A stretch of DNA of 64,000 bases, taken from Ceratodon purpureus. Lineage: Eukaryota > Streptophyta > Bryopsida > Pseudoditrichales > Ditrichaceae. Every line of letters begins with the position of its first letter. The stretch's first letter is position 1. The notes under the pieces were generated by a model, which searched no databases, had not been told where the DNA came from, and saw nothing but the letters and a program-made list of their open reading frames with translations. This document shows, one piece after another, positions 1-64,000 of the stretch. Where the stretch lies: the NCBI GenBank assembly GCA_014871385.1, contig CM026421.1, positions 16,289,048 to 16,353,047 of the forward strand, in the 5' to 3' direction. Position numbers and translations under genes: made by a program.

Positions 1-1836
1 TATTTATGTTTTCTTGAAATCGGATGCCGTCTAACGCCCTTGATATGTTGAACTAGGCCGAATGTGTTATTTGAACTATGTAGTCTTCACACTGGTTGAG
101 ACGAATATTGTTGGATTCTTGCTTGATGTGAAATGAGTCTGATTATTGGATCTGTACGACTGTAATGGGTTTTAGAGTTCTTAGGGGTTATGATGAGTCC
201 GAGTTGGTTTTCATATGATTGGTGGATTACATGATGGTTCTTAGGTGGTTGCCGAATAGACGATTTGGCTTAGACCTATGGACAGTTTGCACAAATTTCA
301 AAATGTAATCAGTGATGTGTTAGTGGGTTTAGTATTTGCAATGTAATGTGGCTGTGATTGATATACATATTATAATCGAGTTCTCTGAGTAAGTGCCAGA
401 TTATGTAAAATTGGAAAATGAGGCTGTTGAACTTGTATTAGTTTCGATCCTGCCGTTCTGTGACGAACGACTTAGATTAGCAATATATGATGTTCTTTGT
501 AAACCACAGATTGCATCGAGTTTTCATTAGATTGATCTTGAGTGTGCGTGTACAGTACATATCAGCGATGTCATGTCCGATTCTAGCACCATGTCTATGT
601 TCTTATGTCGCTTGTGGTCGGTTATATTAGAGTACTAATGGGCGTTCTGTGACGAACACATTAAGTTGCTTAATTCGATTGAGTACAAAGATATTGTTCA
701 TCAGGTACATCGATGATGCATTCTGCTTTATGTAATAGTAGATGCTGTTACATGCTTTATTGATTATGTTTATAATGCTTAATATGGAGCTCGTTACGTA
801 GTGTTATCATTGATATTGTCCTGGTTGATCGATAATCAATTCGTTCATAAAGAGTAGTTCTGTGACGAACATGCCAAACTAGCACAAACAGCCTTGTCTT
901 CTTGATTTACTGTTTCACTTTTTAGCATTGACTGAAAGTAACTGTTATATACATATCTGGTGCATCATTTTTAATTCGTATACTTTAGCTGAGTAAGTTT
1001 ATTGTTTTAATTGCGTTAGTTTGAAAATGTATTAGTTAGGGGTTGATCGTTCGGTGACGAACATGTCTATTACATTGACATGGCACTCCAGAATGTAACG
1101 GTCCATGATCAGTTTGTTTTAATTTGAAATGAACTCTAATTAACAAAGTTTTAGTGTTCTGCACAGATCACCCATACATGGGCCGATTTGAACTCATTGA
1201 TAAATAACTTAGTTAGTTTAGCTTTTGAGTATATCATCAAGAATTGGAATAGGCTTACCTGTTCTGTAACGAACACCACCAAGTGGCATGATTTGGTAGA
1301 TAATTAGATTCGACTCTGAACTACTTGATGTGAATTTAGAGTGTTCATAACTTGTAAAAAAAAGAGTGTTCGGTACAGATCACTACTTACTCAGTCAATT
1401 TAAAATTCTTTGATTTCATAATTATTTGAAATTACTTTCAAATATGATGGGTAATTGGCGTTCGGTGACGAACACCCTTAGGAGGCAGATTCTCAATGGA
1501 CTTAAGAGTTAAATATGTTCATTTGGATAATGAATGACATGTATTCATATTGCCATTTATACTTTGTTTTGTACAGTTCTCACATACCTACTTCATATAT
1601 TACTCATTTTGTTCATGTTATTGGACCTTTTAGTGATTATTTACATTATAATTAGCCAAATTGTTCAAAATGAGTCTTCGAATCAGCAATTTCCAAGATA
1701 GAATTACCGAGACCAATATCGTTCTGTACCGAACACCAGTTTATGTTGCGATGTTTTCTCATCAGCCGTTTTTATGGTGTTCGGTTTCAAACTCTGTTGC
1801 TGATATATTAAACTATTATTGCAGGTACAGAGTGCG
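1..1836. repeat. Upstream region with regularly spaced 14-bp palindromic boxes (block A)
   Basis: No convincing coding sequence is visible here. The region lies before the first coding exon of the ParB-methylase gene. An acceptor-like TTGCAG ending at 1824 suggests that part of it is a 5' UTR intron. It contains GTTCTGTGACGAAC or close variants at 455-468, 644-657, 857-870, 1049-1062 (GTTCGGTGACGAAC), 1261-1274 (GTTCTGTAACGAAC), 1460-1473 (GTTCGGTGACGAAC) and 1721-1734 (GTTCTGTACCGAAC). The steps are 189, 213, 192, 212, 199 and 261 bp. GCCGAAT half-sites near 55 and 250 would continue the same spacing to the left. Sequence between the boxes is largely unalike by eye. Confidence 0.8.
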
Positions 1837-4800
1837 ATGGCAACAGAAGGAAGTAACGATGTGGAGTGGGCGCCCTCTCCCTCACAAGGTCGGGAGAATG
1901 CTAACTTCTATATGCCTAATAATTTATGCTTTTCTGACCTAATGACTTTCTGACTATTGCATGTTCTGTGACGAACGGTTCTAAACCTCTCAATTTGTTT
2001 CTGTGGTCTGTAGCGAATCCAGATGATAATCATATCATGTTTGACTACTTGCGTGCGGAGGATCCACCAGCAGCCCAGGGGGGAGGTATTGTATTTGCTT
2101 TTAACTGATATATTAATTCACTTCCATCTTTCGGGTGCTGCGATTACAAGTTCAGAGAAATATTAAGTAACCAATCATCACTGTAATGATGCTTAGGTGC
2201 CCCTACCGGTGATGCGCCACTTGAAGATGCGCCACTTGAAGATGGCGATGGCGACCACATGCAGAGTCCGCTGCGTCAACCCCTACCTAACCCAGGTTCG
2301 GGCGTCCTTGGATATATTTTCTAAATTCTTCCGATGTTCCGTTCTGTGCCGAACGGACTAAGTGATTGCGATTTAGTAGCTTGAATGACATGATGATTAA
2401 TTAACCTGGTACTAAATATGAGCAATTGTTGTTATTTTCCAGATAGTGAAGACTCTGGCATGGAGGATCATTCAGACAATGAACAAGAGGAGGGTAATCA
2501 AAGTGATCCGGAGGAGCCAGATTTCCCCGAACGCATCGAAGATCAAGAAGACGAAGAAGATGATGTCCATTCGGGAGCAAGAGAAGGTGAAAAGGAACCG
2601 GCCCTGGACCCTAAGGAAGAATACGACATGATTGTAGCACATCGCAAGACACGTGTCAACTCCATCCAGATTCTCAAGAGGCTTGAGATGATACCGGCCG
2701 GCAAGTCTATGATTCATATCCCTTTATGCAGAATGCGTAAGCTTCAAGTAGTGCGACCTGCATTGGAGCACGACGTTGCTAAGATGCAAGCAGAGTTCTC
2801 ACATGGATACCGCGATGGTGCGGCGGTATTCTATGTCTCCACTACAAATTTTGAGGGCCAGGAGAAGTTGCTGACCGATGTCGAAAGAGCCAAGTGGAGT
2901 CCGAACTGGCGCATCAGGGATCAAGAATTCGAGGATTTCCTTAAGTCAGACCCTGATTTAGCTGTGCTTTCTAACAAGTTTTTTTATGTGTGGGATGGTA
3001 ACCATCGATTGGTGGCATGGTACGATTTCATTCGGAAGTCGCATAAGCAGGAGTTGGAGTGGCACTATAGGGTTCGGTCAATTGTGCTCCGCACTGCAGA
3101 CAGCGTAACCGATGTACTCACTGCTATGCATGATATAAACAAATCCAATGAGAACAGCCATGTCAAACAGAACCTTGTGCATACCCTGCATCGCATGCAA
3201 AAGGTTGGCATGCTCTCTCTGGATAAATTCAAGGATGTACTCACTGCTGAAGAATTGCAAGCTGCGAAGAAGCAACAAGAGGTTCCACTTGAGAAGAGAC
3301 CGTGGTATCCTCTCTCTCGTGCGAAGTTTCTGGACTACATACATAGTGTAAGTTTCACCATTATGTGACTTTCACCATAACCCAAAGAATTATTATGCTT
3401 ATTCTAATTATATTATTGCTGCCTGTTCAGCAAGATATTATGGAAGCTGGAGATGAGGCACAAAGGAAATATGAAGATGAGACTCCCCGAAAAAGACGAA
3501 CCGCAGATGGGCTCAATGCCGCCATAAACGGTGCCATGGAAGCGAAAAGAAAAGCTCTCACGGCTCCCTTCAACAAATTCTTGGCAATTGCGAATCCGGC
3601 AAATGGGAAACACTTCCTTCCCGAGGTAAATATTTCGACCCTTTATTTCAAATTTTTAAGATTTTATAGTAAGATAGTGCATCGGCCATGACAACCCTGT
3701 TCGGTGCCGAACGAGTCCTTCATCTATGCTTTATTATCAGGTGACTCTGGGGCACTATGTTCATTGAAATCCAACTGCAAGAACCATTCCGCGAATGGGT
3801 TATCTGTTGTAAGTCAGCTCTGGACTTAGATCGAAATAATATACGAGGTCAGAATTCGACTTACAAATCTGATTTTGGTATGGTCTATGTTCTGAATTGA
3901 TTGGGGTCGTAGATTTGATTTAAATGATTGTTATAAATCTTTGGCATATGTTCTTTCTTATTACCTTAATGTCAAGTAACCTCTACTATTATCGAATATA
4001 GTTCAGAACCTTGCAATTCGATGGCCCTAATGTCTAGTTTTAAAGTAAGTCATGTTTAGACCCTCAGAAGCGCACAATCAGATGATCTGGGCCGACCATA
4101 TTCTATCGGCCATGACAACCCTGTTCGGTGCCGAACGAGTCCTACATCTATGCTTTTGACTCTGGTGACTCTGGGGCATTATGTTCATTGAGATCATTGC
4201 TTAGAACCAACTGCAGGAACCATTCTGATTTTGCGAATGGGTTCTCTGTTGTAAGTCACCTCTGGACTAGTATCGCAGATATATACGAGGTCAGAGTTCC
4301 ACTTAAAAATCTGATTTTTAAGATGAACTGAACTGATTGGTGTCGAAGTTTTGATTTAAGTGATTGTTAGAAATCTGGGGCATATGTTAAAACCAATAAC
4401 CTTAATAAAAAGTAACCTCTAATGTTATCGAATATGAGTAAGTGATCGCCGATTTATGAATCATAATTGCGGATTTACGCCCGGCCTGGTTCATATAAAA
4501 TGCTCTAGTCTAATATAATGCAGGTTCGCTGGAATGCGATGTTCGGTGCCGAACGGGTTCAGTAGTGGTGATTTATGTTCAGTGACTTTGCATGACTATT
4601 GTGCTTTCTTTGTAGCTGCTATATGTGTGAACATGTTGTTTTTGATTTTTACTACATTGTCATTAAATGTTGACCATTGGATATCTGTGAATGCTTATTT
4701 GATGAATTAAGTGAGACATAATAACTGAGCATAGGATTAAGGAGTTATGGATTTAGTTCGGTGGCATTTCAAATATTGGTTGGGACTTCATCAGTTGATC

Positions 4801-7800
4801 TGTACCGAATGGGTTATGAGGAATTACTTTTAAATTAAATGAGCTACGCCGAAGCCAACACTGTTTGTTGAATTTGTTATTCTGCGCATTTCCGAACTAA
4901 ACAAATTGAATTCGATTACTTACTAATATGTGTATTTTATGATGGCAGATTGCGAAACATTGGTCTACAAATATTACACCGGAGATGACGACCGAGAAGC
5001 TTCAGAATTTAGCAGCTGCGTGCCTTCCAGCATCCGAGAAGGAGTACCTGCTGAAGCTGTGGAATTCAACGAAATCCGATCGCAAAATGAAGAAGTTTCC
5101 CATTTCTCCATTCAACGATCCGGTCTTCAACAACTATCTACACAAGTATGTATTCTGGTTTCAGCTTAAAGCTGCGTCATTGTCTTTGTACAATTCCATC
5201 ATGGAGCACTACCCGACTACCGAGAAAGTCTGCTCGCAGTCGTTTGAGAATTACATCGACTACCATCGAATCTACCAATGGGATTACGCGTTCAATATTC
5301 CCATCATGAAGAAGGAGATTAGTAAATCAGCTGAATGGGATACACCAAAGCAGGCGCATGGTGAGCCTGCAATGAACCGCCTAATATACAGGTAATTGTT
5401 GTAACTATTTCAATATTTTTGATTTCACTCTCTTAGAATTGCATTCGGTTCGATCCTCATTTGTTTAAAAAATTTCTTGGTTTCGAAGGTATTGGACACA
5501 CCTCCTGGAGAAAGAAGGAGTTGTCAAAGCACCGCATCCCTGCTTTGCATCCTGGCTGGATGTCCAGAATGCGGACACAATGTTCATGGCCGACCAGGCA
5601 AGGGACTGGTCAGAAGACCACCTCAATGCGTGCCACTGGTATATAGAAATGGATCCAGAGGAAACACCACCTCATCTTGTTGAGCTACGAAGGAGTGTTG
5701 AACCTGCTTTCCTCAAACCGGCAGCTGTTCATGCACAAGGAGTGGGAAAACCATCTGGCCACGATGTCGCACCTGGTCGGGCTCAAAAAGGCAAAGGAAA
5801 GTCAGGACATTTGGCTCCGGCAAAGGGACCCGAAAAGGCTTCAACTGGACGTGAGGTTGCACGTCAAAATAACAAGCGCAATGCTCCAAGTCCACCAGAA
5901 GAAGAGGAGGTCAACATTCCGAAACGGGGTAAACAAGGTGATAAAGAGCAAGATCAAGCCGAAACGAATGATCATCAGTCCGAGGCTAAATCATCAAGGT
6001 CCCAGTCGCATACAGGTCGGAGTTTTGGTGGAGGCCAGGGTTCGATTTTGAGGACATCGCTCATCAATCGAGCTCCTCCTGGAGTTGATTTTCACGAGCT
6101 AATTGTCAATAAGTCAGTATCGGATTTTCTTCAATCTGACACAGAGATCTTCCACGACTTTGCCAGAAAGGTATGTTAGTCAATTATGCTATGTGTGTGA
6201 ACTTAATATGTGGATGCCAAAATAAATTCTCGGATTTATGCATGTCAACTGCAATTGCTGTTCGGTGCCTACCAGTTCTAGCATAGTACTTATTTATTAA
6301 ACAAATTCGCTTTCTGCTATTGTATGAAGATTTTCTTGCAATTGTTTACTCTTTTCGTCATGTTCGTTATTAAATTCATGTGTTCTCTACATATGTTGAG
6401 CGTTAAATAATTGGACCATCACTATAATAATGAGCATCGTGAATAATTCTAGTCGGCTGGTTCAAGCTAGCCAATGAGAGTTCGGTGCCGAACAAGGTCA
6501 GTGGCTTCAATTCTGAGACAAGCTGCAATTCGACTGTTGAGACTTCATGCCGTTTATTTGTAGTAAATTAATTTCTCACTTATATAAGTTAGTTACTTAG
6601 ACCTCGCAGAAGTTGATTCGCGGTGCCTTGATTATATATTACAGATTATTGTCTTTGGAGATCTTAGTAATATATTTGACTTGCATTTGCAGTGTGGTGC
6701 CGAAAGGGGTTAGGAGTGATATTTTCTACTGGACCGAATTCGATTTATGTTATGTGTTAAGACATCTTTGTACATGTTTCTGGTCTCTGTCGTGTTAGTA
6801 AATTTAAACAGTTTGAATTTTTAGTTGGAGTCAATAGGGTTAAAATTCAGTTTGAATCGACTATCGCAAATGATGTTTTCTGAAATTCGGTGATTAAATA
6901 CAAAGTTTCTCGTTGAATGAGTTTAGTTAAGGTTGGTGCGCGGATTGAGTGAAACAGAAGTTTGAGTCATGCAAGAGGGCTGAGAAGACGTGTTCGGTGC
7001 CGAACGAGGTCAGTGGGGAGATATTAAGTTTAGGGAGTTCGCATTAATGCTGTGCGTTGTTCTTGGGCGACTGTGGGGGCTGGTAGAGAATTCTTTATCA
7101 TATTTGCTTTCTTTGCAAATTACTTTGTTTATGTTACTTAGTCTGCTGGTATCTACGATTTCATTTCAAGTGATTTCTATTTCAGGTCTGGGCAGGCTTG
7201 ATTTCAAATGTCATTCTGGGTTAAGACATTTATGTACAAGGATTCTTTGCTTCATTGGTCTGCTTGAGACTTGCCATATTCAGTTCGGTGCCGAACTTGT
7301 TTAGTGGGTTCAATGTGGTGAATTAGCTTCTTAGTTACTCAGTAACTTAGTTTCTGCGTAGTTTGAGTTGGTTCGCTTTTGTTTGCTGAAATTGGTTTGC
7401 TGTGTATTGATTTCATACTACCTTATTCGGCACAGTTCGAACTTCCTTGTTTTCCCTAAGAATATGACGAATCGGCTCTTCAGTTACTTCATGTAATATT
7501 GCATTTCTTGCTTTTATTTATTTTGAATAACATTTGTCTTCTGCATGTGCAGGCTCGCGGTATTGAGGAGAAATACATTGGTGGCAAAAGAGGAATGTTT
7601 CCATGTGCCGATTTAGTGATTCTGGACCAGCCATTCGATTCCATTGTATCGGGATTCGGTAACAGAGTTCCCCAGTGGAACTCATTGCCAAAAAATCCGA
7701 AGGAGTGGTATGCCACACGCTTCGATTTCGCATCCAGGTTCGTTCATGACGATGGGGGGATATTGATCCTCATGCCCACGGGTTTAAATTTTGAACTCAT

Positions 7801-8498
7801 GAGCTGGATGGAAAAATTCAGACTGAGGACTAAATGTGAGTGGTCGTGCCACCAATTCGAGCCCCTCACTCATCCTATGTATGATGACATGATGGTATGA
7901 CTCCACCTCCATGTGAATATTTTAGCATGCATACGATTCACAACTGTTTAGGGAGATTTTCATTTGTAGCAGCTACTTGAGATAGTCAAGCAAATCCGAA
8001 TGTCGTGCATTGTGAATGCTAACCAACCTGTTTTATTTTGATGTGTAGACCTACATGTTTTCGGCCTTGTTGTTGCTGAAGACCGGGGTGGCCACGGGTA
8101 AACCGGATTGGGAACGGTTACCGAAACCTTTGAAGCTGAATTCGGATCCTCTTCTAGTCAACACCCCAGAGGATCCTTTAAGGTTTCTAAGTCTAACTAA
8201 TGACGTACAGAAGCCCACGCTCGGTGCCGACTTGAAGCCACTCCGGGGACCACATGAGAAAAGTGACGTCTTCTTCCAAATCCTCATTGAGATGTGTTCG
8301 AAAGAGGGTGATTTGGTGGTGGACCTTAGCGCATCTACCGGCGCTTCTCTTCGCGCCTGCCGCGCTTCAGGCCGACATTTCTTTGGCATTGAAGAGGACT
8401 CTCACATTTACAACACCATCCTGGCGCCTATGTGTAAGGCACCCGAATCACCGAAGCCACGAAGGCGTAGGGGTATGGATGCTTCTATGAGCCCCTGA
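1837..8498 (+). CDS. ParB/sulfiredoxin-like and N4/N6 DNA-methylase-like fusion protein, nine exons
   Basis: The exons I infer are 1837-1888, 2014-2085, 2197-2295, 2443-3347, 3431-3625, 4949-5391, 5489-6170, 7553-7894 and 8049-8498. They total 3240 nt, are in phase throughout and have GT/AG borders, giving 1079 residues. The N-terminus is acidic and holds a 15-bp tandem repeat (APLED twice). A ParB/Srx-like domain spans about residues 160-300: IPLCRM, then WDGNHRLVAW near 258, like the GxxR signature of ParB proteins. A mixed region and a basic linker rich in K, Q and S follow. The C-terminal part resembles a beta-order amino-methylase: LVILDQPF near 838 in place of the usual DPPY, then GGILILMP, then VVDLSASTG near 1020 in place of the usual FxGxG. 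Such pairings are known from phages and bacteria. Methylase activity is uncertain because both key motifs deviate. I see no stop or frameshift. Confidence 0.72.
1963..7296. repeat. 14-bp palindromic boxes inside the introns of the ParB-methylase gene (block B)
   Basis: Copies lie at 1963-1976 (GTTCTGTGACGAAC), 2341-2354 (GTTCTGTGCCGAAC), 3699-3712, 4123-4136, 4541-4554, 6480-6493, 6992-7005 and 7283-7296. The last six are all exactly GTTCGGTGCCGAAC. Every copy falls in an intron as I reconstruct the gene and none in an exon. Degenerate or half copies occur near 4800, 6260, 6690 and 7425. The first intron copies resemble the upstream block, while later introns carry the homogeneous GGTGCC form. 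Confidence 0.85.
3680..4440 (+). repeat. Direct duplication of about 424 bp within intron 5
   Basis: Two diverged copies, about 3680-4005 and 4104-4435, can be aligned by eye. Shared landmarks include ATCGGCCATGACAACCCTG with the 14-bp box (3699 and 4123), GACTCTGGGGCA, CTCTGGACT, ATACGAGGTCAGA and the TTATCGAATAT end. The duplication doubles the palindromic box. Confidence 0.75.
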
Positions 8499-9140
8499 TA
8501 TTAATTCGAATTTGTTAGTGCATTCAGGAACTCTCTAATTTCTGTAGAAATGGTTCACTTGAACCTTTTCAAGAAGCTTTACAATTTCAAGAGTCTCACA
8601 TCCTTATTATTTCCAACTTTGTCCTCTGTGTACTATTGTATATTCGGTCCTTTGCAGGTCATTATGGTTTCTGCAGACCATTTTTCGTAGATCCAGACTT
8701 CTTCCGAAGTCCATCTCCGACATACTCCCTTCCTTCTCCAGTTGCGGCGCTGGCTTGTGTAATGGCTGAGCAAGAGTCACCGGACGTCAAATCTAATACC
8801 TCTGCTGAATACCATAGAGGAAATATGTATGTGGACACGGAAGCTGCCGAATCTTTATCCGAAGATAGAACAGTAGACATGGTTGGTGAGGAGTCATCTG
8901 GAGAAAGCTTTATGTCAACTTGATGTCACCGAATTAGAAGGCATTAGCTCTGATATGCAAACAATTTGCATCAACCCAAAAAGCAAGTACCTAATATATT
9001 GTAATCCGAATCATCCCCAAAAAATAGAGATCGGTTTAGCTATTCTTTACACTATAATGCATGCTGTTTTCGACATTAAGATAGTTCATTCTAGTTGCGC
9101 ACTGTTTTGGTTCGCTTGACATGGTGTTCTTTATGCGGTT
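8499..9140 (+). other. 3' flank of the ParB-methylase gene; possible UTR or alternative last exon
   Basis: After the stop at 8498 there is an AG acceptor-like site near 8656-8658. An open stretch follows with its first ATG at 8763. It encodes about 53 acidic residues starting MAEQESPDV and ending ESFMST. It could be an alternative C-terminus, 3' UTR sequence, or chance. No known domain is recognised. Confidence 0.25.
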
Positions 9141-11115
9141 GGGCAAAGTCTGGTTTAATGTACTTTAAGCCACGTAAATGCAACAAGTTTCATCCCGGAT
9201 GATTAAAAGATAACTCAGATCATGGAGACAGGCACATCACCCTAGTTCGATAGCGTATTTGATCCTGAAATGATATGATGCCCCCTTCTGCGCTCTGGTC
9301 CCCCTGCCCAGCTGCTCCAAAAAAAACAAAAAAGAAGAAATGAAATGATAATGATATTGGGTAAATTGGAGAATCCGACTTATAACTAATGTTTTATAAC
9401 TACCTGTTTATAAAGAATCTGCCAATGCAAGCGCTTCGTACCACGAAGGTTGTATTAAAGCTCAGTAACACTAAAAGCCTGCGACATTCTCAATGCAGTG
9501 CAGTCTGGGGGCCTGTAAAATGCCCATTTTTTTTAGGATTTCGGAGACACTACTTACGTGATACCTAGGTGGTGTACCCGGATGATACCAAGGTGATGTA
9601 TGAGGTTGAGAATTGGGTGCTGTATGCAATGAGATTTAGAGAGCCCAGTTTCAAAAACTTAGAATCATGAATGTCGAACTGAATATCTGCCCTCTTGGAA
9701 AAATTGATTCTTTCCAATGGACTTGAATTCGGAAAAAAAAATAAAAATGTCTTACGTGGATTAATGATTCATGAACAAGGGTTTATCAATAAACTGATTA
9801 TTCATTTTAGAGAATTATTATTTCATAGAATATTTATTATTCCTGGAGTCTATACTTTTATTAATCTATTAATAGAGAAAATCTAATAAGCAGTTCTCTT
9901 AATTATTAACATTTTGAATGAATATTTAGTTATTTTTCTCCTTTTCAATTCAATGATAAATCTATTAATACAATTTTCTTATTGTATTCATAACCATCTA
10001 TTAAAAAAAATAAAAAATAGAAGTACATAAAACAAACGTTCATTATAATTAAATACAAAATTATCTAAAAATATACTTATAGTCTAAAATATATAAATAA
10101 ATTATTATATATCTAAATTTATATAAGTATATATATATACAAATATTATGTATATCTGTAATCATATGTTCATGATTATATATTAATAATCGGTATATAT
10201 TAAATATAATATCATTATATATAAATATCCGTCTATTTATATTTATGTCATTATAAATAATTTAATACATATTTTAAAATGTATTTTTTACTTTACTTTA
10301 TCTTCATATATAATTATCAAATTATAATTTAAAATAAAAAAAATATAGCTTAGTATTTATATATTTAAATCTTAAAGTACATGAAGTAGTATTATTTATT
10401 TATATTTTAAAGTAAATGAAATCAACTATTACTACATGTAGCCATATTTTTTAAGTTATTTAGATAAATATGAATATATGTTTCTCTATGTTTATACAGA
10501 ATAATATAAATTATTATGACATAGTTATACCTTTAAATATCTATAAATTTGATATTTATATATAATTTTACCTTTATAAAATATATTCATTTATGTATGT
10601 CATAACATCAAATCAAATCAAACAGATGTCATAACATCAATTGATGCCAAATAGATATAATTAATAAATAAACTATGTAAAGAATTATTCTCTATATATA
10701 TATATTCTGAAGTATAAGAATTACATATATATAATTAATCATATATGTAATAATTATTTTATACAATACATATATAATATTTTCAAGGTACATATATATA
10801 ATAAATAATATATGTAATACTTATAATTCATGTCAAATAAATCCTAAATTCTTAAAAAATAACATATTCAAAGAATTATTCTATAATGTATATAAATTTT
10901 TTAAGTAATATATTTGAATTTTACATATACATAGCACACTTAATTTATTAATTATATATAAGAATATTTATATATCTAGTTGTACCTTTTTTATGTATTT
11001 TAAATACACCTTTCACATCTTTTTTATTAAACATATGTTTATATAAATATCTTTAATTTATTGTATATACATGTTCATATATATGTATTTATAAATTATA
11101 CCTTTGATATACACT

Positions 11116-11199
<84 letters not shown>

Positions 11200-11545
11200 C
11201 ACATTTAATAATAATTATATATATACATTGAAAATATTATATATGAACTTTTTTTGTTTTTAAATAACTAAGTTATATATCCATTTAAAAAAATATATAT
11301 TAATGCATATATGAATATCTATTTAGATACTTATATAGATATTATACAATGTTATTTATAAATACATGTATTTATATTCAACGTCTACACTAACGTAGAT
11401 AATGTTTATAAGATTTATTTGTATAAAATATAATCTTTATTTTGTATATAAAATTATAACAAACGTATACGTTTATGAAATATCCTTATATTTTATAAAA
11501 CAAGTATAAATATTATTAATCAATATTTATGTATTTAAATAAATT

Positions 11546-11625
<80 letters not shown>

Positions 11626-12545
11626 TATCTATATATTTTATTATTTTTATATTCGTAAACATATACGGTTGCCACTTTAATTCATAAAGCTTATCTGTCT
11701 ATAATATGTATAATTAATATTTTATTTGAATTCGTTAAATCAAAGAAACTTGTGGAGTAATCTTCATTTCTACTTTGTACTAAAGATTTATTTTTTGAAG
11801 TATAATAACCATGCAAAATTATTGGAAATAATTAAAATATAGAATTTTTTAAATAACATAAATGGATTTAAAATATAGTTTATTTTAATAATAACAAATT
11901 GGAGATATATTTAATGAGTTATATATGTTCGTGTATATTTATATATGTTTTTTTTTAAATAAGAGTAGTTATAATGTATTTAGCCTATAATTCATTTTAT
12001 ATGCTTTAAAGATATATAATGAACATTTAAATCTCACTTTAGCTTGCAAGTCTATTATATTTATAATTAATATTTTAATTTAATTCACAAACTAAATCTT
12101 GTGGTAGTATAAAAAAGAATCTTGTGGTTTAATATTTATTGCTACGCATGTATAGAAATAATGTCAAAGTTTTTAGATTGAAATAAATTAAGATTTGCAG
12201 GTGTTGATATTTTTAGTCTATTTGTAGTTTTGATATTTTTAGTTTATAATTCATTTTCTAAACGATAGAAGATTATTTGAACTAAAATAACATCTTGTAG
12301 CTATATTTATCACGGACATTGTCAATGAGTTTTACAACAGCTCCTAATGCCTATGCCGCATGCATTTGCTCTAAGGTTTCCAGTGGCTTTGATGCATTTA
12401 GCGGGAGAAATTAGACAGTGAGGAGGTACGTTGCCTAATGCATACTCATGCAAACACTTAATGAACAAAGCCACTATTCTGTGACTATAAAGATATATCT
12501 GTATATTTAAAGTACTATATATTAATACTCATATTTATATATAAC

Positions 12546-12594
<49 letters not shown>

Positions 12595-13980
12595 AGTGGC
12601 AATTAAATAAGTGCTCCTCGTACCAATGATTGATCTGGTAACGTGAAAACATGGTGTCTTGATTATCATAATTCAGCCAAGATGCAAAACTTGAGTGCGC
12701 CTGAGGCACTACTTGCTCTTTCTGCAAGACATCAGTGGAATACCTCAAATGAATAGATTAGTTAGAAATCAATGCATCGGATAATGGAATCACAAAAATA
12801 AGCAAAAGATTTAAATGATGGATACTTGTAAATTAATCGATCATGGCTGGCTCTTTATGAGCCTACTTTGCCCATTGGACGTATTTTGATATCTCTTTGT
12901 TCAAGATAGGGATTTTAAATGCCGAGTCCCACTGACAGATCCGGTGATTTCATCGATGTAGGCTGCGAGATTATATTTAAGTTTTATATTAAATTAATTA
13001 TATAATCAATGTTAATTTTTGGCATTTAGAAATTGATGCAAATCGATGTGATCTCTGTAGAGACGCGACTAGCAAAAGTTCATATTTATAGTCTATTTGT
13101 AGTTTTGATTTTTTTAGTCAATAATTCATTTTCCAAATGATAAAAAAATAATTTTAACTAAAATAACATCTTGTAGCATTGGCATCACAAACATTGTCAA
13201 TGAGTTTTACAACAACTCCTAAGGCCCATGCCGCATGCATTTGCTCTAAGGTTTCCACTGGCTTTGGTTTTCAGTGGAATCGTCTCCTGTCTCTCGAGAT
13301 CCTGCTTGTGAGATTTGTGAGACAGCTCTGTGAGATTCACAGATAAACTATATTAAAATAACCTCGAAATTTATGGTCTTGGAATACCCTTGTCCATTGT
13401 GCAGATGCTTTCTTTATCCACATCCGTGCCATGTCCTTTGAATCCTTAGGATCATCAATAAAGTGTATTCCAAGTATTCACTCAACACTACGCTTTGAGT
13501 AAACTTTGACTTCATCAAATGAAGCGACTTCATGCGAGTAAAGCAATCACGATAGTATACCATATCTGATTGAAGTTCAAGATGAAACTCCATATGTGAA
13601 GACAACGATTTTATACACATATAGATGAAGAATTGGGTAAATGCTTTTAAATATATAACATAATAAACAAAATATAATATATTTGTAAAGTATTTATATA
13701 TATTTAAGTTATTATAATACATATATGAGTTTAACACATTGGTAAAAAAAAAGATAATGTATGATAAAATTGAAATGTTAAATATTTATATAGTTAATTC
13801 ATTTTGCTACTTATTTATCATTCAACAAAAGGTTTTTTTTTTTAACTAATTCATACGTTTTTTTTAATAAAAAAATTAATTAACAATAAATATCATAATT
13901 TTATTGTACATTAAATGATTTAGGAACGAATAATTAATCATTTATCATTATACATACATGTATAAATAAATTAAGCCATT
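9141..13980. repeat. Very AT-rich desert with (TA)n microsatellites
   Basis: The stretch is dominated by A and T, with long TA runs at about 11,119-11,215, 11,549-11,630 and 12,547-12,590. No gene is supported. A 63-codon open frame at 9695-9886 is AT-rich and unrecognised. Less AT-rich islands at 12,300-12,480 and 13,190-13,560 include the repeated segment listed separately. Confidence 0.8.
12208..13270 (+). repeat. Diverged direct repeat pair (about 185 bp per copy)
   Basis: The segments at about 12,208-12,395 and 13,085-13,268 match closely. Both run from TCTATTTGTAGTTTTGAT through AACTAAAATAACATCTTGTAG, ATTGTCAATGAGTTTTACAAC and GCCGCATGCATTTGCTC to GGTTTCCA. They are about 875 bp apart in the same orientation. 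No coding sense is apparent. They may be remnants of a mobile element or of a local duplication. Confidence 0.75.
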
Positions 13981-14103
13981 CAAATGTACATTAATAAAAA
14001 AAAATCTTATATGTATATACGAACATTATGTACTTACATTAATTCGTTGTATTATGTTTTGGACCTCTTGAACGAACGCCTATTTTTTGATGTACGGCGT
14101 TCA

Positions 14104-14212
14104 TATAAGAAGAGAAACATCCATTCTGTACCGAACATCCATTACCAGCCCCGAGGATTCGGATGTTCCGATTGTAGTCCTGGCTGTGAATGGTGGTGAT
14201 GATCGCGAGATA
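14104..14212 (+). other. Isolated exon-like island next to a 14-bp box
   Basis: Within AT-rich sequence there is a short GC-richer stretch with an acceptor-like CCAG (14,146-14,149), an open frame of about 22 codons reading PEDSDVPIVVLAVNGGDD and a donor-like AAG|GTATTA near 14,218. The box ATTCTGTACCGAAC lies just upstream (14,123-14,136). It could be a leftover exon of a gene related to the palindrome-bearing locus, or chance. Confidence 0.25.
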
Positions 14213-14219
14213 CAGAAGG

Positions 14220-15073
14220 TATTATTATTCAAATATCTTAGAATAATATGAAAAAAATATATAATATTATCATTGATAAAAATATTAAAAAATTAACAGT
14301 TAAAATTCACTAATAATAAACAACTATAAAATCATATATCAAATCTTGTGACCGCACAAGAACGAGACTTGTGGTGTAAAAATTATTGATTCATAATATT
14401 ATAAATTTTCATCGACTACAATTATAATAAGAAAAGAATGTACAGCCATCGTTTATATATAATTTCAAATAATATTTTTAAAATAATATCTATATATAAT
14501 TTCAAATAATCTAATTAAATGCATACAACAATGCATTACAATATTCAAATATTCATTATATTAGTGTTTCATCATTTTATGATTATTTGTATTCAATTAT
14601 GCTATGATAATATATTCCAAAGTCTTTTCTAATATGATTTTAATTAAATGTTAAAAAATGAAAAAAAAACTTACATCTATATACATTAATTTTTAGAAAT
14701 AAATATAAATATAATATTAAACAATATTAATATACTTTTAAAATATATAATTCTTTTTATTAAACAATTGTATATTTAAATGATTTTATATAAATAAACA
14801 TATTTATAAGTATTATGTACATATATATCCATATTATATTTGTTATATAAATATGTGTATATAAAAATACATTTAAATCTCAAATATGTTTATTCATTTA
14901 TAATTAAATTTATAAATATTTATCTTTATATATTCAATTAGTTATAAGAAGCATATAAAAAAACAAATGATTCCTAAACCCTACAATTTTCTATATTGAT
15001 ATACATATTAAATTGTTCATTTATGAATTATATATACATAGATAGATTAATAAATAAATATGTTTCTCTTTAA

Positions 15074-15114
<41 letters not shown>

Positions 15115-15540
15115 TTAATATTGACTATGTATTTATATATATATATAAATAATTAAAAATATATTTGTTTATATATATACATGTATATATATGAGAATGA
15201 ATTTGTATTTTGATATAAATAAACTTTAGACAACTGTAAATCTTTTTCGGCCACTATATGTAAACTAATTTGTAATTTATATTTTAAATTAATTTGCATT
15301 TTCTTTTTTAATGTACAGCAACTGTTTGAATTTCTAAATATTTATATAAATATATATATATAAAATTTTTTATTTTTTATTTGGTAATGTATTTCCTTTT
15401 CAACTGCATTATACTAAATGAAACATACCATCTAATATGAAACATACCTTAAACCATTTAGTAACTTGAATTTGAGCAATACCGAAATGGAGAATATATA
15501 ATTATTTTTTTTCGAAAATAAATTTTAAATGTATCTTATA
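14220..15540. other. AT-rich spacer without genes
   Basis: Low-complexity AT sequence with a (TA)n run at about 15,077-15,108. No open frame, palindromic box or RNA gene is supported. Confidence 0.75.
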
Positions 15541-15558
15541 AATTAGAAACCTCACAAG

Positions 15559-16493
15559 CCGTTCGGCACGAACACCATCCATCAGACCTAATTAAAACTA
15601 TGATCACAAATAAATCCTCAAAAAAGATTTTGGTAAATAAATTGGTGCCTTGGACGGCGTTCTGTACAGAACAGGGTGTTTAGCCCAAATTAATTTCTTT
15701 ATCTTGGTGGTTCTCGAATTGGTCATGTTGGTGGCGTTCGGTACCGAACGACAAGTGCCCAACTGATTTACCCCCTTCTTTGTTGTAATATAAAGTGGCT
15801 CTAAGTTCGAAGTACATAACTATCTGACATCTTGATTAGGATTAAGTTGTCTGAACTAAAATCCCATCTCAAGATGAAATCTCACCTAAGAACCCCGTTC
15901 GGCACCGAACAGGAAATTTGAGATCACCTGCATGACTCTAAATTCTGCTGCTAGAATTTCTCCAAACCGAAGGTCAATCCGAGAACTGAATTGATATAAA
16001 ATCTATTGAGTTTTCAAGTGGGGCATCCATACTCGTTCGGCACAGAACGATGTTTGACCATAATTATTCATAGGGTCAACCAAATATTTAGAGGCCGAAT
16101 TCTTCCACAGAGTGGCCTTTGAGCTTCGACCATTCAAACAGGAGTCTGGGTCTCCTGCGTTATTGCTTTCGAGTTCTGAGTCCCCATTCTATGTTTTCAA
16201 GTTAGGATCAATTATCCTCTACCTAGTGCTTCGTTGCCGAACGGGTCAGCAACTCCTGATTTAAGTTTTATTTTCTGTTATTCAATTACAGTTACCACGT
16301 TCCGTCTAATGTTACTTTATGCAAACATTACCCTTAGACCTGTTTTGCAATATGTAGTCTAAGTCTATGCTAACTTAGTTTTTTCATATCTTGGTATTTT
16401 TTAAAATACATCATAGTATGAGTTCAGATGTACGGCAATGCAAAAATGATCAATTACATTGTATACTGTCTTCACCTAGGTTCGGTGCCGAAC
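15559..16493. repeat. Dense cluster of 14-bp palindromic boxes (block C)
   Basis: Copies are at 15,561-15,573 (GTTCGGCACGAAC, 13 bp), 15,659-15,672 (GTTCTGTACAGAAC, a perfect palindrome), 15,736-15,749 (GTTCGGTACCGAAC, a perfect palindrome), 15,897-15,910 (GTTCGGCACCGAAC), 16,035-16,048 (GTTCGGCACAGAAC), 16,229-16,242 (CTTCGTTGCCGAAC, diverged) and 16,480-16,493 (GTTCGGTGCCGAAC). The steps are 77-251 bp. The block lies beyond the 3' end of the minus-strand RING-like gene. I see no coding sequence in it. Confidence 0.85.
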
Positions 16494-16939
16494 AGGTGAG
16501 TAGCTCTCAATTTAGAATCCGTTTTTTGATCAGTTTTTTGATCCGCAGTGAGTCTGTTTCAGCTCACATTCCAAGTCATCGCAATATCAAGATATATGGA
16601 ATTTTCATTCCATGCAAGGTAAAAGGTCTCTGCCCCTAGTAGTTCAAATCCCCTACCAGTTTCTCAATGTATTCTTCGACATTAGCCATAAACTATCATA
16701 TGTGAACCTTAAACCATTGTTTTGTTTAACTCCATCTTCAAGTAGTTTTGAAATTGACTAAAATGTCATTTCACACAGACGCTGAATCAACTGACTGAAC
16801 TGTAATTCAACCTGCAGATGACAAGCAAACGATATATTCAGTACCATGTTAATCATTTCCCATATTACTATACTCTGTAATTTCAATCAGTTTTGATTAT
16901 CTACTTACCAGTGTAGCCCTTGCTCATTTAGTATCTTCT

Positions 16940-18285
16940 TCATTTTTTCTTCTTTTTCGAAAAGTTCACCCCACCAATATCTGAATTCGTATGTTTACGC
17001 TTCCTTCTTATCTCTTGACTTTCTCTTGGTGGCTTCTCAAAATAATACTCTGTGTATTCAAAGGTTCAGACTCTGTTAGAAGCAAACAAAGAAATGGAAT
17101 CAATTCAGACCATCTCTACCATTATGTTTTCAATTCAATCAAATAAAGATGGTTGACTGTAGAATTACCTGGTAGTTTGTCGAGGCCGAGGCTTTTTTTC
17201 CAACGGTCGTTGAATTTCTCTCTGCACTCCCTGTCGGCACATTCATCTTCTAGCATGCATTGCATGACTACACACCACGGGTGGTACGTGCAATGGCATG
17301 GTGCTACAATTATATCCATCTGACTGAAGGAGGAATCACACAGTGCACATTGTTTAACTTGCAACTGGAAATTTCTCCGACCAGAGTGATCTCCATCAAC
17401 ATGGTGACTTGTATGCAAGGTGAAGGGAACATGGAGTAACTTAGCCATTTTATCCAGTTTCGATCTGATTCGATCTGATTTGTGTTGTAGGTCCTCCATG
17501 ACTGCTTGAAGTCTTCGTAGCTCTTCCATAGCTTCAGTTATCTCTCCTTTAGTGTCCACCAGGGCAATCTCCTTCTTCTTAATCCTGTACCTCAGAGTTA
17601 TGATGCGGTCTTCCTTTCTCTTTCTTTCTTGCTCATGCTGCTCACTATCCTCCATGTTTTCCAGAGCCCCCTCCGAATCATGCAATTTCTCCCGCAGCCT
17701 AGAAATTGTTTTCATGATTTTCTGAGCTTCATCTCCAGATGCTGGATTCTTTGGCTTTGACATCACGGAGTGTATGAAGATATGGCGATCGCTATGGTCA
17801 GCCTCTACCTCGCTATGCAGAAGTTCTGATTTTGCTAAATCAGCTTCTAGTTTCGACTTCACAAACCCATAGTAGGATTCCTTGGAAACATGAGCTTTAT
17901 ACTTGATTACTGGCTCCTTCTTCTTGGATTTACTTCTTTTTGCCCTCCATCTATCCTCAGCATATAGAGCCCAATTCATAGGGAACCCATGACACACCTC
18001 TGATAATACTGCTCTAGCAAAAGACTCAGGGATACACTGATGTTTTGGCATCTTCGTAGATTGGAAAAGGGCTGGAAATAATTCGTCTATCCGCTCTCTA
18101 ACTCTTGTAGACTTCGCATTTGGATAGAAATATCCTATCCTCTTCTTTCTCTCACCAAACATGTTTTCCAATTCTGAATTGTCCACATGGTTGCAATCCC
18201 TGGATGGATCCAGCCCCCAGTTGGGTAAAGAAACCTCCGTTGCAAACCATTCCTCCCTTCCTCTCTTTAATTTAACCCTCTCCAT
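16940..18285 (-). CDS. Coiled-coil protein with RING-like Cys/His cluster, two or more exons
   Basis: The main exon runs from 18,285 (ATG of MERVKLKRG) to 17,169. The last exon, 17,049-16,940, begins after an ACACAG acceptor and ends with a lysine tail (FSKKKKK). Together they give 1227 nt, in phase, about 408 residues. An acceptor-like GTACAG just upstream (near 18,315) suggests a further 5' exon. The middle is a long charged helix (about residues 190-300, heptad-like). Near residues 310-360 lies CALC, then APCHCTYHPWC, then CADREC, a treble-clef or RING-like pattern of the kind seen in ubiquitin ligases. The tail RRKRKH plus KKKKK could be a nuclear localisation signal. Whether it binds zinc or ubiquitin machinery is unknown. 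It stands next to block C of the palindromes, so it may belong to the same unit. Confidence 0.55.
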
Positions 18286-18359
18286 CACTGACCAACTAGA
18301 CTGTTGATCCGATCCTGTACATAACATAATCATACAAATTTCAGGGGATAATCGCACAA

Positions 18360-21300
18360 AGTCTCACCAATTCATAAGCATAATATAATTAACCCTTACG
18401 ATGAACAATACCAAAACAAACTTAGTACAATATTGATATACGCACCTTTAAGATGCAATCAAACAAGTTCTACTTTAATTGAATTCTAGAGATTGTACCG
18501 GATGTGGATTGCCACGAATGCTGATAGAACAGGGCCCACGCAGTTGCTCTTTATCAATAATCGGTAATTAAAATCAGCCTGAAAACAAGCACACTAATAA
18601 TGTTAGTCATGTTAGTGTTAATAATCTCTGTAAAAGTCCTCTCAAATCTTTCGAGATAGTTATCTCATTGCCTACGAGTTGGTACAGCTCAAAACTCAAC
18701 ACTTGGTCAAACTCAAAACTGTTATCGCATGGCCTTAACACCCGACAAATAGTTTGCGACTAAATTCTGTTCTGAACTCTTTCCACGTTCTCTTCAGTAA
18801 ACAGGCATTACATAAAGCAAGAGACTCAAATATATAATGACAAGGAAATGACTTCCCAAATCGTAATGGAGCAATCAGTTGCAGAAATGGAAATCACATG
18901 CAAGAGACCTGGTGTAAATCACAGTAAAGGTAAAGCAGCAAACTGATCACTCCTCAAAAGATCAATGCTTTGTACACAATAGTAGAATAGGAATGAAATA
19001 AAATAATAATCTGTATTAATTAGTTGCCGTGGTGATCTTGCAGGTAACCTCGCCCGAAGCAATTCTCAAGACTCGAAACAGGCCCAAAACATGACCCACA
19101 CGTACGCAAACTCCACAAAACCGGCAGCGGACCATGGAAAACGGCAGCCCAAAGCCGCAAATCAGCATAACACTGACCCCAAATTCCCAGGAAGAAATTG
19201 TAGAGGAGGAATAGCTTGGACTGTCGATGACCTTGCCGAACAAAATAAGCAGAGGGCACTAAAATAAAACACTCTACTGTAGATGTTCAAGAGGAATACA
19301 ATCATGAAGCAATCTAAGAAAAATATCATAAGAAAAAAAACTCATACTCCGGTGCATCGTTCTTGCTCCAATTCTTCGGCAGGTCAACCACAAAGCCTCC
19401 TTCATATGTAACGGTGTCAGATGTTACGGTATACCGTGGCTCCTGCTCCGTAGAGCTGTACAGATCAAATATACACATATACACGTGAATTATTTTGCAA
19501 TCAGCTACATTGCTACCCATGAAGCTAACATAAGTACCGCACTTAGAATTCACAATATCAGCTCACTTTACTACAAACAACTTCCGGAAACCCTTACCCA
19601 CTGTGTTGCAATTCGATGTGTCTAACTGAATACATAACCATGAGCGATGAGAGAACACTGACCTCTGTCGAGATGGGCCATATGAATGAGCAAAAATGTG
19701 ATATGCATACCGCGTGGTTTTTTGCCATGGCTTGCAAAAGCCATATCCGTGTTTGAACCTAATTTACCTGGCCATGGCTTGCAAATGACTTCCTCTGTTT
19801 TATGAGCCGTTTTTCTGAACCTAAGCTTTCCATTCCTAATGATTTAATTTGACACCTGGGAGTACTGATCATCATTTTATTTGATGTTTGCTTTGTGGAT
19901 TTTCAAATTGTTCATTCATTTTGGATGAGTTCATTGTCATTGATGAATGAAATACATTTACTAAAAAAAGTAAGTCATCCGCTCACGGCTCATGGAATCT
20001 CGCTCACGGCACATGGCTCACGGCTCATCGCTCATGTCCTAGCATTCCCCTGGAATGGCCCGGTCACTTGCAAGTATGGAAGATGGGAGCTTTGTGTGCA
20101 ATTTTGGGAATTTTTGCAAGTCTTGAAGACTTGGAAGGAGTTTGATGAACTTGAGCTTATTTGTTTCATGAAGTGTTCTAAATTTAAGAGTCTGTAGTTT
20201 TTGGACATTTTATGAATGTTTTACCAAATGTTTTTTGTGATTGATGTTTGAATAGGGGAAAATCAACTAGGAATACTTTCTTTTCATCATAAATGGATGA
20301 CATAGTTTAAGATGAGATAATTAAATGTGTTATTTTTTAGTTGTGTTAAAGAAATTAAGTTTTCTTTAAAAAACTATATAATATTTAAATTTCTTTTATT
20401 TGAAAAATTTGTGTGTTCATAAAAAAATATGAATGCATTTTAAAATATGCATTGTTTCAAAATACACACAAAAATATGTATAAAATTTTACAATGGGAAA
20501 TTTTTAAATCTTATTTTTTTTAATAAATTTAAAAGAAATCATGAATGTAGAATGTGAAAATGTACAAAAACTATATATAATGTAGATCTTGTCAAAAAAA
20601 ATACATGACAAATAACTAATGAATTTTAAGTGACGCAAAGTAAACAACTTTTTAAAATAGTAAGAAAGATTGCATGTTTTGGAAAGACAAATATGTTGGA
20701 TTTTATGGAGGGTTTCTTGTGGAAACGTTTCTAAATTGATTGAAAATGTGGATTTGGTTTTTTTAAGATAATATAATTACATCCAGAAACACATACTCCT
20801 CTGAAGATTTAAGTGCCACTAAACCGCAGAGAAAAACGCCGAAAAGTACACAAACTACATCAAAACTAGACGGAAATTCTGTAAACCAATCCAGAGAAGC
20901 AAAGAAACAAGTCGCCATGCTTTGCAGAGTTTTGCATCTCCCTTCAGGCATCCCTGTATACCGTAGTACACTACACCGGGCAGTAGTTGAAGGGAATGCC
21001 CAAGGGGAGATGCAAAATACTATGCTAGAAGTAAGTAGCTAACCTGGAGAAGCTTATCAAAGGACGTGAGTTTTCTGCAGTAGTATTCATCTGGATGCCG
21101 ACATGCAACAGGCATTGTCCCATTCAGTTTACGGTGTGCATGCGCAGTGACCGCACCTGTTATGGCTAGAGGAGTTCTTCACACCACACAGGAAAATACA
21201 AGACAACAAATTTTTCAACAAACTATAACAACAAATTTTGTAATGTAACACAATCGTGTCCATGATTAAAGTATGCTAATAACTAAATATTAGTGCATGT

Positions 21301-21515
21301 TTCCCATTTGTCACCTAACATTTTAGAGTGTTAAGATATGAGAATGCCTATGATGTGTCGTTATTACTCCCACCATTATGTTACAAATTCTATTCCACGA
21401 GTGTTTGGATCGTTTTCAAGTCTCATGCTTCATCGGTAATTCATTCTCCATTAAGTTGAATTAGTATGGCATCAATCACGTTCAGAAACACTATATACAT
21501 GATTATTCTGTACCA
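18360..21515. other. Spacer with possible minus-strand exons, no confident gene
   Basis: The best coding hint is on the minus strand at about 19,330-19,460. There an acceptor-like GTACAG precedes an open frame with sensible composition (TVTYEGGFVVDLPKNWSKN). A further hydrophobic open stretch lies at 19,020-19,260, and one at 20,763-20,951 has a membrane-segment-like run (VVCVLFGVFLCGLVAL). I could not join them or recognise a family. The stretch 20,200-20,760 is AT-rich filler. Confidence 0.3.
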
Positions 21516-21911
21516 TTAGGTGCAAAATGGGGTCTCCAAAAGGCCGTGTAAGCCTGTCCAAATTAGGTGAACCCCCTACCCAAAGCCCCTCTGCCGCTGG
21601 CAGCGGATGCCAGAATTGCTGCCCACACGCACCTCGGTGGCGCACTGTGAACAAAGGTCCTCGGAATAATGCTTGTGACATGAATGAGTTGGCTCGGGGT
21701 TTGGTCCCAAGCGGGCAGATGCTGTCAGCCTGCCACTGTAGATGTGCCCTCCACATGCCTTGCGGGGAGGTCATTGGTTCGAGACCCCGTGGCGGTTGCT
21801 GGCACCACGGTGGCACAGGACGTGCCATGTCAAAAAGTACGCGGGCAGCGGCCAGTTTTTTCTCTCACGTGCCGCTTATACGGCCTATTGGGGACCCCAT
21901 TTTGCACCTAA
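21516..21911. mobile_element. Terminal-inverted-repeat element of 396 bp with internal Pol III-like boxes
   Basis: The ends are inverted copies. The left starts TTAGGTGCAAAATGGGGTC and the right is its reverse complement; similarity continues for about 38 bp with a few mismatches. Inside lies GGTTCGAGACC at 21,776-21,786, which fits a tRNA B box. GGCTCGGGG near 21,690 is only a weak A-box candidate. No protein is encoded. It resembles a MITE that has captured, or was built from, a tRNA-like module. A clear target-site duplication is not seen because the outermost TTA/TAA may be part of the repeat. Confidence 0.65.
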
Positions 21912-23130
21912 TGTTGTCATCCTTGGAGAACTCGTCTTCGTATCCAGCATCATGCAGATAGCAGTCAGAATCCAACTCCCACAGGCCTGGTTTGACCACT
22001 TGTGGTCGGAAGTGGCCAAGGAACCTGCACCCTAAATCTTCCAAAAAAATTCATTCTGATGGAACAATCACTCACACACCATAGGAGTCTTTTCATAATA
22101 GGTATACGCAGAGAGATGGGAACTTATCCGTAAAGCCACGTAATCACGAGGACACATGATGATTTATAAAAAATTGATGCACCGAAGCCTGGGCCTGCAC
22201 CCAATGTTTCCAAGGATCCGTAAACGGGACCTTCCGTCGAAGGAGCCGTTGGATGCACTACTGTCCCTCCGGGACTCCACCATCAAACACACATAATCGT
22301 CTATGTGATTTAAACTAAGAATTCAGTAATTTCCACTCAAATTGAACTCGGAATTCCATGCACTCTGTGAACTCAAGCCAGCTACCCGGTGAAAGGCCAA
22401 GTGCAGGAAGGTGGGGTTCCCGAAGGCGCATTATTAGATTAACGAAGAGTGGCACAAGACACCTACAACGTTTAACAACCTTCAACCCTCAGAAGTGTAC
22501 TTCAGAATTTGGGAGCATTCCGTATAAACTGGAGGTTGAAGGTACTTACTGGAAGTTATCATCAGCACTTCCAGATTCACGAGACCCTTCGACTTACTGT
22601 TTTGCTGTGGTCTTCGAATGAAAGTTAATTGGAATGCACCTAATCTGCAGGTCTACAACGATTGATCAGATTCATGTCGAATTTAAAGAGAACCACTCTA
22701 ACAACAAGCCAATGCATGTGCGAGACCCGTTGGACGTTCACCAGTCACCCGTCATGCTCATAGCTGCGTTGCCAATTAGAAGGGGATAATCTTATTGCAT
22801 AGTGCAACCCCCTTATTGCAAGGAGGTATACATGTCGGTCCCTCAATGCACAATGTCTGTTTTGTTGAGTTCTTATATATAATACTCTTCTTTATATTAA
22901 TGATCTTAAAGAAAAAACAAAATTTGTCATGAGCTTCGATCGTGGAATTGCACGATAGGCAATTCGGGAGATTGATACAAATCTCACGACGAAGGATACA
23001 ACTAATGTAGAACTTAACAGACCAAAGCTATATACTGAACCTATTTTCAACTACACAAGATTTGCCAAAATCATAAACAGTTGCAATGCAAGTAATTATT
23101 CTAAAGGTGGTCACCAATACTCCATCTTAT
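21912..23130. other. Non-coding spacer
   Basis: Only short open frames without sensible family resemblance are present. The segment 22,100-22,500 is somewhat GC-richer than its surroundings. No repeat, RNA gene or promoter can be supported from the sequence. Confidence 0.5.
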
Positions 23131-23218
23131 TTAGATCTGTAACTTCAGTGCTCTGTAGATTTCTGAAAAGTCCACCAGTGAACGGCTTAATTTCTGAAGA
23201 CCTGGAAAATCCCTCGCA

Positions 23219-23644
23219 TCAATCGTCTTTGCTTGAGCTCCCAACGTTGACATCTTTCCCAGCATGGTTAGACTCTTCATTCGATTCCTTCCCAGAGTCA
23301 TTTGGCATTCGAAATGTCCGAAAGCCGAAGAACGCAAGTACAGTTTCAAGCAAAGAAGGCTTCCTCAGAGTGCCCGTCGTCGTCAATGTTGTGTTATCGG
23401 ATTCAGTGCTTATTACGATGACACTATTACGAATTAAAGTGTCCCGCATGAGCTCTACTAATTGGTGCGCATCTTCGATAGCATCAACAACAACATCTCT
23501 GTATGTTGACCTCGTGTTGATGGTCATCGTCACATGACCATTTACTTCTACTACAATCTTGTTTCCATACATTAATCCTTCCCGCTCCTTAATCCATAAT
23601 CGACGTTTAGTGCCATTCTTTACAACGGTTGAAAATCGAACCAT
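23219..23644 (-). CDS. Hypothetical protein, 141 residues
   Basis: A minus-strand open frame from ATG at 23,644 to a stop at 23,219. The product starts MVRFSTVVKNGTKRR, has a beta-rich middle (VVEVNGHVTMTINTRSTYRDVVVDAIEDAHQ within residues 31-61), a second hydrophobic stretch (SVIVIST), and an acidic, serine-rich tail. I do not recognise a family. Composition and the lack of low-complexity sequence favour real coding, but the opposite strand is also open over much of it. A splice to coding-like sequence at 23,131-23,220 (FPGLQKLSRSLVDFSEIYRALK) is possible. It could be an exon of a larger minus-strand gene. Confidence 0.35.
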   Translation of the reverse strand: MVRFSTVVKNGTKRRLWIKEREGLMYGNKIVVEVNGHVTMTINTRSTYRDVVVDAIEDAHQLVELMRDTLIRNSVIVISTESDNTTLTTTGTLRKPSLLETVLAFFGFRTFRMPNDSGKESNEESNHAGKDVNVGSSSKDD

Positions 23645-23689
23645 CTTGAAGGCAGATTCAACTAGTGCGAAGAAGAGACCGTCCTACTG

Positions 23690-24480
23690 TAGGTCAATTT
23701 ACTAGCACAAAATATACCAAATCGCAAGCGCAGTAACAAACCTCCCAACAGGTTTGCTACCAACTTTCAAACAAAAAAGACAAATAAGACAAGGGAAAGA
23801 TAAAAACTCAATAGAACTACAAAGATCAAAATATATTGACTGAAGGCTCACCACCCAACCATAGAGAAGTGATCACCAGAGAAGTGTCTAACCATCTCAC
23901 CTCCGAGCCTTTATATATGAGTTCCTTCCCAAAAGGAACTACTGTCTATCTTAGGCTATGTCCCATAGTCTAGCCTATTCATAGATCATTCTATCTCCTT
24001 TACTCTTATATCTGGAGTAAAGGTAATCCACAAATCCTTCTAGGTTCTTCTATCTCTTCAACTCAGAGACTCTTCTAGATCTTTCCATCTTCTTTACTCC
24101 TATATCTAGAGTAAAGATAATCCATAGATCATTCTAGATCCTTCTATCTCTTTAACTGAGAGACTCTTCTAGATCTTTACTCCTATATCTAGAGTAAAGA
24201 TAATTCACCACTATCTTTACTCCTATATTCAGAGTAAAGCTAATTCACTACTATCAGTAGTCTAATTCTAGTGTACCTCATCTTGAGTTGTCTAACTCTT
24301 GTACACATGTTCTCAATCTTGGAGTGGTCTGACTCCAATGCACTAAATATAGAGCTGTCTAACTCCAGTGCACATGTTCTCAATCTGGAGTTGTCTGACT
24401 CCAGTCCATCCATCCTCACCTGGGAGTTGTCTGACTCCTTTCATCCTCTGCTTACACACTGTCCAATGTGATTAGAAGAT
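23690..24480. repeat. Cluster of degenerate repeats and short palindromes, solo-LTR-like
   Basis: Copies of the palindrome-like CTTTACTCCTATATCTAGAG followed by TAAAG (and variants) lie near 23,998, 24,092, 24,177 and 24,205. Copies of GTCTGACTCCAGT-type units follow between 24,270 and 24,450. A TATA-like TTTATATATGAG is at 23,910-23,921. The mixture resembles the U3 region of a long terminal repeat, but I cannot define the ends. No coding sequence is supported. Confidence 0.4.
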
Positions 24481-24506
24481 TTCATTCATCCATCTATCAA
24501 TGTAAG

Positions 24507-24680
24507 TTACCTTACAACGAAGAAGGCACCCATAGCGAAATATAGTGCAAAAGAGTACGTAGTCCAATCCTCCTTATCAGGCGCGGAAGGCTCCTCCTTA
24601 TCACTTAGGATATATTCCTGCAATTCCTGACAATTAGGATTTTTCGTGCGCCTCAATTTCTTCAATTTAGCTATAGTTGT
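24507..24680 (-). CDS. Last exon of a predicted membrane protein
   Basis: The exon begins after a TATGCAG acceptor. It encodes TTIAKLKKLRRTKNPNCQEL, an acidic stretch, and a C-terminal membrane segment (YSFALYFAMGAFFVVR) right before the stop. An in-phase upstream exon is plausible at 25,026-24,967, encoding KLRTLQTLSDEITSKNNLRN, a coiled-coil-like stretch that ends at a GT donor. Both would fit a C-terminal coiled coil plus membrane anchor for the gene whose N-terminal part lies at 29,003-28,337. That linkage is inference. Confidence 0.4.
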   Translation of the reverse strand, partial: TTIAKLKKLRRTKNPNCQELQEYILSDKEEPSAPDKEDWTTYSFALYFAMGAFFVVR

Positions 24681-25239
24681 CTGCATATACACAAGTAGCA
24701 AATTTAGTACAAAGTAAAAATAGGCGAGCTAACTCTACCGCAACATCGCACGTTACAACATAACAGTTCAGATAGTGACTACAATTCATAAATTCCGTAC
24801 GATCTCGTAGAGCCCTACGCACTAAGACAAGACCCTTTTGACCGTATCAGACACGCGTAAAATTGAGCACTCGAGACTAGCAGGAGACACAAATATACTG
24901 ATTGCAGAAATCGTATCCAAGATTCTAAGGAAATCAAAATTGGAAACGGAGGTAAGGAAAACTAACATTGCGTAGATTGTTCTTTGATGTAATTTCGTCG
25001 CTTAAAGTTTGAAGAGTACGAAGCTTCTCCCGTCACTACCAGGTCGGCTGCGTCCTTTCTCACAGACAAATTAACAGACGATGTTCATATCTCTGTTATT
25101 TAGGACTTGTCAATCCATTTGTTAATTTTCATAAATTCGGACAAATTTTTTGTCACTCAAGTGTCGATTTGACACCCCATTTCAGAAGAACCACGTAATC
25201 AGTCCAGGTCAGCTTGCCTTTATCTAATCAGCATGCCAA

Positions 25240-25335
25240 GTCGGACTTCCTGCCGGGTATCAGAATTACCCGGAATTGAACCCGCAGCCCTCGGTGCCAG
25301 TCCCCATACGACATGTGTAGTCCAATGACACATTT
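25240..25335 (-). repeat. tRNA-like module (possible SINE head)
   Basis: On the minus strand, GGTTCAATTCC (about 25,265-25,275) matches the Pol III B-box consensus. It is embedded in GC-richer sequence with an arm-like CCGGGTA/TACCCGG pair. An A box is not convincing and the cloverleaf does not close, so this is not a functional tRNA gene. Confidence 0.25.
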
Positions 25336-26589
25336 CTGTTCACACGTGGTCGACTTGGATTTAAATATTGGTCACTCTAATGTGAATCCGCCCATTCTTG
25401 GTTTATTCATTTTTGGTTTATTCATTTTTGGTCTTTACATTGTGATGGCTCGCATTTGATCATAACAGGTGCTGTAGATCACAATTGAGAATTGCGGTTT
25501 GTAGATGCAGGTCGTAGTTAAATATTGTTGTTTGTATCTGTAGACCATAATTGAATTCTGGTTTGTATATATCTAATATGGTACATGTCAGCCAAACAAA
25601 TTTCTGCTCTCTCCAACTACTTAGAAAACAAAGTCTCAAATTGGACTACTATTGGACAACTCAGGACAACATTCTGAGTCTAAGACTGTAACACTCAGCA
25701 CAGAGGTTGCAAAAGCAGAAATATCAAAAAATCATAAGAAAGCATGTGTTGGAAGAGAACCTGGAACGCAGCAAAGCGTGAATGCAGCTGAAATATCTTG
25801 CAGCCGTTGTCAAATAAATCGCATTCTCTGATTTTCCTGAAACTTTCAAACAATGCTGCCAATCATTCCATATGTAATACCTCCATAGCAGTTACAAAAG
25901 AGGCACATTAGCAAAGTACACAAGCTTATGAGTATTAACTTATGATAACTCATCATACACTGAAGTGCACATTCAGTATTTCAGTTTATGTGCACATGAG
26001 GGCAGTATTACATGTCCCAAACCTATATTTCACTCCAGAAACACCAACGAGGCTACGAAAACAGTTCCAAGTTAAGATCAGGACACAATATTCCTAGAGA
26101 AGCTCAGCGACTTGAAACGAACAACACCAAGCCACCGACTTGCACAAACGACGATCCAGCACTAAGCTCAAGTACACACACGCTAGCAAGAGCAAACTAA
26201 GAGCTGCCATCACCGATCGGCAACAAACATCAAAACATGAGCGAGGAGGTGATCACCAGTCTGACCTTCAAGACGTCGTTCTGGTGTCTGAACAACACTT
26301 TGATCTTCATGCTGTCCATTCGGCGTTGGAGAGTGAGCAGTTCAGCATAACACAACAGCAATCGGAATTTCTTCTCAGTAAGTCCAACAAGCTATAGTGA
26401 AGCTGAAAACAGCTTGGTGGCGGGGTAAGGCGGGGAGAAGACGGGGTGAAAATGTGATGGCGGTGGTGAAACGTGAGGCGCGGCAGCGTGGCTCCGGTCT
26501 GCGATAGCGGGAGAAGTCTGCCGTGAAACTGGATGAAATAGGATGAAAAACGTCGGCGCCCGCCGGCGTACGCCATAGAGACCCTGCAT

Positions 26590-27130
26590 GTGCGACTGCC
26601 CAGTGCCTGTCCAAGCACAACATGTGCAGTTGCATACCTAACATGTCCGATTGCAGAGGACCCGGGCAACTTCTTCAATTTACTTTCATTAAAGACTTCA
26701 CTGACCGGACCCATCCCTGTAATCAACACAAAAATCCCCAACGTCAGAAATACTCTCACAAGACTAGGGAACCCTAAATCAATACACAATCGCTTGACTC
26801 GCCTTAGGAACCTAGAAACAGATTTAAAAATTGAGATGACGTTGGAAACAAAGATTGACATTTAAAAAGGCGCCCAGAACATACCTGTGATGGCATGAAG
26901 AGTATTCTCATTGGCTGTCACAATTCCAGCACCTTCCTAGCCCTTGTGTTGCAAAGCGTGCAGAGACAAGTAGCAAAGCCTACTAGCCGAGCTGGATCTC
27001 CAAAGATGGCCACAACCCTGCATTCCTTTCTCCAAGCATCACCCTCATGCTCTTCACTCCTCGGCAACCATTCTTCCATGGGATTCCCAGATGTAGGACT
27101 CAACCATTCCATACTGCTCGCTCCATCATC
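26590..27130 (-). pseudogene. Truncated, frameshifted amidophosphoribosyltransferase (PurF/ATase) copy
   Basis: The minus strand has RKECRVVAIFGDP, matching the N-terminal ECGVVGIFGDP of PurF but with Arg after the nucleophilic Cys. In another frame, LHALQHKG, a TAG, then EGAGIVTANE follow, where the family has ALQHRGQEGAGIV. An intron donor sits at 26,885/26,884. The next exon starts at 26,716 (after ATTACAG) and reads GMGPVSEVFNESKLKKLPG and AIGHVRYATA, as in the glutamine-amidotransferase domain. Similarity stops near 26,627. Shared intron position, frameshift, in-frame stop and loss of the phosphoribosyltransferase half mark a duplicated, dead gene fragment, not a processed copy. In plants the functional enzyme is plastid-targeted and begins purine synthesis. 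Confidence 0.82.
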
Positions 27131-28336
27131 CTCCGCATCTCCGACACTTGCAGTGGACGCCGGCGACGCAGCTGCCACCGGCGAGCACAATCTCTTCTTG
27201 CTTTCAACCTTCACTGACTTCGAATTGCAAACCCAATCTCGGCTCACGCTGCTAGACAACCCAATCTCCTCGGCTCACGCTGCTAGACGAGGAAAGAGCG
27301 AACGGCGTTTTCGAAAGGCGACCCCGCCGCCTCCTCTGCCGCAAACTTGTTCTGAGCCGCAACAGACCTGAATGCGCGGTGAAAGTCCAGACACATGAAT
27401 CGCCGCCATCCCTGCAGATGTCGTCTAGTCGCTCTGAAAACCGGTAACGTCGTCCCTCCCTTGCAACTGATTGAATTACTCCATTTCTCACAACGCCTAA
27501 ACGCTCCTTACTACCCGACCACCACAAGGAACACCTAAAGAGCCGACGTTCTTGTCAAATAAGGAAACCCACAACAGAGCACCTGGAAGGAGAAAAGCGG
27601 CAGAAGGCACACGACAAACAGCGAAAAGAGAGAAAACAGACGAGGGAAGAACAGACGAGGGAAGAACAGACGAGGGAAGAAAACTAAACCCTGAAAACAA
27701 ACTGAGACACTAAACCCCTAGACATGCATTCCTTAAACCCCGAAGCAACGAACGACGCAATTTGAAACCACAAACCACCCACCTGCGCAAGCAAGTCAGC
27801 AAAACCAGGCAATGAGTGGGTGCTCATCGGTGTAACTTACCTCTGTCTTTTTACACTCCAAATGAATGTCCTTATAAGTTATGTTTGTGAAACACTGTCG
27901 TATGCCTTTTGCACATGTGCATGCCATTAATGAATTTTGATGCAATAACGTTTTCAAACAATTGTGAATAGGTGTCTCCAGTGGAATACAAAGAGTAAGA
28001 GAAGAATAAATTAAACTATGGTGAAAATAGAAATTGATGAAGACATTGTAGCATGAGAAATGCTCCCACTCAAACCAAATAAAAGGTTGGTACACATCAT
28101 CAATATGAGGTGTGGTTTATCTCGGACGGAACTCATCCTTCCTCCTTCCATGTGACAGCGATGAATTCATCCAAGAGTTTCATTTGAAAATCGCAATATC
28201 TGCAAATCAACAAAAAGTGTCCGACTCAACACTTCTGTCACAGTGAATCTGCCCCATTTTTCCATAGCCCGGTTTGTTACAGAGAATCAGCAAATCTGAG
28301 TCCTTTGCAACAGCAATTTGCAAATTTTTAGAAAGG
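27130..28336. other. Spacer between PurF fragment and membrane-protein gene
   Basis: The segment 27,130-27,700 is GC-richer with overlapping open frames on both strands, none recognised. On the minus strand it may hold transit-peptide-like N-terminal sequence of the ancestral PurF copy (Ser/Ala-rich). A small tandem repeat of CAGACGAGGGAAGAA (three copies) lies at about 27,637-27,680. The rest is featureless. Confidence 0.4.
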
Positions 28337-29003
28337 TCAGTCACTTCCGGTAGTACGTATGCCAAAAACTACGCAAGCAGTAGCCAATGCAGACATGATG
28401 AGCGGCCAATACGGGATTTTGCAATGCAAGGAAGATTGATCTGTCGTCTGGGCAGAAGTGGCGAATAAGACCCCTTGATACGCACTGTAAAACCCGAGCA
28501 GCTGAAACACCTGATTCAACACAGACAACTCTTCCGACTTCTTCTTGTCAAGTCGATCGGTCAATTCACTGTAGTTGTCTCTGAGATACTCGTACAGAGT
28601 TCCATACAGAACTTTCACATCCTCTACACTCTCAACTGTTCATGACCCACTCGTTGACGGATTCGCCTCCTCGGTCTTGTCCGCTTTCTTTATAGCATTG
28701 TCGATCGGTTCCTGTAGTGCAGTATTCAAGTGGCTACTTCTACCGACGGCCCGCTTCTCACTCTGTCCAACCGGGTCTTCGCTTCCTGCCTCGGAACTCT
28801 GTACGACGCCCTTACTGACGCGTTTCCTCAACCACACAAGGTTCTGAACCTCTTGCAAGGTTAACTGATGATCTACCTTATCACCTTTTTCAGAGTCACT
28901 CTCTTCGGACTTTGCGTTTTCGCCGCGCTCAATATCGGCATGATCCTTACGCTGTGGAACGCTTGTATCGGGACTCTTCTTTCTCAGCATCTGACAAAAC
29001 ATC
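28337..29003 (-). CDS. Predicted membrane protein of unknown function, split by an in-frame TGA
   Basis: The minus-strand exon begins after a TTGTAG acceptor (29,003). It encodes an acidic, Ser/Lys/Glu-rich N-terminus (QMLRKKSPDTSVPQRKDH) to a TGA at 28,640-28,642. The same frame then stays open for 100 more codons to 28,337. That second part reads LYGTLYEYLRDNYSELTDRL, then LGFYSAYQGVLFAT and PYWPLIMSALATACVVFG, which look like two membrane segments. The two halves make sense as one protein. The TGA may be a nonsense mutation (CGA to TGA) or may be spliced out, since a donor-like CA|GTAAGG lies upstream at about 28,820 and an AG follows the stop. Family unknown. The coiled-coil/anchor exon at 24.5 kb may be its 3' end. 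Confidence 0.45.
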
Positions 29004-30085
29004 CTACAAGGGCTTGTAAGTCACTTCTCTGACAACACTAACAACAATGACACATGTCTGGCCTTCACAACGGTCCCTCATCGACACATCCCATCCACAC
29101 AGAACAGTGCTACAAAGGTACTACGCACTACACATCCTCAACAGAGTATTACTCAGCTCGATGACAGAACAGTGATTGTGTCCCGTTTAAGTACTCTTGC
29201 TCCTTGGGCGGGAACGTAAGTTCCATGATTATCTCAGCTTAGTAGAGGGATGATGATCCGGCACTCTACACCGTAAGTTGAGTTAGTACTATGTGTGGGT
29301 AACTATTTCTTTTACATAAACCATGTCTCGTCCGTTAAATATAAGCTAATGCCACCAAGCCGCTCGAGGACTGTCCAGGATCATCTTGACTGTATATTTC
29401 GCTCGTGGCTATCAGTCGTCGATCTTTCTCTAAGCCGGGATGGTGTAGCATGATGTCAGCGCCAAGTGGGCCAGAAGCGAGTCTCGCGGTGCATTCTCCA
29501 TCGTTCAGTTGTTTTTTTCTGGCCGAGTGCGGAAATACTGTAATTATAAACCAAAACGAATCCCGATAAGCGCTCCGTTTAGATATGTGCCAGAAAAACA
29601 ACACTTAAAAAAGAAGACATTGAAGGGTTCAACAAGAATACACGCTTTAATTTTTCCTCCCCTGACTTATGCTGGGGGGTGGTTTCTTTAATTTGTTTTT
29701 GAGAGACAAATGGAGTTTTATTTTATAGTCAGAAGCTTGGCTTCTTTTCAATAATGAACGCTTACCAATATCCGCTCAAATATATTAAATTAGTACAACG
29801 TGGACCTCAGTGGCCGCCATGATTCACGAAGATATGGTAGGGATTTTCTCGAATATAAGCGATGACAGCCTGTTCTGAGTTGTAATGTACAGTCAATGTT
29901 AGTTTTATATATTTTGCTATTTACGCGTAACAATGCGCGGCCCCTACTGAGCACCTCGATTTAAGTTGTGCTCATTGATTTCATTACTCATGGGGCACAT
30001 CACTGTTTTATAATTTCCATAATTTCAGGCAGCAATTGTCGTCAGCTTTGGAAACTGCGGGTGTCTAATTTATGAAAAAGGAGCA
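29004..30085. other. Spacer upstream of the membrane-protein gene
   Basis: It may contain 5' exons or the promoter of the minus-strand gene. An 89-codon minus open frame at 29,335-29,604 is not convincing. No repeat or RNA gene is seen. Confidence 0.35.
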
Positions 30086-30353
30086 CACTAACTAATACCC
30101 ATCGAACTCTCGCAGAACCCTTTTTTAGCATGTAGAACACTGTTCATGTTCTATTTGTAGAACCCTGAAATTACAAATGCGGGATTCTACAGTCTTTTTT
30201 TAGAATTTTTTTTTCCAAATTCGGGTTCTACACCCCAAATTTAGTCAGAAAACCCCTCACGCGGACCGTAGAACCAATAACCTGCAAGTTGGGAGGTTCT
30301 ACATAGGCCCACCCGGGAAGTTCGATGGGTATTAGTCTAGGTATTAGTTAGTG
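30086..30353. mobile_element. MITE-like element with CACTAACTAATACC inverted ends
   Basis: The left end is CACTAACTAATACCCATC and the right end is GGTATTAGTTAGTG, its inverse over 14 bp. A second inverted match (CCCATCGAAC / GTTCGATGGG) lies just inside. The element is about 268 bp, non-coding, and contains several GTTCTAC/GTAGAAC units. The CACTA-like start suggests a CACTA-mobilised MITE, but no clean 3-bp target-site duplication is visible. Confidence 0.6.
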
Positions 30354-31711
30354 TACCGCTATGAAAAACATTATAGTAAAAAAGTCTGTCACACGATTTG
30401 TGGGACCTGCTGAGTTGTCTCGAAGAAGCCAATTTTTTATTGTTTATGTCGCCGCTCTCCTGGTCTTCATGAAGGGATTTGTCCACCAACATTGAGCCTA
30501 CTATTATGTTCGTGTATATGTTATAACATTTCTCCTCCTCTTATTCATATTCCATTCTCTAACAATGTAATTTGGCTTCTTTTTATTCCGTTACTTTGGA
30601 ACTAGAGGGCAAGGTTACCGGAGTACAGGAATATTCATGTATTTGCAAATTTTAGCTACGTCCTTCTGGCTAGATCCATTCGTACTTCCAGATTATTTTA
30701 TGTACTTGTAAATAACCATCATCAAAATATTCTAAATACTTTAGAAGTACCAAAAATTTGTACGTACGTACGTGAAAGATTCCTGAAACAAACACGGCAT
30801 ATTCTCTGTACTCCGGTAACCATGCTAGAGGGAGATATTAAAGTATTCTAAATTTATTCTTTTCAGGTTCCAATCCTTTTTTTTCTTTTTTTTTTCCTAA
30901 ACCATTTTTCTATTACACTACCTCTTTATTTTTTTCGTTTTTCTTTTAATCCTTACTTCTTTCTACATCCTACAAGTTTTTAATTATTTTTTCTCATTAA
31001 TATATTTCTATCTTTACATTTCGCTTTCTATAATAATCAATTGAGTAATCAAGTTGAGAGAGAATTTTAATATTGTGTGTGACTCACATGTAATATGGAT
31101 TTAATTTATACATTAAATTCAAAATATTTCTCATGGTTGTAAATTTTTCAGGTCTTTGTAATCCTCCAACAATTAGAGGTTGGATCATTAAAAGGTCTCT
31201 TAAAAATTTAAAATACAATGACTCACCTAATAATAGGCGCAATGATAGAAATTAATCAAGCAATTTTGCACCAAAAAGTAAAATTAACTTTAATATTTTT
31301 TATTTTTCTTATCCACCACTTTTCCATCAAAATCGATGAGAATGTTGCAAATAGATTATCAGAAAAATGTGCCGTATAAAAGTAAAAGCAACTTTCATCC
31401 AATTCAGAGATACATATAAACATGAGTATTCCTTTCCTAGCATGAGTTAGTATCATTTTGTGGTGCAGTTTTACCGGGCTACCGTATTCTCGGTGCTCGT
31501 TGGAAGTTTCGTCGCGGCCTGTACCTAGACTGCAATATAGTGCAGTGCCGGGCCGTGCCGTGCAGGCCAACCGATGAGGTTGGCGTCCCCCCACAGGCAA
31601 ACAGACAGACAAGAGTAGGGTTTCATGCTGGTTGTGGAGTCTGGAGAAGATTAGTTTTCTTTCTGGTTGAGCGAGGTTGAGTTGTGTGGAGAGTTTCGGA
31701 CAGAGGACGCG
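30354..31711. other. AT-rich spacer and promoter region of the LENG1-like gene
   Basis: No coding sequence is supported. From about 31,470 the sequence becomes GC-richer, as expected for the 5' UTR and proximal promoter of the gene starting at 31,712. Confidence 0.5.
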
Positions 31712-33001
31712 ATGGGAGGCCATGGCGGTCTCAACATTCTGCCGCAGAAGCGGTGGAATGTGTACAATTTTGACAATAGGGAGAAGGTGAAGCGCGATGA
31801 GGAGAAGGCAGCCCGCGAGGAGGCTATCGAGAGGCAGCAAGCTCGGCAACGGGAGGCCGAATTGCGTCTTGAGAAGCTGCGGGAGGGTGCGCAGGCCAGG
31901 AGGAGGGATCCGAGTGAGTTGCGGATTACGGATGGAGAGGGAGCGGAGCAGCCACTGCTGGAAAATGAACGGGAGGAGGAGACCGAGGCTGTTGTTGAAG
32001 CGGAACTGGAACCGGAACCGGAACGGCCGAAGCATTTTAATTTGTTTGAGGTTGCTAGTGAGCCTGGGCAGGGGAGTGCGAAACCTAAGGATGGCAAAGA
32101 GTGGATTAACGAACTGAAAGTAGAAAAGAGAGGAGGGCTTGATAAACAAGATATTCGGGAATTGAAGAAGATGGAGAAGATGGTGCGTGCGCCGGAAGAT
32201 GAAGGGTATGAATTTGGCTGTGGACTTGTTGGAAAGAGTGGAAAAAAACCCTGGTATTCAACGAAGCGTTTTATGGTCGAGAGAACTGGTGATGCTGGTG
32301 GGGCGTCGCGCAGATCGAGGTCGAGCAGTCCTGGTATGTTTTCTCCTCCGATCGGGCGTGTTTTTATTCAGCCCCTATACATTTTATTCTTCGTGTTTGC
32401 AATGGATGGTTTTTTCCACACAATTAGGGTTACTGAACATTATTTGTGTTAATGTGCTTATCTGGTCTCAGTGTTCCCCTGGGGATTTTTTATGGTCTGT
32501 CGAAGTGCTCCTTGTTATTGTTAAATTTGCTGGTCTATTGAAATCCTGTATGTCGTTCTACACTGAGTCGAACGTCCTGGGAGGTATACGTGACTTAGTT
32601 GCTGTTACAATCTAGCAATGTTCCCCTAAGTCTGTAAATTATCGAGGATATGACATGATTTGGTCTTGGTAGACTTTCAATTTATGATTTATGAATTCTC
32701 GTTTGTTTACATAAATGGTTGGATGAATCCAGATGAGGAAAGACCATCGAAGCGAAGCAGGAGACACGAAGAGAAATCCGGGAAGTCTGAAAAGCATCTG
32801 AAGAAGACAGAGAAGAAACCGAAGACTGGAAGGAAGTCAATAGAGGAGTTAAGAGCAGAGAGGGTGCAACGGGAGCAGCAGGAAAGGGATAAAGCTCGGA
32901 AGGTAGTAATTGCTAGCAAGAAAATGAATGGTGACGGGGGTTATGGTGTCAACCGAAGCGGTAGGCCATACTATCATCAAAGCTTCGGCAATGCAAGATG
33001 A
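31712..33001 (+). CDS. LENG1-like protein with CIR_N domain, two exons
   Basis: Exon 1 is 31,712-32,333 (donor CCTG|GTATG) and exon 2 is 32,733-33,001 (acceptor ATCCAG). They total 891 nt, in phase, 296 residues. I chose the ATG of MGGHGGLNILPQKRWNVYNF because the CIR_N signature starts there. An upstream in-frame start would add an unconserved leader. The CIR_N/LENG1 pattern (NILPxKxWxVxNxDNxxxVxRDE) is followed by a long charged helix (EEAIERQQARQREAELRLEK), an acidic Glu-Pro stretch, and a lysine/arginine-rich C-terminal half. CIR_N proteins of this kind are linked to nuclear RNA processing or co-repressors, and the plant role is not firmly known. The gene looks intact and ordinary. Confidence 0.88.
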
Positions 33002-33645
33002 CAGTTGACACCACTTCGACACCATCCGATCAACGTAATCATTAGATGTAGCTGATACATACAAATCTAGAAGCATTGTATTACCATGTGTCATAGTTGC
33101 CTGGAGCAATGCTGCAGTCAGACACTGTAAATATTGTATCAATATCATTGTCACCCTCGTGACAACTTCATTCATGATCGTCATTCCAGCCCAGAATGCG
33201 CACTCGTATGCAAGTATGTTTGTGTATGCAATTGCATGTCGTAGAAGCTATTTCATATTCTTTTCTGGTGTCAAGGGACGCCACAAAATCAAGAGGAGCC
33301 TGCTTTTCTAAAAATCATGACCTGAGCAGCATGCACGCTGACTCAGGCTATCACTCGCTCCACTATTTTACAACTGCTCAATTGACAGTCTAGGGCATGT
33401 GTAGCTGGACACACTCTTACAATGAGTGTCAATCATCTCACTCTATTCGCAACCATAATTAAAAATAGAGCTACATTATACTTCTTCCATATGACGCTCG
33501 CTATCCCCAAACCTAAATGCCATAAACATTGCAGTGTGTCAACGAAGATTCCTCTTCACTCGACTTACTTTAATTTTCGACTAATACGTTCAACCCAATC
33601 TGGAAATGTACGAGTCACTCACATCAATGACCTCCCATTTCCAAC
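33002..33645. other. Shared 3' region between LENG1-like gene and PGRL1
   Basis: The two genes converge here. The interval must hold both 3' UTRs and polyadenylation signals. No open frame in it is credible. Confidence 0.6.
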
Positions 33646-34698
33646 TTAAGCTGAGGTAGACACCTTCTCCGACGCAGGTTTCGGAGTCCTAACTGGCTTC
33701 TTCGGCGCCGAGGGTGGGCTGTCATCAAGAGTGATCAAACGTGTTTCTACATTGAAAATCATGTTGGAACTGCACCCCTCACATTTCACGGTATTCTCCT
33801 TCCCTGCACTGGGAATGGTCAATATACTTCCGAAGTAGCTGTTGGTACCCCTTCCACAATTCGGGCATGGGCCGGTCAAGATAAGGGCATCTTTCAATAC
33901 CAGATTCGTGATCGACTGCGCGATCAAGAACGTCACCGGCAACACGATGAACCACGTGAACAAGAAACTGTAGGGCTCCGGCAATTCAAGCAAATAGGTG
34001 ATCTCAAACCCGGTAATATCATCCAAGAAGAACACCAAACCCAGGGCAATCAACGCAGCCGGCAAGTTGAGCGCTGTCATCTTAAGATAATCCACAGTCG
34101 CATCACTCACCACCTTCTTACTCCTCAAACTGCACCGAGGCCCCGCGATGGCCACCTTACTCCCCTTCATCTTCAGCTTCATCTTCAAATTATCAAACTC
34201 CTGATCATTCAAAATCGGCTTCCCCGCAGCGTACGACAGCGACGCCTCCAGAAACCGCTGCTCATCGGAACTCAAAATCACCACACTACTCCCCTCCCAC
34301 GTCAACTCCTCCTTCAAATTATCAAACTCCTCGTTCGACATGATCGGCGTCGAATCGAAGTAGAAACTCTGCAACGCCTCCAGAAACTCCTGCTCCATCT
34401 CCCCCAGCGTCTTCTTACCCCCCTTCCCCTTAATATCACAATACGGCAATATCTTATCATCCAAATCCGACTCCTCCCCCGGCACCACCTCGCTCCCCTT
34501 CTTCCCCTCCCCCGCCTGCATCACCACCACCCCCCGCCTGCCCCGCCCCTCCACCACCCCCACCCATCTCCTTCCCACCACCCCTCCCCGCAACCCCAAC
34601 CCCAACCCCCGCACCGCCTGCACGTTTCGACCGCTGCAGCTGCACACCATCAGCTTCGAAGTGGACGCAGGCATCGCCAGGCCCGCAACCATCTCCAT
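33646..34698 (-). CDS. PGRL1: PGR5-like protein 1 (PGRL1), chloroplast thylakoid
   Basis: A single-exon minus-strand gene. I chose the ATG of MEMVAGLAMPASTSK at 34,698 (350 residues); an in-frame ATG lies 11 codons upstream. The N-terminus is basic and Ser/Gly-rich, as in a chloroplast transit peptide. Recognisable PGRL1 blocks follow: FYFDSTPIMSNEEFDNLKEE, SSDEQRFLEASLSYAAGKPI, GPRCSLRSKK, and FFLDDITGFEITYLLELPEP. Two membrane segments lie at about 208-225 and 243-264. Six cysteines (about 87, 189, 278, 281, 306, 309) match the redox-active set, including the CPNC and CEGC pairs. PGRL1 works with PGR5 in antimycin-sensitive cyclic electron flow around photosystem I. The gene looks intact. 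Its upstream region carries a large fold-back insertion. Confidence 0.95.
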   Translation of the reverse strand: MEMVAGLAMPASTSKLMVCSCSGRNVQAVRGLGLGLRGGVVGRRWVGVVEGRGRRGVVVMQAGEGKKGSEVVPGEESDLDDKILPYCDIKGKGGKKTLGEMEQEFLEALQSFYFDSTPIMSNEEFDNLKEELTWEGSSVVILSSDEQRFLEASLSYAAGKPILNDQEFDNLKMKLKMKGSKVAIAGPRCSLRSKKVVSDATVDYLKMTALNLPAALIALGLVFFLDDITGFEITYLLELPEPYSFLFTWFIVLPVTFLIAQSITNLVLKDALILTGPCPNCGRGTNSYFGSILTIPSAGKENTVKCEGCSSNMIFNVETRLITLDDSPPSAPKKPVRTPKPASEKVSTSA

Positions 34699-35099
34699 AG
34701 CTGATCGATCGATCGATTGAGTCCGGATCAAAACTCTGATCAGACTCCCAGCTACAATACTTCAATGCGATAGTAGCAAAGAGGCCTTGCGGGGGGGAAT
34801 GGCGGGGTGGGAATGGCGAGGGGTTAGGGTGGGATAGGGACAGCAGTGGTAGAGAAATGGCAGCGGGCTTATCCGGACATTGGGAGATGGCGTCCACTCG
34901 AATGGGTTGGGCTCGGGTTTTGTGGGGTTCGTTTGGGAAAAAGGGAGACGGAGATTGAGGTCCAGTGTTTTGGAGATGTTTTGGTGGGCGTGGGCGTGGG
35001 CGTGCATGCATGAGTTGATTATCGTGCGATGGTGGTGGCGATGGAGGATGTGTGTTTTGTGGTGGGGGGATGTTTAGCACGGGTGCGGGGGTTGGTTAG

Positions 35100-36160
35100 C
35101 ACAGGCGGGCCTCGCCACTAAGGGCGGGGCAAAAGGGAGGGTCCGCGGAGCTGCCCCGCCCCTGGCCCTGCCCGCACCCTCCCCGCTCCACCCTGGCCCT
35201 GCCCGCACCCTCCCCGCTCCACCCTGGCCCAGGCAGCTCCCCGATCGGGCTCCCTCGCCGTTGCCTCACCCGCCCTGTCCCCTCGACCCGGGCTCCTCTC
35301 CCGTCCCGCTCCCCATCATCGCCTTGGTCCACAGCCCGACTCCGCTCTCTATTATTTTTTAATTTTTTAATTTTTTTTTAATTTTTTGAAGACACGTAAT
35401 CGTATTAGAATTACTGCAAAGAGGTTCTCTATTGTTTGAAACTCAGTCGTCTGAGTTGAGTCATAATTAAAAAGGGATATAACATTATCATCATGTCTTC
35501 GTCTTCCATGTAATGAAAGTATCATGCACCTAAAAAAATAAACTGAATTCAATTGTACTATCCTGTCCCTGCGGCGTAGCCGCAATAGTTCCCTACGCCG
35601 GAACGGCGTCTTAGGGTTGATGACTCCTTTGTCGAATATTCTTCATCCTCTTTGGGTTTATAACATGTTTTGGGTTTTAGGTTTAGGGTTTTAGGGTTTA
35701 GGGTTTAGGGTTTAGGCTTTAGTTCCCAAAATACTAACCAAAACATGTCATAAACCCAAAGAGGATGGAGAATATTCGACAAAGGAGTCATCAACCCTAA
35801 GACGCCGTTCCGGCATAGGGAACTACTGCGGCTACGCCGCAGGGACAGGATAGTACAATTGAATTCAGTTTATTTTTTTATTTTTTTGCGTACGGGTATG
35901 TGTTCGGGAACGTGGGAATGTGCTTGGGAACGGGAAGGGCCCACGAAGGGGGCGAAAGCCACGAGCCCGAGCTTGGGAGCGGGACATGAGCGGGGAGCGG
36001 GACAGCATGGGGGAGCAAAACGGCAGCGGGGAGCGGGACGGTAGCGGAGCCCGGTCGAGGGACAGGGCGGGCCTGGCAGAGGGTGCGGGCAGGGCCAGGG
36101 GCGGGGCAGCTCCGCGGACCCTCCCTTTTGCCCCGCCCTTAGTGGCGAGGGGGGCCGGGG
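35100..36160. mobile_element. Large fold-back (inverted-repeat) element, GC-rich outer arms
   Basis: The outer arms at about 35,106-35,330 and 35,985-36,152 are inverted copies with gaps. The reverse complement of CTCGCCACTAAGGGCGGGGC (left, 35,110-35,129) recurs at the right, with GGTCCGCGGAGCTGCCCCGC and further C/G-rich blocks beyond. The centre carries its own hairpin, listed separately. No protein is encoded; open frames here come from strong GC bias. It resembles a fold-back or long-hairpin DNA element. Confidence 0.8.
35531..35880. repeat. Near-perfect hairpin of about 140-bp arms with telomere-like loop
   Basis: The left arm, about 35,531-35,670, starts TAAAAAAATAAACTGAATTC. It is the reverse complement of about 35,741-35,880 with only a few mismatches. 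The loop, about 35,675-35,725, holds several TTTAGGG/TTTTAGGG units, the plant telomere repeat type. The arms include a GCGGCGTAGCCGC-like sub-palindrome. It is probably a hairpin MITE nested in the larger fold-back element. A transcript across it would form long double-stranded RNA. Confidence 0.88.
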
Positions 36161-36451
36161 CTGTTGGGTTGTGAGGAGTCAGCATTGGGGTGCTTGGGTG
36201 AGTACTCATGAGTCATGAGGAGACTGATTTGTCTCATTTTGCGTACATTAAAAATATATTTGGGGTACGGATTAACTCTTCGAGGCCTGCTCTGATGATG
36301 GCACATTTTGGGATATTTTTTTTTTAAATGGTGAACATCATATATTGAAGGTAGAGAACAATATAGAATGTTTTTTAATTTACAAAGTATTTTTGGAAGG
36401 TTTAGTTGAATAGAATTAATGGAAGTGTTTGAAAGAACCCTCCAAACAATA

Positions 36452-37775
36452 CACTAGTGAGAAAGGCTGCTAAGAACACCGATGATTACACCAGAAACCA
36501 GTATAAAAACGGCTGAAGCGAAATGGTGTAGTCCTCTGCAGTTCGGTGTACTTAGGCAGGGGTGTATGCCATTTTGAGTCGCGAGAGATCGATCCTCGTC
36601 CCTTCCAATTCTGGCATGTACAGGGAATCTGCGAGATCCGTGGAATTCGTGAGACTTTTACTGGGTAATCTGCTGGGTAATCTTTTGGGATAATTACGAG
36701 ATGGATGATGACTTCATCCAGAATGAATGAGCAGTTATTACTGCATGGTGTGAAAATCGGTTTTCACTTGTGTACGTGGACTGGGGAGTATCTTTGAGGA
36801 CCGCCTTGAGACCCGCCCGACTCTCTTCTATATATCCGGATACGATTACGATTGATAACTGTGAAGACCTACCGGATATAGGATCACAAAATATTCGTAA
36901 ACTGAGGGGGGTAGGGTATCAATGTATATAGAGTAGGGTATAAACATGGAGTAAGGGGGGGGGTCGGGTGTTGAAGGCCCAGGGTATGCTACCGGCTGTA
37001 GGGTTAGGGTTAGGGATTGACTGATTGGGATTTAGGGATTTCAGTACGGGGGCTTGGGGTTGAATTTAGGGGTTTCAAATATTTAATTCGGGTTTCGGTT
37101 TTTAGGGTTAGGGATCTGTATTTTCGAATTGGAGGATGAAATTAGGGATTCGAGATGTGACAGAGATTAGGGATTTGCATTCCAATACTTGAATTTTTTA
37201 TTTTTTATTTTTAATATTATTTTTATAATTTACAATTTTATAATTATAATTTTTTTTTTCCGGAGCAATTTAGGGATTCCAAAGCATAGCGCAATGAATT
37301 AGGGATTTGATTTCGGCATTGTTGTTACGGGTTCATATCCGTTTTGCGTCCCGCTGATTTATACCCGGCGGGTATCAATTGAGACACGGGTATGTTCGAA
37401 CGCGTGAATATCGCACGCTTGGGATTAGCGTCGGATTTTTAGGGTTTCATGGTTCGCATTGTTAGGGTGTGCTTCTTTCTGCACTGTATGCAGTGAACAG
37501 TTGCGGAGAGTGTCATGAAAGGCCTCTGTAATCGACATTTGCATTCGATTGAATTTTTGGAAAAACTATATGTAGACAGTCATCGGATTATCATCTTCGT
37601 CGTGATTTGACGGTGGATACAATGATTGCTGAAAAAATTCCAAGCTGAACAACAATGCCACAGTAGGAGAAGCGGGGCCTGCAGATTGCAAAGGGAGGGG
37701 GGAGGGATCGTTGTTGCTCACATTCTATCGAGGTGATCAAGGTATGCGCAGCTGAGATTACTCTAATACTGAAAT
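36452..37775. promoter_or_regulatory. CACTA left subterminal region with TTAGGGATT array
   Basis: No gene lies here. From about 37,008 to 37,310 there are seven copies of TTAGGGATT or a one-base variant, near 37,009, 37,032, 37,107, 37,142, 37,167, 37,269 and 37,299. CACTA elements need such subterminal arrays for binding by their TnpA protein. That these are the binding sites is inference. A similar array was not seen at the right end. Confidence 0.5.
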
Positions 37776-40635
37776 CTACGCAGTTTTAGGCACAGCTGTT
37801 ATTTTTTTTTTTTTAACTAATAGATTCGACACCCACTTAACGTAGACGGTGGAGCCAGATGTTTTCACCATGGCGTGATCCAAGAGTGAGAAGGGATGAC
37901 GCTCTTCTTTGTAAACCAAGGGCAATCCAGGTTTGATAACCTTGTGCACCTGAACCATCTGCTCGCCCTCTTTACACAAGTACCCGAATCGGCCCGACGG
38001 TGATTTCCAGCTACCTCCCGCCTTTCTTTCTCCGACGACTGTGTCTCCGTGGTCCGGATGGAGTATGTAGCAGAGCGCATTCGCTGCGATTGGGCCGGAA
38101 GAAATCCTCGGTAAGAGACCTATGGCGAACTTCGGCCGCGGTCCTCTGGGACGAGATTCCTATTCATTCGTCACCGCCATGCCACAAGTGATTACACCTT
38201 CGGCTGCTGGCTGAGGCTCAGAAGCAATGGGCGACGATCCGACTACTGCATTGGTTGCAACCGGGGTCGTAATGGCCAGGGATGGCTGCGACCGAGGCGT
38301 GTTGGAGCCGCTCTGGAGCCGCGATATATCATTGGATGTTGTTCCAATGGATCCTGAAATGTCCGTGGAAACGGCTGTTCCGATCGGCATTCTGTTCGTG
38401 AAATTCTGAAGTACCGAATTGGGGGTCCATGGGACAGTGTCACCACTGGCCCAGGACGCCGCTTGCGTTGCTGTTACGGGCGGAGGAGTCGGAGAGGCAG
38501 TTCCTGTGGACACACCATTGTCTCGTTCTTGATCATGTACGCTACTCGCAGGTGCAGTGGCAGCAACCCGAGGTACAACAGCAGCGACGGGGGTGCAGCT
38601 TGGAGCAGGAATGTGGGAGGGCGCAGTGGATAACTCTTCAAGATTGATGTGGGCTGGCCGTGTGGTGCATTCGTTGGCAGGCTGTGACTGGGGCGGGTTG
38701 ATTAAGCGGAGGAGAAGTTCCTTCACTTCACGCAACTGGTCCTTGCTCGTGGAGAGGTCAGATGCCATGCGTTCGACGGTTGACTCTAGTGCGTGTATGC
38801 GTCCTGAATCCCTAATTGTGAAAGGGGGAGTAGCAGGTACCTGTACAAACCAGAAAACGAGAGTCAGTGCATACAGTTATGTGTGGAGAATCGGATATGT
38901 TCCGGGTATGCAGCAATTGAATGTAGGTGGAATTTCGAAAAAGCAAAGAACCTGTGTGGTATTGGGAGTGCTTTCATCACGACGAGGCCCCTGTGCAGAG
39001 GCACTCGTTGTGACGTGATAGAACCCAGGTGATGGAGTACTTTGGCCGAACTCTGACATTTGGGAAGCCAACGAGTCACTGTGATGCGTTGGAGTACTGC
39101 GTTGTAAATGGCTGTCTTGGTTCGGATTCAATGGCGTGTTGAAAGTCTGCGGGCGCAGACGATGATAAACAGAGAATGTTAGCCACTCCGGTCTAGTGAT
39201 CAAGTGAACAGTTGAATGCAAAACACTGGAAGCTGATCGAAGCAAATGACGAACCTGACACGGGGTGTGGGCATTCTCTGGAAGGTATGAATCACTTCCC
39301 TCTCTCTCTGGTGTTTTTTTTTTCCCTTTCGCATTTCCTTCATCTGGATTGATTCGTCCTTACCCTCTGCAGACATCCAATATTTCCGCCATTCCGTGAA
39401 GGCCTCCACGGGACACCGGTGGTGTCTATCGCCACCGCTAGTAATAAAAAATTTCTTCCAGCATTTTCTATCATTCTTCAATGTGTTCTTAAGAAATCTC
39501 CCTAGGTATTTAATATCTAGTGGTTTAGAGTATGTGAACTGATGTGAAAGCTTCTCAGCGATGCATGCTACCTGTGACCTCCACAACTCACGTTTGTCTT
39601 TATAGCTCCTAACTCTGAAATTCAGTGTCTGTCGAGCGCAAAGACGTGCCGCCACATGCCAGGGACTTTTGAGACCAAGGATGGTACCTGAATCGCAGAC
39701 TGGGGTTTGAATGACGGGGTCCCGATTCTGTGCATGTGCGGCCGCCATCTCCTTCAGGTATGGCCGATGAAATTCTCTGTTCGCATTCCGTTTCCTGTTC
39801 ACTGCTGTCCTGCCATCAGTTATGTCGACTTCCTGGTCCTCATCTTCGAATGGCAGCTGAGAATCTTGAGGACTCGGTGTTGACTGTCTCCCCGTTAAGT
39901 GATGATACGTCTGTGCTTGGCTTGAATTACTTGGGCCGCCATCTCGATTAATGGTGAATAAATGTCGATCCAATTCGGTCCATGATCCCTGTGCAGAAGG
40001 GTTGCCGAATTGAGCTGGAAACGGTGATTGATTGCCGCTTGGAAGGTGCTGACCGGTGTATGAAGTGGATCCACGGATTGGATTATGAGGTTGAAACTGA
40101 GACAATCCTCCAGATGCACCGCGTAGCTGCATGCACATGGCGATTAATGTGATAATACTACAAAACAAGAGGGGACTAACCGAAGAAGTGCGCAAGGTTC
40201 GTTGCAGATTTCTAGCGGCTGGAAGTACATTGTAAGATCTATTGATGTTTGCAACCTCGGCTTATGGCCGAGACCCTGGAAGAGCAGTCAGGAGATTCCA
40301 AGTCATTCTTCATGATGCTAGGTATGATTTCTACTGCACAATCATGCATCGAAATGGTTAGAGTAGGTGCGTACCTCAGGTTCCGATGGCCGTCCCGGAT
40401 GACGCCCATCGACATTTGAGTACTGCGGCATGCGCGCTGGGAATGCCATCCGCTCTCTCCCTCTGCGGAAACTGTTCGCTATCGACTGCGGATCAAGCTC
40501 GGAACTGGAGACTGAGTGAGAGCCCAGGGAACTCCCGCACGTTGAAGAGAGAGCCGCATCTGTGTCATTTGGGTAGGGTGTCCAAGCGTCAGGGCCGTAA
40601 TAGGATATGGAGGCTAGATTTTCAGAGCGTCCCAT
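37776..40635 (-). CDS. TnpA-like CACTA protein (Transposase_24/Ptta-type), four exons plus in-frame TAG
   Basis: Exons are about 40,635-40,375, 40,126-39,255, 39,146-38,952 and 38,840-38,160. Exon 2 encodes a basic helical domain (SQVACIAEKLSHQFTYSKPL, LGRFLKNTLKNDRKCWKKFF, CPVEAFTEWRKYW) like plant Ptta/Transposase_24 DNA-binding proteins. Exon 4 holds a leucine-rich helix (LREVKELLLRLINP) followed by Ser/Thr/Pro/Ala-rich linker. A TAG at 38,160-38,162 is followed in frame by 127 open codons to 37,776. These read NALCYILHPDHGDTVVGERK and VQVHKVIKPGLPLVY, a compact domain typical of the C-terminus of such proteins. The strongest exon-2 donor leaves exon 3 out of phase, so a weaker donor is used or there is a small indel. 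It would act in the nucleus on the element's ends. Confidence 0.7.
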
Positions 40636-41255
40636 TAGGGTTCAGCGACGACGGCGATCTGAAATGCAGGCAAAGTTAGCTGGGATTTTGAAATATAGGT
40701 CGAAAATGGAAGACGTCAGGTTTAGCTCTGCCAAAAGCTATGTGCTTTCTATACTGATGTCGCGAGGGGAAGTCTACAAGAAGAAGATGGGAGACTATTT
40801 GTGAGGGCCGCCGGTGAGTCACTAGTTTGTCAGTCTAGATCGTGGTCTAGGTCTGGGGGAACGAGTGGAACATATATCGGGCCTATGGGAGATTGAGAAA
40901 AGGCATCGGCCAGAGTAGGATACAGCCGCGGACTAGGTGTCGTACTAGAAGTCGCGGATCCGGGTTCTGAACTCATAGCGATCTTGTGTCCCAATCTGTT
41001 GCGTAGTTAGGGCGTTGTGAGTTGAGGTTAGTCGGTGGCACGGTGCTATGGAGAACTGGAGTCCCGCTACCAAGTTGAAGTATGGACTGTGTCAACTGGA
41101 CGATGGGGGTAGGATTGTGAGCATTTGGAACTTTGGGGATTGGGGAACAGCCTTGGCTGATATCCATTCACCTGTCGATGTAGAAACAATAGAGTCTACA
41201 GGAAGCCCAATGATCCACACATGCCCAAGGGGGGGGTAAGGACACAAACGGCGTA
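40636..41255. promoter_or_regulatory. Divergent promoter region between the two CACTA transcription units
   Basis: It lies between the minus-strand TnpA-like gene and the plus-strand transposase unit, so both promoters or their 5' UTRs should be here. No TATA motif stands out. A 63-codon plus open frame at 41,048-41,239 is not recognised. Confidence 0.4.
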
Positions 41256-41855
41256 GTGCATTCGATCCGTAAGTATGGGAGTAATGAAGAGGGCGGTGTC
41301 TTCGACGACATCCCGCCTTTGATAGGTCCAGGAGAGAGTGCTCACGTCGAGCTCAAGCCAATGGAGGAATTGGGATCGCTGACAGACGATGTGAAGCCCG
41401 AGGAAATGCGAGATTCCGTCAAGAGTCCGGTCAGTGAGACATCGTCGAGTGAGAGAGGACTCCCTATTGTTGCACTAGAGCACCATCCTCTTATTCCTCG
41501 ATTACAGGCGCTGTTTCGCGATCCAGAGCATGCTTCTATTATGAACGAGCGCCGTGATCATCATCGGATTGAAGACGATATTTTACACGAGGCCCTTGAC
41601 TTGTATCAACGGAGCTTCCCAGATTCGAAATGGCTTGAGGAATTCGCATGCGGGTCACGCAATCTGCAGGAAGGCAAGTCCACGGCCGCGGTGAACCCTT
41701 GCCCGATCAGAGAGTGTGAATCGGGCGCCTTAGGTGTAGATGCTATCTTAGGCAGTGATCCTTGCCGTCTTTGCATTGCACAAGTGGCTGCTCATGTTCT
41801 CATTCACTCGGTCGAGGACGCCACTCAAGCTGTTCGAGGATCTCCGCGTATATAA
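41256..41855 (+). pseudogene. Partial, diverged duplicate of the CACTA transposase
   Basis: The open frame (first ATG at 41,361) encodes a novel N-terminal part, then HHPLIPRLQALFRDPEHAS, RRDHHRIEDDILHEALDLYQ, FPDSKWLEEFACGSRNLQEG and VNPCPI. This follows the order and spacing of the functional copy's FPLIPRLQRMFSTPLQASF, DSYQWRFVNSRWREEFAYEP and DGVNPF at about 43,410-43,620. It then leaves the family and ends at 41,855. About 70 residues are shared. It is a truncated fragment, yet its frame is open, so a short dominant-negative type product cannot be excluded. Confidence 0.65.
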
Positions 41856-42217
41856 ATTATTGTAGTTTCGTGTAGGCACAGATTTCGTGAGATGTGTCGT
41901 TAAAGTAGCAGACATGGATCTAATTGTTCAGTCACCGCCCAGAGCGAAGTCTGTGATTGCGGTGTTATTGATTATCAATAAAAATAATTTCTGTCTAACT
42001 TTCTTGGATGCCCATGCTGGAATTCTGTGAATGACCTTAACTTCTACATCCATGTAGGGCTTCAGATCTCGCACCTGGCGACGGGAAACAATTTGCAGTC
42101 TCGGTCTGTCTTGGTTAAGACTCAATGCAGAGCCGTATGGGATCCAAGCGGGGGTAATGAGCTAGAAGGTACTGTGAGCACGTCTAGTCGGATCGTTACA
42201 GATTCCAGTCCGCAAGT

Positions 42218-45200
42218 ATGGATAGGGGCAATACCTTCCCCTTACGCAGCAAGAGGAGACGCGATGCCAGAGACGAAAAACTGTCGTTCAGAGAGGAATT
42301 ATTAGCAGATCGGACAGGTGCAAGGAGGAGACCTTGTCCCTGTAACATATGCTGTGGGGAAATTCGTTCTTTGAGGTACCGTGCGATTGTGAGACAACAC
42401 TTGGAGAGATACGGTCGGCACCCATTTTGCAGGGACCGACGCAGGTACTGAATTCTCTCCCTCATTGTCTATGCTTTAACGCGTTAGGCCATGGCCGAGG
42501 TTTTCTGAATTACGCCCTAAGTTCTCAGATTTCATCATTTCCTAACTCTGGAGCGTAGTAGTTGTAGTGCAACGATAATTGCAATCCTTTCTGTAATGCA
42601 TGTCTGAATCTCTGATATTTCAGATTACATTGTGTTACAGGGCTTTGATCGGGACGATTCTGACGAGGAATGGGAGGTCGAAATTCGAGAGGAGTTCGGA
42701 GTACGGGGCGGACACTTCACGCAAAATTCAGGGAGACCTATGGATGTCGGAATGGATATAAGGGGCCTTGTTCAGCATACGTTCCATATCTACGACGGCT
42801 TAGCAAGCAGAGTGGGTAACGTAGACGATGTGGTTGGTGGAGAGTCTATTTACGAAGATAGACAGGAAGAGGCAGGTGATGAGGCCGCTACAGGAGGTGC
42901 GCAACTGCAAGAGGAGCCAACTGGGGAACCCGACCTGCCAAATCAGACTGACCATGCGAGGACTAGGGAAGAACAATTAGACGACGACGACTTGGCAGCC
43001 ATGGAGCAGTTGACACCGACACAGCAGCAAATACTCGAAGAAAGCGCTACCTGACACCGTTATATGCAGGGTCTGGCCTTACGCAGCTTGGCGGGACACT
43101 TTTGCTACTGAACTGTCTCCGCACTCACGGGGCCTCAAACGTTCTTGTAAATGAGGTTTTTGGGATTCTAAGTAAGAGTTTGCTGCCTAAAATCAATTCA
43201 CTCCCTCCTAACGAATATCATGCTTCAAAGGTCTTGAAAAACTTAGGATTAGCGTACGAAACAATTCATTGTTGTCCAGGACCGAAGGCTTGTGTTCTTT
43301 TTAGGGGAGAAGAGTTCAAAGATCTGTTAGAGTGTCCAAGGTGTGGAGCTCAGAGATACAAGGAGGTTGGTAAATCCAGGGTCCCGGTGAAGGTTTTGAG
43401 ACATTTTCCTCTTATCCCGCGATTACAAAGGATGTTTAGCACACCCCTGCAGGCTTCCTTTATGACTTGGCATCAACATCATCGGAGCGAAGATGATGTT
43501 ATGCGTGGAGCTGTGGACTCATATCAGTGGCGTTTTGTAAATTCAAGATGGCGTGAAGAATTTGCATACGAGCCAAGGAACCTGCGATTAGGATTGGCGA
43601 CAGATGGGGTGAACCCTTTTTCAGTTAAGCGCTCAACCTGGAGTACTTGGCCGGTTTTAATTATGAATTATAATTTACCGCCGTGGATGACAACGAAAAA
43701 ACATTTTATGATGTTGAGTCTGATAATTCCTGGGAAGAAATCTGTGACTGGGGAGGATTTTGATGTGTATTTAGAGCCTTTGTTGGAGGAGCTCCAGATA
43801 TTGTGGGGCACGAGCGTACCCACTGATGATGCCGCAATGTATATGGGGAGTCCAAGGTTCAACATGAAGGCGATCCTTTTGTGGACCATCCATGACTTCC
43901 CTGCGTATGGGATTGTCTCTGGATGTGTGACTAAAGGATACGTAGGATGTCCTATTTGCGGTCCAAACACAATTTCAAGACGGTCGCGTTCTTTACATAA
44001 GAACGTCTATGATGCACAGTACCGAAGGTTTCTCCCATGTTGGCACCCGTGGAGAGCAGCGTCGCACGCATGGGACGGTGTGGCTGAGACACGAGGGCCA
44101 CCTCCGAAGGTTACAGCTGCAGAAGTCATCCGGTGGGGGCAGCTACGTGAAAGCTGGGTATCGCTGGGAGGTACCCCTGCCTCAGAAGATCTAGCAAGAC
44201 GTTTTGGAATTAAAAGAGTTTCTTCTCTTTTCAACCTCCCATATTGGAAGGTGCGTCATGTCATTACCAGTCCATTTCACCCCTATTCGCCTTTGATTGA
44301 ATCCTTGCATTACTGTCAGCCATTGTATTCTTATTTTCGGGATTACCTGCGAAGACTAACACAGTCTGGCTGATGCGATATGTAACACAAATTCTGCGTT
44401 TAAGTTTCACAGTGACTGGATTCTGAATAGAGGTAGTGGTTTCATTGTGGATATTATGTTATATAAGTATGCGTTATGTTTCTTCTAAGCCACAGATGTT
44501 CTAGCTCATGTCGTTTTTTTTTTTAAACAGAGTATGTAGCGAACAACTCGAAATTGTTTAAGATTTAATTGACCCAGCTTCCAATACACGTGATTTGACT
44601 TCATGTAGATTTTATTTGTTGCACATATTGTACCTACGTAGCTGCAAGTTGAATTTATGGTTTATTCCCTTGAAATTGTACTTTCAGACATTATGGTTCA
44701 GCAAGTGCTTAAGCATTTCTCAGATTAGAGTCACATTGGTTCTGTTGTAAAAGTTTTCTTGCTGTGAGAATGGGCCTCATCAGTAGTTGATGGTTTTGAA
44801 TTGACACTGTCGAAATAAATTCCGGATTCCAGTTAATCTATAAACCAATGACAGACGTGATGTGGGCTGAAATACAGGACTTACCGATACGCAACCTTCT
44901 CGACGTCATGCACATAGAAAGGAACGTCTCCGACAATGTCTTAAAACACCTGTTTGGTGAAAAGGATACTGCTGCAACTCGGTTGGATATGGCACATGTA
45001 GGTACCATGGCCGCTTTGCACCTGCAACTAGGACCTACTGGAAACTACATTAAACCGAAGGCCCCGTACGTCTTCTCAAAGAGTGAGAAAACCAAATTTT
45101 TAGCTCTGGTGACAAGGACCAAAGTACCCAGCGGATACAGTAGTACACTGATCAAGCATATTGGCGAAAAGAGACTTCATGGACTTAAAAGCCATGATCA

Positions 45201-46766
45201 TCATATACTAGTCCAACAAATCCTACCTGCTTCCATCCGTAGTTTCCTCTCAAGAGGTGTTCGTGAGACGATCATACGCCTTGGTAACTTCTTCCAGCGA
45301 CTATGCGCCAAGGTTGTTCGGAACAGCGAGATTGCGGCACTGAAACTCCAAGCCGCTGAGGTACTATGTCTACTGGAAATTAATTTTCCGCCTGGATTCT
45401 TTGATGTAATGACCCATCTCTTGATCCATCTTGTAGATGAACTGGAAATCTGCGGTCCAGTTCATGCTCGTTGGTGCTACAGTGTAGAAAGGTACCTAGG
45501 TGTGTTAACGAAATATGTTAGGGACAAGAGTAAGCCCGAAGCTGGAATGGCAACTGGATATATGATTGATGAGAGTCTCGGGTTTTGTACCGAATACTTC
45601 TTTCTGTATGAGCATGCGAAGAGCCGAGTCTGGGACCTGGAAGAGGAGTTGAAAGATTCAGGGGAGCTCTTGTTAGGGAAGCCGAAGCCAAAGAGGCTCA
45701 CTGAGCGAGAACTAGATTTCATTCACGATTATGTTTTGAAACATAGTGTCCACACCGAAGAATTACTAGGGTACGTTTATTCTGCTTTTGATTTTTGCTG
45801 AGTTTTTCATTCCACGTTATTCCTCGAAGTTATTGTACGATTGTGCCCTCCTAAAACCTACATTTACGAGGATTTGATTTGTTTGGGAACAGGGAATGGT
45901 CTACTCAGAAGGCAGAGTACAAGCATCGGAGAGCAGCATTTGCCAACTCTATCAGACGTGCACCCGGAACACCAATCCAATACCCAGAGGAGCTTAGACA
46001 ATCATTTCCCACGTTTGCAGCCTGGCTCAACGCTCATGTACGTGCATTGAAAGATGAGGCTTTCCCGGTATCGTCAGAACTAGAGACCCTCCACTGTCCC
46101 CCTTCCCATCATGCGTGGTCATTTAATCGTATGTGGGCCTTTGGGTGTCATTATTCATGTTGTCGTGAAGGAACTCCGTCGACAGTGGCATACGACTGTG
46201 GTATAGCCGCGATACCCCCCTCCCCCGTATGTACGGAGATTGATGTGGGGACTCTCAAGGACATAATTATGGTGACCTACCACGGACTGAACTGCGTGGT
46301 TATGGACGGAAATTGGATCAAAAGCGTAGACCAAGGGCGCCGTGTAGTTAAGAAGGACCCGCTCGGATTTTGGCTAGTCCATTTCCAAAGCAGGGAAGCC
46401 CCACAGAAACACAACCCCTTTGTTTATCCATCCAATGTGTCATAGGTATTTTTCCTCGATGATGCACTCGATCCTACATGGAAAGTGGTCCTCAGGCACG
46501 ACCCTCGCACCAAGAGGATTGAAGGAGAAAGGGAAATTCACATTTTTGGCGCCACGGGGTCATCAAATGCAGCAATTAGCACCCGCTCTAGGGGGAGACA
46601 GGCACCCAACCTTGATGTCTCCAGTAGCCAAGCTGAGAATCAAGATGAGGAATTCCTGGTAGAGCAGGTGAATGCAATTGTACATGGTGAGGAAAACCCG
46701 GACGATGAAGTTCACTTGGCGGACTTGCAATATGAGGACGAGTTTGAACTACAGTATGTCGAATGA
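42218..46766 (+). CDS. CACTA transposase TNP2 (Transposase_21 with DUF4218/DUF4216), damaged
   Basis: The first exon (42,218-42,444) has the CPCNICCG ... HLERYGRHPF motif usual at TNP2 N-termini. Next is an acidic exon to about 43,050. Then comes the Transposase_21 core (open frame about 43,060-44,250): RVPVKVLRHFPLIPRLQRMF, WPVLIMNYNLPPWMTTKKHF, IPGKKS..DFDVYLEPLLEEL, LLWTIHDFPAYGIVSG. The exon 44,878-45,770 starts DLPIRNLLDVMHIERNVSDN and carries the DUF4218 part (RWCYSVERYLGVLTKYVR). The exon 45,893-46,766 holds the DUF4216 part. Two faults are visible. The acidic exon and the core are in different frames around 43,050-43,060. A TAG stands at 46,443-46,445 where the family has Gln (NVS*VFFLDDALDPTWKVVL), with 106 open codons after it. 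The core is otherwise well conserved, including the DFPAYG region. It would cut the element's ends in the nucleus. Confidence 0.88.
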
Positions 46767-47953
46767 TTCATTCAGGTTCGACAATTATCCTAACCTCCAA
46801 GGTTTTTTACTCTGTTCTCTTGTGTTATGAACTTAGATTACAGTTACATGTCTTGGTTCGTAGTCTTGGTGTAGATAATTTAATTTCTTCCAGAAGAGAG
46901 CATTCTGAGTACACAGTTGCAGAGTGACGACCAAAAAACGCTGACATGCACGAGCTTATTTGCCGTAATTAATTCTGTAATAATCTCGGACATGTGAAGT
47001 AGTTCTTTTTAAGCTGTCATCGTGAATGTCCAGTCGAAATTACATACTTTAGGATAATAAAGATACACCTGTTAAAAACAACCGAAAACTTCATGTGTTA
47101 TTACTCGTGATTACCGTCTTTGCCGTCTGTGTTACAGGGTCCAATAGTATGTTTCACTATTCCTCGTCTATTATGTCTAACAATATTTGTACACAGGATT
47201 CGTTCATACACAGTTATTTGGTTGGAGTCCACGGCAATGTCTTGAAATTCAGCTCACAACTAGTCCTAAACACACTCAGCTCACAAGTATTCGTAAACAC
47301 AACTTGATCCTTACAGAACTATGTCTTGGTTAATTTGCTCCCCATCCCCATGTCCACTTGTAGCTCACTTCGGTCTGTTGTAAGCCAGGGATGGCCCGTT
47401 CATTAATGACTGTTAACACACACTTGTCTTAGTAAGTCGCTTAGTGATTAGTAACATCGGATTTCTCACGACACACTAAGTGAATTCACTAATTGAACTA
47501 CTGCACTACTTACTAAATCACGGAACTCACTAGTTTGGGAAATCAGATCTTCTCTAACATGTCAATTGCGATGTGACATTGTAGTGTTATTTCTCCCGGT
47601 AGTGATGATTATAATTCATTGTCCACTTGCCATGCAGGATCATCGCCGCCATCTTGCAGATCTGGAGGTAATCCATAGCCACTGATGGTAAACCGATATG
47701 TCTGAATCCATAGCTTCACTCAGGTTAAGTGCTCACCACTCTGGTTCGTCTCTCCCATTCACATGTCATGCAACTGGGACTCCTGAACCCTCATTGTCTG
47801 CATTGCACAATTTATGGTCGGCACTCTCGTTTCTGAGCTCGCTCATCAGCGTTTGCATCACCTTGCTCTACGATCGCCCTGTCAGTACTACCTCGTGACC
47901 AGTGTGTGTACCTTATCCGCCGTGTAGCTGACTCGTAGTTCCCATCTGATAAC
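46767..47953. other. Intergenic region inside the CACTA element
   Basis: It lies between the transposase stop and the accessory gene. It should contain the transposase 3' UTR and the accessory promoter. A possible 5' non-coding exon of the accessory gene is 47,639-47,667, bounded by GCAG and GGTAAT. Short open frames are not convincing. Confidence 0.4.
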
Positions 47954-49239
47954 ATGACTCAGTTCGAGGCAGCGTCTGTCGGTTGGTTTGTTGAGTTCAT
48001 GCGGCTCTCGAACAGGGGAGTGATTCCTTCAGTAACGTCGTCGGAGCTCATGCCAACTCGGCCACAACTCACCGACTTCTGGGGCCCAAAAAATGGACAT
48101 GGCTACACATTTCACAACTTTGGCTCCGAAGAATATGAGCAGTACGTCCGAATTCTACTCCCACGTGTTTTACAGACTCCATGGCCATTGAACGGCGCCA
48201 TATCATTCCACTTCGCCAGGGGTCTGATGGCCGAGGCGATCGGTATGGACGTCGACTGGGCGGAGTTTGCGTACAAGGCCACTCACCTACACCAGTCGCA
48301 TAGCGGCATCCCCCGCGTTCTGCTCGAGTTCCAGCACTTGGAGCTGCCTCTGTCGAATTTCCGCAAAGTCATACCTCCATTCACAGGCCAGGTAATTTCA
48401 TTCCACAATTTTGTATTTCCTTTCATACATGTCGAGCATCTTTGTCTACGCCGCGTTCACTTAGTTATGCTCTTGATTTTCACCACATTAATCCGTAGCG
48501 AAATAAACCTTTGTATGAGTCCCCATATTTGACCATACTCTGCATGCAGACCGGCAACCTTGACCAATCGGGCGTACCGTCGTCACCTGCACACGATCTG
48601 CTTAATTTTGACTTCATGGGCGCGTTCCTAGATGCCAAGATCGAGCATCCAATTCCTGGCTCAGAAACAAGAAATCCCAGTACTGACGGTCCTGCAATGA
48701 TCCTGAACCTTGAGGGACCTGCGCTTCTCGGCCTACTTCAAGTGAAGACAGATGTTGTTGCAGTGTTGAAAGCGGAGTCCTTGAAATTGAAGGAGGTATT
48801 TCACGCGGCGAAATTGAAACTCCAGCAGAAGCAGTCCCGTGTCCATGAAGAGAAGGAGCGCCAGAATTTTGCAATGGCTAAAGTGCTTGAGAAAACAGCG
48901 TCCCACGACCGCGCAGTGGCCGAATATGAACGTGCTCGTCGTCTCTTACAAGGTGCGCGGGCGGATCTGTCTGTGGCAGCTACACCCGAGCAGAAGATAG
49001 AGCGAGGCATGTTTATAACGTTCTTCGAGACACTTTGCGATTCTTGGGCGCAGAACGTGAAGACTGCGAAAGAGCGTCTAGATGCTTGGAAATATAAATC
49101 AACGCTTCAAATGACCGCGATGGCTACCGCAACAAATGACTTAGCGGCCGCGGAGACGGAGTACAATGATGCAGTAGCTAACATCTGTGAGCGTGAATCT
49201 CACCTCCAGGCCGCCTCTGATCTCTTGAAGAAGTTGTAG
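47954..49239 (+). CDS. Accessory coiled-coil protein carried by the CACTA element, two exons
   Basis: Exon 1 is 47,954-48,391 (donor CAG|GTAATT) and exon 2 is 48,550-49,239 (acceptor ATGCAG). They total 1128 nt, in phase, 375 residues. I recognise no family. The N-terminal 145 residues look globular (DFWGPKNGHGYTFHNFGSEE, YEQYVRILLPRVLQTPWPLN). From about residue 200 there is a long Lys/Glu/Ala/Leu-rich coiled coil (KAESLKLKEVFHAAKLKLQQ and on) broken by a short loop (TPEQKIERGMFITFFETLCD). The gene is intact, unlike the transposase genes of the same element. It could be a third element protein, for example a structural partner of the transposase, or captured host sequence. Confidence 0.65.
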
Positions 49240-50134
49240 ATGCTGGATTCCAATGATAGAGCTCTCACTTTAGTCCAATTTCTGGCAAAGGACATCTATG
49301 TGGCCTTCTTCTTTTGATATCCTCGGTATAGTTTAAGTAGGTGGCGCCTAGAATGTGAACTGATCAGTCACGATGAACTACTCAGCCCATTTTGGATTCC
49401 TGTTTCATTTTAATTGTCGAGCGGAGTTTGATAGACCTCAAGTACTGTGGATTGATTGAACAGGTGATCAGAATTTGTAATAGACTCCTTCGGTACTCGG
49501 ATTTAAGAGAGGAGTGTTGCGTTTGTGAATAGTTGTTCGTCTGCACTTCATTGAAACGTCCACAGTATGATTTTGTCACCGATAGTTAAGTGCAAATACA
49601 GGCTGAGAACTCAGGCGTTAATTAGCATTACTGGGGTCACATATCCCATAAGGAAAATTGCACGATGCCTGTGTATTAAGATTCCACCTCCCCGGTATCG
49701 GATATACCGTTGCATACCCGGAAGAACCCTAACTGTGGAATCAGGGGTACGTTCCCTCAAGTCCATTTCACCCAGGCTTGTAGAATGTGGGAAAAAAAAA
49801 ACGCTTCGAGGGACGGATGAAGTCTGTGCATGGTGAAATAGTGTCAATTAAATGGACCCCACTGGGAATTCAGTTTCAGAAGGTAAGAGAATTTTAGCAC
49901 GCAAGTGAAAAAGGGTGGGGACCATGGAATCCAATAATAAAACTGCAGATCATTGGATGGTTATTCCCCATTCCACGGCCCTCGCTATTGAAGGTACCAG
50001 CTTGGGTAAGGTCTGACAGCAGTACACCGAAACCCGGTCCTGTCCAATAGCGTTACAGCGTTTTAAAAAGATGAACACCGTTTCGAGACTACGGTGTAAT
50101 CTCCTGGTGTAATTGCTGCCTGTTTCCACTAGTG
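49240..50134. promoter_or_regulatory. CACTA right subterminal region
   Basis: It is non-coding. The last 150 bp contain AGTACACCGAAAC, AACACCG, ACGGTGTAATCTCC and TGGTGTAATTGC, inverted counterparts of left-end ATTACACC and GGTGTAC motifs. Transposase-binding function is inferred from position. Confidence 0.6.
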
Positions 50135-51912
50135 ATAAATAAAATTAAAAAAATAAGAATTAAAATTTATTTGGATGAAATAAATTGATAAAATTGTGCA
50201 AATTTGAATGATTAGATATTTTGAGATTAATGTATTAATAACTATTGTTGTGCATGTCTAAAATCAGGATTGATTTCATAAAAGATATTATCTCTCGTAA
50301 TCAGTGTTTTTGAAATATGTTAATTTCTAGTTCACATATATTAGAGTTCTTTGGAAAGTCATCCAATATTTGACTTGAATACTCATGAGTTTTGATTAAA
50401 CATAATTTTATTTGTTCATTGTATAAAGGATGTAAACATTTGAAGAGCTTGGTGGTCTCTTCCTATTGGATGTTTAAGAGCTTGGTGATCTCCAAATTCA
50501 AATAATACTAGTTTTTGAATAAATGAAATGATGGCAAAATTAATTTTACTTGATTTTAGAAACCACTAAGTTTTACATACTGAATATAGTGAGACCACCA
50601 AGATCTTCCATGCCTCCTATCTATTTGGAGTAAGAAATAGTGATACAATAAAATAATTTATCTTTTATCTTTTAGAAAACCCAAGGTGGCTTTAAAGATA
50701 AATTTGTTGCATGATTTTTGTATAGTTGAGTTATAAGGAAACAAATTATGAAGATGTAGAATTATAAAGGCTGTCCCTTGCATCCCATTCTAAATGATAG
50801 ACTTTGAATATAATTTTGTTTTCCAAATTATATGATGAAACTTATTGTTTTTTCAAATTTAAATTATTATTTTACATATTCTACTGTAATAGAAATTGGT
50901 AAGAGTTGTAGAAAAGTGCCTTCTATTCATCAGTGGGTGTTTTGATCTCCCGCACAGCCGATCGTGCAGCCATCCCAGTTGGACACAGGAGGGTTTTCTC
51001 TGGGAGCGGAGTCTGGATCCCTGTTGCATCACCATCTCCTCATCGTACTGACACTCCTAGTAAGTGAAATATTAGAAGTCTAGCTCCGTCTGCTGCTATT
51101 TGATCTGTTTGAGCTAGAGAGACGCCGTTGCTGAAGAGATTAGGGGTTACGTGTTCGCGAGCCAGCTACAGTTGTCTGTACATCAAAATCAAAAGGTGAA
51201 CGTCTTGCTGTTGGACTTCGAGGTTCGTCGAGCGAATGTTTGGTAGCGCATCGGTATAGGTTTATTTTGGGTCCTGAATGGTTCCTCATTCGCAGTTCAT
51301 ATCAAGACTAGAATGTTGACGACAGGAAATTGGGGTACGCCGAGAATATATATTTTACATTGTGTGATTTTGTGTCATTTCTGTTTTTTAAAATTGCTGC
51401 TTGTGTCCTCAGTGCTATATTGCGGCTACTTGTCAAGTCCGGCATCCGCTGCACTAAGGTTGGGGTTTAAGTGCTCTACAGCTGGTTTAGAGACGGAGAA
51501 TCTTATACACTCCCGCAAAAAGATGGGTTATAGTCTTCATCAGAATGAGCTGTATAGACTGGGGCATGGGAATGAGATATTTGTGTTTGAAGGAATCAGC
51601 AATATTTTTTATTTGTTCGATTCCTTAAAGGCTTAATCACGTTAATGACGGTCGCTTCGTGTGCAATACCGATCACCCGTTTAGTTGTGGATTAAGTGAC
51701 GGAGTGATGGCGGATGGCGGATGCAGTGTTGGTTTCTGTGTACCTGGTCAAGGACATGTAACGAACAAGTTTTGGTGGTCGAAAATGATAATTTCCTAGT
51801 ATTGATAGTGCTAATACCAACGATAATGTATGATGTCTTAAGCAGGATAACGATTTGCCACAGCCTCGTTGCTGGGAGAATGTGACGACTGGTTTTGGTG
51901 CTTTCATGCAAC
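50135..51912. other. Spacer and likely 5' region of the kinase gene
   Basis: The first 750 bp are AT-rich. From 50,930 the sequence is GC-richer and may include a 5' exon, since a donor-like TAGTAAGTG occurs at about 51,059. A 107-codon open frame at 51,313-51,636 is not recognised and has a poor composition. Confidence 0.4.
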
Positions 51913-52905
51913 ATGGCCTCGCAGGCGTCTCCGGCAAATCGTGCTTCACGTGCAGTTGCATCAGAAAGTGTTAAAGATGACCTACTGGGGTCATTTGAGG
52001 GCAGGGTCGGGAATTACAAGGTTGACTATGCAAGCATTGAAGAACTGGAGATCAATTTGGGGAGAGGGTCCACAGCTTATGTGAACAAAGCTATGTGGAA
52101 TGGAACGCCCGTAGCTCTGAAGACATTTAATGAACCGGGTAACGTAGAGTTTGAGAGGGAAGTGTTAACTTTATCAGGGTTGTCTCACCCTAATGTTGTA
52201 TCCTTGCTTTGTTATGCGATGGATAAGCGAAAGTGTTCCATTGTGCTGGAGTTGATGGAAGCAGATCTTTGTAACATGATGCAGAAGAGAATGGACAATG
52301 CGGACACCGATGACTGTCCACCTTTTCACATTGCGGAAGCAGTTGACATTATACATCAAATTGCTGAGGGCATGAATTATCTCCACCAGAAAAGAATTAT
52401 CCACAGAGACTTGAAGTCATTGAACGTTTTGATCACAGGGTTGAAGACTGGGCAGGTGCGTGCCAAAGTAGCTGACTTTGGCTTATGTAAAACAAAGGAG
52501 AGGAGCATCACAAATTCCAATTTGACACCAAATACAGGTACCTACAGGTGGATGGCCCCTGAAGTGATTCAAACCCGGAACAAGGATGGGCAAATCAACA
52601 CTCCACAATGCATAGACTCCTTGAAATATCCCTTCAAAATTGACTTGTATAGCTTTGCAATGGTGTGTTGTGAGATTTTAACTGGAGAGGTGCCCTTCAA
52701 GGACACAGGCAGCCCTGCATCAGTCAAGGCAAAGGTTTTGAAGGGTGATCGTCCAGAGTTACCTCCTCATTGTCCTGGTGAGCTGAAGGCTTTGATTGAG
52801 CTGTGCTGGGACAAGGAGCCCAATGTTCGTCCCTCTTTCAGTGTTGTTTGTGAGAAGTTGAAGAGTATCAAAAGTTCTTTGACGAGGGGGGAGTTGATCA
52901 TGTGA
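51913..52905 (+). CDS. Free-standing TKL-type protein kinase, relative of the PNL kinase domain
   Basis: A single open exon of 330 residues from MASQASPANR. The next ATG upstream adds only six unconserved residues. Kinase landmarks are intact: glycine loop LGRGSTAYV (50-57), Lys70 in VALK, Glu in the alpha-C helix (about 83), HRDLKSLN (164-171), DFG (188-190), APE (215-217). It is plainly related by eye to the kinase half of the gene at 57.8 kb, sharing KRKCSIV, LMEADLC/LMDDDLY, IAEGMNYLH and SFAMVCCEILTGE. The open frame ends with a stop at the place where the relative has a splice donor leading to its NB-ARC part. It is therefore a kinase-only duplicate or an independent member. Cytoplasmic signalling in defence is inferred from the relative. 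Confidence 0.85.
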   Translation: MASQASPANRASRAVASESVKDDLLGSFEGRVGNYKVDYASIEELEINLGRGSTAYVNKAMWNGTPVALKTFNEPGNVEFEREVLTLSGLSHPNVVSLLCYAMDKRKCSIVLELMEADLCNMMQKRMDNADTDDCPPFHIAEAVDIIHQIAEGMNYLHQKRIIHRDLKSLNVLITGLKTGQVRAKVADFGLCKTKERSITNSNLTPNTGTYRWMAPEVIQTRNKDGQINTPQCIDSLKYPFKIDLYSFAMVCCEILTGEVPFKDTGSPASVKAKVLKGDRPELPPHCPGELKALIELCWDKEPNVRPSFSVVCEKLKSIKSSLTRGELIM

Positions 52906-53614
52906 AGGAGCAAGGTGATCACATCCATAATCTCCGATTCCAATCTGCAAGGACGGTTTAGGCCATCGACTTTTGCCCTAGAATTTCGATGAGTTTTCAG
53001 CTGAACTGTGTAGAAGATTGCGTTTAACTCAGTCCTGTAAGTGCGTGCAGCTATTAATAATATGTAAAATCTGTCTGATTAAAATAAGGTCTGTCCTTGG
53101 TGGTGTGTAAATTACCTCCTATGAATTTTTCTAAAGAGGTGTGTGCAAGCTTTAACTTTACATTAGACGTTCTTGTGAGAGCATGTTTGTGCTAAGTTTT
53201 TTTGCTTGAAGGCATTTGTTTGTGCCAAAGATCTTTGAAAGATATTATTTCTTTTAATGTAATTTGACCTTTCAATAATTCATTTCAATAAGGAATATAT
53301 GTTCTCACATTTCACCTACTAATAGATCATATCTTCATGATCAGTCCTTTTATGATTTAGACCATTTCAAATTAAAAATTATCAAATTTCTTTAGAGCAA
53401 GGCAGACAAAAATAAGGCATGCACATTAAGAGAATCAAGATAGAATGTATATTTTGCAAGCAATTCTACAAATGTACTACACAATCCAAAATCATTGTAT
53501 ACAGTAGTAAGTTTAAGATTTTATTCATCTTTTTCTTGTCAAGATAGAATATATATACTCTGCAAGCAAATCTACTAATGTACTATATAATCCATATTCA
53601 TAGAAACACACCAC
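52906..53614. other. 3' flank of the kinase gene
   Basis: AT-rich and non-coding. There are two similar tracts (TCTGCAAGCAAATCTACTAATGTACTA-like) at about 53,453-53,480 and 53,560-53,590, a diverged short duplication. Confidence 0.4.
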
Positions 53615-53890
53615 AGTTGTGGTGTAGTGGTTTGAATCATGGCACACCGGTGAAGTGGTTGTGAGTTCAAATCCCAATGCCTATGTCGTGCCTACTACCA
53701 TAGTCCACCGACTATGATAGGGGGTCTCGAGACCTCGTTGTATAAGTACCCCAAAAAATAGACCTTGAGGGGATAACATGTCGGTTGTCTTCAAGACACT
53801 TACCGTAGAAAAGTGTTTACCTTCTGTAGAAAAGTGTTTACCTTTCGAAAGGGGTCCAGTGGCCATCGGATTAATGAATAGAACGAACAA
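53615..53890 (+). mobile_element. tRNA-derived SINE candidate
   Basis: The head resembles a tRNA: GTGGTGTAGTGGTTTG near 53,618-53,633 fits an A box and GAGTTCAAATCCC near 53,662-53,674 fits a B box, about 40 nt apart, as in a tRNA. A non-tRNA body follows to about 53,890 with a duplicated AGAAAAGTGTTTACCTT unit. There is no 3' CCA-type acceptor pairing, so it is not a functional tRNA gene. The 3' end and the target-site duplication are not certain. Confidence 0.5.
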
Positions 53891-55702
53891 ACACTATATT
53901 CATAAATTGGCCAAATTGCCTACTTCTCATATCTCTTTTCTCACTTCTTGGACTTTGAATTAGGGCAACTCAAAGCTTTCAATGAAAATATAAATTTTTA
54001 TAAGATGATGATATTTTCAGTTACTTTAAAAATTACTATTTTTGGAAGTTTTTAGGTAGCCAAATTGATTTCTAAAACCTTCAACCATTCATAGATTTTG
54101 TATTACATATGAGATTCTTATTGAACAAAGTTTAGCATAGTACGTATGACTTTAAAGAATCCACATATCAAATCTCAAGAGATAATGATGTTTTTCAACA
54201 CTATAGAGTTCTTACCAAAATAACTTGTGATCACATTTTGGCTACAAGAATATTTAGGGATTAATCAAAAAGGAAAAGATAGAAGAACTTTTCTCCACAA
54301 ATGGATGCCTTCTTTGGAGACCACTCATTTTAAACTAAGTGTTGAAATATATAAAGCAAATATATATTATTTTTAGTTGAAACCCTAACTTTGTAAATCC
54401 TCTTCATCTCAACTTCTTTCTCCTTTCAATGCAAGTAAAGTTATAATGACTTATTAAATAAAGTGACTTTCTTACTTCATACAAAGGTATGGTATAGAAT
54501 TGCGGATTTAATTTGGCTAGCCGCTTATATGAAGCAATAATAGCCATTCATTAAATTTTAACCTTAATTTTGTAAGTGCTCTCGACCTCTCTAACAACCT
54601 CTCACCAATAACATGCTGATTTAAACTTCTTTAGCCTAGAAATAGAGTTTACTTCAATCACATTGTGACCAAAGTTCGCGAAGAAATCAATTTGCATCAA
54701 TCAGATTATCAAAATGTCCAAAGTTCAATCTCTCGGCGTTCACATTATAATTGAGAGTTAGAGGCCGTCACTTCCAAAAGAGTCTACACCCAATACCTTT
54801 TGGAAATTATGGCAACAAAGTAACGACCTTTTAAATAAAACTTAGATTGAGCAAAATCCCCTCTCCAAAATTTTCTTTAGGAATAATCGATTTTTTAAAA
54901 TAAAATATGCACAAGAAGAGAAGACTCTTGGGCTATTAAGAGTTGGTCTATCTCGGTCATCCTCACAAGCCTTGTCATGCTCTATCAATCAATCCTTTGA
55001 TAATCATTGGTACAATATCTGTGATGGTCCAAAATGAGTGAATTTAATTATTAATAAATTTGTCATGATGATAAATTTATAGTTAAATTTTTTTGTACAT
55101 GTTCTTCATTAATTTTTATACCATAACGTTTTGATTTATTTTTTAAAATTTGTGTAAATTTTCAGGTATTTGGCTCATAGGTCTCAACCTTTGAACTTGT
55201 TCTCCGGGGCTTCACATTGGGACCGGTCATAGGCTTGAAGTGGACTATTTTAATATATTATTCCAACCCCAGAGTGCGTCTGAATCAGTGTTGGACTGTT
55301 GTTAATGGGCCCGACGGGTATCTGGAAGGATATCAATAGGGTATCTCACGACCCGACCTGAGGAATATGTGTGTTCTCAAAACCCGAAGCTTCTTCATAG
55401 TGTGTCGTGTACATTGTGCATTTGTGCAACTGCGCTTTGTACCAGATTGTGCGGGTTTCAAGAGAAACAAACAAATATTGGAACCGGCCTTGCATTTGTG
55501 AGAGCAAGTACGGTAGGTTTTGTGGATATGCCAATGTTCATTACCTGTTAATGCAGCAAGCCTCTGCGCTTCAATGTGGAGAGGAGTGGCTGTAATTGAA
55601 GATTGTGGAGTGGTTGCGGACTGTAATGCAGTTCTAGGGACCAGCAACGGCTTCAAAAGGGTAACCCAACTACGTTTTGTGTTGTGTGCTGCGTTACTGT
55701 GA
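53891..55702. other. AT-rich spacer
   Basis: No coding sequence, repeat or RNA gene is supported between 53,891 and about 55,150. The stretch 55,150-55,700 is GC-richer. It may be the 5' flank of the amidohydrolase-like fragment that follows. Confidence 0.5.
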
Positions 55703-56010
55703 AGGAGTTGAGACTGCGGATACTCTGTTTGTGAATGTGACGATGTGGACAGGGGATGCGAGGCAGCCCTGGGCGCAGTCTATGGCAGTTGCTAATGGCC
55801 GAATCTTGAGCCTTGGCAACGCCTCCGAGGTGCAGGTAGGGGTCTGCAGTGAAATATAATTTTATTGTGTTTTATCGTGAATCTCATTTACATGTACTTA
55901 TGAGTGAGTTTTTCCCAGACTGGATAGGTTGCAGCAATTGGTCCCAATTCAAAGATTGTGGACTTGGAGGGCAAAACCCTACCCGAGTTGATAATTGTCT
56001 GGTATCCCAT
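55703..56010 (+). pseudogene. Broken copy of a YtcJ/LAF3-type amidohydrolase (N-terminal part only)
   Basis: An exon ending at 55,835 reads VETADTLFVNVTMWTGDARQ and AVANGRILSLGNASEVQ, like the start of Amidohydro_3 enzymes of the LAF3/YtcJ type. After an intron, a second exon from about 55,929 reads VAAIGPNSKIVDLEGKTL. The family should then go on to PGFIDSHVH, but the frame here gives PELIIVWYP and a stop. The metal-binding HxH region and everything after it are missing. It is a truncated duplicate of a gene that is presumably intact elsewhere. Confidence 0.7.
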
Positions 56011-56219
56011 GTGCTGATATTGATATTCTTATACTATTTGGAATTTGCAGCTGATGACATTATTCGTATCTGTACTATATTTGTGAAAATGGGAAAAATG
56101 CAATACCATATACCCTACTCATCCAAGTTTCTAAGGAATCTTGATTATTTAGAACCGGCTGGTATGACTAAAAAGTGATAACAGACCAACATTGGTTTGA
56201 ACCCTACGAATCCCTACGA

Positions 56220-57050
56220 TGACAGTCGACTTGGCCGGTGTGAAGCGCCCTAACTCCGACGAAACTCCAGTGTGCACCCCGAACTTCCCCTTTGCAGACG
56301 ACGGCTTCCAAGACCGTCTACTTTGTCAGACGGTCTTCCTGCGCCCGAGAATTATATATGTACTTTCACACTATAAGTTCGATCCCACTTTCACGATCAT
56401 TTGAAGTTCTCGATCTATATTGTTTTGTCCACAACTAACGTAGCTGGGGTAAACCGGATCGATCTTGTCCGACCCCAACCATGTTGAAGGAGGGACTTGG
56501 TGTTGGAGTTTCCGGATCGATCTTTTCCGACCCCAACCATGCTGAAGGAGGGACTTGGTGTTGGAATTTGCGTCCTTCGAATCTGCTGCCGACACACAGT
56601 GGTGCAACTTACAAGTCTCTAGTTGTACGTGATATCCTCAACTCTTTGTTTGGTGCTAAAGTTGGAGTTTGTAGTCGGTACGGCACCTTCATTACTTGCC
56701 TTATGAGATGTCACATGCCCCCGAGCTTGTGGCTAAATCGTCACTTGTCCTTGTCAACAAACGAAGCTGGGATCTTGTGATGTCACAGTGGTGTTGTGTT
56801 AGTTCTCATTGTCGCCGTTTCCGCGTGGCCGGCGCTAGATCTGAGTATGAGATGTGGATGGTTTCGATTTGGTTGTACTCGTGGATGGTTGTTGCTATGG
56901 CTACACGGTTTACTGTGTTTTATGATTAACTTACAGAACTTCGAGAAGGGTCACAAACTAACCCTTGTTTCTAAGCCGTGGAGAACTCTTGAAGCTACAT
57001 GTCTAAACGGGAAGGTTTTCCATGTGCCGAAAATTAACGGCTAGTGTTCT
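56220..57050 (+). other. Unrecognised coding-like fragments and short repeats
   Basis: A 58-bp unit is present twice in tandem from 56,454 (starting CCGGATCGATCTTGTCCG) and 56,512. A short hairpin AGACCGTCT ... AGACGGTCT lies near 56,312-56,337. Coding-like pieces follow in shifting frames: YKSLVVRDILNSLFGAKVG, YEMSHAPELVAKSSLVLVNK and, after a TTACAG site, NFEKGHKLTLVSKPWRTLEA to a stop at about 57,043. I do not recognise them. They may be a decayed gene or element remnant. Confidence 0.35.
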
Positions 57051-57161
57051 GCGTTTGATGGCTAATTTACATTCGATATGGAATCCTAACTATTAAGTTT
57101 TCGCTAGTGCCTATTTTTTAAATTTTTTTTCCCTCTTTTAGTGTTCTTCATCCTGTGCTAG

Positions 57162-57566
57162 TCATGGTGCTGATGGAAGGACGTGGTTGAGTACGCGCAC
57201 TGTGAGCTGTTTAGCAGCTCCGGGCTGCTCAAGAGAGCTCAAGAGAGCAGTTTGGAGATTGGTCGCCCAGATCGGAGTAGATGTAGCGGAGCATTGCGTG
57301 ACTTTGAGGGCCTGCCTGCTCAAGGTGTCAATGATATCAAAGAGTTTCGTCATTAGCATGTGATTAAATCTAGTTACTATACAGCGGAAATCTTCCGGCC
57401 AGGCTGACCCCTCAGGCGCACCCTCTTCCCATTTCGCGTTCATGATTTCACTTGACCTTGGTTTGAGTAGTACTTCCCGACTTCCTAACCCTAGTGTTCC
57501 TCTCCCCTTGGTATTGCCTTTCAAAGAGCCCAGGATTAGAATGGCTCTCAGGTTAGCTGGATGCAA
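57162..57566 (-). CDS. Hypothetical open frame, 134 codons
   Basis: It lies on the minus strand upstream of the PNL gene. The product has a plausible helical C-terminal half (FNHMLMTKLFDIIDTLSRQA, WATNLQTALLSSLEQPG) and no low-complexity bias, but no recognised domain, conserved neighbour or splice pattern. It could be an exon of an unknown gene, or chance. Confidence 0.25.
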   Translation of the reverse strand: MHPANLRAILILGSLKGNTKGRGTLGLGSREVLLKPRSSEIMNAKWEEGAPEGSAWPEDFRCIVTRFNHMLMTKLFDIIDTLSRQALKVTQCSATSTPIWATNLQTALLSSLEQPGAAKQLTVRVLNHVLPSAP

Positions 57567-57797
57567 TTTTCATTTTTTCCAATTTAAATTTGTTTTAGTG
57601 ATGCAGTTCTGGCTCAAATTTATTAGCAGGTCAAGCACCTGGAAAGGACAGCTTTTGGTGGTGGAACATAATGCTTGTTTGCAGGCTCTAAAACCAGTGT
57701 CCATTTTGTATAATCTTAAGCAGGAAGACGACTCACGAGTGGCGAATTTGAACGTGTAAGGGCAGTTCAATCAGTCCATTTGTTTATTGTGTGAAAC

Positions 57798-60700
57798 ATG
57801 GCCTCTGGGGAGACTCTTCATTGTTCTGCAGGGACAATGATGATGAAAACCAGCTGTAAAGATGATTTACCCGGTCTATTTCAATCCAATCTTGGGATTC
57901 GCCCAGTTGACTATAGTTCTCTTAATCAAAAGGAAAGCTTGGGGAAAGGAGCCTCCAGTACCGTGCATAGAGCAATCTCACGCGGAAAAGAAGTGGCCGT
58001 GAAAACGTTCATAGGAGCGGATATAGAAAAGTTTCAGGAAGAAACCTTGATAATTGCAAGGTTGTCTCACCCTAATATTACGACGTTCTATAACTATGCG
58101 TTTAATAAGCGAAAGTGTTCTATTGTGATGGAGTTAATGGATGATGACCTTTACTGTCTGATGCATAAGAGAATGGATTCTCCTGAATCCGAGCATCGTC
58201 CACCGTTCAGCATTCCAGAAGCTGTCGACGTCATACGTCAAGTTGCGGAAGGCATGAATTACCTTCACGAGAACAAAATTGTGCACAGGGATTTAAAATC
58301 GGCTAACATTCTTTACAGAAAGGTCGAGGGAAGAAAATCAGGTACCAGGTACGGTTTGCAATTCAAAGTGGCTGATTTTGGATTGTCCAAGACGAAGAAC
58401 ACGAGCAGAACAAAATCCATTCTGACTCCCAATTTGGGTACTGAGAGGTGGATGCCTCCTGAATTGATACAAATCCCTGGTCAGGCAAGCACATCATGTG
58501 AGAACTCAATAAATTATCCATTCAAATGTGATGTCTACAGCTTTGCTATGGTGTGTTTTGAGATATTGACCGGAGAGACGCCGTTTCAAACAATGAAGAC
58601 AACAGAAGCATTGGAGATGGTGTTGAATGGTGATCGTCCACATTTACCTGATCATTGTCCCTCTAAATTGAAGGCTCTGATTGAGAAATGCTGGAACAAG
58701 GAGCCAAGTAAGCGCCCATGTTTTCCTGACATTTGTGAGGAGCTGAAGAATCTCGAAGGTCTTCTACTGGCAGGTATGTCCCTTGTTGCCGTGAACTAAA
58801 TGTAATATCGAGCAATAGTTGCAGATATTACATGATTTCACCGTATTCTGTAAATTTTGTCTTGTTTCGCTCCCTGCCTGGTGTTGAGTGATGCAGAATT
58901 ATTCATTTTAACAGCTTTGCACCTATACTCTGTTCACATCAGGTTCTACTCATAGTCAAGGGTCCCTTCCCACCGTACATGGTGATGCTATTAATGATAC
59001 TCCATCTTCTATCGCAGTAATAAATGACGACCCTAGTCATGCGAGGTATGTTTACATCGTGCCATTAGTTCACACTTTGGAACATGAGAGAAGGGGCCAA
59101 TTAGGCTTCATATCAAATTATCATAATGCGTTCTGGTATCCATACTTGCAATGTTTTTGTGCCAAGATAATAAATGTCTGAAATGATAGTCTAGATGCAT
59201 ATATGTTCAAAGTGAAGCTGATGTTTCTTATTTGTACTTACAATGTGTATTGGATGTATGTCTAATTGGTAGCGTTGATTAGTTTCATCGAGATCGTAGA
59301 ATAGTACAAAGATTACAGTAATGAAAAATTACCATTCATAAACCTATCCAGGAACTTTAAACCCACATTATGAAGGTGATAATGATAAACCTTGCCATTC
59401 TATTTATTATTGAAACTTAATGTATGATTTGTTGTTTTATATGATTTTACTCTCCAGGGAGCATGATTTTTTAGAGCCGGAGCACATTGAGTTACAGGAC
59501 CCTAGTCTTGCTTACGTTCAGGGAAGGGATCGTCTTTCTAAGGTTAGAGAATATTCTAACCTTAAATCTTCATCTTTCCTCTTAAAGTTTTTTAGTATGA
59601 CGGCGTTTTGTGTAATGTTTGTAAGAGCTTAATCAACGATTTTACTGGCTATTAAGTTTTGCGTGACGCTTGTGAATGTTAATGTGTATCCATTTATTAC
59701 AGCACTTCAAATTTACTGTTTGTTTAATAGGTTATATGTGAAAAGATATACGAGGAAAAACGACCATATGGTCCTAGGATTTTGGGGCTATATGGCATGG
59801 GAGGTATCGGCAAAACTACCATCTGCAAGGTTATGTGTCATAAGTTTCAGTTCCTTGATGCTGTATGCCATTTGGAGTTTGGAAGTAAAAGCGACCTAGA
59901 ACTCATGCGAGAAGCTGTGAGAAAGTTCACTGATTCAACTCATGTGCCTCTCGAATCACTCGATGAAGATAAGGTACGTTCGCAGTACATTTGGATAGCA
60001 ATACATTCTTGAATGCATAGTGTAATTGTCATGAGTGACTCGACCTTTGACATAAGTTAATTTGTGCCGGTTCTTCGCTGAATGCAGTGTATGGATCTGC
60101 TTGGTAGAGACGTCTGGAAGCGAAAAGTATTTCTTGCCCTTGATAACGTTAACACTCCATCGGCGAAAGAGCAAGCTGAGGCTTATCTAAAAGTTAAATA
60201 TGCGCCAGGTAGCATTGTGTTAGTGACATCACGTTCACTCGATAAATTACAGTTTTTCAATATGCCCGACAGCGATCCTCTCGAGATGCCAGAGTTGAAT
60301 GACGATGAAGCAAGGGGATTGTTTCTTTACCACGCCTCACCTCAAGAAGAAATAGATGAAACACTTCTTATGCGATGTGTAAAACGTTGTTATTTCAAGA
60401 GATCAGTTGATGGTGATGGTTACTGTTACCATCCACTAGCACTGAAGGTGTTGGGAGCGCAACTTGGGTTCCACTCAGAAGATTGGGCGTGGCAGTTGGA
60501 TGCTTTGGATCAGTATATGGATACTACATTGGACCCATTCCCGGTATCCGAGAGAGATGGAATCTTCCCCATTCTGAGGATATGTTATGAGTCATTGTTA
60601 CCGAGAGACCAGAACTTATTTATGCACGTGGCCCTATCATCAAGGCAGCTGAGAGATTTCATCACAAGGCTTCCCTCACATGGAATAAATGTCAAGAGAC

Positions 60701-62186
60701 GAGTAAAGGGAACAAATGTCAAGATACGAGTAAGACTTTTTCATGCTTCATATTGTTATAAATTGCGAATTCCATCCACTCTGGGATTCACAAATCAGTC
60801 AAGGGCTGGTTCGTAGAACAACAGACAAAACAGAGATTGTAATCTAAAATTTGTCTTCTTGTGATTCAATATTGACATAGTAAGAGAATGACGTATACCG
60901 AGATGTTTTGCAATAATTTCTTAATGGTGTACGATTTGAAAGTAGAGAAATTGATAACATGTTTTTGTTATCTTGGTTTGCAGTTGGAGAACCTGAAATG
61001 GAAATCGCTTGTAGAGGATTTGGATTATGAAAGCACACAACCAGTCTCTATGCATGATTTGCTTCGTGAATTCGGCCAGAAGATTCACAGTGACGAGGTT
61101 ACATCATTCAGGCGAATCTATGTTCGTCACATGATCGTCTTTAAGAGAGTAGTAAAACGCATGAATTGGATGAACGCCTGCACAGTGCTGAAGCTGTTGA
61201 ACTGTCAAGTGGAGGATCAAGTGCTGGACTTACGAGCTCTAAATCACCTGAAGATTCTGGAATGTTTCTCTGACCCAGTTCTCAAATCCAAGCGTTCTTC
61301 ACTTAAATTCCTTGGACTTGAATCGCGGAGGATTCTTGTTGTGCTGAAATGCGGTATCAATCTGAGAGAGGCATCATGCACTGGAGAGACTCAGTGTCTT
61401 TCAAGCGTCCACGTTTCATACTTGAAATCTGATCGAAACAGGAACAGCCTGCGTACATTTTGGTTGCCTTATGTTCAAATCCCAATTCTGTTGAAAGAAG
61501 CAAAAATCTGCTTCATTGATAGGGCCGACACCATCGAACCTGACTTAAGCTCAAGTATGTCTGATTTGCGATACTCAATGGATCGTAGTGAGTGGCATTG
61601 GTTGCGTAGCTGCCCTGGTGCAGTTGCCTTGGAGGAACTAGATTTTAGCGGCTGTTCGATGCTTCAAGAGTTGCCCAATCTGCGGAACCTTACAAGTTTG
61701 AAGAAACTCCTCACAACTGGCTGCCAGTCGATTCAAGCACTACGGGGTCTGGGTGACTTAGTTGCCTTGCAGGAGCTTGATTTAAGTGGCTGTCCGAAGC
61801 TTCAGGATATACCCAAACTAAGGAAACTTAGATGTTTGAGGAGATTGATTCTCACCGGTTGCCAGTTTATTGAAGCACTGCGGGGTCTAGGTGACTTGGT
61901 TGCCTTGCAGGAACTTGATGTAAGTGGCTGTTCGATGCTACAAGGATTGCCCCATCTTGGCCAACTACGAAGTTTACGGAAACTGGATGTCACAGGATGC
62001 TGTTTGGTTCGATCACTCCCGGGTGTGGGTGACCTGGTCTCTCTCCAGGAGCTTCGAGCATCGACCTTTGAGCTTGTTGATCATGATATAATTGGCAAGC
62101 TCACAAACCTGCGGGTACTCATTATAAATTACAAACGATATAGATCGGTTAGCAGCATTAGATGGGCTCTTGCAGCTGGAGACTAA
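57798..62186 (+). CDS. Protein kinase-NB-ARC-LRR (PNL-class) resistance-type protein, six exons
   Basis: Exons: 57,798-58,773, 58,943-59,045, 59,458-59,542, 59,731-59,973, 60,088-60,729 and 60,984-62,186. They total 3252 nt, in phase, 1083 residues. The kinase lies at about 42-315, with VAVK Lys69, HRDLKSAN (163-170), DFG (193-195) and PPE (220-222). A Ser/Thr-rich linker follows. NB-ARC: P-loop GLYGMGGIGKTT (406-417), kinase-2-like KVFLALDNV (about 482), GSIVLVTSRS, HPLALKVLG (about 584), and MHD in VSMHDLLREFG (about 706). LRRs of the ELDxSGCxxLQxLP type run from about 890 to 1070. Kinase-NBS-LRR fusion in this order is the moss PNL class of intracellular immune receptors. All key residues are present and the gene looks functional. 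A 27-bp tandem repeat at the end of exon 5 creates two in-frame donors. Confidence 0.9.
61650..62010 (+). repeat. Recently duplicated LRR block (141-bp period)
   Basis: Inside the last exon, the segment around 61,749 (GGTGACTTAGTTGCCTTGCA) recurs at 61,890 with few changes. The surrounding CTTGATTTAAGTGGCTGT and CTTGATGTAAGTGGCTGT also repeat. The period of 141 bp is 47 residues, two LRR units, so the frame is kept. Confidence 0.8.
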
Positions 62187-62469
62187 GGTGAACCAGCCCA
62201 TGACCACCACTGACCCCATGAGTGCCATCTACAAGTAAGGCTTGTAACTGCCAAGAACACATTGTGGTTGTAGGCTAACATGTCTTATTAATTAGTTAAC
62301 CAATTTACATCCATATATTGTACTACCATAGTAAGTTTGCCACATGGCAAATGAATATTATATTTTGAAAAAATAAGGTTGGCCTCTCAAAAAAAGAATT
62401 TCTCATTTTTCTTTTTTAGCAAAAAATTGGCAGAATTGACCTTAAATGGCCTGGAATTAATTAAAGATT
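62187..62469. other. 3' flank of the PNL gene
   Basis: Non-coding and AT-rich. It should hold the 3' UTR. Confidence 0.5.
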
Positions 62470-62765
62470 GCTCGAACGGGTTGGATTTTTGGGCAAGGTT
62501 TTGTGGGGTTTGTTAGGAAGAAGGGAGACCAACCCATTCAAGTGAGATTGAGGTCCAATTTTTGGAGATGTTTTGATGGGTGTGGGCGTGCATATATGAG
62601 TTGATTAACGTGCAATGGTAGCGATGGAGGATGTGTGTTTTGTAGTGGGGGGATGTTTAGCACAGGTGCGGGGGTTAGTGAGCAGAGGCGGGTGTTTGTT
62701 CAGCACGGGGGCTTAGGATGTTGGGTTGTGAGGAGTCAGTATTTGGGTGCTTGGGGAGTGGTGTG
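62470..62765. repeat. PGRL1 upstream segment, copy 2 (without fold-back insertion)
   Basis: It is collinear with 34,896-35,105 and then 36,160-36,200, in the same plus-strand orientation. The junction region here reads GCGGGTGTTTGTTCAGCACG GGGG, then CTTAGGATGTTGGGTTG, with no inverted repeat. No gene follows it, so this is a duplicated non-coding promoter-side fragment. Confidence 0.8.
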
Positions 62766-64000
62766 AAGGGAAGATTGTACTCGTCTCATTTACAAATTAA
62801 CCAAAATTACAAACTGGGGGAGGGATGAATGGTTAACCCTGAAAGGACAATTCCTTGCCTAATACTGCGATGTAAAATCCTCTTTTGAACTCCATTTTAA
62901 ACACAATTTTCTTTTTAGTTTGCTTTGGCTCTCTTTTGAAAAAATATAGAATTCTTTCCGATGCTAAGTTTGGCATTCTAAAAACCCCATGTAATGCAGT
63001 AGATTATAAAATATGAACAAGATTCGTCCAAAATAAAACCAAACTCGAGGGGTTCCTTAAAAAATCTTGAATTATTTTAATTCTGAATTTAAAGACCATC
63101 AAGCTTGATTTTATTTGGTAGTCTTTGAATTTCATAAGCCACTTTATTTATGTTTATTTTTAATGTCACCAACTTCTAATAATAATGATACATTGGTAAA
63201 GTATCATTTAAACTAAAGATTTTTTATAATAGATTACGGGATGGTCTATTGGCCACTGCAAATCATTAGTGCATACAATGTCAAATATAATCATTCTATA
63301 AGTAATTGGAAATTTATACAATTAAAAAAAATTATTACATCACTCTATCAAGGTATATTTGCAAATATACAATCTTTTTTCGTAATAGAAAATCAATTTA
63401 TACATCCAATCTAACAAGGCATTTAGCAACAAAGAAATAGCTTCAAAGTTATTTACACTATAATAAGATTATTTCAATTCCTTCTTAAAATATTTTTTTA
63501 ATTAAAAATATTCTACTTAAAAAAAAAACATGAATACACATTAAAATGTAAACATCATGAAAATATATAGACAAATATACATAAAACTATTATAATAGGC
63601 CAAATACTTTTGCATTAAATACATTAGTTTTGGATTCAATTTATTTATTTTATTTTATTTAAAAAAAATTAAGAAACTCTTGCAAATTTATTTTATTTAT
63701 TTTTAAAAAAATTTAAGAAACTCTTGCAAATTTATTTTAACAAAACATTGTACTAAGATGCAATTAAAAAAAATTATACGACTATTTTATTGAGGTAATT
63801 ATGCATTTTCAAAGAGATTAAATATTTCAAGAAATTTACATTATAATAGAAAAAAAAACTTTAAAATCTATATTATATAATATTAAAAAAGTATGTTTAA
63901 GGAGAAGTCATAAATGCATATCAAATGTATATTTTGTCAAAATAAACATGAAAATATATAAAATTCCATAATGTGTCCAAATATATTTGCATCACCTATC
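62766..64000. other. AT-rich spacer to the window end
   Basis: Low-complexity AT sequence. A unit near 63,640-63,690 (TTTATTTTATTTAAAAAAAATT..AAGAAACTCTTGCAAATTTA) is repeated at once to 63,740. No gene is supported. Confidence 0.6.

Follow-up and report, generated by a model that had tools for sequence, protein, structure and literature searches.

How a gene that seems to couple a ParB-like region to a bacterial-type DNA amino-methylase has come to be kept in the nuclear genome of a moss is the question raised by the 64,000-nucleotide stretch of Ceratodon purpureus DNA analyzed here (the window, from whose first base positions are counted). The first-pass annotation had modeled this gene, here termed gene B, as nine exons opening at ATG 1837. 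The nine exons hold: GT..AG borders are found throughout, splicing is in phase and yields exactly 1079 residues (Table 1), an independent protein, P0001 (C. purpureus M758_1G295400), gives a 77% match over 100% of residues 130-1079, and the exon borders are repeated in the six other neighborhoods read (for C7, among those compared, the stretch read does not include the ParB-like exon). The proposed start, on the other hand, is not likely to be the true one, judging from a further coding exon at positions 8680-8838 of L045, 1.3 kb ahead of window base 1, whose donor (CAG/GTGAGT) joins in phase to an exon starting at 1825. P0001 residues 1-59 match L045 8680-8847 at 68%, and the full model comprises 10 exons and 1136 residues (53+4+1079), so that window positions 1-1824 would lie within intron 1. 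Within the range covered by a word-based search for relatives (targets 0.55-1.75 times the query length, with 8000 candidates scored in one run), two Ceratodon proteins were found. Database labels of the protein so far read hypothetical or methylase protein.

Table 1. Features of the window (strand as +, - or. for none).
Feature	Position	Strand	Basis
Transposon part within the window	1..20050	+	Termini, inverted repeats and duplications common to related copies
Gene B, exons 2-10	1825..8498 (first of these 1825-1888)	+	In-phase splicing, P0001, borders conserved in other copies
Gene B, exons of the 1079-aa model	1837-1888, 2014-2085, 2197-2295, 2443-3347, 3431-3625	+	GT..AG, phase
Gene B, 1079-aa model, continued	4949-5391, 5489-6170, 7553-7894, 8049-8498	+	GT..AG, phase
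ParB/Srx-like region (putative), residues 130-376 of the 1079-aa model	2607..3347	+	Conserved and stop-free in copies
N6_N4 methylase domain	7553..8498 (exons 7553-7894 and 8049-8498)	+	PF01555 above cut-off; hhalign
Motif IV, DQPF	7625..7636	+	D[QT]P[FY] in 9/9 sequences compared
Motif I region, DLSASTG replacing FxGxG type	8322..8342	+	Sequence comparison
Seven palindromes, gene B intron 1	455..1734 (455, 644, 857, 1049, 1261, 1460, 1721)	.	
Eight palindromes, later gene B introns	1963..7296 (1963, 2341, 3699, 4123, 4541, 6480, 6992, 7283)	.	
Gene-B-related antisense fragment	12593..12946	-	44% to gene B residues 547-639
Five palindromes between genes B and C	15659..16493 (15659, 15736, 15897, 16035, 16480)	.	
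Main exon of gene C (388 aa, coiled coil)	17125..18288	-	Conserved in other neighborhoods
Right terminus, inverted repeat, reads GGGGAATGCTAGGACATGAGC	20030..20050	-	Terminus shared with five other copies
Target-site duplication TGGAATGGCC, right copy	20051..20060	.	Exact 10-bp abutting repeat

The pairing of a ParB/Srx domain with a methylase, proposed at first from the sequence, was borne out in its methylase half. By profile comparison the C-terminus of gene B is a bacterial-type N6/N4 amino-methylase domain: PF01555 (N6_N4_Mtase, Pfam) matches it at 27.5 bits against a curated cut-off of 26.7, P0001 at 30.4 bits (profile positions 2-217 of 221) and P0002, a second Ceratodon protein, at 35.0 bits, and hhalign of the domain against phage ParB-methylases gives a probability of 94, compared with 0.28 for the reversed control. 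The expected fold order, with motif IV ahead of motif I, was also recovered. In N6_N4_Mtase amino-methylases the catalytic motif IV reads (D/N/S)PP(Y/F/W) and the SAM-binding motif I is of FxGxG type. The motif IV position reads D[QT]P[FY] in the nine sequences compared and DCPY in the phage relative L010, and motif I is degenerate in all nine, reading DL[SA]ASTG in place of the FxGxG type. Because this SAM motif is altered, methyltransferase activity of gene B can be regarded only as a candidate. Phage methylases match P0002 weakly (best E 2e-4, among the best 30 of 237 records), and hence no donor can be named.

The ParB half is plausible but unproven. Its case comprises the GNHRL motif (within WDGNHRLVAW at 2991-3020), weak DndB matches in two of seven copies, whose E values of 0.011 and 0.027 are barely better than the 0.064 that E2F scored in that scan, together with 16 columns aligned by hhalign at the GxHR-like motif, at a probability of 3, not above that of a mismatched control (3.8, 5 columns). 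No ParB model from Pfam, PHROGs or NCBIfam gave a match, whether single proteins or the seven copies were scanned, and PF02195 (ParB), which has matches in 10 of the 14 control genomes, matched nothing in the Ceratodon genome. Nothing significant came out of a PDB profile search, whose hits were two galectin entries (best E 1.8), and a tblastn search with this region gave no phage match at E up to 10. The exon itself is stop-free and conserved in all 27 distinct copies cut out, and a like arrangement is seen in L010 (IMG/VR), a phage-type protein in which an N-terminus that looks like ParB likewise precedes a C-terminal methylase.

Gene B is almost certainly a transposon gene. It is hosted by a 27,249-bp element (G000:C1:16281849-16309097), the first 7,199 bases of which lie ahead of the window; the left copy of the target-site duplication TGGAATGGCC adjoins the left terminus in L045. 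Terminal inverted repeats extend over 43 bp at 86% in this element and 51 bp at 82% in C4a, and exact target duplications flank both ends in all six elements checked (9 bp in four, 10 bp in two). Across the genome the right terminus occurs at 87 sites with at most 2 mismatches (control 0) and the left at 94 (control 1). Gene B was found at 54 loci, 41 of them between paired termini; among the 36 elements of 22.8-33.9 kb it is present in 35, whereas none of the 17 elements below 20 kb has a match. In 27 of 31 cases the ParB-like exon lies 8.4-10.7 kb inside the left terminus on the same strand, and gene order is common to element copies. Some copies are very recent (dS 0.006 among gene B exons).

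The family to which these elements belong is probably of the Mutator-like (MULE) kind. Terminal inverted repeats are usual, though not universal, in MULEs, and the 9-10 bp duplications fall within the 8-11 bp described for this group (PMC6446971). Against this assignment, the transposase (gene A) showed no significant match to curated MULE families. MULEs encode a DDE transposase of their own type, often with a SWIM zinc finger; here the matches were weak (IS256, E 0.027; SWIM, E 0.54; Transposase_mut in one of 28 relatives, E 0.18), and none of 95 transposase relatives, mostly without a source's name, was named as MULE. Among the titles and abstract openings listed by literature searches, none describes this element.

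Gene B is intact and under strong purifying selection, with dN/dS of 0.03-0.15 across its exons (median 0.058 for the ParB-like exon) and the methylase exons constrained as much as any other part. This agrees with the earlier view of an intact, intron-rich nuclear moss gene; a single-copy gene and contamination are both rejected. Gene C, with 69-73% identity across all six other neighborhoods (median dN/dS 0.24), gives coiled-coil type matches and has a C-terminal part that by eye is Cys/His-rich. The intact, intron-rich and conserved frame had originally been explained by a single ancient gene of bacterial or phage origin that the moss acquired and retained for functions of its own. Since gene B occupies at least 54 loci, most of them within a large DNA transposon, selection for transposon spread is the simpler reason for its conservation, and the inverted repeats, target duplications and fixed place in the element make host capture highly improbable; host use of one single copy is still conceivable.

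The introns and spacers of the elements also contain a conserved 14-bp imperfect palindrome, GTTC-N6-GAAC, of which 108 were counted over seven element stretches (6-23 each, against 0.15-0.40 expected for each). Identity between copies reaches 96.2% in the arms and 92.0% in the core, compared with 77.5% in the flanks. The palindrome is nearly confined to these elements, 90 of the 100 exact genome sites listed for one form falling within 0.44% of the genome. Where two elements were read over their full length, palindromes concentrate in gene B introns and spacers, away from the termini.

With so many copies of this site on board, the elements may be able to recognize or mark themselves at the DNA level. 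The closest layout is that of the Arabidopsis VANDAL (MULE) elements with VANC, described as multi-gene plant DNA transposons with an accessory gene beside the transposase (PMC5735166, PMC10398659). VANC21 motif arrays are reported from introns and noncoding parts of VANDAL21 (PMC5735166), as in the moss elements. VANC is an accessory protein that attaches to its motif and lowers silencing marks. The YAGTATTAY arrays it binds all run in one orientation, whereas the moss site is an imperfect palindrome. The moss candidate, moreover, has a methylase domain; the likeness drawn here is one of system layout. Fungal DNA transposons with TET/JBP dioxygenases likewise carry a captured DNA-modification enzyme thought to aid escape from silencing, but TET/JBP oxidizes 5mC, whereas gene B has an amino-methylase-like domain, and the abstract mentions no conserved palindrome array (PMC12730594). 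Bacterial and phage ParB-methylases, such as Bacillus cereus Bce_0392 (PMC5512222) and L010, share the order of a ParB or ParB-like N-terminus and an N6_N4 methylase C-terminus; they are described as proteins of about 400 residues, free of introns and with a canonical motif I (PMC5512222), whereas moss gene B spans 1136 residues, with about 440 between the two parts, the first of them putative. The bdelloid rotifer N4CMT is likewise reported to be an amino-methylase of bacterial type encoded in the nucleus of a eukaryote (PMC8885841); gene B, likened to it by description, differs in being transposon-borne and in many copies.

On these grounds it can be postulated that a dimeric element protein, most likely the gene B product, would read the palindromes and either bind them or methylate adenine or cytosine there, marking the element's own noncoding DNA; such a self-mark would shield the element from silencing or ready it for transposition, much as VANC may do for VANDAL. 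We regard as evenly balanced the full proposal of a MULE-like transposon whose gene B encodes a self-recognizing DNA-binding or DNA-modifying protein with a VANC-like anti-silencing role: the VANC21 arrays speak for it, and the degenerate motif I and the failure of ParB homology in every model search speak against it. The narrower claim that the gene B product acts on the palindromes and counters silencing is possible, if doubtful. That a bacterial or phage-type ParB-methylase carried by this plant transposon deposits 6mA or 4mC at the element's own conserved GTTC-N6-GAAC sites and so blocks silencing is quite unlikely, but would amount to a modification system without restriction, housed in a eukaryotic transposon.

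The altered motif I would also agree with gene B as a transposition accessory factor, its methylase a DNA-binding pseudo-enzyme and the palindromes sites for transposition assembly or transposase control. Internal binding sites in repeated copies are known from many transposons, and here the palindromes spread across the noncoding DNA of the element; their clustering away from the termini and the strong constraint on the methylase exons, even if constraint is no proof of catalysis, leave this explanation rather unlikely. Sharing one element is the sole tie between gene B and the palindromes, which could equally be read by gene A or gene C, the latter a coiled-coil, Cys/His-rich protein, or by a host transcription factor, with gene B an active amino-methylase of another DNA, RNA or protein substrate. 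At least four of the 17 elements below 20 kb keep an exact palindrome without a gene B match, so gene B is not required in cis; the sites of a host factor would not be expected to be so nearly confined to one transposon family, and we consider this arrangement unlikely. Self-marking by gene B lends itself to a direct test, since its site is predicted to the letter and both 6mA and 4mC can be detected in long reads.

What appeared as an odd gene thus becomes a system, a large multi-copy moss DNA transposon family in which an accessory gene resembling a methylase shares one sequence with the sites that it likely targets. If the gene B protein does not act on the palindromes, these elements still constitute a large and apparently recently active family of plant DNA transposons; if it does, they would represent another route, beside VANC and TET/JBP, by which transposons manage the marks on their own DNA.

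The methylase-like gene (gene B) that the first-pass annotation had taken for a captured host gene is real, but it belongs to a large family of DNA transposons, in which it is conserved. In the Ceratodon purpureus genome (G000; 362 Mb, 151 contigs, the window being C1:16289048-16353047), the window's copy lies in an element of 27,249 bp (G000:C1:16281849-16309097), the left terminus of which is 7.2 kb ahead of the window. Exon matches to two Ceratodon proteins, P0001 (59) and P0002 (113), merged within 40 kb, define at least 54 gene-B loci, a lower bound since only the best candidates were scored. Six other neighbourhoods, picked through clusters of the palindrome GTTC-N6-GAAC and corresponding to 12 of the 13 loci fetched (the thirteenth, L045, being the left flank of the window itself), align collinearly with the window, and a common right terminus is reached in five of them, the C7 neighbourhood running past the stretch fetched. 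Identical sequence adjoins both ends in all six elements read at two ends, as target duplications of 9 bp (n=4) or 10 bp (n=2).

Allowing up to two mismatches, the left terminus is found genome-wide at 94 sites (68 exact; control 1) and the right terminus at 87 (control 0), and same-strand pairs less than 70 kb apart delimit 60 intervals. Gene-B matches occur in 35 of the 36 intervals of 22.8-33.9 kb, in 6 of 7 longer ones and in none of the 17 below 20 kb; 41 of the 54 loci lie within paired ends and 13 outside. Most ParB-like exons (27 of 31) begin 8.4-10.7 kb in from a left end on the same strand; for three others the distance is 26, 31 and 41 kb, and one has no left end nearby. The size class below 20 kb, mostly 14-18 kb, has the same termini (e.g. 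G000:C7:5821597-5837063).

The nine-exon model of gene B holds, with GT..AG at all borders and in-phase joining to encode 1079 aa, but its start had been placed too far downstream. Upstream sequence (L045 8680-8847) matches P0001 residues 1-59 at 68%, and an exon there (L045 8680-8838, donor CAG|GTGAGT) is in phase with that starting at window 1825, yielding a predicted gene of 10 exons and 1136 aa. In a collection of 5.8 billion sequences, the nearest protein found is P0001 (C. purpureus M758_1G295400, 77%), followed by P0002 (KC19_7G101700, 57% over 70%), the model of which starts within the fifth exon of the window gene and which matches C8:9595594-9597817 of G000 at 94-99%. An antisense fragment inside the element (window 12593-12946, minus strand; 44% identical to gene B residues 547-639) is a relic of a second copy of gene B, now diverged. 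The middle of the element (window 10001-15700) is very AT-rich, with long AT repeats and 14% GC at 10-12 kb, and two similar 87-bp blocks lie 875 bp apart at window 12192 and 13067.

The ParB-like exon is stop-free in all 27 distinct copies cut out, these being the best-scoring and hence skewed toward intact ones, and its median dN/dS is 0.058 (101 of 351 pairs, dS 0.05-1.5). For the methylase exons the figures are 0.032 (7/21 pairs) and 0.055 (8/21), for two exons in the middle of the gene 0.068 (20/21) and 0.148 (19/21), and for gene C, a coiled-coil gene of the same element, 0.24 (20/21). A dS of 0.006 separates the closest pairs. For the transposase-like gene A, a single pair gives dN 0.025 with dS 0.172 and dN 0.003 with dS 0.062. 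Damaged copies are also present, with stops in several P0001 and P0002 genome matches, some of them introns read through.

The proposed C-terminal methylase is recovered as N6_N4_Mtase above Pfam's cut-off (profile 2-217 of 221 in P0001). Against 63 phage ParB-methylases, collected starting from the phage-type locus L010, hhalign aligns 66 columns around motif I (probability 94, E 1e-7; reversed-alignment control 0.28). At motif IV all nine sequences compared read D[QT]P[FY] (L010, DCPY), and at motif I, canonical in L010, all nine have the non-canonical DL[SA]ASTG. The moss domain is a putative amino-methylase that may or may not be active. The ParB-like N-terminus does carry WDGNHRLVAW but matches no ParB model. 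The PF02195 profile, positive in 10 of 14 control genomes, has zero matches in G000. DndB, which has been assigned to the ParB superfamily (PMC10853773), matched two of seven gene-B copies across the WDGNHR stretch (E 0.011 and 0.027), but E2F_TDP matched three of the seven in that scan (E 0.064). Compared by hhalign with the phage ParB part, the region scores a probability of 3 over 16 columns, versus 3.8 over 5 columns for the mismatched control (ParB-like region against phage methylase). Its ParB/Srx-like nature is plausible, if unproven.

The GTTC-N6-GAAC palindrome occurs 6-23 times per stretch, 108 in total, in seven stretches (two whole elements and five partial, 18-20 kb), where shuffles expect 0.15-0.40; flanking DNA holds one in 29.9 kb, and for ten patterns serving as controls (different palindromes, 5- or 7-base spacers, exchanged arms) the count per stretch is 0-2. 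Gene-B tblastn matches contain one of the 108 (window 2341, intron 3 read through). Over 234 aligned instances, a descriptive set, since each instance was chosen to be intact in one copy and every pair enters in both directions, between-copy identity is 96.2% in the arms, 92.0% in the core and 77.5% in 60-bp flanks. The form GTTCGGTGCCGAAC has 125 exact genome sites (backwards control 5); among the 100 listed, 90 fall in the 60 paired intervals (0.44% of the genome) and the other 10 are partly near gene-B loci without paired ends. The exact palindrome is present in at least 4 of the 17 elements below 20 kb without a gene-B match, and 701 bases of another element (L136) hold, by eye, seven sites, six with the N6 spacer and one with N5. 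In each of three intervals listed below, a palindrome triplet spaced by about 107 and 115 bp is present twice, 4.4-4.9 kb apart, inside paired termini.

Features of the element family and of the window
Feature	Location	Strand	Remarks
Gene A, transposase-like	L045 7890-5359 + 4771-3251	minus	two ORFs
Gene C, coiled-coil protein	window 17125-18288	minus	in 6/6 other neighbourhoods, 69-73%
Triplet-bearing interval	G000:C2:4061633-4066799
Triplet-bearing interval	G000:C5:13960648-13965811
Triplet-bearing interval	G000:C7:6531471-6536050
DUF4218 ORF	window 44800-45798		E 3.4e-34
Protein kinase ORF	window 51886-52902
Second kinase-like ORF	window 57795-58799		by eye
NB-ARC, weak match	window 60082-60813		E 0.0071, below cut-off
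Leucine-rich-looking stretch	window 61622-61947		138-bp tandem repeat at these coordinates

The protein collection contains 95 relatives of gene A. Gene A matches IS256 weakly (E 0.027) and SWIM weakly (E 0.54), and Transposase_mut weakly matches one of 28 relatives (E 0.18). By eye, a C-x2-H follows its second conserved Asp, an arrangement that is a hallmark of MULEs. Since these transposase hints are weak, placement among the MULEs relies mainly on the inverted repeats and on duplication length, MULE target duplications being 8-11 bp (PMC6446971). The gene A ORFs are 95% and 99% identical to those of C4a, the sole other copy with its left part fetched. Between these two elements identity is 90% over the left 6.7 kb, which includes gene A (L045, L054-L055), and at the DNA level 80-81% in the gene B exons and 78% in gene C; the left part being closer than the rest, parts have perhaps been swapped between elements. 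Elsewhere in the window, the ORFs at about 41-49 kb, the DUF4218 ORF among them, resemble a CACTA/tnp2-type transposon, and the kinase, NB-ARC and leucine-rich-looking features together span 51886-62186.

Given that two-fold symmetric sites are kept while their surroundings drift, we postulate a dimeric protein that would read the palindromes. Its methylase domain and low dN/dS make the gene B product the first candidate reader, though gene A or gene C may encode it instead. Short elements that keep the palindrome without a gene-B match would fit passengers served in trans. In Arabidopsis, VANC21 binds YAGTATTAY arrays in VANDAL21, including those in the VANB21 and VANC21 introns and in DNA upstream of VANA21 (PMC5735166). 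That gene B is both a transposon gene and acts on the palindromes is a statement we consider evenly poised, because its functional part carries it. The family would join the known transposons whose accessory genes manage DNA marks.
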